NCBI GenBank assembly: GCA_030248295.1
Contig: JASANH010001374.1
Span: forward strand, 1,240,001 to 1,304,000
From: Mesodorylaimus sp. YZB2_4
Lineage: Eukaryota; Nematoda; Enoplea; Dorylaimida; Dorylaimidae
Reading direction: 5' to 3'
DNA: 64,000 nucleotides
A model generated the notes under the pieces. The model had not been told where the DNA came from and did not search any database. It saw nothing but the letters and a program-made list of their open reading frames with translations. This document shows, in pieces, positions 1 through 64,000 of the stretch (the stretch's first letter is position 1; the number at the start of each line of letters is the position of its first letter). A program made the position numbers and the translations under genes.

Positions 1-2673
1 GTACTCCACCAACTTGCTCTTCTTGCCCATCCTCAATCGGTTCCTGAAAAGGGCGCATCACACTCACACCTCGCCTCAGTGAGCACAGTACAGTCGGGCT
101 GTCACCAGGTGCCAGTCAACTCGGACAATGGTGGACACAGTTTACTAAGTTCACTCGGACACACACTAGTACACCAGTCACACCCTCACTCCTTGGCACC
201 CTGCCCGTGCAGCCTGTGCGTGGCGTACTCCCACGGACTGTCCATGCCGAACAGGGAGAACTGCGACTCGGCCTGGTGCGCCCGTTCAGCCCCGATGGGC
301 GCCGTCCTCGACTCGCCCTCCACCATCGTGTTCACAAACTTGCCCCCGCCCTCGAATCCTTGTCTCAGTGCCGCTGAGTCGAAGAATGGCGACGCCGACA
401 CAGTCCCGTCCGACCACGACCACTCGCCCGGCCCCGCCATTCGCTGCTGCCAAGTCCGACAGAACGGGTCCTCGTTCCTCCCCAAATACAACGAGGGCGC
501 AGTGGGCGCCCGCTGATCCCACATGGGTCGTCCCTGCCACGGCGGGCCCCCCATCGGCCCGAATCCCGGCGGGGGGAACATGGGCGGCGGCCGAGGGAAC
601 GGGGGCGGACCCGGTGGACGAACACCCGGAGTCCGATGGAAGCCAGCCGAGTCGATGGGACTCGTTCCGATCGGCCTCGACGACGGCGGGAAGGGGGCAG
701 CTCGCTGGAACCAGGGCGGCTGCTGTTGCTGTTCCCAAGGCGAGCCGATCGGCTGCACTTTGCCCTCGCCCGTCAAAGCCTGTTTCAAACGAGCAGCTTG
801 GAATCTGGGCGCCTCGAGCGTACCCACCGCCAATCGAGTCGGAGATGGCGTGTCCGCCTTGGACACCGGTTCCGGAGTTTTGATACGAACAGTCTTGGTG
901 CTGGGGGTCTTGACCGCCCCCTCCTCCCGTCCCAGTATGGTTATCAACGGGACCACCTTGGTCGCCCGTCTCCCCGCCACACCACCCTTGGGCGGAGTAA
1001 CGGGAGAAGTCGAAGGGCCCGTTTCGTCCACACTTTTGGCCGAAAATACCCAAATCGATTCACCATCTTCTTTTTCCCCCCGTTCACCGCGTGCCGCAGA
1101 AAATAAATCAGAATTATTCAAATATTCAACGAGAAAATGTCCAAACGAGACGAGGCGATGAATCCGCGTTTTGAAACAACTCGTCTCGTCCAATCGCCCG
1201 CCAACCATTTCATCCAATTTCAATTTCGAATTTTCCACAGGCAAAAATCCTTTTAATCGTAAATCCTCCTGCAAAGGCCGATCGTCTCCCAATTTTAATC
1301 GTTTCTGATCCAAATAAATCTCAAAATTTTGAAATCGATTTAAAAATTCCGCCAAAGCCGAAAATAATTTCACATTTGGTCGACGATGTTTCGAACAGCA
1401 CGAAGTAAAAATTTGAGGATATAATTTCATAAAATTCACGGCCAATTTAACAACAATCGTATAATTATCCTTCGATTTCTTCACAGCCGCGATCATGGCG
1501 GCCGTTGCGATCGATCGAAGGCAATCGATTAGAATTCGCAAACATCTCAATTCGTCCGGGGATAACAAATTCGACGAATCTTCACTCGCCAAATTCGGGC
1601 ATTGATTAACGGCTGCATCAAATATTTTCGAAGCATTTTCATTCAAGGACGTTATTCTCCAAATCTCGCCCACCACTACGATCAACATTTGTTCTAAATC
1701 GTTCGAATCGATTTCTTCTCCGTCGAAAGCCTCCAAAATAGAATTGAGAAATGTTTTCGATATTTTTTCGGCTTCTTCTAATCGTCGACAATTATGAGCG
1801 GCCGAAAATTGTCGAAAAAACAAAGATACGCACTTTTCATTGTCGTCTGCCGTCTCGATCGTATCGCAAAATCGTTCAATATTGCCGGCCGCCAATTGGA
1901 ACGGATTGCGCACGCACAAACTTCGAGTGTACAGGCTGAGGGCGGACAAATGACGACCCTTCGATGTCTCCAGGATGGCCAGCTGGTTCAGGGCGTGCCC
2001 ATTGTCCGCACAAATACGCCACGCTTGCACGTAGCAATTCTCTGAAACAGAAACAACTTGTGTTCCAGGGCACTCAATGGGTTCTTCCTCGGCCCCCCCC
2101 CCCTAATTCGCAGTTGGAAACGATGATTTTCAACACACATTTGCAGATTTGTGGTCCAGCCCGGTCGATATATACACGAAAAGACATACCCGCCTGCTCG
2201 ATATTCTTTTGATAGCGGGCAATATCGCCCAAATGAATGAGGCAAAATTGGGCAACGTGATATTGGCTCTCAATTTTGGCTTTCTTTCCGCACCGAAAAT
2301 GTCCATTCAGGATGCCCAGACTGGCATCGGACTCGTACGAGTCCAAGGTCAGATCGTGTTCTCGACACAGCCGACCGAGTAATTGGGTAAAGTGACCGAT
2401 GCAAGAATCCAAGAATAATTGCAATTTCGCAACGTCCGCTTCCGTTTTTCGTCGCCGTAACTTGTTTTGATAAGCGTCGATGCAATTTTTGAAACAATAA
2501 TTCCATAAAGACTGTTCGACTTGACGACTTACTGAGTAATCCAGGTCGGCCATGAGGGCATTTTCGAGCAGATGTTGAAGTTCAGATCGAATTTGCCATT
2601 CGATTCGACCATTTTCGTCGATCACGTTCGATTTTAATAATTCGGCCTGTTGAAGTAATTCAGGGGCGCGCAT
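1..2673 (-). CDS. SMG7: SMG7, nonsense-mediated decay 14-3-3/TPR protein
   Basis: SMG7 binds phosphorylated UPF1 and recruits decay enzymes in nonsense-mediated mRNA decay. Exon 1 (2673-2190) and exon 2 (from 2041) are joined by a GTATGT...TTTCAG intron. The protein starts with a 14-3-3-like helical region (VEQSLWNYCFKN, FTQLLGRLC). TPR-type helices follow (DNGHALNQLAIL, TRSLCVRNPF), then the family motif LQEDLRLKGFLP. The C-terminal ~250 residues are proline-rich and low complexity, with a short FSLFGMDSPWEYA box. An in-frame TGA lies at 186-188. A GTGAGG donor at 189 and a TTTTCAG acceptor before base 43 would instead keep the frame open and extend the protein past the left edge (NRLRMGKKSKLVEY). 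I cannot decide between these ends. Family assignment is firm. Confidence 0.88.
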
Positions 2674-3027
2674 TGCTTGTTGATTTAATTACACCAATCT
2701 AAAACGATATTTTTGGTTGAAAAGCGAGCGATTCGAACAAAAAAACAAAAAAACAGCAAAAATTTCAAGAACAAAATTCGAAATTCTACCGAAATTCGTT
2801 AGTCGTTAGGCGCGCACAACTTAATTTTACGCTTATAACGTCTCAGGTTCGAATAAATCGTTACCTTTCAGCAACAATTTCTTAAAATAGACAGTTTGCA
2901 GAATAGATTATTGCTAACTAAGATGTAAATTGCAGAAAAAATTTCAAAATAAAGTTAAAAACCTGTTTTTAACCAAATATCCGAAACTCAATTATACCGC
3001 CAACAGAACATCGGCACAAATATGCAG
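2674..3027. other. AT-rich spacer upstream of SMG7
   Basis: This spacer lies between the SMG7 start codon and the left end of the transposon. I see no gene. It presumably holds the SMG7 promoter. The outer 8 bases before the inverted repeat do not match the 8 bases after the element's right end, so no target duplication is visible here. Confidence 0.5.
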
Positions 3028-3682
3028 CCATATGTGCGTATGGCTCGGGAGCCCCTCCCCAGCAATACGTGTGTATGGCTGGGGAGGGGCTCCCGAGCAC
3101 CGGCTGCGTATGACATGTGAGCCCCTTTCCAAGCCATATTTAGTGCGGGACGCGGAGGGGTCTGCAAAAATTACAAAAATTTTCAAAATTCTTGCTTCTC
3201 ACTCGCGGTTTTTCGTTCCAGATTTGTGTTTTCAAGAAGAGGAGGAAGGAGTTTTATTCGTCTTACATCTGCAAGGTTGCCGAAGGCGGTTTGTGCCGGC
3301 GAAAAGAAGAAGCGCAAGAAGAGGAGGAAGGAATCTTGTTCGTCTCGTCCAAGACTACGCACGGATCATGAACTCTTGAGGTAAGCTTCTGTTTCTGTTA
3401 ATGTTTATGTTTCTGTTTCTTGTACATGTAGCCTACTAAATTGTGGCCGGTAGAGAAAATACCTTGAGCAGTAAAGTTCGATGAATTCACCTTGTAGCTA
3501 TATGTATCTGACTAGGCTACGTGTCAATTGAGATATAGAAAACGAATATGCAAATGAGACTGCCTAGATTTTTTTCGTTTCTAATTTGCTTGTTATTTTA
3601 TTTATAGACGTCTAAACGCGCTACATACGTATCAGCCTCGGAATCAGCTTCTGCGATGGATCGTTCGAACTCGTTAGAATTC
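3028..3682 (+). repeat. Left terminal inverted repeat (655 bases)
   Basis: The outer end reads CCATATGTGCG. The repeat includes a leader-type intron (3381-3607, GTAAGC...TTATAG) and the first nine codons of the + gene. In the stretches I compared with the right copy there is one clear mismatch (3618 G against the complement of 10499) and no indel. It therefore acts as promoter, 5' leader and start of coding for the gene it faces. Confidence 0.9.
3043..3098. repeat. Subterminal hairpin in left inverted repeat
   Basis: A perfect 21-base palindrome has arms at 3043-3063 and 3078-3098 and a 14-base loop. It begins 15 bases from the element end. Such GC-rich subterminal hairpins often serve as transposase binding or processing sites; that role is inferred. 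Confidence 0.85.
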
Positions 3683-6614
3683 TCTGACGAGTCTATGAAT
3701 TCACTTCAGGACAACTCGGATGCGAGCGTTGCCAGCGCTGATGCCAATTTACCTGCTTGCGAAACAAGACCCAAAAACACGCCACCTCTAAAGCGTAAAA
3801 GTAAGGTTTTACGTTTTTTTTTAAAAAGATTTTGCTGCTTAGTTCCGTTGATCTGCTATGTTCTGATCACATCGACCGGCACGAAGATTTAAAAAAAGAG
3901 TGTGAAAGTGTTCGAAAGTCTACGAGACCTCCAATTGTTTAAAAATGAAGGGAGTCTTAAAAATACAGGAAAGTCGTTTTGCAGGAGCATTTGATCAGGC
4001 GAATCCCAAGCAAGCAATTGCAGCAATTAAACGAAGCATCACGAGGAATATCCGAAGATATAGGCTAATTAACAAGAACGGCGAGAGTAATCCGATGATG
4101 ATGCTTTGCGTCTATGTTGATCGTCGTGGGAATTTTGGACGGTTCGGCAACCGGTTGCTAAAGAATGCAGTGGATGAGCCGCAGTTGGCCCGGTTTGTTC
4201 AAGCATCCGCCGACTGGAGCAACAAGGGAGTAAGTGGACGTGTTTGAACCACTGAATTTCTCCCTGACTGAGTTGGATCAGGTTCGTTTTTTTCATGTCA
4301 CTGATTGCAGGTTCTGGATTGCGAAGACTTGGACGAGTCTATGGAGAGCTCTTTACCGAAGATCAAGAAGGATGGTGCCTTCGCCAAGGCCGGAGGCCCA
4401 GCGCTGCTGAAACTTTTGCGCCAGGTCATGACCAAGCTGAATGGCGACGTTCGGCCTTTGGATATCAGTTATTCCAACCCAAATGCTCAAAAGAACTTTA
4501 CGATCGACCCGCAATCACCTATCTATCGATTCCTTGCTCCCGGACAGGTGCAGCGTAAGTTTTTTTCTGAAAATATGCAAGCTGTAACCGTAATCTAAGT
4601 TTACAAAGTTTATAAGAACAATCGAATCTCAGCAGATCAGAGTTCACGGACATGATCCAATTGATCCAATTTTCAGCAACCAAAGCCGATATTTTACGTT
4701 ACATCTTGCGTCACATCTATCTTCACTTCAATTGTTACGAGAACCTGAAGGATGGTGATGTAGAAACATTTACAAACTTACTCGGCGAAACCATAGCAAA
4801 GGATGGCACCTTCACAGTTCCAGATGCAGAGCCTTGCGAAACCACCATGTATGTGTGTGTTCAAACACGTTGACAGCGACACCAGCTCCTGATAACTCTT
4901 GCGTTTCTTTTTAGGCCTAAGACAACCTATGATCAAGAAATTCAAACAAGCTTCATTATCGGAAGGTTCGACTATTCTGATGAAAACATCGCATCAGCTC
5001 CGCCGTATGAGGTAAATTAGTTTTCTCCTTTTTGTCTTCATTTTCATATTTATTTTGAGAATTTATTTTGCGTAGTTTCGACCTGAAGAAGAATTCTTCA
5101 GTCAATCGCCAGCTGGATGTCGTTCACGAAACGAGGATAGTGCTTCACGAGGTGAGTCGTCGGCGACTAATTTCAGCAGAGGTTATAGTTCTTTTTTTAC
5201 ATCGTGTATCGTGGCGTTGAAGTCTGCTTCATTAACAAGTTTTCTTCCAGATAGTTCGTTGGTACATCCTGTTATGACTACTGGCAATCGAAACGCGGAC
5301 AAGCAAGCTTCGACACCAGATTCAAGTAAACAAGACAAGCGATTTTACTACTGCAGCTGTATTGGATTTCATTGATTGCTCTTTTCAGGCTTCGTTTTCG
5401 AGGATGAAACGGAAAACTTCGCTGGTTCGGAAGTTCCTGGTGGTATTTCTGCTTCTGATCAAGTCAACCCTCCGCAGTCGAATTCTTCTTTTATCGATGA
5501 TGAAATGAGTAAGCTGTCAACTTCAACGTATGCGTCTAGTTATTCACTTGTGTGCCCCTCTCAGATTTCGCTCGCGAGGAAGTTCGAGGAAGTCCCCGTA
5601 CGGATTCAGTTCCGCTAAGAAGCACGGAAAATCGACCGAAACGGGCCCGCCGTCCGCCGCAAGGATTTGAAGACTACATATTTGAAGATAGGCGCCGAAA
5701 CAATGCGAAGTCTGGTAAATTCTATGAGTCTTTTTTCATTTTACACATGTTTTTTTTTTAACCACGTGTCTACTTTAGCTCCGATGCCTCCGACAGCCGC
5801 TTCAAGCCCACGGCAAGAGGATAAGCAAGGGTTCGATTTGGTCAAGTTCTCTATCGATCAGATTGAGAGAGGCGAGCAGCTCTCGGATGACACGATAAAC
5901 CTTGTTATTGACTTGGTGAAATCGCGTGCAGATTTCGTCGGAGGATTGATCAAGCCGTCGATATTAGCCGTTCCAAAAGAGATTGCCCAATATCATCGTT
6001 TTGATTTCTCGAAGCTGGTGGTTCAAGTGCACAATATCGATCGTCATCATTGGGTTCTTAGCGTTGTCTCAGATGGTGTTTCTGTCAACGTTTACGATTC
6101 GTTGGCTTACTCGGATCGAGGTCGGAACAGAATAGAAGCCAGCTACGATCTACGACGCCAGCTCGTCGAGATGTATTGTGGACTAAAGAACGAAGATGGT
6201 GAAATCACAATAAATTACTTTTTGCTTCCTCGTCAAGTCAACGGTAACGATTGTGGCCTGCACGCCCTGGCCTACTTGATCGGCCTGATATTTAATGTAA
6301 GTCCGGAAGGCATTGTTTTGGATCATGCGCGTCTGCGACGCCATTTGAGCCATATAATTTCCACGGGTAACTTAGTCATGTTTCCGCACGCTCCTTGCAC
6401 ATCTCCAGCCCCTTCTATTCAGAAAGTTTTATCGGTGCATTGTTGCAAGAAGTCTCAGCCAGATAGCCGTTCTAGTTCAGCTAGATGGATTTTGTGCGTT
6501 ACTTGCGGTAAGTGGTATCATATGGCGTGTGTACCTCGAGCTTTGCGGCCAAGTGCCGAGAAAGAGTATAAAAAGGGTGATTACGCAAATTTTAATTGCA
6601 GTAAGTGCTTGTGA
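3656..6614 (+). CDS. Transposon gene 1: Ulp1-like cysteine protease with PHD finger
   Basis: Ten exons (3656-3800, 3985-4229, 4311-4554, 4677-4848, 4915-5011, 5076-5151, 5251-5325, 5389-5508, 5565-5714, 5779-6614) join in frame to give 719 residues. The last exon holds a C48/Ulp1 SUMO-protease-type domain. Its catalytic His is in DRHHWVL, the Asp in VYDSL, and the Gln and Cys in RQVNGNDCGLHAL. A PHD-type finger follows (CVTCGKWYHMAC, ending NCSKC). The first ~450 residues have no fold I recognise and include a basic stretch (RPKRARRP). Ulp1 proteases accompany transposases in several DNA transposon groups, where they may act on SUMO or on the element's own proteins. The first nine codons are shared with the transposase gene because both lie in the inverted repeats. 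Confidence 0.82.
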
Positions 6615-6899
6615 TATGGTTGAGCCTAGCTGGTATTCTGTTGTACTTGTGTTTTTACAGTCGGCTGCATTGCTTTCCATGTGCGATTGATCTGACGGTT
6701 GTACGGCCTTCTCATGCCATTATCACGTTGACGTGTTTCTATGCTCAAATGTTTGCTTTATGGGGTTTTTTTGCTTTATGTTTTGCTTGCTATGTTAAAC
6801 TGTGCTTCGCATTGTACATATTTTAATTTAATGCAGAATAGCGTAAACTGACATAGCTCAAGTCGATTCTGTAAACTTGTACAAGCACAAACAACCAAA

Positions 6900-9800
6900 T
6901 CATGAACGCACACGCAAAGGAGCATTGACAATTTTGCGTTCATTATACAAGAATAAGAAAAGTTGCAAATGGGACATGAACTTTTTAAAAGTCATAAATG
7001 ACAGAGACTTACGCAGCTTTTTCATACAAGAATTCAATTGTTCGGCAACCTGGGTGTTCACGTTGGGAAGCATCAGATCACCCGAGTACAAATTAATACA
7101 ATAACCTATGGAACACGCCCTATGATTGGCCCAATCGAAACGATCAACAAAAAACCTGACATTTCGAAACATGGCCGGCTCGCGTTTCAGACAATAGTTG
7201 TGTAACTTGCAGGCATTGTCGTAGATGACAACTTCGGGCATCGTTTCCGGTGAGAAACGGGTCGAGAAGACTTCGAATGGCATACGTGGACTTTCGAAAC
7301 TCTCCATCACTGTGTAGCCGTAGCTCACACCGTGCGGACATAGATATGCAACTATCCCAGGACCCAAGACTTTCCTCCGATTCTTGTACTTGTTGCACGT
7401 ATCAGCTGCGTCTTTTTGCGATCGTTCATCATCCGCGTACTTGCAGAAGCCACGCTGCACAGGCCAGTGCGGAAAGAACGCAATCCGTTGCTCGCCAGCT
7501 GTCGTGTCAGTAGGTAGCGGTTGTTCCAGATACGAAATCTCGTGAAGACGAGTTAGCTTCTGCAGTATCATCGCCAAAACGCCTCGAACATCGTTGGGCA
7601 GACCGTCAGCATGGAATTTGCGAATGGGAACCAAGCATTTCACCAGGCCAGGGCACATAAGCCGCAACTGCCTCACGGATTCCAAATGACGAGAATCTCC
7701 GATGTCCAGTGATCCGCAGACGATCCGTCTAACCTCTTGCATCGCCGTGCCGGCATCGCGCCTGAATTGCAGGAAACCACAAACGGGGGTGTTCTTCGAA
7801 ATTTCCACGAGAAACAGCTCGTACGCATCAGGAGCACGTAGACCGAGTGCCGATAGGCGTTGAATTAGCCGAAGCAGCGACGAATCTGGGAATTCCACAG
7901 CAACGCGACGCAAAAGCAGTTGTACATCGTCTTGCTGCATCTCTCGTTTCTTTCCATTTACTTCGCCGGTCGCGAATTGATGCAGAAGCCTGCTGCAAAA
8001 ACAATGTGTGTTTAAGCTTGACATTTTTAAGAAATACTCAAAGTTTAAAAATCGAGCAAGTTCTTTAAAAAGGCATTCTCGTCATAAAAACATTGGAAAC
8101 ATCCAAAACTTGCTCTCACCGTGTTGGCTGCTCAGTCAAGAAAACGCGATTGTCAAAAGACAATCCTTCCCGTGCCGACTGCTCTTGAAACGTACGAGGT
8201 GTGTGAATGAGCCGAATTAGATCCATCCGGCAAGAAAGCGCAGTACCATCCAAAACGATAACCCGCGGAAACCTGGTAAAGAAAAACCGCTGCAGCTGGC
8301 CAAATCACTTCTGCAGGTAATTCAGGGATGGGAAAGGATCTGTTTTTCACAGTGATGTATACCTTTTGCACAATGAGCACATGAATCCGGTCGCCTTGTT
8401 CAAGGTGATCAGATCCACAAAACCAGTCCAAGCTCGATACAGAATCTCGTACGAGATGACGCTTGTTGCCGCCAGATCTCTGTAAAAGAATTTTAGCCTT
8501 ATCAGAGCGATGCAAGCAGGTGTGCAAGCTATAAGTTTAAAAATAATACCTGGCCAGCCATTCGGATAGAGATCGGTGAAATTCGACCAAAGGCCTGCCG
8601 TCACATCCGTATTGCCTCATGAATTGGAATAAAAGGCCGTACTCCACGAAATAATGGTTGTTGACGTTGATAACGCCGATTTCATGCCCGTCAATCGCAA
8701 TTTTGCATCCGCAATCAGCACTCGCCTTCCTATAAACTTCTTTTGAGACAATGGCATTGTTCTTTGAAGACAGCAAGACATACCAGATCGAAACGGGTCC
8801 TCCACAATATGATCGGCCGTTGTGATCATAGATCTTTGATTCCTTCTTGACGCATTTTCTAATCCAGTCAGTTGCACCGTGAGGGCAGGGTTTACTGGGC
8901 GCCGGAGGGCAAAGATCACCTGAAATTTCGCAATGTGGTAGTTTCTTCGCTTTATCATTTTCTCCACACCTTACTTAAAGTCTCCTGGGAACTTGAGAAA
9001 TGCAATAAAATGTATCAGCTTACCTTGAAAAGGATACGTAAACTTTGAAAGAATTCCTTCCTGCAATTCCACTGGACGGTTGGATAGTACCAAGTGCTTC
9101 TCCGCCTCGGGCATCACTGGCGGAAGATCGATATCGAATCGCTCATGATTTTCAGTGAAAATCTTGCTGTGAATACACCTGAAATCGAACGGAATCTTAG
9201 AACAGGGAAAGAAACGCAACGGAAGAGCACTCACTAGCGTGAAATCAAGGCGTTTTCGCCGAATGAAAAAAGAGATCACTCACCATTTGCAACTGATGCA
9301 CGACAGATTTCCACGACCTCCTCTTCTAACCATTCCAAATTTACCATCAGCATCTCTCACCGACCAGAGCAAGGCTGAACGACTGTCGTGTAGCTCAATT
9401 TCGATTTCATCGGAATTCTCCGCAACTGGTGATAAGCTGATACGAAGTTCACCAACGGCAACACAATGGAAGCAGTATCGACGTCGAATACTATCAGCTG
9501 CTTCGGGTGTCATCGGCACGGTCGAATTAAGTGAACGGAGCTCCTCACGATGATCACGGCTGGCTTCGCACCCGCATTCCAAAAGTATCAAGTTATTCCC
9601 GCCTGTCCCGTTAACCTCGACTGACGTGACGATGGAAAAGCGATCTCTGCGAATCTTGTCATTGTCCGAATCCCAATCAGCGACTGCTGCAGCAGCGCCG
9701 TGTCCGAGAACGTAATAGCAACCACTGTTGATCAGAGCGCTCACGTACTTCGTCATTTCGGCCAATCCAGATACGAAGGGTTCCTCATTGACCATTGACA

Positions 9801-10461
9801 TATTTGTATTCTGTCCCGAAAAGGGATCCATCTCCCCTACTCCAATGAAAGGAAAAGGTAACGATTGAGCTGTCAGAGGCTCATTGCGATGTTTCTTCCC
9901 CAACTCGATTGGCGCCAACTCCGATAAGATCGAACCGTCGCTGATGTCATTTCGAAGCATGATCTTAGGCGGTGATTTCACGAGGTCTCGCAAATGTCGA
10001 GGCTTGACCCGACCAATGGAAGGCCCTGAATCAATGATTCCAGCGGCGCACTCCTCCCTTGGTACTTGGGATTTAGCGCTTGTGCGAATCAAGGAAGCCG
10101 CCTCGGAAATCGCAGTGCACTGACTTGGGGGGCATGACTTCTTTCGACGAAAGCTTGGGACCTCAGCGGTAAGGGAATAACTTGATAAAGCTTGATTGGC
10201 TGTTCGTCTGCCGTGAAAAACAGGAGCGACATCGATGAGTTCCAGCTTTCTCTGAAAAGACATACTGAAGACTTGCTTTAATTTCTTAAGTTTTTTCGTA
10301 ATTATATTTGGTTTGTCCCTAACGACATAAATGTCCTTATAAAAAGTAGTTCTGAATTGAAAATGATCCCAAATCACACTCAACGAACCCCCGAAAGAAC
10401 AAACCTTTGATTTGACACCGGCGGCATTCCCTGCGAATTCTAACGAGTTCGAACGATCCAT
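6900..10461 (-). CDS. Transposon gene 2: KDZ-like transposase
   Basis: Seven exons (10461-10405, 10251-9284, 9178-9024, 8919-8550, 8479-8363, 8272-8120, 7992-6900) join in frame to give 970 residues. The N-terminal half has a cysteine cluster (ECGCEA, CFHC, SCISC) and then CPP, CGC and CSLC pairs, like the CxC domains that precede KDZ transposases. The catalytic half has PRVIVLDGTAL, then CPHGVSYGYTV, VIYDNACKLH, DRFDWANHRACS and QVAEQLNS. These fit an acidic-triad transposase with an inserted zinc-binding segment. Motif order matches the Kyakuja-Dileera-Zisupton type, but I cannot confirm the exact family by eye. The start codon lies in the right inverted repeat. Confidence 0.75.
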
Positions 10462-11089
10462 CGCAGAAGCTGATTCCGAGGCTGATACGTATGTAGCGTG
10501 TTTAGACGTCTATAAATAAAATAACAAGCAAATTAGAAACGAAAAAAATCTAGGCAGTCTCATTTGCATATTCGTTTTCTATATCTCAATTGACACGTAG
10601 CCTAGTCAGATACATATAGCTACAAGGTGAATTCATCGAACTTTACTGCTCAAGGTATTTTCTCTACCGGCCACAATTTAGTAGGCTACATGTACAAGAA
10701 ACAGAAACATAAACATTAACAGAAACAGAAGCTTACCTCAAGAGTTCATGATCCGTGCGTAGTCTTGGACGAGACGAACAAGATTCCTTCCTCCTCTTCT
10801 TGCGCTTCTTCTTTTCGCCGGCACAAACCGCCTTCGGCAACCTTGCAGATGTAAGACGAATAAAACTCCTTCCTCCTCTTCTTGAAAACACAAATCTGGA
10901 ACGAAAAACCGCGAGTGAGAAGCAAGAATTTTGAAAATTTTTGTAATTTTTGCAGACCCCTCCGCGTCCCGCACTAAATATGGCTTGGAAAGGGGCTCAC
11001 ATGTCATACGCAGCCGGTGCTCGGGAGCCCCTCCCCAGCCATACACACGTATTGCTGGGGAGGGGCTCCCGAGCCATACGCACATATGG
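10435..11089 (-). repeat. Right terminal inverted repeat (655 bases)
   Basis: This is the mirror copy of the left repeat (position p pairs with 14117 minus p). It carries the same leader intron and start codon, here for the minus-strand transposase gene. The outer end reads CGCACATATGG. Confidence 0.9.
11019..11074. repeat. Subterminal hairpin in right inverted repeat
   Basis: This mirror copy of the left hairpin has the same 21-base arms and reverse-complement loop. Confidence 0.85.
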
Positions 11090-11377
11090 AAAAATATTCC
11101 TCCCTCACATCGGGCAAACCCGGAAATTTCGGATTTTTTGGTTCCAAAGGCCATCAAAAATTTTGAAAAAAGTCGTGTTTCTATCAAAAATAAAGAAGAA
11201 AAGCGAAATTATAGTTTGATTATTTCGATGCGGCGGCGCAGGTACGATTTGAAAAAGATATATTAGACCGGCAGTAGCCTCGTTTCAAAGATTTCCCAAG
11301 GGAACAAATTTTGTTTGTTTTTATGGTCGCTGATGGCATTTTTTCTGTTTTAGGCTTCTCGATTGATTGCCAACGTA

Positions 11378-13865
11378 ATGCTCACATCGGACGACACCGT
11401 GCCAGCTACATCGACTGTTTTGAACGGTGCACGCGCGCCGGCGACCCCGTCGAACAGAAGTTCATGGTTTTCGGATTTTCGAGCCAAACTCAATCAATTT
11501 AATGCTTTGGATTTCTTCTCCAATCTCGGTTTCGCATCAAAACAGCAAAACGTGGTCGATTCGGGCACTCGCAAAACGTCGATTCGCGGCGGCGCCAGTA
11601 GTGGCGCAACCGCCGTCAGCAGTCGGTCGGTCATGAATTTGAGCTCTGAAATGGGCGAATCGCATTTGTCTCCGACAACTACGAAGGACAAGTTTCTCTC
11701 GGCCGCAATGGGAAGTGAAATAGCCGCCAGTAGTCGACATCACAGCGACGAACCGCGGCGTCGACTTTTCGCCGCCAATAGCTCATCGATCGAGAAGAAA
11801 GAAGAAATCGAACCAATCTGGAGAATGAAACAGAAATCGGAGCCGCCCTATTACCGAGGAGGGGGTTGGCAGGAGGACGACGAACGACCATCGCCCTTCG
11901 TGCCCGGCGATTACGACAGTGCCACTATGACACTGGACAATGCGGGCGTCGATGCGGTCAGCGCGTGCGATGGGCATCGATTCGGCACCCTGTCCGGTCT
12001 GATACCGATCGGCAAACGAGACCCCGGAGTGGGCCACGCATTCGAGTCGGCCCCCGCTGGCTATCCAACTTGGTGCGATAAATGCGGAGATTTCATTTCC
12101 GGACTTTACGAAGGTCAAGCGGTCAGATGCAAACGTGAGTGCTGGCTATTTTTGCACTTTTTCAAAGTTTGAAACCCTTGTTTTCCGGAGCTTGCTTCAG
12201 TTTTGATCTTCGAAGTTATAGGAGTGGATATTCTATCTGCACCCATCAGTGCTGGGAACTGGTCTGCCTATCCTTGGGGATTTCACCGGGCGGTCAAATT
12301 TCGCATTGAGTCTCCTGGTTTTGCCGTCTAGTTTTGTGGGTTTGACTAGTTTTTGCGGGTCTCTTAAGGGTATTTTTACTCAAAACAAGCTGACTGGGTG
12401 TGGGACTCGTTGTTAACGGATGCCATTTCAGACTGCCGCTTCACGTGCCACGTTCAGTGTCAGCCGTTGGTCACTCTGGATTGTCGATCTTCCACCAACA
12501 GCTTGAAGTCGGAGGCGTCGTCGGCCGATCGTACGACTGCAGTCGACAGCGAATTGGCGGCCACCAACGAGACCGAGGACGCGCTGAGCACGCCCGTTGA
12601 GCACGAGTCGCTGATTGGAACTGAGGTGAGCCAGTGGGCTTTGTCCTGCCACTCTGTCACCAAGCTCGGGCCCGCCCTCCTACCAATACTGTACGACTGG
12701 AGTGGATTACTGGGGGAGTGACCAGTAGAGCTTATGGCAGCCAACCAAATCTTCCAGTCTGGTCCATTGCTGAAACATCACCCTGGGCCGTCAGGGTGAT
12801 GCTCCAGCAATGGACCATGCGGAGGAGCAGTTGCAATCAGGCCCAGCTTGTCGCAAGACTGACCATGTCTGTGTTGCAGACCACTGAACTGAACGATGGT
12901 GACGCGGAGGAGATCAGCCGAGTGCTGGACGAGGCGACGGCCTTACATGATCTACCGCGGGGCGAGACCCTGCGTCGTCTGATCGATGAGTACAATAAGC
13001 ACATCGCCGACGGCCTAGCCATGACCTTGGTACGGTTCGCCTTGCGTGGGTGTGGTCCCCCTCTGACTGGCCTGGTTTTCAGGAAGAAGACGGCATCACG
13101 TTCCAAGGATTCCTGCAAATCCACATGAATTTCAGTCGTCCCATCAACGTGATCGCGGGCGAGCATCCGCCCAGCATCTACGACGTGCTCGTGTCCGAGA
13201 ACGACGCCGATGCATCGCCCACCGATTACTCGGCATCGGTGGAGGGAAGGAGGACGATCACCTCCTTCTACCTGCCCCGAAACACGGTCAAGGTGCTGCA
13301 CATCACCAGCGAGACGACCACCTCCGAAATGATCGTCTCGTTGTTGAGGAAGTTCAAAGTGGCCGACAATCCCAGGAAGTTCGCCCTCTACGAACGAGAC
13401 CTGGAGCCCGGCGGGACCCTGCAGTGTAAGTCCTCGCGGGCGGCGAGGGCATAGTCGAACTCACAATCAGTTTGGACTTTTCAGCGCGACTGGTGCGAAT
13501 TGCCGAGGAAGCGTGTCCGTTGCGGCTGGCCTTGTTCTGGGGAGTCAGGAGAAAGGCGGGCAGATTGGTTCTGCAGGAGAACGAGACGGGTGACATAATG
13601 GTCAGGTGGTGCCGGGGTGTCAGTGCCGGCCTGATGACAACTTTGCTCTTTTTAGTGGGAAGCCTTCGAAATTCCGGAGCTACAAAACTTTTTGAGAATA
13701 TTGGAGCTGGAGGAGGGCCAGTACATCAAGCAGATCGAGCACAGGTACTACGTGTACCGCTACTGGCTGGAGGCCGAGATTAGGCATCGATTGGCCACGA
13801 GGGCGCAGAGCCAGGCGAGCGCGCCCAGCACCGAGTTCGACGACGAGGGGGCCGTCGAGGTGTGA
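11378..13865 (+). CDS. RASSF: RASSF1/5-type Ras-association protein
   Basis: Exons are 11378-12134, 12432-12625, 12880-13029, 13083-13425, 13485-13600 and 13656-13865. After a disordered N-terminus a C1 domain spans the first intron (HAFESAPAGYPTWCDKCG, then CRFTCHVQC). A Ras-association domain follows (FLQIHMNFSRP, TTTSEMIVSLLRKFKV, FALYERD). A helical SARAH segment closes the protein (IPELQNFLRILELEEGQY). RASSF proteins bind Ras-type GTPases and dock Hippo-pathway MST kinases through SARAH. The first in-frame ATG is 11378, 25 bases after a CTGTTTTAG acceptor, so a 5' non-coding exon is likely upstream. The spacer 11090-11340 shows nothing else. The C1 plus RA plus SARAH order makes the call secure. 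Confidence 0.9.
12761..12816. repeat. Imperfect hairpin in RASSF intron
   Basis: Arms 12761-12785 and 12792-12816 (25 bases, two mismatches) flank a 6-base loop inside the intron between the exons ending at 12625 and starting at 12880. It could be a relic of a small fold-back element. No function is evident. Confidence 0.75.
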
Positions 13866-13968
13866 AGGCTCATTGATGTAAATAGGTCGTGATGTGCAGG
13901 ACTGCGCACGTATAGTTGTGACACGTTCTTACTAGCCCTACTTTATTGGCAGAAAAGTGAACAGGGAA

Positions 13969-15783
13969 CTAGGCGAATTTGAGATAGTAGGTCCAGTACA
14001 CCACGTCTGAAACGAACCACAGTCAGGGGGAGACTCGGCATGGCTGAGATATGTTTACTGAACAGGGAGAAAGCCAGGGGGAACGCGATGCGGCAGGACT
14101 GGTCGATCTGGTGGGCCATGTGCTTCTTGGACTTGATGTACTGCTTGCAGCCGTAGGGGTGGTAGCCGTACGGGTAGCCGCGGGACTCGCGCCGCCCCGG
14201 GTGACGCAGCTGAAATGAGGGGAGTACAGGGAGGGTGGTTGGCCGGGGGGCACTGACCTTTTGTTCGAGGGCGGCCATCTCCCGGCTGACCGGCAGGTCC
14301 AGGAGGGGCTTGTCCAGCCCGTTCGGCTCCTGGTAGTGGATGAGGCCGGCCGTGGCCCCGCCCAGTCGCTTGCTCTCGACCAGCATCAGCTCCGCCGTGG
14401 TGAACTCGCGGGTGGTGGCCTTGGCCGAACGGGCTAGGAAGTTGACGATGGTGAACTCGATGAGCACGCCGAACACGAAGCCCAGGCACGCCTCCAGCCA
14501 CACGTCGATGGCCTTGGCGTAGCTGACCTGAAACGGGGGGGTTTGGGGGGGGGGGGGGACGGGGCGGGGCCAACCTGAGGTAGCGACATCCTGGCCGACG
14601 AGGCCTGCGTGGCCAGCGTGAGCAGGGTGGTGATGCACAGCGAGACCCGGCCCGGCACCGACTCCACGTCCAGCCAGAACGAGAACCTAAAAGTGTGTGT
14701 GTCAGCAGTGGCCGTGCCGAGGGCGGGTCTCACCAGCTGATGATGACGATGAGGATGGTAGGCACGTAGTTCTGCAAGAAGTGATGCATCTTCTCCCTTC
14801 GCAACAGGAATTCGGCCCGCACGCAACTCCAATTGCCTGAAACGGGGGTCGTGTGGTGGGTGACTTGGGGGAGGGGGGGGGGAGGGACTGACCGTGGGTG
14901 TAGTAGCCCTCGCAGTATCCGGGCTCCACGCCCACCAGCTGCATGTCGGGCAGTTTGAGCTGGTCGTTCATGACGATCGGCTCGCGGTCCCTCCACGATA
15001 TGTTCAGCTGGTCCTCGGTGTAGGCGTCTGCGCCAAAGAGAGGGTGTGGCGGGGGCGGGCGGGCGTGGTGGGCACTTACAGCTGAGGATACGCATGTCGC
15101 ACTTTTGGCTGTCCAGGGGGTACTTGGTGAAGTCCATGTTGCACAGCACGGTCAGCGAGATCCTGCAAAGGGGCCGGTGAGGGGGGACTGGGCGATGGGA
15201 GCCTACCTCAGGTCGTGGTGGACAGTGCCGTTGGGGAATATCCAGAGGAGGAAGTTGGGCGCGGTCACGTCGAAGAACTTGGCACTGTTGGCGTTGGCGA
15301 AGTAGAGGTCGGGATGCCACATCCTCTCCAGGATGGCCGTGTCCTTGATCAGCACTCGCTGGCTGCCGTTGTGCCTGAGACGTTCGTCGACCCATCGCTG
15401 CTCGAAGTATATGTCCGCGTGGAAGTCCTAAGAAGGCAGGCTACAGTGGGGGGGGGGGGGGGTGAGGCACCGGCTTGCTGACCATGGTCTGCGCCCGCAC
15501 GGACGACATGCCCTCCACGTAGATGCCGATGGTGATCTCCGTGACTCGACCTAAACGAAGCACATGCTCAGCCGGCACACAGGCCGCTCGACGTACCCTC
15601 GGCCTGCGTGGGGGTCAGGTACTTGTCGTATCCCGAGTTGAGGATGGCGATGATGCCGTTCGGACTGACGATGCTGAAACACAGGCTGGTCACACGTGGC
15701 CAGGGGGACCCACTGTCCTACCTGGCACTGCGCACCACGGTCGAGAGCAGGGCCACGAGGGTGGCCGCAGTGACCGCAGCCAT
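13969..15783 (-). CDS. Cys-loop ligand-gated ion channel subunit (GluCl/GlyR-like)
   Basis: Eleven exons join in frame to give 439 residues. There is a signal peptide (MAAVTAATLVALLSTVV). The extracellular domain carries the 13-residue Cys loop (CNMDFTKYPLDSQKC) and a second cysteine pair (GYCEGYYTHGNWSC), typical of glutamate- and glycine-gated channels. M1 is VPTILIVIISWFSFWL. M2 is preceded by VPGRVSL, where anion channels usually have PAR. M3 is DVWLEACLGFVFGVLIEF. The M3-M4 loop is long, and M4 ends VVYWTYYLKFA just before the stop. Anion selectivity is inferred from overall similarity. The ligand cannot be told from sequence; invertebrate amine- or pH-gated chloride channels are alternatives. 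Confidence 0.88.
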
Positions 15784-16127
15784 GGCGGGCGAGGAAGTGA
15801 CTGGCGGGGAGCTGGCTGCGGGCGGTGGCGGACAATGGCCAATGATTGAGTGAGCGGACTGATTGGATTCGAGTCACCTCAAATAGCAACTAATTCCCCG
15901 CACTGCCTCGCCCATTTATCGAATATGGCCCGCGGCCTGGAATTTTAAAGGCCTCCCCGCGTCAGCTCTCGGCTCGAGGCGCGCCAAGAATTAGCGTCAG
16001 CCGACGAGACTTGTGAAAATTGACAGATGACAGCGAGGTCGGCAATTTAAGAGGACGTGTCAAGAAGTGTTCAACAAGGCCCCTGGCTCGGCACATTGCA
16101 CATCACAAGCGTATCACATTGCACATA

Positions 16128-18178
16128 TCAGAGTGCCTCCAACCGATCTTCGTAGATGGCCAGCACGAGGATGATGACGAAGCCCAGCAGCAGCCCCACG
16201 TTCTGCAGCACCATCGACACGTACCACGGCAGACGACCAAAGTCCCGTATTTCGCGCAGCTAAAACGAGGAGCCTTGTAAGGGACAGTTTGGCCTGTGCT
16301 GGCGAAGAGTAGCACAGGCTCGACTCCTCAGTCACCCGGGTCGTGGTCTAGCGGCAGGTCTCACTCGCAGGGGGTTCCACTCCCGCCCGGGTAAATGTGA
16401 TTGTCAACTGTCTTCCTTGTCACTCGAGTGCTCTGATAAAGTTGACAAAGTGTGTGTGTTACCGACCTGCTCGTTTGTCCCTAAGATGGTGACTCAGGCA
16501 GTTGGCGGCAAGCACATGGAAAAATGTCATCTTTTGCGCGCGAGCATGTTTCACAATCATCGAGTGCCCTGACATGCGTTCTTGTGCGAGCAGGTGCTGT
16601 GATAGATCTCCCACTAAAGGCTGCCTGAGTCTAGACCAGGGTCGCGGTCAAGGCATCTGCCTCTCACTTGGAGGGCAGGGTTCGACTCCCGCCTGGGAGC
16701 CGAGCACTCGAGGACTTAGGAACACATAATGGGCCAATCATTTTTGGGCCAGGCGGGAGTCGAACCCTCCCGTAAGTGAGAGGCGGACACCATGATCCCC
16801 CGAGCCAGGGGTGACTTACCATGTGCACGAGGGCCACGTAGAGAAAGCCGCCCGCCACGGCAGCGAATATCCATTGGCGCAGGGACTCCTGCTGGCCGGC
16901 GACGATGCCCGGGTACAGTCCCGCGAAACAGGTCAGGGCCGAGACGAAGTTGAGTAGGAGGGCCTTCTTGACCGACATGCCCGAGCTGAGCAGAATGGCG
17001 AAATCACCTGCGCAAAGCAGCCTGTATTCCCCGATGGGGCCGGGCAGCCTGGCTTACCAACTTCGTGGGGCAGTTCGTGGCAGACGACCGCGATCGAGAC
17101 GGCCAGTCCGGACGACACGCTCTTGGCGAATCCGGCGCCCATGGCCAGACCATCGGCGAAGTTGTGCAGGGCGTCGCTGACGACCACCACGAACGCCACT
17201 GGCTTCATACCTGCCAGCCGAGCACTCAGACAGGGGGCATACAAAGTGTACAGGGACCTACCGCATATGGTGTGCGCTCCCCCGATGTGGCCCCCGTGGC
17301 TGTGGCCATGGCCGCGGCCCGACACGTCCTTCAGCTCGATGACACTCACCTCCAGCGTGGCAGTCTTGTCGACCACGTGCGAGGAACTGTCCGCGACACA
17401 CACGCCCTGCAATACAACGATTACAACACGGGAGGCGGGGGGGGGGGGGGGAGTCACCTTGACCAGTCTGGAGGCCGAGTGCGCAAACAACTCGAGCAGG
17501 TAGAGGGCGTAGATGGTGCCCAGCAGGGCCACCATCTTGCCCAGGTACGGTTTCTCGTCCTGTCCCGACGGCTGGTTGGCGTGCGTGTGATTGGGCCCCT
17601 CGTCGTGGCTGTGCCCGTGCAGACCAACTGTCTGAAAAGTACACCCTTTGCTCGACTGTGGTTCACAATCAGCCGACTGGCAAGCTGCGCAAAGCCAAGC
17701 ATTTATTCTGGGCCATTGGTGCTAGCAGTCTATCGTCGGGTGTTTCAGGCGAGCTCATTCTCTCGTGACACAGCAAAGCAAACGGGAGGCGGGCGCGGAT
17801 TGTTTGCTTACCTCGGGAATAAGGTGTAGCAGGGCGTCGGAGGCCATGGTGCCCGCAGCCATGGCCATGAAGACCAGCATGGTGCCGTCGTAGACTCGCT
17901 TACGTTTCATGAATGGCAGCACGGCCACGCCGGCCAGCGAGAGCACGGAGACGACCGAGACGGCCAGGGTGCCGTACAGGTAAGCTAGGGTGCGGACAGT
18001 ATTGGCCGGGGGCACCACTCGGCAGCACACACCTACCTTGGCTCACCGACCACCCGTCCTCCGACTTGCCCGTCCAATTGCCGGGGGGTTGCTCGTGGTG
18101 ATCGTGGTCCCCGTGGGCAGTGACCGCCTGCAGGTGACCGGCCACCAGCAGCCATAGCATGCGCCCCGCTCTGGCCAT
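16128..18178 (-). CDS. SLC39A: ZIP family zinc transporter (LIV-1 type)
   Basis: Seven exons (18178-18037, 17984-17812, 17631-17458, 17406-17262, 17210-17058, 17007-16820, 16259-16128) join in frame to give 368 residues. After a signal peptide there is a histidine-rich N-terminus (HGDHDHHE). Further His clusters lie in the central loop (HGHSHDEG, GHGHSHGGH). The metal-transport core has HNFADG in TM4 and CHELPHEVGDFA in TM5, the latter split by an intron, as in LIV-1 subfamily members such as ZIP6 and ZIP10. The last exon encodes the final helix (VGLLLGFVIILVLAIYED). The family moves zinc into the cytosol. The protein is shorter than vertebrate ZIP6/10 because the His-rich ectodomain is small. 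Confidence 0.9.
16332..16395 (+). repeat. tRNA-like sequence, copy 1
   Basis: A Pol III A-box-like GTGGTCTAGCGG is followed by a B-box-like GGTTCCACTCC, between ACCCGGG and CCCGGGT ends that can pair. It is about 60 bases, too short for a full tRNA, so it looks like a tRNA-derived repeat. It lies in the last intron of the ZIP gene. Confidence 0.5.
16636..16700 (+). repeat. tRNA-like sequence, copy 2
   Basis: Contains GCCTCTCACTTG and a canonical B box GGTTCGACTCC, with CCAGG and CCTGG able to pair at the ends. Same intron as copy 1. Confidence 0.5.
16741..16800 (-). repeat. tRNA-like sequence, copy 3
   Basis: On the minus strand it reads GCCTCTCACTTA and then GGTTCGACTCCCGCCTGG, close to copy 2 in inverted orientation, so copies 2 and 3 form an inverted pair. 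Confidence 0.5.
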
Positions 18179-18726
18179 AGTCTCGACTGTGCTGGCAACT
18201 GGAGAGGACGAACACGGCCGCACGGGCGGGCAAACAGGCCGCATTTATTCAGCTACCGTTCGTGTAAGCGGCCCCTTTTGTACGGCCAAACCGGTCTCTC
18301 TCACCCACATCGAGTACGCGGCCCCCTGTCGTCCGCACAAAACCTGAACTACTCGCCTTCAACTATGAATCAAGTGGCTGACAGGCAGAAAAGGCGACCC
18401 GGCTGGCAGCAACCTGGCTGATAACGAGAATCACTCATCGCCTCTATGGCTCACAAGTCAGCGCCCTTTGTTCTAGTTGTTCCCAGAACAATCTCTGCCA
18501 TAATCCAGCATATCTACAGTACATCCCGCGCTCATCAATTTGAATTTCGCGCCGACGAGGCTGCTTATTGCAACAGGGTTATTTTAGCGGGAAACGGATG
18601 CCACCTGCCGCGTGCGTGGTCGGCCGGCGGTCCGCTCCGTTGCCATTTTCTATCTTCTTGTTTGACCACCACACAATTTTTTCTCTTTTCATCGTGCCAA
18701 AGGACGATTCTCGAGTACTCTACACC

Positions 18727-20829
18727 ATGGCATTTCAGCGACCTGGCAAGGATAACTTGGGTAGGCGGGCGCTTTGTCGTCTTTTTCCCTCGTACTCTAG
18801 GCTACTGCCAGTTTGGTCACTGGTTTTGACACGGTTTCGATTAGGCTGTTTAGAGTCTTCTACATCCTCATCTACGTCTGCAATGCTTGGTTTTAGTCTC
18901 CATTCACCCACCTTTTTTCAGGTGTTTTTTCCCCGATTTCGGATGCGTCGTCGACCGATTTGGGAAACCACACGGAGAAATCGGAAAATGAAATGAGGCA
19001 ATTTGCGAATGTTACGTCGCGTGCAAGTAGGTTTTTGGGTCCTAATCAACATCATGTTTAGAACCCAGTTTAGCATTTTTGGGCTCATCCAGGCGGAAAC
19101 ACCCCGCGGCGCTCTTATCCACCGGTTAATTTAGCTATCCTAGATCTTAGTTGATTTGGTGTGAAGCAGCTCCTTTTTAGACGTGCTGGCCGGGTTTACG
19201 CCCAAACTCGCAAATCCTGCACTTCCCTCAGCTTTGAAATCTGACAGCTTACCGAGTGCGCCCTCGAGCAAGCACCGTCGAGAAACGACCAGCAAGCGTA
19301 TTTCGACCGAAATTAAACGCGGGGTAAATTAGTCAATTATGATCTCCAACTTGCCTTCACCATCTGCGTTTCAGGGCGTATTTTCCCCGCTGCAAGAAAG
19401 TGACGATTCGACCCTGGCGTCTCCGCACTTGGCTTCCTCTCGCCCAACTTCGGCCGTGACCAGTGTAAGTGTATTCCTCGTTTTATGCCCGTCTTCATTC
19501 CCCAATATTAGTTTCTTCTAGACTCCTATCTTTCCATTCACTCTGCCCAACAGTGACTTTACACTTTCCCGATCTACCCGCCAACTCATCGCCAACAGCG
19601 TCGCCAAGCCGCCGACTTCTCGCGCCTCGATGGCGACGCCCGGTTTGGCCAGCAGTGTCGATTACGCTCATCGACGAAGGTCCGAAAATGGGCACGGTTG
19701 TTTGGCGAGTACGGTCAGCGCAGCCACGATGCCCACCAGCCGCGCTGGCCTATCGAAGGGCACGCAGACAGGTGAGAGAGCGCAGGACTGCCCGAGGAGT
19801 CCCTGATTTGCGGAGTAGTAGTCACAAACTGTGGCCCCCCGCCCCGCCTGGGCTAGGTAGGCTAGAGAGTCTTCAAGGGTACCCTACCCTAAAATGATGG
19901 GTTCAGAGAAACCGAGTGGATTCTCGCATGCGCCTCGTCCCAGGTTTCAAGTATGGGCAAGGTCGGCAAGAAGGAGGGGGAGGGGGTAGAGATCAGATCA
20001 GATCGCCTAAGCCTGATCTGACTGCGTGTGAGACAGGTCAGGTTTGGGTCGAGTCGAGTAAGTGACTTGTATGACTGTTTCCATACAGTACTGTAGGCTG
20101 GCTGGACAATTGGTCTGTGCTTGGAGGCCAGGGCTTGGTCAGTCAGGTCAGGTCTTGGTCGTGCCCACATACATTTGATCGCTTCTGCTTGCTTCCCTTT
20201 CTTCCTGCTGAACCTGAGGCGGGGGTGGGGTGTTCGAGAGGAAGGGTTCAATGTCCTGGCCGGCCTATCAGGGGCCCCCCTTGCCCATACTCGCCAGGTT
20301 TCTTATGAAAAGTAGCGAGAAACACAGTTTTTAAAGCATGTGCCACCTACATTAAAGAAATGGCGGGAGAAATCCAGATGAATGTCATGCTGTATAAGCA
20401 TTCATATGTCAATTGATGCCGCAATAGAAAGCAACGTGACTGGCTCTCGTCTTTGCTCAGATACTGCGACGGCTGCCACTCGTTGGCCGGGCGAGCTAAC
20501 TAAGATTGCTTTCAGACGCGTCAACAAGCACGCCCATTCCGGCCGCGAGAAGCAGTTCCATTGCTCAATCTATTCAAGCCGACTTCGTGCGAGGCGTGAT
20601 GGAAGAGTGCTTGGATGAATTCAAACAAGAATGGCGAGGCGATTGTTATTCGTTCTACGCCAAACTTTTATTATTATTCACCGAATCTGAGCAACGCGTG
20701 CAGGACACGATCGGCATGGAGCGTTTGGATTATATGCGTCGTTTGGCCGAAGAAAATGAGCGTTTGCGCGCAGAAAATGAAAATCTCAAAGCTATGCAGT
20801 TTGGAAAATTTTTCGGACCTGGTCACTGA
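18727..20829 (+). CDS. Protein with NEDD1-like C-terminal helix
   Basis: Exons 18727-18760, 18922-19026, 19181-19322, 19375-19464, 19522-19771 and 20516-20829 join in frame. Most of the protein is Ser/Thr-rich and disordered, with a repeated GVFSP motif opening the second and fourth exons. The C-terminal ~90 residues are helical (DFVRGVMEECLDEFKQEW, then coiled coil LAEENERLRAENENLK). This resembles the gamma-tubulin-binding end of NEDD1 in pattern (short helix, acidic DEF, then EENxRLRA). The WD40 propeller of NEDD1 is absent. A centrosomal role is only an inference; it could be an unrelated coiled-coil protein. The 744-base last intron holds nothing I recognise. Confidence 0.6.
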
Positions 20830-21016
20830 GTTTTTGCATTTTAAAATATCAAAATGGATTTCATGCCATTCATTTTTTGTGTAATTTCCTAACTTTTCTG
20901 GTGTTCACTGCCTTTTCGAACTGCAGGATTCTGATATCGACTGGTCCTGATTGATGTACGTGGTCAAATAAGGCACACGGCACTTCGTGGTTAGACACAC
21001 ACGGCACGGCAGAGGG

Positions 21017-21846
21017 TCACACAGTTGTGTTCTGGCCGGGGAACGGGCTGCTGGTGCTGGGGTAGTGGCGGGGGGCCGTCAAGTCGAGCACAGCTGCGAT
21101 GATGACGAGGGGGATGGCGATGACGAAGAGCACTGTCCCGTAGACGGCCAGGTAGAACGACTCGCCGACGTGCACCTGCAAACGAGAGGCACTGACGAGC
21201 AGACTGGCCACGAGCAGGCACTCACCTCCACGTTGCTGCCCAGCAGGGTCAGCGACTTGTTCTTGGGCTCCATGCTGGCCAGAATGAACACGGCCAGGCC
21301 CCCGATCGACACGGCGGCTGCAACACGCAGGCTGTAGTGGCCCGAGGGAGACCCCACTGGCACTTACCGGCCAACACGGACGACACCAACGACCCGATGG
21401 CCAGCCGGGCACGCGCGACAGCCCCGCACAAGAGGCCCGCGGCCAGCAGGGCCAGCACGAGTCCCGTGCACAGCAGCCCCAGCGTGGTCACGTGGTAATC
21501 TGCAAGCGAGGCCTGTACACCCCGCACCCCCCCAGAACAGGCCACCCACCTTTGGCTCTGTGCAGCTCGTCGTTGACGGAATCACCAAACTTCAGACTGA
21601 ACGTCCATTTGCCCCCATCGGCCAACGTCCAGTCGAACCAGAGGCCGTGCAGGTGAGTGTCGCCCTTGTTCGGGTCCACGTACCACTGCCAGGCTGAAAT
21701 GCACCCGGTCAGCACCCCGACTGGCCACGGTCACACTTACAAGAGGTGCACACGCCCGACGAGACCAGGCCCACGCCCACCAGCAGGGCCAGCACGGGCA
21801 CCAAGTGAACTGCGATTCGTACTCGAGTGTCGGAGAGAGAGAACAT
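21017..21846 (-). CDS. Claudin/PMP22-like four-span membrane protein
   Basis: Five exons (21846-21741, 21693-21550, 21499-21368, 21317-21226, 21175-21017) join in frame to give 210 residues. There are four hydrophobic spans (VHLVPVLALLVGVGLVSSG, TGLVLALLAAGLLCGAV, SIGGLAVFILASM, AVYGTVLFVIAIPLVIIAAV). The first outer loop has HGLWFDW, recalling the GLW of claudins, but lacks the C-x8-10-C pair usual in vertebrate claudins. A role in cell junctions or as a channel auxiliary subunit is possible. The membership call rests on topology and the GLW motif only. Confidence 0.65.
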
Positions 21847-22064
21847 GGCCTGACGAGTCGACTCGACGCACTGACCCGATTGCCCCCTCAGCCACTGGCA
21901 AACACGATCAGCCTGACTCACTGCCTTTTTTGGCCAATGCTGACTGGCCGACGTGGGAGCGTGTTGATACTGGGCATTCTTGTGATAATTGAGCATGCAA
22001 CGAGTGTTTGATCGGCCGCCCACCCTCGTCAACACCCTTGCTTACGAGTAGGGAATCTATTCAG

Positions 22065-22628
22065 GCCGTGAATGGCAGCGTGAGCACGACTGCACCTGCC
22101 ACTCGTCCCCGTCCCCCTATTCGCTCGTCTCGGCGGCTAGGAGACGGTCGGGCCAGTCGCCTACTCGATATGCTAGCTCGACGCTCGAGCACCGATCAGC
22201 CGACTGGCCGCGCCCGATTCGCCTCCGTGCATAATTTGGTGCGATTCAGTCAGCACCAGTTGGCCAATGCGGCTCGCGGGGGCGTCGATCGGGCCGGCAG
22301 ATCGCAGTCGATCACGGCCTCGTTGAGACGGAGCAGTAGTCTGGCCGTGACTGCCGAGTCGGGGGCTCGCTACGGCCTGCAGCACGCCGTCTCGCCCACC
22401 CGCGAACTGGCGTTCGGATGTCCCGACGACACGGTGGCCAAACGACGATGGCTGAGCGGGCCGTGCCTGGCCAGGATCATCTTCACCGCACTGATCATAC
22501 TCGTGGCCTGCGCCGTCTTCGTGGTCAAGTACAACGAGACTGTGCTCGAGGACAGGCTGCGCACAGAGTACGAGCGCAGGGCCAACGCCAGCCGTCATGT
22601 GAATGGCACCCATTTCGAACAGGACTAG
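22065..22628 (+). CDS. Small type II membrane protein, unknown
   Basis: The open frame has a basic Ser/Arg-rich N-terminal part, one membrane span (IIFTALIILVACAVFVV) and a short acidic tail with N-glycosylation sites (NET, NAS, NGT). The start is unresolved: a CTATTCAG acceptor ends at 22064, and the first in-frame ATG is 22170. Either translation starts there or an upstream coding exon was not found. No family recognised. It is divergent from the claudin-like gene, with ~220 bases between them. Confidence 0.5.
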   Translation, partial: AVNGSVSTTAPATRPRPPIRSSRRLGDGRASRLLDMLARRSSTDQPTGRARFASVHNLVRFSQHQLANAARGGVDRAGRSQSITASLRRSSSLAVTAESGARYGLQHAVSPTRELAFGCPDDTVAKRRWLSGPCLARIIFTALIILVACAVFVVKYNETVLEDRLRTEYERRANASRHVNGTHFEQD

Positions 22629-22754
22629 ATGCACTTCGTCCATGCTGTGAGTACGTGCTGATGACTAGAATGTGTTGACGAGGTATCGCGTGCCGACACG
22701 CACGAGCCACATTAGACCCCTTTAATAAGAAGAACATGCAACAACGGGTCCACC

Positions 22755-23332
22755 TCAACACACGCCACCCCCCATCCCCGCCACGCCGCACCGTTTCGCC
22801 ATCTTCTTGCCCGCGCTGCGACTCTTCCAACACCGTTTCTGGCGCGAGTTGACGTCGCGAACGGCCGACTGACCGATGGCTCGACGGAGGGCCCGCCTGC
22901 CGCAGCAGCAGCAGCACTTGCAACAACAGCAACAACAACAACAACAACAGCACTTGCAGCAGCAACAGCAGCAGCCCCGTTTCCACACCCGTTTCTCGCC
23001 GGACATGGCCGACCGCCCGACCACGAGGCCCCACGCACCGAAACCCCCGCACCGTTTGTCCAGCGAGCGTTGGCTACGGTGTCCCCATCCACCGCCGCCG
23101 CAGCCGAAGCCGCAGCGCTTCGAACGTTGCGAATGGGACATGGCATCTGGAAAGGACTAGTGGCACTACTCGACCAGGTCCCCGTCAGCCACTTACCATC
23201 GGCCTCGGGTGCTGGCTCCTGCTGCTGGTGGACATGCTGGTGCTCGTGCTCGGCCTCCCTGGCGGAGTGCACGGCCACCACCAGCACCAATGACCAGGCC
23301 AGGCACAAGACAACTGGGCTCATCGAGTTCAT
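22755..23332 (-). CDS. Secreted cysteine-rich precursor with dibasic sites
   Basis: Exon 1 (23332-23197) encodes a signal peptide (SPVVLCLAWSLVLVVAVHS) and a His/Gln-rich spacer. A 50-base intron leads to exon 2 (23146-22755). Exon 2 is divided by basic pairs: SKR-CGFGCGGGGWG, DKR-CGGFGAWG, EKR, WKR, then a run of cysteines interrupted by single Lys, then GRR, LRR, QKR-CW, AKR-CGVAGMGGGVC. The layout resembles a neuropeptide-like or small secreted peptide precursor. The poly-Cys run is coded by TGC/TGT triplets, so it may have grown by repeat expansion. Mature products and function are unknown. A TATA-like element lies ~50 bases upstream. Confidence 0.6.
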
Positions 23333-24042
23333 CCTTGTCCGACTGAGGCGGGAGACCATGTCCGACAGCCCGCACCGCGCCTTATATGGCTGACCAGTGG
23401 TCGAGACTGGCACGCGACGGGAGGGCGCGCGTGTCCGGCTCGCCAGCCAACTCTGTAAACACAGCCGACCCGTCGCATGTCCTGACGTCCACCCTGTCTG
23501 ACCAACTAATCACGTCCCGAGTGGGAGAGAACAATCGATTTCCCCTGACTGCCAGACGTCAACCCCTCCGCTGGGTGTTTCAGCCGCGAGTGTGGCAGGA
23601 CCCGCCTCGCTCCAGCCTGAGTTCGTGTCCCACCGACATTCTCTCCTCCGCCTGCCATGCTGGGATACACTGGTGTGCACAAGCAGACACTGCGTGCGGC
23701 TGGTCGCAAAACTCACTGTTTATGAAATGTAATCTGCTCCCTAAACAGGATCATCCTCACTGCCGCGCCCTTGTCACTGCTGACGGCAGTCTCGCACTGC
23801 CCCCCCCCCCCCTGGCACCAGCCCGTGCAAGCTAGCGGCCTGAGCCCCTCGCTCGCCAATTAGATTGCTGCCAGGCCTAACCACCCACGCGCAGACACTA
23901 CACCACTGCGTCACACGCTAAGAAGACATGTTTGCGCGCAGGCCTGGTCCATGTGAATGACAGGGCACGTCGAGACTAGTCATCGAATGTTCCAGTTGCT
24001 AGCACATCAGTCCACAACACTGTACACATAACATACACGGCA
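23333..24042. other. Spacer without recognisable gene
   Basis: Contains the TATA-like element of the precursor gene near 23385 and a C-run near 23801. A ~30-base stretch near 23545-23575 (GCCAGACGTCAACC core) recurs near 26655-26685. No gene seen. Confidence 0.4.
23382..23391 (-). promoter_or_regulatory. TATA-like element
   Basis: The minus strand reads CCATATAAGG about 50 bases upstream of the start codon of the cysteine-rich precursor. This spacing suits a TATA box with a short leader. Confidence 0.5.
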
Positions 24043-24474
24043 TCAGTTCTCCCTGTTCTCGAGCGGTTCGTCGTCGCAGGTGGGTTCTGTCTGGCAGCTG
24101 GCATCGTGGCTGCTTGCGGGCCGCATAGGCAACGGGGTCGGCACGGCCAGCAGCACAGGCGCACCGGCCGTCGTCAGCACCCACACCAGCTGATCTTCAT
24201 GCCGTCTTGCGAGCATCTGCGCAGAGAGGGGGGTTGAGTGGGGTGTCTGCCGGCCACTGGGCGCACTCACCTCGCTCGACGGGGTCCGCCTGGCACGTTT
24301 GGACCCGACGACGGGCTCGTTCTCGTCGCCAGTCCTCCTCTTTGGTCGTTTGCACAGTGAGGGGGGCAGCGAGGGCCACGTGCCCGCCCTGGCCCGAAAT
24401 GGTCGAATCAGATCAGTCGATGAATTCATGTCGAGCGAGTTGAGGATAGCGAGCTCTACTTCACCGAGGAGCAT
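24043..24474 (-). CDS. Small basic protein, unknown
   Basis: One open frame of 143 residues. It contains an internal GTGAGT...GCGCAG segment of 54 bases (24270-24217) that could be a retained or alternative in-frame intron, giving 125 residues if removed. A cluster of basic residues (CKRPKRR and KRARR) could be a nuclear localisation signal. The C-terminus is acidic and Cys/Glu-rich (CDDEPLENREN). I do not recognise a family. Confidence 0.45.
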   Translation of the reverse strand: MLLGEVELAILNSLDMNSSTDLIRPFRARAGTWPSLPPSLCKRPKRRTGDENEPVVGSKRARRTPSSEVSAPSGRQTPHSTPLSAQMLARRHEDQLVWVLTTAGAPVLLAVPTPLPMRPASSHDASCQTEPTCDDEPLENREN

Positions 24475-25005
24475 GCACTACTGCCGCCCGGCCGCCCTCC
24501 GCCTGATATAGGCACTGAAAACGGGGGCATATCGACCCGTTCTCGACACAACATCGTGCCAGTCGGCGGCTGGCACTGCAGACTACGCGGGCCCCCGGCC
24601 AACTAGGCCTGCGCACAGCCGGTGTTTACAAGTTTATTCTAAAAACCAGCATGATTACGCCAGGATGTCTTAAAAACACGTTTTGTCAGCCTCTCATTCG
24701 GTGCACTATCGATCGTCCGGGCCTACAACATGGCGTGCCTGCGCCCACGGACCGACCAAACGAGCAACCATATCGATCCATGCAAAAGAAAAAGGACTCG
24801 GAACAATAAAGGCCTAATGACGTAACCACCTCCATTTCACCAGTTTCAAAATTGGCGGGGTTTTGATGTGCGCGCTGCGTATTGCACATGTTGTCTGCTA
24901 AAGCGCGCCAAACCACCGGAAATTAAACAAACTTGTTGCCTCTTCCTTCCTGTTGTGTTTATTTGTGGAAAATACATACGTATTCGTCGATATAAGCATA
25001 ACACA
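24475..25005. other. Divergent promoter spacer
   Basis: The two flanking genes start outward from this spacer, which presumably serves both. No gene or repeat recognised. Confidence 0.35.
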
Positions 25006-26016
25006 ATGACGTCGTCGTCTTCCGAGAAATCTACGATTTCGCACACGGAGGAATATGCGTTTCGCGAGTGGCTTTTTCGAGTGACGCAAAGCCACATTCA
25101 AAAATCGATTTGCTCGTGCGATCGATCGGATGAAAGTGAACATTCCACGAATCCTGTCCTCGCCGATCAATCTCATATTTGCCAGTTATGCCGTTACGAA
25201 AGGGAATTGCCCAATTTAACTCAGCTGCCCGAAATGATTTTCGCCGAGAACACGTTGAGTGTGCGCAACGAGAAGACGGGCGCCATTTTACGATTTGATA
25301 CGTTGAACGCTTTGAAATCGGTGTTGGCCGGGCACGATCCGAATGTCAAGGTCAAAGCCAGTCAGCAGTGGCTGGACTCGAGAAAACATTGCCCTTTCGT
25401 CAGGAATACCATCAAAAAACCATACGATTGGACGTTCACGCCGCATTACGGTGGAGATTTGGAAAACTTCAAAGCGGTGAGTTTTTTTGCCAGTTTAGGG
25501 TCTTAAAAAATAGTGATTTGTTTGTTCCCATTTTGTCGTTTGTATAAACGCAGGCCATATTCCCTGTGGCTACACACCGCGTCGGGCTCGCGCTCGCTTA
25601 TCGACGAGTAACTAATAATTTTTCAGGTGGAACCGACCGATGAACAAATCGATTTGGAACTATTAAAAATCCGCGAGCCCATTCTCTTTTACCAGGAACT
25701 GACATTGTACGAGGACGAATTGGCGGACAACGGCACGTCGCAGCTGACCCTTAAATTTCGCTGCATGCCCAGCGGTTTCTTCGCTCTTTTACGATTCTAT
25801 TTGCGCGTGGATTTCGTGTGGACGTGCATCAAAGACGTGCGATTCCACTGGCGTGTCGATCGACCGTCCTACATCCTGCGCGAATTGAGAACACGTCAAA
25901 AAGAGTGGACTGAATTGGACGAACGCGAACGCTCGTTAGTATTGAACCCGGCCGAACTGTGGCCCACTCTCAAACCGGTGCCCGACGAAGATCGATCCGA
26001 TAAACTGATCTTTTGA
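25006..26016 (+). CDS. TIPRL: TIP41-like (TIPRL) PP2A regulator
   Basis: Two exons (25006-25476 and 25627-26016) are joined by a 150-base intron. TIPRL/TIP41 binds the catalytic subunits of PP2A-type phosphatases and modulates TOR and DNA-damage signalling. Diagnostic stretches are LPEMIFAENTLSV, PYDWTFTPHYGG, ILFYQELTLYEDELADNG, MPSGFFALLRFYLRVDFV and RFHWRV. The length (286 residues) is normal for the family. An insert-like segment near residues 35-60 (CSCDRSDESEHST) is local. Secure. Confidence 0.95.
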
Positions 26017-26319
26017 AGGCGATGTGCAGACGTTCCTGTCTGCAATATACTTGCTATGCGTTGCCTACTTGAGTGGACTTTACGGCCAGTCGAATTCTAT
26101 GGATTGCCAACAATCTGATTGACGTTTTGTGTTCTGAACAAGGTGCGCCAATAAATGGCCGTGTCTGCCAACCGAGTGGGTGCCCAGCCGAACCAACCTT
26201 TGCCCCAATAAAACCCGGCAACAGTGTCCGACTCGTTCGAGGCAGGAAGACGGTGTTTTCCACTCGTGTTCGCCCGGCAGGTAGGGGCCCGCGGGGGATC
26301 AGCCTGTGCATAGTCCGTT

Positions 26320-27421
26320 GTTGCAGGCCAGTGCCAGCCATCCGGTCAAACCGAGCGAGCAGCGGGGCCTGTTCGAAGGCGACATCGTGCTGGCCGCCGA
26401 GGTGAGTGTCCTCGCCCCTCACAGACCCGTAACGGAGTGCTGTCGGCGCGAAGATGGACCAGCGGGGTCATGCCCTACGAGTGGTCCGCCAACCATGCGT
26501 GGGCTGAGGTCCCCTCGGGCGGTCGGTGGCTCAGCTGAGACCTGTTCGTGCATGGCCGATGTGATGAAGGAGATGGAGGAGCACACGTGTCTCCGATTCG
26601 TGCCCCGCACCAGCCAGCCCCATTTGGTCAGCCTGACGGTCGGGACATCGATACCTCCCCTGGCTGCCAGACGTCAACCTCCCCGGTTGATGCCTGAGAG
26701 GTCTCGACCATGTCCCGCCGCCTGGGTGCGCTGGTTACACGCAGCCCGCTGACCCTTCCTAGGTGCTACTCGTCGGTGGGCCGGGCGGGCGGCATGCAAG
26801 CACTCTCGCTGGCCGACAGCGACTGCCGCGGCTCGTGCTGCTACACGAACTGCTGCACGCCATCGGCCTGTGACCCGCTACGACCGCGACCAACACATCA
26901 CCATCCTGTGGACAACGTGGCCAAGGCTGAGTCCCCCTCCCCTGCCAGCGGTCGTTTCAGACAACTTCGAGGCCAAGTGCCAGAACGAGAGCTACACGGA
27001 CTCGGTGCCCTACAACTAGCAACGCACTACGAAGGCAACGTGTTCAGCGTGAACGGGCGAAACACGATCGTGGCCAAGGACCCCGCCACGATGAATGTGA
27101 TCGGCAAGCAGAAACGGGTGCACGAGGACGACTACGAGAAGATACGACTGCTCGGGGGCCTACCCCACCGTGCCCCCACCCCTCCCCCGACACCTGACCC
27201 ACTGCTGGCCGTGCTAGGACACCATCACCTGCTGCCACCACATGCTGGACAAGTGCGGCAAGCAGGCGTGGACGGAGACCAGCTGCCGCAAGCCGACAGC
27301 CAGTGCCCGCCGGGACACCCTGTTTGCAGAACCGTGCAAGGAGCCACTGACCTATTGCTACCTGCCACGAGACCAGGAGTGGACCGAGACCTCCTGCCGC
27401 CGAACGTGGCGCTTTTGCTGA
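26320..27421 (+). pseudogene. Broken astacin metalloprotease with ShK-type tail
   Basis: Astacin-family pieces occur in the right order but in different frames: GDIVLAAE, WTSGVMPYEW, EEHTCLRFVPRT, then the zinc site HELLHAIG, DRDQHITILW, FSVNGRNTIVAKDP and IGKQKRVHEDDYEKI. At least three frame changes and a stop (after VPYN) fall within the catalytic domain and are not at long homopolymers. Two gaps that would need introns are only 23-26 bases. The last exon is intact and encodes a six-plus-cysteine ShK-type tail ending at 27419-27421, followed by AATAAA near 27440. No signal peptide is found upstream. Astacins with ShK tails are abundant in nematodes. Decay is the simplest reading; dense assembly error is the alternative. 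Confidence 0.65.
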
Positions 27422-27663
27422 CGTGTCTTGTCCCAACAGCACAATAAAATCACCAACACTGCACGTCGGCAGTCTAGCACACTAGGCCCGCAGGCGCACC
27501 ATTGCCACATAGAATGAGCTATTCTAGCCCGACCAGCCCGCGTTCCATCATTGCTAGCACCAGCCCCCGTGTCACTCGCCACTCTTCTCACGGCGACTTG
27601 CACTTGCCCAATGTCGCCTTTGCCAGCTTTTTCACCACCCACTAAACAGAAAAGGGCAGTCGG

Positions 27664-29858
<2,195 letters not shown>

Positions 29859-29937
29859 TCAAGTACACACTTCGTGGAAACGATGACAAATGAGCAGAAC
29901 ACGCGTCCAAACCGATGGTTTACTTCGGATTCAGTCA

Positions 29938-31074
29938 CTAAAGCACCTCGTTAGCATTCGAACAAGCGCATCCCGTGCGGCCTCGTTGGCCGTCGCTCAT
30001 CACCAAATCCTCGATGGCCGTCACCTCGTCCTGTTCTTGCCTTCTCTCGTCTTCCGCATTCTTCAAAGACAAGTGTCGCCTGGGTCGCGAGCGGAACTCG
30101 TCCAGTTGGTCCAACAGGGCGCAGGCGTGGCACAATTGGCGGCTGGAAATGCTGCCGCACCGAACGCAGATGGACTTGGAACGGGCGATGTTGAGCGAGG
30201 CCAGTTTGGACGAGTCCATCGATTTGCCGCCGACACTGGCCGCCATTCGGGCCAGTCGGGTGCCGGATGCCAGGATGTCGAGGATGGATCGCGGGCGGAT
30301 TCTTTCGAACTGTTTGATCAGAGTCCTGACGTGGCCGCGGTAGGCGTTGGGGGCGTAGAGGCACTCGGTGGCGAAGTAGGTGAGTCCGAGGAAGCGGGCG
30401 TAGAGGACGATCTCCTTCTCGTAGCACCTGAACAGGGGCTTCACGCGGGGCACGTTCTCGTCGGGCCCGCCCCTGCCCAACGGCTTCACGCATCGTTGCA
30501 GACGAGCCAGGTCGCCGCGGAGCAGGTTCATCAGCACAGTCTCGGCCACGTCGTCGGCGTTGTGGCCGGTGGCGAGCTTGGTGGCCGAGCACATGCCGGC
30601 GCCCCGTTCCAGGGCCTGTCGCCTGAACACGCCGCAGTAGGTGCAGTTGCCCCGCTTGCCTACGGCGCCCACCACCCTGTCCATGGTCCAGCCCGCGTAC
30701 AGCTCGTCGTAGGAGAGCACTCGCAGGGGCAGCCCGTACCGTCGCTGCTGCTCGTCGACCGCGTCCAGCGAGTGGTCCCTGTAGCCGACTATGCCCTCGT
30801 CCACAGCCACCATGACCAGCTCGATGCCGTAGTCGTGCCGACGGTTCAGTTCGTAGAGCAGGTGCAGCAGCACGGCCGAGTCCTTGCCCCCCGACACGCC
30901 CACCGCGATCACGTCTCCCCGCTCGAACAGGCCCTTCTTGACAATAAATTCGTGAACTTCCGATTCCAAGGCGCCGATGAAACACGATCGACACACGGCA
31001 GATCGATGGGCGGGCAAGTGCGATCGACGGAGCTGGGCCGGGCATCGCCCGCACGAACAACACATAATCACCAT
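29938..31074 (-). CDS. CTU1: Cytoplasmic tRNA 2-thiolation protein 1
   Basis: Single-exon gene encoding 378 residues. CTU1 with CTU2 adds the 2-thio group to the wobble uridine of Lys, Glu and Gln tRNAs. It opens with a zinc cluster (CCSCGRCPA, CRSC), then the PP-loop SGGKDSAVLLHLLYEL, the CTYCG pair used in catalysis, ATGHNADDVAETVLMNLLRGD and KPLFRCYEKEIVLYA. The C-terminus has another zinc motif (CVRCG, CHAC). I chose the ATG at 31074 (MVIMCC); the frame is open further up but has no ATG. Lack of introns is unusual for this neighbourhood. Confidence 0.95.
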   Translation of the reverse strand: MVIMCCSCGRCPAQLRRSHLPAHRSAVCRSCFIGALESEVHEFIVKKGLFERGDVIAVGVSGGKDSAVLLHLLYELNRRHDYGIELVMVAVDEGIVGYRDHSLDAVDEQQRRYGLPLRVLSYDELYAGWTMDRVVGAVGKRGNCTYCGVFRRQALERGAGMCSATKLATGHNADDVAETVLMNLLRGDLARLQRCVKPLGRGGPDENVPRVKPLFRCYEKEIVLYARFLGLTYFATECLYAPNAYRGHVRTLIKQFERIRPRSILDILASGTRLARMAASVGGKSMDSSKLASLNIARSKSICVRCGSISSRQLCHACALLDQLDEFRSRPRRHLSLKNAEDERRQEQDEVTAIEDLVMSDGQRGRTGCACSNANEVL

Positions 31075-31171
31075 TTCTTTCTTCACAATAAACTTTGTTT
31101 CAGATGATTTCAAGAAACTAAACCATAACGACGCAATAATTCACTAATAGTTACTGTAGACAAAATGTTGC

Positions 31172-31513
31172 GTGGAATCTTCCCGCACGGCTAACAGAAA
31201 AACTGTGATTCCACAAGGTGTGTGAGAAGGCGACACGGCAAAAGCCGGCTTATTTTCTTACGAAATCACCCCGCCCCCACTGGAAGTCACAACAATAGAC
31301 TCCCCTGATCAACGACGAAATACGACAAAATAAAGAGACACTCCGTTGCTTAGGGGAACTTTCCCGCACGGCTAACAGAGAAACAGGGCTTCCACAAGGC
31401 GCGCCGCCATTGAAGAGGGCGGCAGGCAGAGAAGACGGGTGGTGAGAGGGCGACACGGCCAAAAACAGGTTATTTTCTTACGACACGGCCCCGCAGTCGC
31501 AACAACAGACTCT
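31172..31513. repeat. Diverged tandem duplication
   Basis: Copy A (31172-31303) and copy B (31352-31513) share CCCGCACGGCTAACAGA, TCCACAAGG, GCGACACGGC, TTATTTTCTTACGA and CAACAAxAGACTC in the same order and orientation. Their starts are 180 bases apart. B has an insertion. No coding potential seen. Confidence 0.75.
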
Positions 31514-32150
31514 TTTCCACTCGATCAGCTGAATTGGGGCCATAACAGGAGCCAGTTGTTGGACGAGCAGAACACGGCCGCAGAGATCGGGCTTGCATTC
31601 TGCCTGATTTGTCCAGCAAGACAAGGCCCCACTCTGCCTGTGCAAATGACTTTCGATGAGAGACCCCAAGTTGACTGGGGGAGACCACACTCATGCCCCG
31701 ACCCACTAGTCCTCCAGTCGTGCTGTTGTGCTGACGACTACTGTAACCTTGGAATCCAACTGGGTCCCTTTTTCTGGAGGGAGTGACCGGTGGAGCTTCT
31801 GCACCACGCCAAAAACCCAGGGCGGTCAAACAAGTCCTCCGACCTAGTACATGGCTGAAACTGACGCTCCCAGCTGCCGGCTCCGTGCAGAGTATCGATT
31901 GCCAGTCCAGCCTCTACAGCCTGTCCATCCCCCCTGCCTGTCTGAATTCTACTGTAAAGTACAGGCGCTCTTTTGGCGATGATGCGGGGTCTAACGTGCA
32001 TTGGGGGTCAGGGCTGCCATGACCAGAGCACCTAGGAGGCGCAGAGAGGGGCTGTGCTTTGCATCCATGTTGGTCGTGGCTCGCCTTACGTTAGATCACT
32101 CGAATAGCACGTCACTTATCCGCACAACGCACACGACAGACACAGCACGG
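31514..32150. other. Spacer between CTU1 and the VWA gene
   Basis: No gene recognised. Around 31780-31805 (GGAGTGACCGGTGGAGCTT) it resembles 12713-12740 in the RASSF intron, hinting at a dispersed repeat. Confidence 0.35.
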
Positions 32151-34719
32151 TTAGCACGGGCGCTGCAACTGGGCGCACGCAGCCTGCACCACAGTGTCGA
32201 CAATGCTCTGCAGAGTGTTGAAGTCTGCCATGAAGACCTTGCTCGCATCGTCGGTTCTGGAACTCAACCTATTCTGGTTGGCGTCGAGCCCGATGCCCAC
32301 GGCGTACATGGCCACCCCGTGACCCGCAGCTGGGCCGCCGGAGGACCCGGATTCTCCACGTTGCTCCTAAAAACACGAGCGGCCTGTGATGGCGGGGCCA
32401 TACGGGATGGGGGCATACCTTCCGTCGGTGATCAGGATGGCCACCTGAGGCACGCACGTCGTGGCCGTTACGTGCCTCTGATTCTGCTGGAAGAGATCGA
32501 CGCTGGCTTGCAGGGCCCTGCAAGAGGAGTCTGCTACAAGGGACACGGGCGAGTGGCCCGCCCTACCCTCCGATATTCGTATTCGAGTCCCACCACTCGA
32601 GCTGCCCGATCTGCTCCTCTATGTTGGCCAGCGACTGGGTCGTGCTGTCGAACGTCCACATCTGCTGCACCTTGTCCGAGAACTCGGTCAGGGTCACTCG
32701 ATTCTCGCTCGGACCCACGCTCAGCTGCTGCATGAAGCTGTTCAGGAACGCTATGCTCGTGTAGTCTCTCTGCGCGCCCGTTCGCGGCTGCTCACCTGCT
32801 CAAACCCGCTCCGGCCCAGTCTGCCCGAGCTGTCCAACATGAAGTTGACGTCCATTCTGCACTCGGGCGGGGTGGTCGTGGTGGTCGTCGTGGTCGTGGT
32901 CGTACTCGTTGATGTGCTAGTCGGCTCGGTCCGCCCGTTTATGAGCAACAGGGGCAGCAGTCCGGCGAAGGCGGCGTGGTCTGGCGCGGGCACCACTTGC
33001 AGACCATTGTTGCTGGCCGAATTGGACTCCTGGCGGCTGTCTGGTGGTTTGCACGACTTGAGCGACGGGTCGATGTCTCGGCACCGCTTGCACGGTTTCT
33101 CGCACTCGCCCTCCGACCCGTTTATGTTGCATATGTTGAACCGAAGCTGCAGTATTCTGAACACCAGCACCCTGAGCCGGTCGGGGGGAGGATGGCAGCG
33201 GGGACTTACCCTTCGATGTACCAGTGGTCCACGTCGCGTATGATCTGGCAGTCCACGCACTTGGGCTCGTAGAAGGCGAAGAACTTGTATCGAGGACGGG
33301 CGATCCCCAGCGACGTGTCCGAGTCGGTGTAGTTCTCGGTCAGGTTGCACGAGGACATGGTCAGCCCGCCGCTCTTGCAGCACCACATCGCGAACCTGTC
33401 CAGCGAGGGCTCTGCACCACGCACTGCCAGCCTGGGCCTCACCTTACTTGCGTCTGCCGTTCGACTCGTCCCACTCGTTCTTTCACCCGGCCACGTACAT
33501 TGTCTTGTTGCCCTCGGACCAGTTGCGCTTGTCCGACTTGGTGCAATTCTGTTTCCAGAAGCAGTACTGAAAGGGGCTGTGTCGGAGGCGAGCGGGGGCG
33601 GCTTACGCAGACAGTGTAGACCAGGACGTGGCACCTGGCCAGGAACACGTAGTCCTTGCCCTTGTCGCCCACTTTGGGGAACTTGTAGATGGCCTACAGG
33701 TAGCTGCCGTCCTTGCACATGGTTTTCTGGCTCTGGTACAGCCGACTGCCAGGCTCGGCCATGTTCTTGTCATCTAGGACCAAGGGACGTGGCACCGAGC
33801 TGGAGTGGCTGCACTGACTTAGTGCGAGGCGAGTTCTGCGACTGGGGCCATCCGAACGGGGAGCCCATGTAGATCTTGCACTCCTTGGCCATCTCCTTGA
33901 TGCCCCGCTGCTTGACCCCCGAACACTTGTTGGTCATGTACTCGATGGCTGAAACGGGAACACGTAGGGGGTGCGAGTGCTGGCCTGGGCACGCTCACAG
34001 TCCACGTCCTTGTCCTTGACCAAGTAGGGGCACACCCGGCCGATCACCATGTCGTCCCTAAACGGAGGCAGCGTCAGCTGCGGCCACTCTCCCTGGCGGA
34101 CTTACATGATGACCATGGTCTGCACTCCCTCCGTCACCCGCTTGCCCCTCTTGGTCCGGACCTCCGTGTTCCAGTCGGCCATCAGCGGTCGCTGACCAGT
34201 GAAGTAGCAGCCCGAAATGTTGTGCTTCTGTTCTTGGCGAAGCAGCATCGAGATTGGACCCAGCACTAGGGGGTGGTGAGCGGGCTGGCCGGGACAGTGG
34301 GCCATCACTTACACTCTCTCCGAGCCCGTCCACTCGGTCTTGACGCCCGCCAGGTACTCGTCGCACGAGCACGACTTGTAGTGGTCGTCCATCCTCAGCT
34401 CGTAGCCGCCCATCGTCCACTTGTACTTGACTGTGCACTTCTCGGGGCCCTAAACAACCACTGCCGTGCACGGACCCCGCAAACACCCCCTCCTACCTTG
34501 TCATCGAACCCGGGCTCTGTGAACAAATCGCACTCCAGGTAAAAGCTGAAATCCTTGGTGGCATTGCCCTTCTTGATCACAAAGTTGAAGACGAACGAGT
34601 ACTTGGGACAGTAGAACGCGCCCCCCCTCCTTGAACTTGCTGCTCAGCACGGCCCCCGACCCCTGGCTCGGGCGCGCGCCCAGCACAAACACGAGCAGGG
34701 TCAGCAATCCACCACTCAT
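32151..34719 (-). pseudogene. Disrupted secreted VWA-domain protein
   Basis: A signal peptide (GGLLTLLVFVLGARPSQG) is followed by a long cysteine-rich ectodomain over about ten exons. A Thr-rich linker then leads to a von Willebrand A domain (DVNFMLDSSGRLGRSGFEQ, VTLTEFSDKVQQMW, VAILITDG, HGVAMYAVGIG) and the end QLQRPC. Four problems interrupt it. A G7 run at 34621-34627 shifts frame between signal peptide and body. A TAG occurs at 33694-33696 and a TGA at 33483-33485 inside otherwise good exons. The intron needed after GFEQ would be only 26 bases. The metal site reads DSSGR rather than DxSxS. Either a recent pseudogene or a gene with several assembly errors. Confidence 0.6.
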
Positions 34720-35053
34720 GGCTAGACGACACTGTAGACTGGCAGTCGATGCTGTCAGTCCCCCCTTGACTGCTGCTAATGGCCACTAGCCAGATCCGTG
34801 CTAGGAGCCCGCCTGGTGAGTAGATGGCCAGTCTAACGGTACTGACGCGCACACGATCGCAGACACTAGTCATTAGCAAGCATCTAACACGAATAAAATA
34901 GGGGGTCAGTGGAATGACAGCCCACAGCCAAGGGAGGCCACAACTAACGCCGAGTGAACTGGACCACACACAAACACATTGCACTTGCATCGACACCACA
35001 CAGGGGCCACTCTAGAAAATATGATATCGCACGAACAACGGCTTGGAATGAGG

Positions 35054-38000
35054 CTATTGCGGAATCTGCGGTGCCTTGCGAGCTGGAATGGGCGGCGGAA
35101 CGGCGGGGCAGGCCGGCGGGGCGTAGTTGGGCGGCCGCGGCGGGACTGGCGGCTGACTGGGCGCCATCCACGGATCGGTCGGAGTGCCGTCGACACTCGC
35201 TGGCTGCTGCCCCGACGGTCTCGGCGGGGGCGGAGGGGCCCCGTTCGATGGCGATCCCTTATCTGAAATACAACACTCGTAAGTAAAGAAGATTTGTGCG
35301 CCAATACAACGCCAGTTTCCACCAAATACTGAAAGCGCCCCTCCACAGGAGGAGAGCCCACCAGCACTCCGACTCACCTGCCCAGACGGGCGGCGGCTGC
35401 TCGGGCCAGACCTCGGGGGGCGCCGAGTAGAACTTGCTGCCACCAACTGATCGAGTCTGAAGGAAGTCCGCCCAGTCGTCCTCCGCTGGCGAGGCAGCAC
35501 TGGCCGCCGTCGACGGCCACGGCGGGGTCCTTTCCTTGGCTCGCTGCTCTTGCAATTCGGCAATCATTACTTCGGCCTCCTCCGGTGTCCGAGCACTGTA
35601 TCGTTTCACATTCACTGGAAGACCGATGCCACCAGTGGCCATCTGGAATATTAGGTCAGCTGGACGAGGCCCTCGCAACTCCCACAAAGCCCACTTACCG
35701 AGTACGGCCTGACCACCTGTTGCGGCGATGAACTCCTGGCAGCAACGTCGTCGTCCCAGGTCGGATATTGCTGCCCAGCCACCGCCCCCTCGGCATTCGT
35801 AGGGGAACCAGCCTTGGCAGTCGGTGGCGGGGGTCGTTTGGGAGGAGCCGCAGGACGAGGGGGCGGGGCCTTGACGGCATCGGGCGGCTGTCTAGTCGGT
35901 GTCGTACGACCGGACCCCGACGACGGCACTGAGACTGTGTCCGTCGGTGCGGCCTGCGCTCCTGTCACTGAACTGGCGACCACTTCGCTTTCTTCATCTG
36001 AGAACAGCCCCCTCTCAACTCTGCTCCTTCAATAGGACTGGTCAGGGCCGACCCCCACTTACCATCCAATTCATCATACTGCGCGGCGTCGTCACGCAAC
36101 AAACTGTAATTGCCGTCGCCCTCCACCATCCATCGCGACTGTTTCAGTTCGCGCTCGCACTCTTCTTCCCAATGCGGCGATTTCAGTCTGACCGAAATTA
36201 CTTCGTTTCCCACCTGAAAATAAGGAAACACTCTTTGCTTGGGCGCGAAATGGGGGCACCGACCCAGAATCACACTCGGCCCACCCGGGCGACACGGCCG
36301 CCAGTCACCCGAGAACACGATGGCCCAGTCACTCGCCCGCCTGCTCGGACTGTTATGCCTGGTCCTCGGTCCGCCTCCGTCGACCGCACTGCCCTGGGCC
36401 AGATGGGGTAAGTGAGCAGAGGCCCAGCCCCAACCGCAAACACCATTCAGCCGTTTCAGAGGAACGAACCATGGACTGCACGACTCGGCCGGGTCAGTGC
36501 CACACAGTCAACCAACGCGAACGCATTCCCAAACCCTGCCGACAAGAACCGACCACATCGCCCGCCCCTCGCAACCAAACACGGATCGCCTGCCCGCTCG
36601 GGTGCGAAACGGCCGGACGTCTTAGCGTGACTGTCAAACGACCCTACCCCAACGAGGTGTGCGTCAATTTCTACACGTACGGCCACTACTACAGCGAGAC
36701 CGACAAGGACTGGTACTTCTGGATAACACAGCCCTGCGTGGCCAACCTGACCACCTGGTGCCAGTTCAACGACGGCAAACAGGGTGTGCCCTTCTCCATC
36801 ACTGTCTAACATGCCTTAGTAAACTTGCTTACCCTGACTCCGTCCATGCTCAGCGCCGCCAAGGCCATGTCCCCGTCGCTGAATATCAACCACATGTCGT
36901 CGCCCACGAACTTGACCAGCAGCACCTGCACGCCCAGCTCGGACGACTTTTGCAGCACGCCGTCCATCAGCTCGGGCGGGAATCCCTCTCCCTGGCCCCG
37001 ACTCGGCACGCTGACCAAGACGGTGGCGTCCGGGGGGCCCGTGCGGGTCACTATGGAATGGAACACCTCCTCCCTCCTCTTCTCGTCCACCTCTCGCACG
37101 TCCACGTCGAATATAGCACCCACCGGCCTGCAAACGAGTCTCGTACTCCCTCGCCGCCCTCGCCGCCCTCACCTCCTCCACCACTCACCTGTGATCCGAC
37201 GTCTTCAGCTCGGCCCTTCCGTAATAGACCAGGCGGCACCTGCCCTCGTCCGCCACTGCCGTGCTCGGATCGGCTACGGCCGAGGCGGGATCGGCCGCGT
37301 TGACCCTGACCGGCGCGAACGTGGCCCGTTGCCACCACAGCACCCGGTCAGTCCAGGCTGGCGTGCGACATTTCTCAGACGTGTCGTAGTCGTCCGAGAA
37401 CGTGTCGTACTTGTAAGTGGGCGCGAACGTCAGGGGGCCCTCCCTGAACCCTTGAAACACCTGCAACACCTACGATGTCAACAAGCCATCCTTCCCTCCC
37501 CCCCGCCCAGACTTACATTGCCAGCGTTCTTCTGCACGGTCAACTGATCTGCGGCGATCATGGGCTCGAAATTGCCCTCTCTGACCAACTGTTTCACCTC
37601 GTCCCCGCTCAGATCGATTCGATAGTTGAAATCGCCCAGCCAAAAGACGAAATCGTGCGAAAACACACCCCGCCCCTGTCAAGTAAACCAGACACATGTA
37701 CCAACAGACAACCCCCTTGCCAGGCACTCACCATCGGAAACTGAATCTTCTTGCAAATTTCGGCGAAATCGTTGTTCCGATCGATGACCTCCTTCTGGCC
37801 AGCGGCGAAGTGGGAACAGAGAAAACAGAAGGAGGTCGAGTAGACGGTGAGTCGAATGGCCACGCCGCCCTTGTTGCCCGTCGCCCCGCCCAAGCCCGTC
37901 TTGACAGTGTCGGTCGCCACCTCCCTGCAATGTCGGACATGACCCCTGGCCAGTCTAGCCCGGCCAAACACTCACTTGATGAACGGCGCCAGGTGAGGCC

Positions 38001-40708
38001 GCACGAACACGAACAAGCACACTCCGACCAGCTGCACCGAGTGAATAAGTATGTGCTTGTGATCCCGCGACACCACTTTCCTCAACGCCTCCGACCACAG
38101 CTTCTGGTTGCTCGTACTGGCGCTGACGATATTGCTGGCGTTCAGATCCACGATCTCCTCCAATCCGATCACGAATATGTCAGCGGGCGCGGCCAGATCG
38201 TCGTCCGGCGTAGTCAGGTCCACTAAAAAGGAGACCACCAACTCGCAGCACACCTCAGGGCGGCGAGGGCCAGCACGTACCCAAGGACGGCCTCGTCGAC
38301 TTGACGGGCAGGTCCAGCAACCAGTCGGCCAGCGATTGATCGCGTCTGAACACCACGCTGTTGAACCGTTGCCCACCGTTCACATTCCACGTGCCGCAGA
38401 AAATGCGGATCTTCCTGGGCATGGTCATCTCGTCCGCCCGTTGCACCACCGCGGCCAGCACGCTAGGACAGGCTGAAAATGAGGAATAGGGAACAGGAGA
38501 TCCTTCCAGCAGCCGGGGCCGCAACACCCACTGCCCCATTACCTGTGATCCAGGAAGTGCCTGTTCAAACGGACGAGCGTGAACTCAGCACACACCCTCG
38601 GCCAGCCACTCGACTTACCTTGCAGCAGGCTGACCGGCAGCAGCGCCCTGGCCCGATCGTACAAGTCCGAGTTCAGGCCCGTGCCCAGCAGGAATATGTC
38701 CATGGCCTCCTGCTTCGAGCCGTCCATGAAATTGTTCTGAATGGTGCGCGTGACCGAGCGAGAGGCGTCCTTCACCTGAACAGAACTGGGGACGTGGCTG
38801 GCACACAAGTCGAGAGGCCTTGATTACCTTCGATTTGCCTTCCAAGGCCCCCGTCCCCGCGTAGATCTTGCTGCACTGATCGCCATTCGTCGTCCACAAC
38901 TGCTTGTAGATTTCCTCGAATCGTGAACGGAAATTGGGCATCTGCGGTTTGTCGACCAAGTCCAATGCTTGCAACTGAAGAGTCAATGTTTGCAAGGCGA
39001 AGAAGGCTTGGGCCGAATTCGTTCGATCCAAGCAGTCCAGACAATTCGTCCTCAGCACGCCAGTTTGTTGCCTGCAAAACAGTAATAGCATTTCTCAAAT
39101 CAATTCTCTCAGCGCACGGCTTACCTCAAAATTTCGTTTCCTCGTGCGTGAAAGAATCCGAATTTGTGCCAATCATTTTTGACCTTGTCCCAGAGGTGTA
39201 CCAAATTCTGAGGACGATTGTTGGCTCGCACCAGCGCGTGATAATCGAACGGTACGTAAAGAGTGTCGTCGCAGTGACACGAATTTTCGTGATGAGTCTA
39301 GAATTGGGGAGATTTGAAACAGGAACAAATCTAGCAACCAGTTTACCTTGAATGATTGACTGAGCACTTTCTCGCCTTCCTTCACGCCCAGCAAGTTGAC
39401 CACGACCACTTCGCCGTAGTATTTCTTCATCAACTTCAAATGCCTGAATCGAAAATGGTCGAGCAGCCAGCTAAGAAGCAGCAGTTGTGTTCGCACCTGT
39501 CGTAGGCGGGGGCCGACGCCTCGAAGCCTCTGCACATCTTGACCTTGTGCGAGCCGACCTGGACACCCGGTTGTTCCCAGAACAAGGGCACTGATCCTCG
39601 GGTTTGAACGAACGACACCACGTTTTCATCGAAATATATAACCTGGAACAGACATCGATCACACTCGTCTTGTGCACACGCCTGCGCTCACCTGCTCAGT
39701 TTCCACAAAATTAGCCACGTGGCCGTTGTCGTTGACACCCCTGACATTGAATCGTGTGCCCATCCGCTCGCAGCTCAGTCGGGATATCAAACAGGCCTTG
39801 GCCGTCTTGTGGCCCACATACACCGTTTTGATGTCCACGCCCCCGCAAACGCATCTCAACAACCACTTGCTCGTGTTGATGCCGTACCGTTGCAGATGCA
39901 AATGAAGGGTCCGATTCCTGGAAACGAACCAATGAAAAAAGGGACCCGAATGAGCCACAAACACTCACCAAAAGAAACGACTGTCGGTGATTTGACCTTG
40001 GAATCGCTTCTGAGCGCATACACTCACATCGATCAACGACTCTTCCTTGGCCGACCACGTGAAATAAAACGTACCGCTGCTCACAAATTTTTGAATCTAA
40101 GGGCATAAATCAGGTGCAAAAAGGGCAACTTAGAGACTAAGTCGCGGCTATTACCTCGGCAACGCGATCATCCAACGCCAACGAGCCTTGGACGCCAGGC
40201 GGTAACGGAGCCCACATGGGCAAAAATTGAACGCCAGTAATCCGTTGGACATCGCATTCTTCGATCTTGCCCACCGAAACGCACGCAGTGACCAGGCACA
40301 AGTACTGCAGCATATGACCATTGTCTGAAAAAGGAATTGTCACGTACAGTCGCGGCCAGTATTCTCCGGGCCATACTTCCGTGCAATTGCAGAACGCCCA
40401 AACAGCCGTAACCATCCGCAACTTTGGTGTATTGCTTTTTGAAGTCTTCGCATTCTTTGCTAACTAAAAGACACATAAAAAAAATAGAAGTCGGAGAGAC
40501 TCATTTCCGAAAATCACACAAAGACGCGACAAAACATAGAAGTTAGACCGGTTCATTCCCGAAAATGATAGTTCTTACTCAAGGAAGCCACAACATTCGA
40601 CTCGAAGAGTAAAAATTCTTCGCTAATCCTCGTGTTCTCTAATATTAAGCTGTACGGGGCGCCTTGAATGTGTTTGTGATAAACTCGATAATTCCGACCG
40701 ACAGCCAT
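35054..40708 (-). CDS. SYNJ: Synaptojanin, Sac1/5-phosphatase
   Basis: Synaptojanin removes phosphates from PI(4,5)P2 to uncoat endocytic vesicles, especially at synapses. The start ([16 protein letters not shown]) leads into a Sac1 domain with [18 protein letters not shown] and catalytic [11 protein letters not shown]. The inositol 5-phosphatase has [55 protein letters not shown] and TSDHR. An RRM-like DUF1866 domain ([11 protein letters not shown]) is split by a 618-base intron (36832-36214) and resumes [17 protein letters not shown] proline-rich tail follows ([23 protein letters not shown]), ending at 35054 ([10 protein letters not shown]), where SH3 partners bind. The big intron hosts a gene on the other strand. 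Confidence 0.93.
36320..36809 (+). CDS. Small secreted cysteine-containing protein nested in synaptojanin intron
   Basis: Two exons (36320-36407, 36460-36809) encode a signal peptide ([19 protein letters not shown]) and a ~115-residue mature chain with eight cysteines ([21 protein letters not shown]) and aromatic-rich [17 protein letters not shown]. No family recognised. The gene lies wholly in the 618-base intron of synaptojanin on the opposite strand, with ~100 bases of possible promoter. Intact splice sites, signal peptide and frame argue that it is real. Confidence 0.7.
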
Positions 40709-41143
40709 TTCAACCGAATTCTTTCGAATCGAGTGTAGAGTCCAGTCTGAAATAGGAATGAGATGGCCAGGCTAACTAAATTGCTGGCACGGCACAATAC
40801 CTGGACAAGAATATGCTAGTTAAGAAAGAGATCCCATGGAACCGATCAATACCAGAAATGGCGAGGCGACTGCGAGGGACGACCCCCGCCGCCCGTCCTA
40901 CAGTACTCTCACCGCCCTCGCACCCTCCGCGCACACACTCCGCAGGTGCAAGCCGCCGACGACAAAAAGCGCTAAATTCAAATTTATGACACTAAAAGCC
41001 TTCTTTTAGAATGTTTGTTGCAGCTCGTACGATTCAGTCATTTGACACGTTTGACACAATTTATAAACTATAACTGGTTGTACAATTAATATGCGCTACG
41101 CGTTATTGCCTGCTAATGTAGGTGTATAGAAAGGAGGGTCCGG
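40709..41143. other. Spacer upstream of synaptojanin
   Basis: No gene recognised. Likely holds the synaptojanin promoter and the 3' end of the adenylate-kinase-like transcript. Confidence 0.35.
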
Positions 41144-43223
41144 TCAGGTCACTGAGGTCACCACGGAGATGGTGTGCTGGTTGTTGGTCGAGTGGTTGAG
41201 CGACTCGGCACCACTGGCATCCGTCGTGCTGTCGGCGGGTTCGGGATCGACTACTTTGGCTGGCCGGGACGAGCCGTTCTCGTGGGCGGGCTGGTCGGCC
41301 GTGAGATAGCAGAAGGCTATCTTCTTGCACAGTTCCGTGTTGTCGGCCGTCTGGGCCCCAGTTGCCGGCCGAGTGATGGTGCCGGGGGTCGAGTCGGGGC
41401 CCCCGCCCGTGGGGAACAGGCACACCTCGTTGCTGGTGGTCGTGATGGCCTTGAATCGCCTGCGGAACGGCTTCCCCTTCACCGTGGTCGATTTGATGCG
41501 GATGAACTGGTCCAGGTAGTACTCCTTTATCTCCAGGAAGTTGATCTTCCTCGGCACCTCCTGCAACACACTCCATGTGTCGAGGGCGAGAGGGCGGGGG
41601 GACTCACCGTGTCCATCCTCGTGTTCAGGCAGTCGAGTATGATCAGGTGGTTGGGCGCGGAAGACGCCGTGCGTTTCACGTACATGGCCACCGCCCTGAT
41701 CATGTTCTCCTGCAAGCAAGGCGCTGCCAGTCGGCCCGCACAGGCCGGGACACACTCACCATGCTGTCGTTCTTATTGCCGATAATGGCGCTGAGGCTGA
41801 CCTTGAGCATTTTGTAGTAGAGGGTGTCCAGTCCTTCCACTTGTTCTTCGTCTGCGAGCACTGGTGTCAGTGGGTGAGTGCAGGGGGGCTGGGGCACTTA
41901 CTGAAGGCGAACAGAAGCACGGTGCGACCTGTGTGTTTGCTGGGAAAGTTATTCTCGCGGAAGAACTCGTACATTCGTTTCCATACGAACTCCTTCTGCA
42001 TGGGGGCCACGTGGATGGTGGCCACCCGACTCGTCTCCGCGAAGTAGGCGATGAACGGGTCGGCGCAGCTCTGGTACAGGTCCTGCCTCCTCTGAAATGG
42101 GAGTGGTCAGGGTGGAGGCTCTGGTACAGGTCCTGCCTCCTCTGAAATAAGTCTGGTCAGGGTGGGGCTCTCGTACAGGTCCCGCCTTCTCCAAGGTGGG
42201 CCGGGTCACAGTGGGTGGGGGAGCTCTGGCACAGGTCCAGTCACAGTGGGTTGGTGTCGGGCACAAGTCCTGCCTCCCCCCAAGGCGGGCCGAGTCAAAG
42301 TGGGTTTGGGGGTCTCGCGTACCTTCATCCTGTTCGAGTCCATTTCGTCGCTGCCCTCGGAGAAGAGGCTTTTGTTTTTGTCGTCCTTGGCCTTTTCCTT
42401 GTCCTTCGGCGCGTCTCCGTCCTCATCGCTGGACGAGGGCGCGCTGGGCTTGTCGCCCACTGGCTTATTGAACTTCATGGCGATGCCTGGCGCCACGTAG
42501 GCGCCCGACATTTTGTCCTCGGTGACCACGAGGTTCAGGGCGAACAGGACGGGGAACTGAAAGGGAGAAGCCTAGCCTCGGCTGACATCAGGGCTCGAGC
42601 GAGCACGCACCCTGCGCTCAAAGTCGGCCATCTCCTTGCGGATGTCCGGCTTGTTGAAATTCTCGAGTCGGAGTATGGTGTGCATGTTGGGCACGATATC
42701 GATCAGGAACATGCGCTGCGAGTTGGTCGTGAGTCGGGCGGCGGCCAGGTTCAGCACCCACTCCAGGTTGAGCATGCTCGGATCGGTCTGCGTGAAACGA
42801 GCGCACGTTAGGCCGCGCCTGGGCGGGCGGGGGACGCACCTGGAGCAGGTCCTTGATCTCCTGCGTGGTCTGCACCGTGTTGGCCACCTTGTTGGGCAGG
42901 TAGGAGAGCACGATGTCCTCCGTCGTCACCACCGTGAAATTGAAGGCCGCCACGATCTCCTCGACCAGCAGGCCTTTCATGGAGAACGGGCCTCCTGAAA
43001 CGCGTCCTGTTCAGGCCGTCCTGGCCCGCCCCGCCCACTTACCGAACACGAAGATGATGTTGTGGCCTCCGTCCTGGTACTTCCTCACCCCGCTGCCCGA
43101 GCTCACTTGTATCTTGGGCGGCGGGGCGGTCAGGGCAGCCAGTTCCTGCTCGTTCTCGGCCACTGCCGAGGAAGCACCCGGGTGACCAATGGTCTTGGGC
43201 AATACGCTGGTGGCGCAACCCAT
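41144..43223 (-). CDS. Lipid-anchored adenylate-kinase-like protein
   Basis: The protein starts MGCATSVLP, a myristoylation site with an adjacent cysteine for palmitoylation, so it is probably membrane-tethered. The core resembles adenylate/nucleoside kinases. The P-loop region is FVFGGPFSMKGLLVEEI, where canonical enzymes have GGPGSGKGT, followed by FTVVTTEDIVLSYL in place of the STGDLLR strand. A second half has charged insertions (SSDEDGDAPKDKEKAKDD), VATIHVAPMQKEFVWKRMYEFF and LIILDCLNTRMDT. The tail is low-complexity. About eight exons. The altered P-loop makes catalysis doubtful; a scaffold role is possible. I am fairly sure of the fold relationship, not of activity. Confidence 0.6.
42068..42300. 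repeat. 50-base tandem repeat overlapping a 3' splice site
   Basis: CTGGTACAGGTCCTGCC recurs at 42071 and 42121 with an exact 50-base period. A third copy at ~42170 and weaker ones to ~42290 follow. On the minus (coding) strand each of the first two units contains TTTCAG followed by the same first 20-odd bases of the exon. Confidence 0.8.
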
Positions 43224-43685
43224 CCTGCCACTAATCCGATCCGATCACACGGGCATTGCGGCAAGAGCGGATAATGGATAATTTGTTTGGCCGCTCTTCT
43301 CGCCACTCGTCAGCCTCACTCGCTACGCACTGCCGTCCCGCTTACACGGGCGTGACACTGTTGCCCCGGGTTACGCGCCCGAGAACCATTCTCACTCTCG
43401 GCCGTGATAAGGCCGCGGGTGGCGCCGAGATGGTCACGAGCCTCGCGCCTCCCTCGGGCATAAATATAGCCGGCCTCCCCTTTAAAGGGCAGGCACTCGT
43501 AAAGAAAATAATGAGCTGCCCTTGACCAACAACTTGCTCCAAGAGCACCCACAGCACCATACGCTATTTCAAATCTCCCGCCCGTTCCACTGCCTATGAC
43601 AACACTGGCGCATTAGTCTGCTACCCGGCGCCAAACTGCAAGTCTTAAGAATTTTGAATTTGTCGCCCATTGGGACTATTTATCT
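43224..43685. other. Spacer upstream of adenylate-kinase-like gene
   Basis: Has an AT-rich ATAAATATA stretch near 43460. No gene seen. The TSD copy ATTTATCT of the fold-back element occupies 43678-43685. Confidence 0.35.
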
Positions 43686-44512
43686 CATGGCTATACTATC
43701 GAGTTTACAGGCTCGCATTGTTAGAAACCGGTTGTAGGACTCTGCTCTCCTTACACTAGTCTCGCCCCCTCACCAATCGATACAACAGCCGCATCGGAAG
43801 AACCTAGGTATCTGGGCGGTTTGGGAGATATTTTGAAAATTCTTACGCAAAAGTTATCAGCTGTGAGAGCTGTATTGAAAAATCTCATTTTACTTTACAC
43901 TGCTAGGTTTTGTGTAACACATTTGAATTTCCCGCTCGGGCGCCTGAGCATCATTAGCACTATCCGATTTCAGTGTCGGGACGCTCGATGTCCGCTAGCG
44001 GGCGCCAAGAACCTATCTTTCGATCTTTTTATCAATGTCTTTCACGATCGAGTGGAAATAACCATTTCTGTTCTAACCATTTCTGTTCTGAGATTCGGCG
44101 GAGGTCCAGTAGTTTTGATATGTTGGTTTAGATTTCTAATAACTGCGATAGCTGCGATAGCGATATATTGATTTGCTTGCATCTTGTCCTTGGCGCCCGC
44201 TAGCGGACATCGAGCGTCCCGACACTGAAATCGGATAGTGCTAATGATGCTCAGGCGCCCGAGCGGGAAATTCAAATGTGTTACACAAAACCTAGCAGTG
44301 TAAAGTAAAATGAGATTTTTCAATACAGCTCTCACAGCTGATAACTTTTGCGTAAGAATTTTCAAAATATCTCCCAAACCGCCCAGATACCTAGGTTCTT
44401 CCGATGCGGCTGTTGTATCGATTGGCGAGGGGGCGAGACTAGTGTAAGGAGAGCCGAGTCCTACAACCGGTTTCTAACAATGCGAGCCTGTAAACTCGAT
44501 AGTATAGCCATG
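43686..44512. mobile_element. Fold-back/MITE-like element with 8-base TSD
   Basis: Inverted repeats of 324 bases each (43686-44009 and 44189-44512) mirror one another without indels around a 179-base spacer. The ends read CATGGCTATACT. The direct repeat ATTTATCT flanks the element on both sides (43678-43685 and 44513-44520). No coding frame of note; open frames in the arms are mirror copies. An 8-base duplication is the size made by hAT and Zisupton-type transposases, so it is probably a non-autonomous element mobilised in trans. Its ends do not resemble those of the 8-kb element. Confidence 0.88.
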
Positions 44513-44520
44513 ATTTATCT

Positions 44521-45269
44521 AGTTCATTCTATTCGTGATTGGCGGCTAGCGAATGGAGGGGTTATATAAGAAATATTTTCAGAGCTTCCCATGAGATTTG
44601 AGGATTACCTACACACCTGCGTCCCACTGTATTGCAGCGACCCCTACCCGACTTGACTGCCTCTGACCCCCCGCCGAGCTGTTTTTATGCGCGTGAGACG
44701 ATTCGGTCCGTCCGAAAGAATTGATTTGCGCCTGGCCAAAATTTTTTAAATGGTGCCAAAATATATTTGACTCGCCAACAAATGCCAAGTCAGAGTCCCC
44801 TGATGACTATCCGACTTAATTGTAAGAAATCCATCTTCAATGGCGATTGCATCGAACGGTTCCCGTTTTCGCTTTATTGAACATCTATTTCTCTAAAACC
44901 TAAAAAATTTCCCAATTTTTTCCAAACTTTAGAAGAAAGTGGCGAAAAATTTGTGTGAAAACTGTACTGTAATGTGGTCCAATGTTATGCAGTTATATGG
45001 CGCAAATAATCATTAGCTAGCCTCGCTTGCTTTTGTGAGAATCTAAATCATAGGCCTTTGAAGTTACTCAAGGAGAGGTGGCCATTTTAGAGCCCGAAAA
45101 CCCTATTGCGTGTTCATCCTTCGGTCTGGTCGCTAGACTAGCCGTAGCGTGCGTGTCATCAGTCCTCATTCCTACTTTCAGGAGTTGCCAACGCTGGTTT
45201 TCGGTTCGTGTCCCTCTGGCCATCGCTTGTTTATCAATTCGGAGGATTTCACCTTCGGACTTTGCAGAA
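44521..45269. other. Spacer upstream of Twinkle
   Basis: No gene recognised. In particular no trace of a primase-like domain in frame with Twinkle. A TTTGCAG acceptor sits just before the Twinkle ATG, so a non-coding leader exon may be here. Confidence 0.4.
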
Positions 45270-47382
45270 ATGAAGTGTGTGCGTGTGGTTTATTCTCATT
45301 GCCGTCAAACCCTTTGCCGATCGTATTCGTCGGGTCAAAGCGCATGGCAGCCCCTCGATAGCCCGATCTCAGCGGACGATCCCGGCAAGTCGTCGGAGAC
45401 CCTGGATATTCCGTCCTCGCCGGACGACCGTGCCAAGCCGTCGAAGCCCGTGCCAACTCGAGCACAAACAGTGGCGAACGTGGTGACCCCGTGTGGGTTG
45501 ATGAAGGAGACGATGGATGATCTGTACGGCAGCAACGGCACGGTGGGTGTGGCCGGAGTAAGTTCTGCTGCGAGCACTGTTTGCCAATTGTGCGTCAAGT
45601 CGATTTTAGTGGAAACGATTCGCCTTACTCAACGATTATTTGCACGGGTTCCGTTTGGGCGAGCTGACTGTGCTGACCGGACCGACGGGCAGCGGCAAGA
45701 CAACTTTCCTCAGCGAGTACTCGTTGGACTTGGCCGAGCAGGGGGTCAACACCCTCTGGTGCAACTTCGAACTCAAGAACTCCCGTCTCTGCGCCATGAT
45801 GATCAGACAACTGTACTCGACTGCGTAAGTTGGGACATTCGCACTTTCTGGCCACTCTTTTTGCACTGGCCGCACTTTGCAGCTCGAAACCGTTGGACCC
45901 GATGACCACCGAGCCCGAGGCCATGGCCAAAATGATAGAAGGCATGGGCCGCAAGGCGCCCATCTTGTTCACCACGTTCGCCGGGGCCACGCGAGTCGAC
46001 AGGGTGATCGAGGTGAGTGCGATCGAGGGGCTCGTCTCATCACTGACACCCTCTTTTTCAGACCGTACTCGCCCAACACAAATTGAGTCCCCTGCAGCAC
46101 GTGGTCGTCGACAACCTGCAATTCATGCTGGGCACCTCGCCATCGTCCAATCCATTCCTGGCGCAAGACGCGGTGTTCGGCATGTTTCGAAGTCTCGCCA
46201 CCACCCGCAACATCCACGTCACCATGGTCGTGCACCCCAGGAAGGTGAGTGCAGTTTGCCTGCTGGTCCGGCTTCCCACCCTTTGTATGGGCGCGGGGAA
46301 AGGAAGGGCTTGCGTGGAAAGCTGTGACCCCCTGTGAATCAAGTACGGGACAAGGTGCACATGCCAAGGGGTCATTGCATGCCATTCCTTCGCGGCGAAT
46401 GGACTTTAAAATTAGTCACTGGAGTTGATTCACCAGAATGACTTTCTGTGCTCTGAAAAGATAGCAGCGCTTAAAAACACCTTGTATTCTGGCAGAATGG
46501 TATCTGGGTGCTGCATGTCCAAACCATATGCCTTATTTTGGGGCAGGTGACACCCGCGAGTCTAGCTCTCATCCCCTGCACCAAACAAGTGCAGCCAAAT
46601 CGAAGTTAGAGCGAGTGAACTGCGGGGGCAGAGGCAGCTGGCAGCAGGCGAAGTCTCGTCTCGCGGTCGGAGTCGATGGGGGCACAGACTGCGTGGCCAT
46701 AGCATCAGCGGGTTTCCTAGATCGACAGTTGCACTTCTGAGGAATATTTCCGCCATCCTAAGCTCCAGGTAGCCTGCCAGTGGGAGATTCGGTTCCCCTC
46801 TGTTCCACTGCGCCCGATCCCATGTGTTCTCTTCGCGGCACCAGTGCAGTGCCTCTTGTGGACGACGACGCATCAGACACAGTCACTCCGAGTGTGGGCA
46901 GAGGGGAGGTTACTTGGTTTGTGTATATGCAACTTCCCCGCCATTTTCGAATGGACTGTTTTGGGCAAACAACTATTTCTGGCTACTTTCACACAATTCC
47001 ATGCAACCTGCTGGCCCTAACTGATTATTCAAATGAGCGCACAAATGTGTTCCGTTTTAGTTTGCCGAGTCGGAGGTCAATCAGGAACTGAGCGTGCACT
47101 CTCTCTACGGCGGTGCCAAGGCGGCCCAGGAGGCTGACAATATTTTATTGATCCAAATTCGACGCACCGAACGGGAGTATTTCAACAAGTACCTACAGGT
47201 CAGTCGGGCCATTCTCGGCTTCCATCATGGACAATCTCCCGTTTCAGATCGCCAAGAATCGTTATTTCGGTGACACTTATTTGGGAGACCGGATGCAGCT
47301 GACGTACCACAAGGCCAGCCAAAGGCACAGTCTGTCGTGGAGAAAGGACGAGGCCCGCGGTGGTCTCACCAAGGAACCATAG
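45270..47382 (+). CDS. TWNK: Twinkle mitochondrial DNA helicase, helicase core only
   Basis: Exons are 45270-45557, 45610-45824, 45883-46012, 46062-46244, 47061-47198 and 47248-47382. The N-terminus is basic and lacks acids ([19 protein letters not shown]), fitting a mitochondrial presequence. A disordered linker follows, then the RecA-like helicase: [21 protein letters not shown] (Walker A), [23 protein letters not shown] (Walker B), [28 protein letters not shown] and AKNRYFGD. Twinkle unwinds mtDNA at the replication fork. The primase-like N-terminal half present in most animals is missing, so the protein is ~360 residues. An 816-base intron (46245-47060) contains nothing I recognise. It converges with the PTR gene; the stops are 25 bases apart. 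Confidence 0.88.
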
Positions 47383-47407
47383 CACTGATATTGCCTTTCG
47401 TGATTTC

Positions 47408-50400
47408 TCAATTTTCTACTGCGGGTGTCTTTTTTTGGAATGTGTTTGGATCTGGCTGGCTGGCCTGGAATGTCTTGAGCAGTCCCGCCTGGCCGTGCTC
47501 GTTGGCCGCCTGTCTCTGCTTGATCACTATCTCGACCACCTGGCCGGGCAGTCGCTCGGGGCGCAGTGCCAGCGAGGTGTTGGGCGGGCTGTCGTAGACT
47601 GGGCTGGCCGACGTGGTGTGGGCGTACTCGCCACTGTTGCTCGACGTCCAGGCCAGGGACGACGCCTGGCCGCCCTCCGACGGCTCCGCACGCCTCTCTG
47701 GCTCGGGCGGGGTGGTGCGGGGACGGTGGGCGAAGTAGGCAGCCAGCCGTCTCTTGGGCAGTGTGGCCGAGACGTAGGCCCGGACTCGGCTGTAGTTGTT
47801 CGTTTCCAAGTACACGTCGGCGGGCACGAAGGCGGAGAGGGCGATGGGCAGGAAGACCAGTCCGTGCAGCAGTCCCAGCGATACGACCAGCACGACCGTC
47901 TTGACGAACGTGCGCACCATGTACCTGAAACGAGGGGCAGTGTGCGGGGGGTGGGGCGGGCAAACAGCGACTTACGAGTCGACCAGGGCCAGTGTGGACG
48001 CGCCCAGCACGGTGGCCGCCGCGCTCTGGATCGACGACCAGCCGGCGTGGTGGAGGGCGTCGCGGAGTCTGAGGTAGGGGGTGGCGTGCTGGGCGATGAG
48101 GTAGTGGTAGGTGACGTGGGCCACGTAGTCCACCGACAGGCCCACACTCATCACCGTGGTCATCATGCTGACCACGTCGACCTGCACGCCCCACAGCGCC
48201 AGGTAGCCCAGCACGCCCACGTTGATGGAGAGCACGGACAGGCCGATCCAGACGGCGCACAGCAGCTTGGGCAGGAAGACCAGCACCACGCACACGATGA
48301 CCCCCGTGGCCACACCCGCGTCCTGCAGCACGCACCCCAGCACCGCGTCGTTCTGGTCGGCCAGCAGGAACGAGAGCGGGTCAGTGATGAAGCCGGGAAG
48401 TGCCGACTCCCTGAATCGCCGTCTGAGGGTGTTGACGGCCGCGCTCTGGTTGCCCGCCCCCGCGTGCCGTAGTCGGACGAGCATCCTGGTGGCCGCCACC
48501 GACCGTCCGTCCTCCGACCACACCACGTCGTCCCTGAAGGCCGAGTGAGGAGCCAGTTCGAGGAAGGCGCGCACAGCACGCGAGAATTCGGTCTCGCTCG
48601 ACAGCGCCCGCTGGTCCATGGCCTGAACGAACTCGCCGAGCCAGAACTCGCCCGTCGAACTGAACTCGGTGTCGCACAGCCGCTCGTACAAGCCGACCAG
48701 TCGGGCCAGGGTCGGCGCCTGGTGCAGTTGCAGGCTGTCGGTGAAGACCACGGCGTGGGCGTAGCCGTTGTAGTCGGAGAAGTGGGCTTCGGTCACTCGA
48801 CGCTCGCCGATAATGTACGAGTCGTAGGGGACCAGGTTGGACATGTTCAGACGCAGCTGGCAGCGGACCAGCCCGTACACGGCCGAGGCCAAGTAGCCGC
48901 AGTAGACCACCACCATGGCCGCCTTCACGCACTTGTTGTCCATGCCAGCCGCCAGCAGCGAGCTGAACTTGAACGAGGCGCGTCTCGTGCCGTGCGTGCG
49001 TGCCCGCTTGGATGCCAGACCTGCAACACAGACTCAGTGGGCAAAGTCAGGGGGCAGTGTCCACTTACCCGTCTCGGGCACGACCCTCAGGGTCAGGCAG
49101 TGCCTGTTGGCCAGCTCCCGGCGTCCGCAAAACGTCAAACAGGCGGCGAAGAACGTGGTCTGGTAAACGAAGGCGAACAGGATGGCCACCGCGCAGTAGG
49201 TGCAGAAAATACCTGCGACAGGCCCTCAGTTAGGCTCGGGCAGATGGGGAGGGGGAGTGACTTACGGACGGCGGGGAACTGAGACGCACTGCCGACTGCG
49301 AACGAGAGGCCGTCGGTCAGAGCCGTGATCAGGATGGAGACTGCCGACTGCGACACGGCCGACGACATGCGCCGCTCCAGGTTCGACTCCCCGCTCGAGT
49401 CGCGCCAAGCGCTCAACATGAGGAAGGCATTGTCGGCGCACACGGCTGAAAGACAAGGTGAGTTGGCGGGGCTGGCGGGCAGAGCACAGGGCACTTACAC
49501 AGGACCAGAAAGGGCATAATGACCACCACTTGCAGGTACTGGTACTCAAAGTAGAATAGGACCCCGAACGACGACGTGACGGCCATGAGGGCCGAGAGCA
49601 GTCCGCACAAGCCCAGCCACGGCTGACTGCTCACCCAGTCGGTCGAGCAGCAGCACAGCACGCAGAACACCAGCAGCACGCCGAACAGGGCGGGCAGGTA
49701 GGCCGTGAGCAGGTGGCCGTTCCTCTCCATCTCCTCCTTCCACGACGACGAGGACGAGGCGTGCGCGGACACGCCCGCCACCCGCGTCGTCCTGACCACA
49801 TTGACGAACTGCCTCTGCCACAGCTCGTTCAGGGCCCTCCTCTCCGCACTGTCGCCAGTCTGCAGCACGAACGGCAGGCGCAGGGCCGAGGCTCTGTTCA
49901 TGCGTCCCCCCTCGCCCACACTGACCGATCCGAAGACCAGGCTGTTGTCGACCACGCGATCGCCCAGTCTCACCGTGGGGTAGGTGAGCAGACGGGCGAG
50001 GTCGGGCGTGTTCTGCTCATTGGCCTGGCTGTAGTTGAGCATGGTCAGCAACGGGTGCTCCACGCACCGCCCGTCGGATTGCTGGGCGCACAGCGTGCTC
50101 CAACCGGCCTCCATCCACCCGGCTTTGACCCGTATCCGCTTTATACGTTCCACAAGTTCGGCCGTCGTGCGAAGCACTCGCGGGCTGAGCACGTCGCCCC
50201 CGTCGTCGGCCGTCACGACCAGGTAGGCGTAGGCCGACTGGAACAGGTCGTAGGAGTCCCTGGCCGAGACGGGGAACAGCGATCGCAATCGACGCAGATC
50301 CCTCATCGATTCCGAATTCTCGGGCAGGAACAGCCGGAAATGAGCATCGGCATCGACCTCTCTGGCCTTGACGAACATTCCCGCCGTGAGGAGTGCGGCC

Positions 50401-50498
50401 GCTGCCGATGAGCAGAGTATGAAAAGCAGGGGCCACTTGGCCACCAAACGGCCGAAATCCTTGAAAAACTGTTGCACTATTCGTTGAAACTGACACAT
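47408..50498 (-). CDS. Patched-related (PTR) membrane protein
   Basis: About six exons. The layout is that of Patched/Dispatched/NPC1-type RND proteins: a first span near the N-terminus ([19 protein letters not shown]), a large outer loop, a sterol-sensing-like bundle ([33 protein letters not shown]), a second outer domain ([18 protein letters not shown]) and a second bundle. The second bundle has [18 protein letters not shown], which includes the GxxxD proton-relay motif of the family. The tail is Pro/Ser-rich. PTR genes are expanded in nematodes and act in cuticle formation and lipid transport. The first-half TM4 motif GxxxD is not obvious (CADNAFLML instead). Family assignment secure, substrate unknown. 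Confidence 0.88.
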
Positions 50499-50851
50499 GC
50501 TAATCGAAACAGCACCCGCGGGCGCACTGCACAGTCCAACAGTGCCGACGAGGAGGACGAGGAAACGAGACGCGGCCTACATCCTCGGCCGCAACACAAT
50601 ACAAGGCGGTCGTGGTGGGGCGAGGAAAGGGAAGAGGAAATGCGGTCTCTTATTCACACTACAACTATTGCACATATTTTCCGACCTCATCCTCTCGTGA
50701 AAACACTGATCCTATTTTGTGCCGTGAACCAGTTCATACGCACCCAATGCACGCACATGGTCGGGCACTGTACATGAGATAACCGGCACACACTCAATGG
50801 CAACTGACTAAAGCTCTCATCACTTCATCACCCACCACCGTGCCTCGAGAT

Positions 50852-51138
50852 TCATCGGCCCACTCTGGGTGGGGGCACAACGATGATCAGGTCATCGTGT
50901 CCGGTCGCCGATAGTCGATGCGCCATCTTCCTCCAGTGCCTTATGCCGTGTCCGGAATGGCGGCTAGCCACGCCTAAAACTGGAAACAAGACTCAGTGAC
51001 ATGGAATGCTCGACTGTGCGGCAAAGCCTTACCAACTGCGTCACGCAACGGCGAGCTCGACGCCGGCTGGCACGTAATCAGCCACAAGAGAGCGAGCGCG
51101 ACAAGCCAGGTGTGCACTTGGGGAGTGCTCGAAGCCAT
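50852..51138 (-). CDS. PRV-amide neuropeptide precursor (CAPA/NLP-44-like)
   Basis: Two exons (51138-51033, 50979-50852) encode 77 residues. A signal peptide (VHTWLVALALLWLITCQPASS) is followed by a short spacer and, at the C-terminus after basic HWRK and MAHR, a peptide ending LIIVVPPPRV followed by GR and the stop. The terminal Gly-Arg is the amidation signal, so the mature end is PRV-amide. This C-terminus matches periviscerokinin/CAPA-type peptides of arthropods and the NLP-44/CAPA peptides of nematodes (which end LLVPYPRV-amide). It would act on neuromedin-U-like receptors. A TATA-like element lies ~40 bases upstream. The gene is too short and spliced to stand out as an open frame. Confidence 0.72.
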
Positions 51139-51175
51139 AGTTCACAGTCGACGATGCACGGTGTCATCTCTTCTC

Positions 51176-51184
51176 TTTATAGCA
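51176..51184 (-). promoter_or_regulatory. TATA box of neuropeptide gene
   Basis: The minus strand reads CTATAAAGAG about 40 bases before the start codon, consistent with a TATA-driven, short-leader transcript. Confidence 0.55.
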
Positions 51185-51491
51185 AGGACTGGCATGCGCG
51201 TGACGTCCCCGCACATTCCATCGACACCCAGCCATTTAAAGAACGAGTGAATGAAGTACTCGAAGACAGCTTACGCGTGACACTACGCCCAAAATGGGGC
51301 GCCCCCGGAAGTTAGCGAGAACACAGTCAACGCGTGACTCGGACTGGCCAAACTTCGAGTAACGACCTGAACACGATGATAACGAGCCCATCAACCCGCT
51401 CGGTCGACTTTGATCTCAGGTCCGGCTGAACAAACACGGCCTCGTTGAGAGTGGCATCGGCCAGCCGTACGCAGTGGCGACGAGTAGGATC

Positions 51492-52951
51492 ATGGCTTCC
51501 ACTGATCCCGTTCGTAGGCCCTGCTGCACTGAATCCAAAATGCAAACCCTGATTCTGACCGTGACACTGTTCGTCAGCCTGTTCGGCCTGTTCGCTCTGG
51601 CAGCAGCCGTCACATTCTCGATGGACGGGGGACGAGGGCAGTCGGCCCCCGCGCTCACTGCGCCCATAGCACTGATCATTGTGGTAAGTGAAGGGGGGGG
51701 GGGAGGCGAGGAGAGGCCTGAGGTCGGGGTGCATTTCAGGGCTTCCGTCACGGGCATCGCAATCCAACTCAGTTCATCAAAAATGATAACACGCACGAAA
51801 CGTGGGCTTGGGAAGGCGCCAGTCAGCTGACCACGGTGAGTCGTCGGTTCCACCCCCCCCCCCCCCCCGAATGACGCAATCACCCATATTTGCTCTGCCA
51901 GATTGGAAAAAGACAGGCCTACTCGCTGGGCAAGTTCGTACGGCGACGATACGGGGACCTCGTCGACACGGCATTTTTCCCATGGCAGGTATGCTGCATC
52001 GATTAACCAGACTGCCGCAAGCCCCGTCTTCAATTCAGGCAGTGGCCTACTCGTCGTCGGCGGACCGATGTCAGCAGACACTTCAGACAGTCATGGCCGG
52101 CCTGTTCGAACCAGCGGGGCGATCGGTGTGGAATCCGAATCTGCCCTGGCAGCCCGTACCCTACCGAATCGACGATCCCTTGCTGCGCATGTACAGCGTG
52201 GACTGCCCCGCCTACCAACGGGTCTACGCCAACATCAGCAGCGATCAAACCCCGCAGGCCGTGGAGTGGCTGGCCAGGGAAAAGAACCTGAGCGAATACG
52301 TGGCCCGGCACACCGGACTGGACCCCTCGCTGAGCGACCTGGCCGACGTGGCCGACAACCTGAGCAGCATGGTAGGCCCCTGGGTCCACACCCCCAAAAC
52401 CCACCCTCGAACACGCACTGCGCTTGTAGAAACTACGCGGAGCCGCCTTACCACGCTGGGTCACCAGTCCCGACCTGGCGGGCTACCCGCCCAAGGACAT
52501 GTACGACGATGTGATGCAGTTCGCCGAGGCCCATCAGATCATGTGCGCGGACGACCCCCCCTGCGCCCGGATCATGGCCGGCCTTTGGCTGAACCAGATT
52601 ATTGACATTCTCCAACAGAAAGCTAGTGCTCGGTCGGACAAGCCCCTGGCCCACTTCTACGCGGCGCACACGGAAACTGTCCTTTCTCTCATTCGACTGG
52701 TGCAAGCAGAGGACGTGCACGAGACACCGCCCTCGGCCGGGTTCATACTCGAATTCACTGACCAGCCAGAACCCGCCCTCAGATTCGTCTTCCACCAAGC
52801 TCACCCCGAAGACCCTGACCTGAGACTGGCCCGAGTCGAAAGACTAGCCTACTGCCGACGAGAGCACTGGTGCCCCCTGCACAAGTTCATCACAAATGTG
52901 CGCCACGCGTCCTTCGACGACTGGAAGAGAGCTTGCCAACTGATCAGCTGA
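51492..52951 (+). CDS. Histidine acid phosphatase, membrane-anchored, one frame break
   Basis: Exons are 51492-51683, 51740-51836, 51902-51988, 52039-52371 and 52430-52951. An N-terminal hydrophobic anchor (LILTVTLFVSLFGLFALAA) leads to the phosphohistidine motif FRHGHRNP. QAYSLGKFVRRRYGD and AYSSSADRCQQTLQTVMAGLF follow, then CADDPPCARI and the C-terminal active-site region HFYAAHTETVLSL. The second exon contains A6 (51779-51784) where five would keep the frame; as written, the phosphatase frame breaks there. The usual catalytic His-Asp pair reads His-Thr, so the proton donor is missing. Other exons splice cleanly. Assembly error at the A-run is my preferred reading for the frame break. Confidence 0.75.
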
Positions 52952-53807
52952 CTGGCTCATATTGTATGTGTACATAGTAAACTGACTGCCATAGCAACCA
53001 ATGTGAAGGCACTTGCAGGGAAACGCGCTGACCAGTATTCTCCTGTGTGACAGGGTGACAGGAAGAGTTGCCACATGTAGAGTACAGGCACTATAAAGAT
53101 ACAAAAAGGACTCACTGCCGAGTTCACTTGCTGGCCAAGCATAGCTTGCGGTTAGATGTAAAAACCAAACTATTGTGCGAGCATATCCTTGGGGGCCATG
53201 CAACAGTATTGGGCAGGAAAATGGAGCAAAGATCATGTTGCCTTCGGGGCATGCCAAAAGGTGAGTGCATCATGACTAAGCACTGCACACCAGGACCAGA
53301 GTTTCTAATATATTACAATAAACCAGGGGCAAAAGGAGAATCTTTTTCATGTTTTGGCTACTTGCAGTAGGAAGACGGTAGCTGGGACAAAACTTAGGGT
53401 GTTCTGCAACAGCTTCAACCACATTTAACAACAGAGTTTTGGAAACTACTGTAACTCTACAACGATTTCGAATCTTGTGCTGGACTAACCATAAGTATTT
53501 CTACCGTCGGGTGCGTAGACCGAGTGACCAACGAGGGAGCACGGGGGGGGGGGGGGGGGGTCCTTCTATTTGTGTAGGCGCCTTCAGTACACTCATGCTT
53601 AGGCGACATCTGCTTGAAAAGTTTTTATGGAGCCTGGGTTTCCATATATCGCTGCAAGTGTGCATCGATATTGAGCCTGTTTTTATGGTTATTCTGAGGA
53701 CAGCAAATGTGTGACTGTGAATGTAGATGAGCCCACAAGCTGGCTAGTGTCAGTTTTATTATCGCTAAGCAGTACAAAGAGGCATCGAAGAAAGAAACTT
53801 AGCAGAC
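52952..53807. other. Spacer with 18-base G run
   Basis: No gene recognised. Holds a pure G run at about 53545-53562. Open frames here lack splice support or homology I can see. Confidence 0.4.
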
Positions 53808-54948
53808 TCAGGGCACAACTTCAGGATCCCAACAGTACTTGTTAGACACACTAAGAGCAGACAGTCTGCTCATATCCCCAGGCTCAATCACCATGTCCAA
53901 GGCCTTGTAGTTGGACCTGACGTGGTCGGGGTTGGTCGTCTTGGGCAGCACGCTGATCCCCTGGTTCAGTGCCCAGGCCAGGAGCAGCTGCGCGACCGAG
54001 CACGAGTACTTGGCGGCCAACTGTTGGACGACGGGCTCGGAGGCCAGTTTCTCCTTGTCCCGCACACCGCCCAGCGAGGTGTAGGCCTGGAAGTGGATAC
54101 CGTTCTCGCGACAGTACTCGACCAGGGCGGCTGGCCTGTGGTGCGGGTGGTACTCGCACTGGTTCACCGCCGGGGGCCACATCGAGGCCAGGCCACGCAA
54201 CTCGTCCAGGTGCCGAATCAGGTAGTTGGACACACCGATCGCACGAACCTTGCCATCGGCTGAAATGAGACCGAGACAATATTAGGAACAATCAGGACCG
54301 AGCACGTGGCGCCAGTTCCAGTATGCGATCCTGAAGTGTGCATGCCAAGATGAGGTTGAAATGGCTTTCAACTCTCATCTGGGCCTGCTTCACAATCATT
54401 CAAAACGTCCATGGCCATCCTAACAGAAAATGTGTTGCACGACTGTGAAAGTGCCCTGTTTCTCAGGAAACGACCCCCCTGTTCGCCTCTACATAGCCCT
54501 CGGCTTCCTAGGGACAGTGCTTACTTTTTAACTTTTCCAGATCCATCCAACTTCCCGCACGCAATTGGGCCACCCTGGGATCGCTGCTCTGAAGTCCGCT
54601 GACGCCCGGAAAATGAATCAGGAACAAATCCAAGTAGTCGGTGCGCAGTTTAGCCAAACTGCGAAGTGCCGCCTGATAGGCCGCCCCCTGGCCCTGGTCA
54701 GTGGTCTGCAGTTTGCTGGTTATGAACACGTCCTCCCTGCGCAACCCGTGTTTGGGCAGGAGCGTGTGCAGTGCATCGCCGATGGCGGCCTCGTTGCCGT
54801 AACTGGCCGCAGTGTCGATCAGTCGATAGCCGCAGTCCAGGGCCGCGTCGAGCACGCTCCGGATGACCTCCCCGTCACGAATCTGCCAAGTGCCCACCCC
54901 AATCAGGGGCATACGCACACCACCCACCAGATTCACACTCATCTCCAT
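53808..54948 (-). CDS. Aldo-keto reductase
   Basis: Two exons separated by a ~270-base intron (about 54529-54263) encode ~280 residues. The TIM-barrel NAD(P)H reductase motifs are present: MPLIGVGTWQ, catalytic Asp and Tyr in YRLIDTAASYGNE, Lys in FITSKL, His in LFLIHFPG, then RAIGVSNYL, NQCEYHPH and the cofactor-binding VLPKTTNPDHVRSN. The family reduces carbonyls on sugars, steroids and xenobiotics; the substrate cannot be told. The start MEMSVNL at 54948 is the first ATG; the frame is open upstream without an ATG. Confidence 0.92.
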
Positions 54949-55176
54949 CTCACCCTCCCACCCATGCTGAACCCGTGTTCGCCCTCTGTTTACAGTAGAC
55001 TGGGCGAGAGTAGCAGACTTTGACGCAGGGCCTATGCTAGCCGCCCACAGAACCGCCAAAACTTGAATGACAGTAGGTGCATGAGAGGATTGGCCCTAGA
55101 AGAGACACTATTGCGGAGTGTCTAACTTACGTAACGGGCGAGGAAGGTGTCATCGTACGCACAAGTCAATTCGGCC

Positions 55177-58100
55177 ATGACATTTTCGCCCAACAATGTC
55201 GCGCGTCTTCGTTCGATGTCGAGGTCGACGACCTCTGCCGTCTCGTCGCATTTTTCCCAATCAAGACGGCCGTTTTTGGGCACAGGCCTAGCAGTTGGCA
55301 GTCAAGTGGCTGTTCCGAGTGTCAGCTATGGAGAAGGTCATGCTCGCCTAGCCATGCTTGCCCTGATTACAGGTGGGTCGAGCGAGTGGGCGCACACCCC
55401 GATAATATTATGCATTCATCACTTTCAGGAATCGGGGTCAGAGCGGACCAGGCTCGAATAAGAATACCCAAACCCAGGGTGGACTTCCTCGGCCGGAGGA
55501 CCACTACGACGACCCCTCGGGACACGCTCTTTGCCCCCTCGACTAGCGTACAGCCGAGTTTGCTTGATCCATTCGCTGGCGGCACTGATCGTGAGTCGGT
55601 CGAGCTCGAGACACCCGGTCCCTTCCCGCCGCCCAGTGTGAGCACAGTGATCGACTACGACGGCCAAGTCAGCGTGGCCACGAGGTCCCCCATCGACATA
55701 CCCGTGCCCGACTCCCCGCCATTCGCCAGGATCAGATTTGAACCGAGTCAAGGCCAAATCGTCCGATTCATCCCAACTCATCTGCACGATGGACTGCCCT
55801 TGCCAGGATTCCTAGTCAAGATAGTATCCAGCCAACAGGTAGTTTGCCAGCCCTTTCCTCGCTCTGACATTCTCCGAGAGCACGTGCTTTTAGGCCCTCT
55901 CGTCATACAAAATCTGGTTGGGGCCTAGTGTCCTGAACGAGCACTTGGTCGTCGCGCCTTCCCGCGGTCAGGCTCGCACTTCCGTTTATCTGCTGGTCAA
56001 GGACGCGGCTGGACTGACGGCCCAGTTCGATAAAGACCAGTCGAAAAGGATCGAGTTGCAGGTACGTGCTTGGCCCGGTGTTGGGGTTTGTGAGTGGATC
56101 TGTTCCAGGTGTTTGCCCAATTGGACGACGACCCGTCCGCCAATGCCCTGCTCAATGTAAGTCTTATCAGGGACATCACCCCTCGATTGGCCTTCGCCAG
56201 CGATCGTTTCGAGTTCGTCATCCCGGCTGACATAAGCGATGGAGGGCAGTTGGGTATCTTGCAGGTAAGTGGCGCTGACTGCGGAGGGTGTCTGACTGGC
56301 AGACTGCATTGCAGATCGAGAGCGCACCACCCGCATCCGATCTCGCCATGCGAGTTTTTGGCGAAGGCAGTCACTTGTTCTCGTTGCGGGGCGATGGACG
56401 ACTAATTGTGCGATGTCCGCCCAACGTGTCACCGCCTTGTTTGAAACCGAATCGGCAGTGGACATTGATGTGTACGGCCGCAGCAGGTGGAGTGCAATGC
56501 GAGTATACGCGGTGTTCCCTGGTCAGGACTGCAAAGTTTCAGGTGAACTGCGATCGGAACCCGCTCAAATTGTCATCAGAACATTGTCGGATAAGAACAC
56601 GTCCAGCCAAGTTCGATGCCTGCCCGCCAGTGCGCGGGTAGTGAGTGGCCAGATGGACAGGCCCGTCGTGTGCCAAGTGAGGCGAGCCAACACTGCCCGT
56701 TAAACCAACCTCGTCAACTACGTTGCAGGTGGACGATCCTGTGCCCGATATGGACGCCTTGTCGATGCGCATCGACAGCCCTTACTTCGCATTCCAAAAA
56801 TTGGCCACTCGAAAATGGCTAATGACCAAAAAGGCCGACCCGAATCCAGGAAATTACACCCTGAAGGCCTCGCTTTGGGAAGGAGCGGCCGTCAGGGCCA
56901 CAGTCGACATCTATCTGGCGGTCGAGGTAGGGCATTGCTTGTGTTTATATTCCATCCGAGCGACCCTTGTTTAGGAGTCGGACAAGAATCTCATCAAGTT
57001 CACGCGCAATCCCTACTTCATCACACTGTCCCACCAGCAGGCGAAACCAGGTAAGACTGGCCACTGAGTGATGCCAGGAAGACCCCTGACCAACTGTGTG
57101 CACAGGTCGAATCCTGACCAGGGTGGGCCTGGTCTCGAGCGAGGTGCCCGTCAACTACTACATAACTGCAGGCGGGGATGTCGACCTGGTGCACATAAAC
57201 GAGTCGACGGGCGACGTGTCCGTGTCTCGCAGCGATGTTGTGATCAGGAGGTGGAAGCAGAGAAGCCTGTCCGACAACAATGCGCTGGCCTTCACTGCGC
57301 TGGCCGTCGATGCCGAGACTGGGGTGCACATATCGTCCTGCACCATCCTCGTCTCGGCCAATATGACCAGCGAAGAAAGCGACGACGGACCAATCGAATT
57401 CGACAGGGCCCTGTTCAGCGGCCAGTTGGCCAGCGGTGAGCCCGAGGAGGAGTAGCAGCACCCGCCTTCATGCTCATCCATTTCAGACGCCCCCGTGGGC
57501 TCCGAGGCGACCAAGCTATTGCTAGCCTGGCCATCCTCCAGAGCCCGCTTCATCATCGCGCCTCACTCCACTATGCTCCTGGATAAAATGAAACGGCTGA
57601 TTCTAAAGAGCAAGGTGATTTGGCCGTCTCGAACACGCAGTGCCACAGTTGATGCTTCGCACATTCCAGAACCCGTTCGACATCAAACCTGACGGCAGTG
57701 TCATCCTCAGCTCGCCTCTGCCCACCGACAGACAACTGAGCAGTGTCCTGTTCCGCGTCGAGGCTAGACCGCTCAATGCCAGCCTGTTCGCCAGCGAAGG
57801 TATGCCGAGCCAGCTAACCTTATCCGGGGCCACTCTGATGTGCGTGTCCACCCAGTTCGCTTAGGCCCGCAAAGAAAAGTTCGCTTCTCAAAGCACGATT
57901 TTGACTAGTGATATCATACGGCAGTTTACTTTCCTGGGAAGGAACCTAGAAAAATGAGTGGAAGCCAGTATTTTTGGTGGCCGTCCGTCATAAATAGCTC
58001 GCGACACACTACAATAGATTGCACCCTTAGGTTCGGCCGTGGCTGTGGTGGCCATCTACCTGACTCCGGCCACCCATGCAGCTCCCAACGTTAGGGCCCA

Positions 58101-61100
58101 GTTCCTAGTTCCGCGATCCGGCAACGAGACAGTGGTCAACCTGGAACTGCCCGAAACGGCACCCATCGGCTACGTGCTGGGTGTCGTGCCCGCCGTGGAC
58201 CCGCTGAGCGGCGAGACGGTACTGACGGCCGCGTTCGCCATCCCTCGTCTCAGTCCCTGGATAGCCTACTTCAACTACGACAGTCAGACAGGTACCTCCT
58301 GCGTGTGGCCCCAGCAGCTAGCGCACATAACAGGGAGACATGTGCAGGTGTGCTCAGTCTGAGGAAGACCATCGACTTCGAAGCCCTGCCCGCGGATTCC
58401 AACCCCATACTGCTCAGCCTGGCCGCCGGGGGCGATGCCAAGAACGGCAGCCTAGCACTGTTGAACATCACCGTGCTCGACGAGAATGACAACGCGCCTG
58501 TCTTCACTCAGAAGGTGAGCAAGCCTCGTTCACTACAAGCACGCACCAACTTCGACTTTAGGCGTATGTTACCCGGTTGCCAGAGGGCGCACCCAGCGGC
58601 CGAGTGGTCCTGTCCATGGAATTTGTGGACAACGACCCCAACGGCAACACTTTCTCCTTCTCCATGCAAGGCGGACACGGAAATTTCCAACTGCGTCGAG
58701 GTAGCAAGGTAGGCGAGGACTGAGTAGGCCATCGGCGTCCTAATGACAGCTGCGTTTCAGGATGAGAGGCGAGTGGAAGTGGTGGTGGCACCTCTGGCCC
58801 GCTTCGACTACGAGCACGGGCACCGACTGTACACTCTGGCGGTGACTGTGCGTGATGGGGTGAACAGAGAGGACACAGCCTCGGTAAGACCCGACTAGTG
58901 CAGTACGTGTGGAGAAGGTAGTGCATGTGGTTGGCTTCGTTGGCCGCTCGATAGCCTTCAGGCCAGGCAGAAGCCCGTCCAGTTGAGCCTCTAGCTCCTA
59001 CGACTGAGGGGCCTGGAGGGATCGTCTCCAATGTAGGGCTATTCCGCCTACTACAGTTGCGCTGGCGAGGGGGAAGCGAGGTCAATGTGAATTTCATGCT
59101 AGCTTATCCACTAGTCAGTGAATCTGCAAATGTACTGCACGCACAATCTGAACAAAAGCACACACCGAAGTCTATCATGTTTCATGAACATGCTCCGAAC
59201 CATATCCCACTTTGTCGAGGTTCCGTGCTCCCAGCATTCGTCCTAACCATCCATCAGAGCATTTCAGTGACTTTGATGGCTGGCACTGATCAGTGTTCAC
59301 CAACTACGTTCCAGGTGTTTATCCACATCCAAGACAGCAACGACCACGCGCCCAGGTTCCTCAAAATCGATTATTCGGCCCAAATTACTGAAGCTCACGC
59401 GATCGGTTCGAGCGTGTTCAAAGTGAGCGCGTTGGACGAGGATGCTGATGACCAGCTCGTGTTCGACTTGGTGTCCAGCGAGGCGACTGGTATGTCGTGG
59501 ATCGCGCTGACTGAACAGCACCCTGTTTCTGCTCTGTTCTCGTGTTTCAGACGCGTTCGCAGTAGAGTCTCGAAGCGGGGTCGTGAAAACTGTCAAATCG
59601 CTAGCACATCACGCTCGGCCAGAACCATACCTGTTGCGCATCAGGGCCTCGGATGGCGAGAGATCGGCCGCATTCACTGGCCAGGTGTACGTGCTGGAAG
59701 CCGGGGCCGCCCTGGCCGACCGACGATCAACCGCCAGCCGCCTACAGTTCGTGCAGCCCCCGCTGGGATTCGTGCTCAGACTGGCCGAGGTGAGTCCCCC
59801 GCCCAAACAGAGAACAGCCTGTGAGTGCCTGTCTTGGCTCAGACCCAGGAGCCGGGCTCATCGATCTACACGGTACAAGCCATCGACATCAGGGCCCAGC
59901 GACAAGGACACAAGCCGGTCTCGACGTTCGGAGGGGTGGTCTACACTCTGGCGGAGGTGGGCGACTACGACTGGTTCGCACTGGACGCGTACACGGGCGA
60001 GCTGAGGACGAGACGAGCATTTGACTACGAAATCGGCAAGGAATACAGCGTAAGTGATTCGTGTTTGTCCTCTTCCAATACAAACACGCCCACCCCTCAT
60101 CGCGCCTTCCGCGTGCATCTGCCTCGGATCCGGTTTTGCGCATTTTCTAAAAATTTATTGACACGGGCGAGGAGAAAGGCGGCCTCGAGCTGCCAGGAAG
60201 GACCCAGTTTCTCTAAAAACTTTTTCAAAGTCACCGGCGATGCGACGACGAAACTGGCCGTGCGCATATTTCGGGCAGAGATTGTAATCGGATTACCCGT
60301 ACGGGCATTATGTAAAGGCTGCCTACCCCCTAACTAAACATTCTCTGCCGAGCGAGTCGTTGCGCGCAACGATCAGCGCCCCCGACGTGAGGTGCAAATC
60401 ACGTATCAGCCGGCTGGTCATTGCAACAATAGTCTTACCCATGTCTACCCTCCAAAAACCGGGCTGGCAGCAGCTGCTCGATGACGAGACTACTGTCCGC
60501 CCAAAAAAGAATACGGCCATCAAACGAATTCAAACATTCGCCGCCGCCGATGGTCTGCGATACACGCCCTCGCCGAATGGAAAACGACGACGTCGCGGTG
60601 ATAAGTACCGCAAAACCGTGCCTCTCTACCCGCCCCTGTCGGCCTCGGACGGCGAGTTGGACGCCGAGCCCGGGCCAGACCTGCGAGCTCGCACCAATTC
60701 GGACTTGTTCGAGGATGGGGACAAGAAAAGGACGGCCCTCAGCCGGGACCACATCCACCACATGGCCACCATGCTCCCCCTGCCCGACCAGCTCAGCCCC
60801 GGAGCGGGCAGCAGCGGGTTCGGCTCGAGCGGACTGGCCTGGAGCGACCTGAGCTATCGATCGACGGCCTTCTCACTGACGGCCACCAGCCCCGACTCGG
60901 CCATCAGCCTGTTCAGCTCGACCCCCTCCAAAGTCGGATCTATCCTCGCTAGCAAGAGGCACATTCACTTGGACGAGGACCTGATCGAGGAGCACCAACC
61001 GACTGAGCCAGACCAGAAAGCCCGTGCGAGTCCCGCCCAGTACAGGCCCCCGGCACTGAGCCGTCGCGCGGCCGAGACCACGTACGTGACCACAGTGTTC

Positions 61101-63727
61101 GAGCTGGTGGGACGAGGACTGCAGGAAATCGAGCACTCGCTGGGCCAAGAAATGCGCCACTTCTGCGACCAAGGCCTGATCATTGCCTGCTGCGAGGTGC
61201 GCTGGTCCACGCCCGATCGACACAGGGACATCGGCAGCGAGACCCGAATGAAGACCGACCTCCTGCGCGGCCTCACTGCCAACAACTCGCGCGTGTGGGA
61301 CGCAGTGGACCTTGTGGGGTCGGTGACCGAGGAGTTGATGGCGCGCAAGTGGGCCTGCACTGGCGGCGCCTACCGTCGATACTATTCCGACCTGTTGCCG
61401 TTGGCCCACCACGAGGCTGCCGAGGAGCACGAGCCGTGGTGGCAGCTGCGAACGGGCGCCGAGCTGGACGAGCGCATCGACTGGCCCCTGATCGCGTGCA
61501 GGCGCAGGACCACCGTCATTGTACTCAATATGATTTGTCTGAAATTGCGTATTGTGTGAGAATGGCAGTTGCGTGTGCTCGAACGGGTGTCTTAGACGCG
61601 TACAAAAATGGCCTCTTTAGGGTGTCTTCATTTCATGTTTGTACAGTGCATTCTTTATTGCGTCGGACCGGAAACCTGTTAGTCTTCTCTTTCGATTAAT
61701 GTCAGGGCGTAGGTTGGTGTCGTTTCAAGTAAACTCGTCCTCTAAACGGCCACATTTCGCGCCTGTACGCATTTCAGATAGTGCTCGTTGCTCGCTCGGC
61801 TGTCGAGGAGGTGGCCAACGAGACCGAAAATGAACAAATCACACACGTCACAAGGCTGCTCCATATGCAGGTGGAGGACGCGGATGATAACGCACCCCGC
61901 TTCGATCGCACCCAGGTAGGCCGGAACATGTTCCTAGTTTATTGTCCGAACACAGTGCATTTCAGGACTCGCTGCCAGTCGTCTTCACAATACCCGAACG
62001 AGCCCGACCAGGCCACCTTATTGGCCGCCTTCTAGGCCGTGATGGAGATGTATCGCCCGCCCTGGCCAGCATACGTTATCACACGACGTGTAAGTGCCGA
62101 CCATCCATCACGCGCCCAAACATCCGGTTCACGTTTCGAAAACATCCGTTCATGGCGCAGCTCACGGCCAGGCAAAATCGTGAATTTACAGTAGTTCTTG
62201 GCCAATATCGCTTCTTTTAGGCGGCAACGGGGACGGGCTATTCGATGTGGACCCCGAGTCTGGCACGATATCACTGGCCAAAGCGCCCCCTCCATTCGAG
62301 CCCAACATCGGTCGGCTGTGCGTCTTGGCCACCAGCCCGCCAATAAGCCCCGAAAACTCGAGTCTGCCATCGGTCTACCAAGCCAGTAATGTGAGCATGC
62401 TGAATGTGCTCGTTCGACAACGAGTCGAGGTGGTCGAAAATGAAGTGGACCTGACAGGAACGAACGGGAGCAAGATCAGTCTAGGTATGAACGAGTGACA
62501 GGGGGAACACCCTCTGACCAACTTATCCCGGTTCAGGCACGGTGGCCATAGCCGATCGACGACACACCTTGCAAATGGAGAAACTCAGGGCCTCGCCGCA
62601 CTCGATAGACCACCAGTTGAGCAGCGTCCACTTCGCGCCGTAAATGCTAGCCTGAGCACCCGCCTGGCCAGCCCCACATTTGTCATTTTTAGGGTCGATA
62701 AGGACGTTCGAGCAGACACTACGAACGGATTCGGAGTGGTGGCCGATACGGGCATGCTCACCGTCGACCCGGCCTTGTACTCTGGTCCAGAAGGGGTCTA
62801 CACACTCACTGTCCACATGTACAAGAACAGGCCCGAGCGCGTATATTACGACAGCCTGGTGCACTATGTGAGTGGAATGTGTCCAGTGGCCACTCGCGGC
62901 TCGGCAGTGACCATTTTGCAGGTTCACGTGGTCCGTGACTCGCACAAACTCAAATTCGTCTTCGATATCCCTTTATCGAGTCTAGAATGCCGACAGGCGG
63001 ATGCGTTCGAGTAAGGCACCGCCCGCCTTGAGCCCAAACGCAGTGCATGTGCGTGGTTTTTTCAGGCAAATCACGCAAGCCGTGCACGAAATGTCGGGCG
63101 GTGATCTCGAGCTCATCCTCGATTCACCCATGGCCCACGAGCGGGACGGGAAAAGGTTAGCAGTCAGAGAATGTCAGATCAGGAATGCACGCTGGTGGTT
63201 GCAGGTCGGCCGCGTGCTTCCACGCCGTGCAGAACAAGACGAGACTGGTGGACAGGCTGGTCACGTTAAAGAGAATGGAGGGCATGGCCGAGTCCCTGCT
63301 GCCCGTCTACCAGCGCGCCTATGTGGTCGACATACAGGCGAGTAGTCCAGGCACTCACGCCACTGTCACTGATAACACACCCATTTCAGGACTGTGCTGC
63401 TCCTATCGAGACAGCTTATATAAAGCCAGTCGAGATGGTCCTGTTCGTGTTCGCTGGCTCGCTGACCCTGATGACTGCACTGACGGCTGCCGTGTACTAT
63501 GCGCTCATAAAAAGGTTCTTCCAACCAGTAGTCCACTTTTACCTGGTGCACAGGGCTTTTGTTTAGGTACAATGATAAAATCCCTGATCTCGCCCAGGAA
63601 CCAGGTAGAGCATGGACTCGGTGATACTCGGCAAGAGGGTACAAGTGTGCCTTTTTCAGGAACACCGCAATCTGCCGCCTCCGAAACACCACCGGCATCG
63701 CCATCGAACCAGCTGGTGCCCAGGTGA
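55177..63727 (+). CDS. Large atypical cadherin, CDH23/PCDH15-like end
   Basis: More than twenty short exons encode a long ectodomain of diverged cadherin repeats. Clear linker motifs are VLDENDNAPVFTQK, IQDSNDHAPRFLK and VEDADDNAPRFDR, with DxD and LDYE-type strands (FDYEHGHRL, FDYEIGKEYS). Near the end a cysteine-containing membrane-adjacent region (LKFVFDIPLSSLECRQADAF, VYQRAYVVDIQDCAAP) precedes one membrane span (MVLFVFAGSLTLMTALTAAVYY). The cytoplasmic tail is short (KRYNDKIPDLAQE...NQLVPR). This end resembles the membrane-adjacent domains of CDH23 and PCDH15-type cadherins. The tail has no catenin-binding region. The N-terminus is unsettled: I give the first in-frame ATG, but no convincing signal peptide precedes the first repeat. 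The intron 60050-61777 hosts another gene. Confidence 0.8.
60441..61559 (+). CDS. Intronless gene nested in cadherin intron, unknown
   Basis: One open frame of 372 residues starts MSTLQKPGWQQLLDD at 60441. The N-terminal ~190 residues are basic and Ser/Pro-rich (GKRRRRGDKYRK); the C-terminal half looks folded (TTVFELVGRGLQEIEHSLGQ, GLIIACCEVRWS, ARKWACTGGAYRRYY). No family recognised. It sits in the 1728-base intron of the cadherin on the same strand, and the host exons splice in frame across it. Length and codon regularity argue for a real gene, perhaps a retrocopy of a multi-exon parent. Confidence 0.6.
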   Translation: MSTLQKPGWQQLLDDETTVRPKKNTAIKRIQTFAAADGLRYTPSPNGKRRRRGDKYRKTVPLYPPLSASDGELDAEPGPDLRARTNSDLFEDGDKKRTALSRDHIHHMATMLPLPDQLSPGAGSSGFGSSGLAWSDLSYRSTAFSLTATSPDSAISLFSSTPSKVGSILASKRHIHLDEDLIEEHQPTEPDQKARASPAQYRPPALSRRAAETTYVTTVFELVGRGLQEIEHSLGQEMRHFCDQGLIIACCEVRWSTPDRHRDIGSETRMKTDLLRGLTANNSRVWDAVDLVGSVTEELMARKWACTGGAYRRYYSDLLPLAHHEAAEEHEPWWQLRTGAELDERIDWPLIACRRRTTVIVLNMICLKLRIV

Positions 63728-64000
63728 TATACACAAGTACATTCGGTGTTCCAGCCCTGTGCACCATGTATTTTCAGTCGGCATGGATACGAGTGGAAAG
63801 AACAAACCATACAAGACTTCAGCTGACAGAAAAGTAGTGATAAGGACAGAATTAGTTCTGCGTGTTGAGTGCGTTGTCTACGAATATATGCGAAATCCCT
63901 TGGCCCGACTCAGAATTGTTGAGCATAGATGAATGGCTGAGCAGCTTACTGCAGATGTCCGGGTTGGCGTGTTTGACCACATCATGTGACGAGATTGCGG
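63728..64000. other. Right-edge spacer
   Basis: No gene supported. On the minus strand 64000-63953 is open (SSHDVVKHANPDIC) up to a GTAAGC donor and could be the end of an exon of a gene beyond the edge; evidence is too thin to call. Confidence 0.3.

Follow-up and report, generated by a model that had tools for sequence, protein, structure and literature searches.

The maize transposon MuDR has, in excerpts of the published accounts, two convergent genes, for the transposase and a second protein, with promoters in terminal inverted repeats (TIRs) of ~215 bp that also hold a transposase-binding site (PMC3440606; PMC3310237). The 9-bp target duplication of Mutator elements is given, in the source passage, for the yeast relative Mutyl (PMC5014426). 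For the KDZ (Kyakuja-Dileera-Zisupton) elements KDZ1-3 of Cryptococcus, an excerpt describes a KDZ transposase with a cysteine cluster and TIRs of 139-241 bp, the target duplications being 8 bp in KDZ1 and 4-8 bp in KDZ2/3 (PMC12810828). As far as the excerpt goes, Zisupton has 8-bp duplications, and Kyakuja, which lacks TIRs, has 7-bp ones (PMC12730594); KDZ/Zisupton elements are already recorded for the nematodes Pristionchus and Plectus in part of PMC9297572. A C48 protease (Ulp1) is carried by the DNA transposon Ginger1, one family of which has a PHD finger (excerpt of PMC2836005).

The window analysed here, a stretch of 64,000 nucleotides, contains a DNA transposon with two genes, apparently intact and, as judged from its sequence, of the KDZ kind (Table 1). 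Homology to the tips of relatives in the same genome makes it slightly longer than in the first-pass annotation. The left tip ACAAATATGCAGCC and the right tip AGGAATATTTTTCC each match the tip of the relative on contig C19, AGGCATATTCAGCC, at 10 of 14 positions when counted by eye, and a separate listing likewise gives the right tip 4 mismatches. In the 145-Mb genome, the tip pattern (up to 3 mismatches) had one forward and one reverse match, both in this element, and a DNA search with the arm, in which very common words were skipped, returned no copy besides this one.

Table 1 Features of the element, in positions of the window.
Feature	Position	Strand	Remarks
KDZ-type two-gene DNA transposon	about 3016..11101	.	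Ends by homology to AGGYAT... tips of relatives
Tentative left target-site duplication ACATCGGC	3008..3015	+	7/8 bases match 11107-11114
Tentative right target-site duplication ACATCGGG	11107..11114	+	4 nt further out than the relatives' register
Left TIR, near-identical core	3028..3682	+	655 bp, 1 mismatch to right arm
Right TIR, near-identical core	10435..11089	-	655 bp, 1 mismatch to left arm
Subterminal GC-rich palindrome, left TIR	3043..3098	+	Sequence and TIR self-match
Subterminal GC-rich palindrome, right TIR (same as left)	11019..11074	-	Sequence and TIR self-match
Predicted leader intron, gene 1	3381..3607	+	GTAAGC...TTTATAG, 0 mismatches to mirror
Predicted leader intron, gene 2	10510..10736	-	Mirror of 3381-3607
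First nine codons of gene 1 (ATG onwards; MDRSNSLEF), within TIR	3656..3682	+	
First nine codons of gene 2 (ATG onwards; MDRSNSLEF), within TIR	10435..10461	-	
Gene 1 model: C48/Ulp1 protease with PHD-like finger	3656..6614	+	10 coding exons, 719 aa
Gene 1 coding exons	3656-3800, 3985-4229, 4311-4554, 4677-4848, 4915-5011, 5076-5151, 5251-5325, 5389-5508, 5565-5714, 5779-6614	+	
Gene 2 model: KDZ-type transposase	6900..10461	-	970 aa; 1021 aa if first 153-nt intron retained
Gene 2 exons	10461-10405, 10251-9284, 9178-9024, 8919-8550, 8479-8363, 8272-8120, 7992-6900	-	

Exact 8-bp target duplications, all in one register, flank the relatives on C19, C313 and C6. The element on contig C48 has no matching duplication (3/8); for C703, neither the duplication expected from its left tip nor, in the extra flank, a right tip was found. 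In the relatives' register, only 1 of 8 bases matches in the present copy. The chance of its tentative 7/8 duplication is 0.004 with seven offsets allowed. Palindromic CATATG and AAATAT, both picked out by eye as this element's target duplication, were dropped because the relatives' tips put the element ends 12 nt further out on each side.

By its domain and catalytic residues, the predicted product of gene 1 is a C48/Ulp1 protease, which presumably has a role in the transposon. Peptidase_C48 (PF02902) scored 33 bits against a cut-off of 20.7, and PHD reached 22.8 bits, under its cut-off of 24. Alignment to yeast Ulp1 (1euv) places the catalytic His-Asp-Gln-Cys at H532, D548, Q594 and C600. 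All four residues are kept in 7 of the 19 alignments of relatives, and in the others at least one position is gapped, unaligned or occupied by another residue. Neither gene model has frame breaks; the splice sites of both were chosen by eye.

For gene 2, of an element that the first-pass annotation also took to be KDZ-type, the scores stayed just below threshold: the transposase domain (PF18758) in its last exon scored 24.4 bits (E 2.7e-5; cut-off 26.6), and CxC4 reached 24 bits (E 3.7e-5; cut-off 26.9). A genome-wide KDZ search (E up to 1) gave seven matches, this copy not among them. The model exceeded its cut-off in four relatives (C824, C20, C388 and C607), which in their best-matching stretches share 44-58% identity with this transposase. 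No MULE transposase model appeared among the Pfam hits of either protein (E up to 1) or of the last transposase exon (E up to 10). DDE residues, positioned by motif and not by structure, are present at D564, D865 and E924. Of the 11 relatives in which all three positions are aligned, 8 keep the full set; C151 has N at the first position, and C660 and C675 have G at the third. C723, C973 and C860, with the first position unaligned, have K at the third.

Matches were found on 34 other contigs of the same genome, and 23 of these were examined. Both genes occur on 15, and in all 15 they lie tail to tail, as here. The first-pass reading as a transposon of KDZ type, its transposase and C48 genes converging and its leaders borne by the TIRs, is supported.

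The arms have the length given by the first-pass annotation and end, as it stated, at the ninth codon of each gene. Their sole mismatch, at 3618, falls within the 5'-UTR portion of exon 2. In 25-base bins taken from the tip inwards, the arms agree at 25/25 positions (24/25 in the bin with the mismatch) as far as the inner edge, past which agreement drops to 1-9/25. A gapped alignment beyond this edge was equalled or exceeded by 72 of 300 shuffles. In the outermost 25 bases of the element, the arms differ at six places, all in the outermost 12, so the near-identical tract is bounded on both sides. The last 27 nt of both arms are ATGGATCGTTCGAACTCGTTAGAATTC, in frame with the spliced gene 1 model and with both versions of gene 2; by chance, one inner edge in three would fall on a codon border. 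Each arm also holds the leader-type intron reported earlier, here a predicted intron of 227 bp identical in the two arms, and upstream ATGs are present in the leader. The common promoter is likewise a prediction. The GC-rich palindrome is a possible transposase-binding region.

No meaningful DNA similarity was detected between this TIR and the stretches of the 23 relatives (the lone match, of 22 bp, falls in transposase regions of C695, C703 and C354), and the TIR plan was therefore compared by position, not by sequence. This comparison covers the protease side and four relatives from three DNA families: C19; C313 and contig C48, which form one family; and C695, measured against C703. TIR inner end and protease ATG lie 667 and 640 nt from the tip in the present element, 273 and 318 nt in C19, 201 and 332 nt in C313, 203-223 and 338 nt in contig C48, and 210 and 254 nt in C695. 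In all four relatives, whose TIRs are ~200-270 bp, the protease ATG is thus 44-135 bp interior to the TIR, an outcome of the kind, genes starting outside the repeats in other copies, that the first-pass annotation had named as refuting its interpretation. By eye, C19 has a plausible leader intron, with a donor in both arms and TIR similarity ending near the acceptors; its transposase-side ATG opens just 21 codons.

C6, C763 and C660 had no arms long enough for comparison, and C151 only weak ones (48-53 bp at 79-81%). Three sets of repeats were rejected as TIRs: those of C1067, an inverted duplication of the contig (1.9 kb at 97%); inner repeats of C695 and C354, with transposase-like coding sequence inside (by eye); and a 117-bp pair in C660, inside the transposase gene.

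As the probable explanation, we favour TIRs that carry promoter and leader for both genes, with a recent end-to-end conversion or template switch that, in this copy, overshot into the coding exon. The outer part of the TIR, with tip and GC-rich palindrome, would be the probable transposase substrate. The inner part would hold a promoter from which transcription runs inward through leader exon and leader intron, and the transposase and the C48-PHD protein would, on the MuDR model, be made together from the two ends, converging mid-element. Since the TIRs of the relatives end 44-135 bp before the protease ATG is reached, a TIR with promoter and leader is plausible as the element plan, as is co-expression from TIR promoters on the analogy of MuDR; promoter activity and leader splicing are predicted from the sequence. 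The TIR ends just before the protease start codon in the measurable relatives, and its extension past the ATG is, by this comparison, special to the present copy. A single mismatch in 655 bp, none in the intron and the abrupt inner edge argue for one recent copying event, not for separately constrained parts; the near-uniform identity and the knife-edge border point to recent TIR homogenisation into coding sequence. This overshoot would have given both genes the same ATG, if both use it, and the same first nine residues. The identical N-terminus is most likely a by-product and needs no function.

Trans-splicing is common in nematodes, and the genome, with 27 TTR-52 hits above the cut-off, is probably that of a nematode. 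The predicted leader intron may therefore be an outron, with a spliced leader joined at 3607/3608 and 10509/10510, so that the mRNAs share only the exon 2 of the arm. The consensus donor GAG|GTAAGC upstream speaks against this, and we consider it unlikely. A search of the genome for SL1 RNA gave no match, but the control was equally silent, and the result carries no weight either way.

Unlikely, too, is that the entire long TIR is a mechanistic accident of abortive gap repair or template switching and that the shared leader has no regulatory role. The abrupt inner edge, the near-uniform identity and the single copy would fit, as would the arms of only ~200-270 bp in measurable relatives. However, those arms also reach within about 135 bp of the protease start, and the C19 arm spans the leader intron predicted by eye, as expected of an arm that bears a promoter.

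The TIRs may instead be symmetrical, interchangeable expression cassettes: since the two ends would offer one and the same promoter, leader, intron and start codon, end-to-end recombination would flip the interior harmlessly, leaving both genes intact and co-regulated. Type-A tips (ATATTYA), a class that rests on few bases, occupy the transposase end of C19 and C313 but the protease end of C6 and contig C48 (the one without a matching duplication), a placement as flips or tip exchange would leave. The idea, decidedly unlikely at present, would if true explain the retention of long near-identical TIRs.

It is quite improbable that the transposase starts outside the TIR, at a further ATG that forms codon 67 when the frame is left unspliced. 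The putative first intron, 153 nt long, contains no stop codon and leaves the frame open, with this later ATG inside, but the ATG of the TIR is in frame with the spliced and unspliced versions alike, and the alternative lies within the putative intron, adjoining its TTTTCAG acceptor.

The first-pass annotation had suggested that the common N-terminus is a tag for co-targeting or co-assembly. Selection for such a short peptide on transposase and protease is very improbable, even though the ATG and the eight codons after it are common to both frames. Intron and UTR match between the arms as closely as these codons do, and the protease starts of five relatives are unlike MDRSNSLEF: MENAGVVSDQ (C19), MDVAGTSEID (contig C48), MDVVRTSEID (C313), MNETSNGQSD (C695) and MEGACMHTPL (C151), of which only the contig C48 and C313 starts, from one DNA family, are alike.

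An inverted duplication of one end by the assembly, for which the duplication in the small contig C1067 is a precedent, is scarcely credible, as the window lies within a 1.3-Mb contig, there is one base difference between the arms and more in the outermost 12 nt, the flanks differ, and TIRs are expected in such an element and present in relatives.

In a limited search of the open-licence literature, neither a TIR with start codons nor a KDZ element with Ulp1, described as such, was found. Known KDZ elements (Zisupton, Kyakuja, Dileera and KDZ1-3) come close to this one: their transposase and cysteine cluster correspond to the domains that score just under the cut-offs here, the TIRs of KDZ1-3 to its arms, and the 8-bp duplications of KDZ1 and Zisupton to the exact ones of three relatives. 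The excerpts consulted credit none of them with a C48-PHD gene convergent on the transposase or with a TIR that takes in start codons. What is documented here, in a probable nematode, is a KDZ-type element of two genes in which the C48-PHD protease has a gene of its own. Ulp1-bearing transposons (Ginger1 and Ulp1 Mutator elements) also carry a C48 protease, according to source excerpts, but that of Ginger1 is the C-terminal domain of an integrase-like transposase, whereas here it is a separate, convergent gene beside a KDZ-type transposase. The element appears to catch TIR homogenisation entering coding sequence, a route by which transposon genes could swap 5' ends. The layout looks like an extreme case of the shared-promoter plan already known from maize MuDR, with the convergent gene pair in common here and in the two-gene contigs. 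MuDR differs in its transposase superfamily and its shorter TIRs, for which the excerpts mention no leader intron or shared codons (PMC3440606; PMC3310237). The likeness of this TIR-as-leader plan to the unrelated MuDR would suggest that end-driven expression of both genes arose more than once.

The two arms of the element matched at all but a single position. Compared in 25-base bins, they were otherwise fully identical up to the inner edge, and similarity just past this edge was at chance level. The last part of each arm was an ATG followed by eight further codons, which bears out the first-pass description of 655-bp arms and of nine residues (MDRSNSLEF) common to both gene models. As also described there, each arm contained the same leader-type intron before the ATG, with consensus splice signals and predicted splicing. 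The predicted leader, counted from the tip, held seven upstream ATGs, one opening a three-residue frame right before the donor, and for this reason the shared ATG is only a presumed start codon. Two imperfect 31-bp direct repeats (window 3233-3345, CAAGAAGAGGAGGAAGGA...TTCGTCT), seen as arm-to-arm cross-matches, were located in the leader exon inside each terminal inverted repeat (TIR). The window sits within a 1.3-Mb contig of the 145-Mb genome, and the four host genes further from the element are ordinary. The genome is probably that of a nematode: TTR-52, a family not known outside nematodes, gave 27 matches in it, every one above cut-off, against none in 14 control genomes of unstated composition.

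Features of the element and of neighbouring host genes, in window coordinates
Feature	Position	Strand	Details
Inverted arms	3028-3682 and 10435-11089		655 bp, one mismatch
Predicted leader intron	3381-3607, mirror 10510-10736		identical on both sides
Gene 1 model (C48 protease)	past arm to 6614	+	ten coding exons, 719 aa
Gene 2 model (transposase)	past arm to 6900	-	970 aa (1021 aa with first intron retained)
EST1/SMG-type host gene (PF10373)	189-2102	-	on one side of the element
Open frame with C1-domain match	11354-12169	+	on the other side; 21 bits, under cut-off
Ligand-gated ion channel piece	14733-15440	-	match under cut-off
ZIP zinc transporter	16936-17721	-	
PP-loop ATPase with zinc ribbon	29941-31140	-	
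Patched/sterol-sensing protein	49416-50576	-	

Splice sites of both gene models were picked by eye, and the models had no frame breaks. In profile searches of the two proteins, the Ulp1/C48 protease domain of gene 1 was above the Pfam cut-off; a PHD-like finger was slightly below it. The His, Asp, Gln and Cys were all present, at positions lining up with yeast Ulp1. Gene 2 scored just under the KDZ cut-off (24.4 vs 26.6 bits), and its match to the KDZ-associated CxC4 cluster was likewise just under threshold (24 vs 26.9 bits). Its D, D and E residues were present. This locus was absent from the seven matches of a genome-wide KDZ profile search, in which four relatives of its transposase exceeded the threshold. 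It is through kinship with these four, not through its own score, that the element is filed as KDZ-type.

Searches of the same genome gave at least 56 transposase and at least 35 C48 matches, this locus included. Matches fell on 34 other contigs; stretches, many of them partial, were assembled from 23, and 11 were left aside. Both genes were found in 15 of the 23 contigs, tail to tail in every case, while four had the transposase alone and four the C48 gene alone. Because some of these contigs nearly duplicate one another (C723/C973, C354/C695, C19/C20), the independent cases are fewer. Contig C1067 (1-6393) is small and carries a 1.9-kb inverted duplication (97%) either side of a C48 gene piece, which could reflect either rearrangement of a copy or an error of assembly. 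On contig C48 (580700-580800), inverted transposon-tip copies clustered beside a copy where only the C48 gene was found, which suggests nested insertion or rearrangement. In the C20 copy (1-1259), the left side was swapped for unrelated sequence that by eye resembles a Helitron-type gene, and the 5' part of the transposase was missing.

Additional flanks were obtained for ten relatives. The relatives share the tip AGGYAT[A/G]..., and in three of them an 8-bp target sequence was duplicated exactly, always in the same register: C19 (CTTACTCG), C6 (GTTCATCG, foretold from the left tip and then located at the right) and C313 (CTGGCTGG). The copy on contig C48 matched at 3/8 positions, and at C703 no duplication was found from the tip and extra flank. 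Homology to relatives placed the tips of our element at 3016 and 11101, without a duplication in the relatives' register (1/8 match). Tentatively, its target duplication could be the pair formed by ACATCGGC, next to the left tip, and ACATCGGG, which on the right lies four bases outside this register (7/8 match, chance ~0.004).

Inner end of the TIR and position of the C48 gene start codon, counted from the tip
Copy	TIR inner end	C48 ATG
This element	667	640
C19	273	318
C313	201	332
Contig C48	203-223	338
C695 (measured against C703)	210	254

For the C48 gene, a start inside the repeats, as reported at first pass, did not extend to the relatives compared, where the C48 ATG lay beyond the TIR in all four copies. 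These represent three further families, because C313 and contig C48 belong to one DNA family; C6, C763 and C660 showed no TIR arms long enough for the comparison, and the arms of C151 were short and weak. The N-terminal residues of the C48 gene were unlike between families. In C19, a plausible leader intron was recognized by eye, with a donor in both arms and arm similarity stopping near the acceptors. Past the arm, the two sides were faintly alike up to the ATG (score reached by 8/500 shuffles). On the transposase side of C19, the frame behind the ATG is open for only 21 codons, which leaves this start putative.

The most economical explanation is a KDZ-type element in which the TIRs would act as transposase substrate and would also supply an inward-facing promoter and leader to each of two convergent genes. 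Between its two ends, conversion or template switching would recently have run beyond the start codon. A much less likely alternative is that selection keeps the shared peptide, in line with the first-pass suggestion that the common N-terminal tag perhaps serves co-targeting or co-assembly. Selection on the peptide predicts a drifted intron with kept codons, but the intron was as unchanged as the codons. Overshooting conversion or template switching is favoured by the near-uniform identity over putative promoter, UTR, intron and codons and by the abrupt inner border, which, together with the unlike outermost 12 nt of the two ends, bounds the copied tract on both sides. Promoter activity, splicing and any protease function are putative; Ulp1-type domains have been suggested to act in transposition, e.g. 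via repair factors (PMC2836005).

The observation itself is real. In the text available from the open-licence literature searched, no KDZ element was described as carrying a stand-alone, convergent C48-PHD gene, and no TIRs as enclosing both start codons. KDZ/Zisupton elements are already known in Pristionchus and Plectus (PMC9297572), and those of Cryptococcus have TIRs of 139-241 bp and duplications of 8 bp (KDZ1) or 4-8 bp (KDZ2/3) (PMC12810828). Maize MuDR carries two convergent genes with promoters within its ~215-bp TIRs (PMC3440606; PMC3310237). Our element resembles it in the convergent gene pair, and TIR-borne promoters, shown for MuDR, are presumed here.
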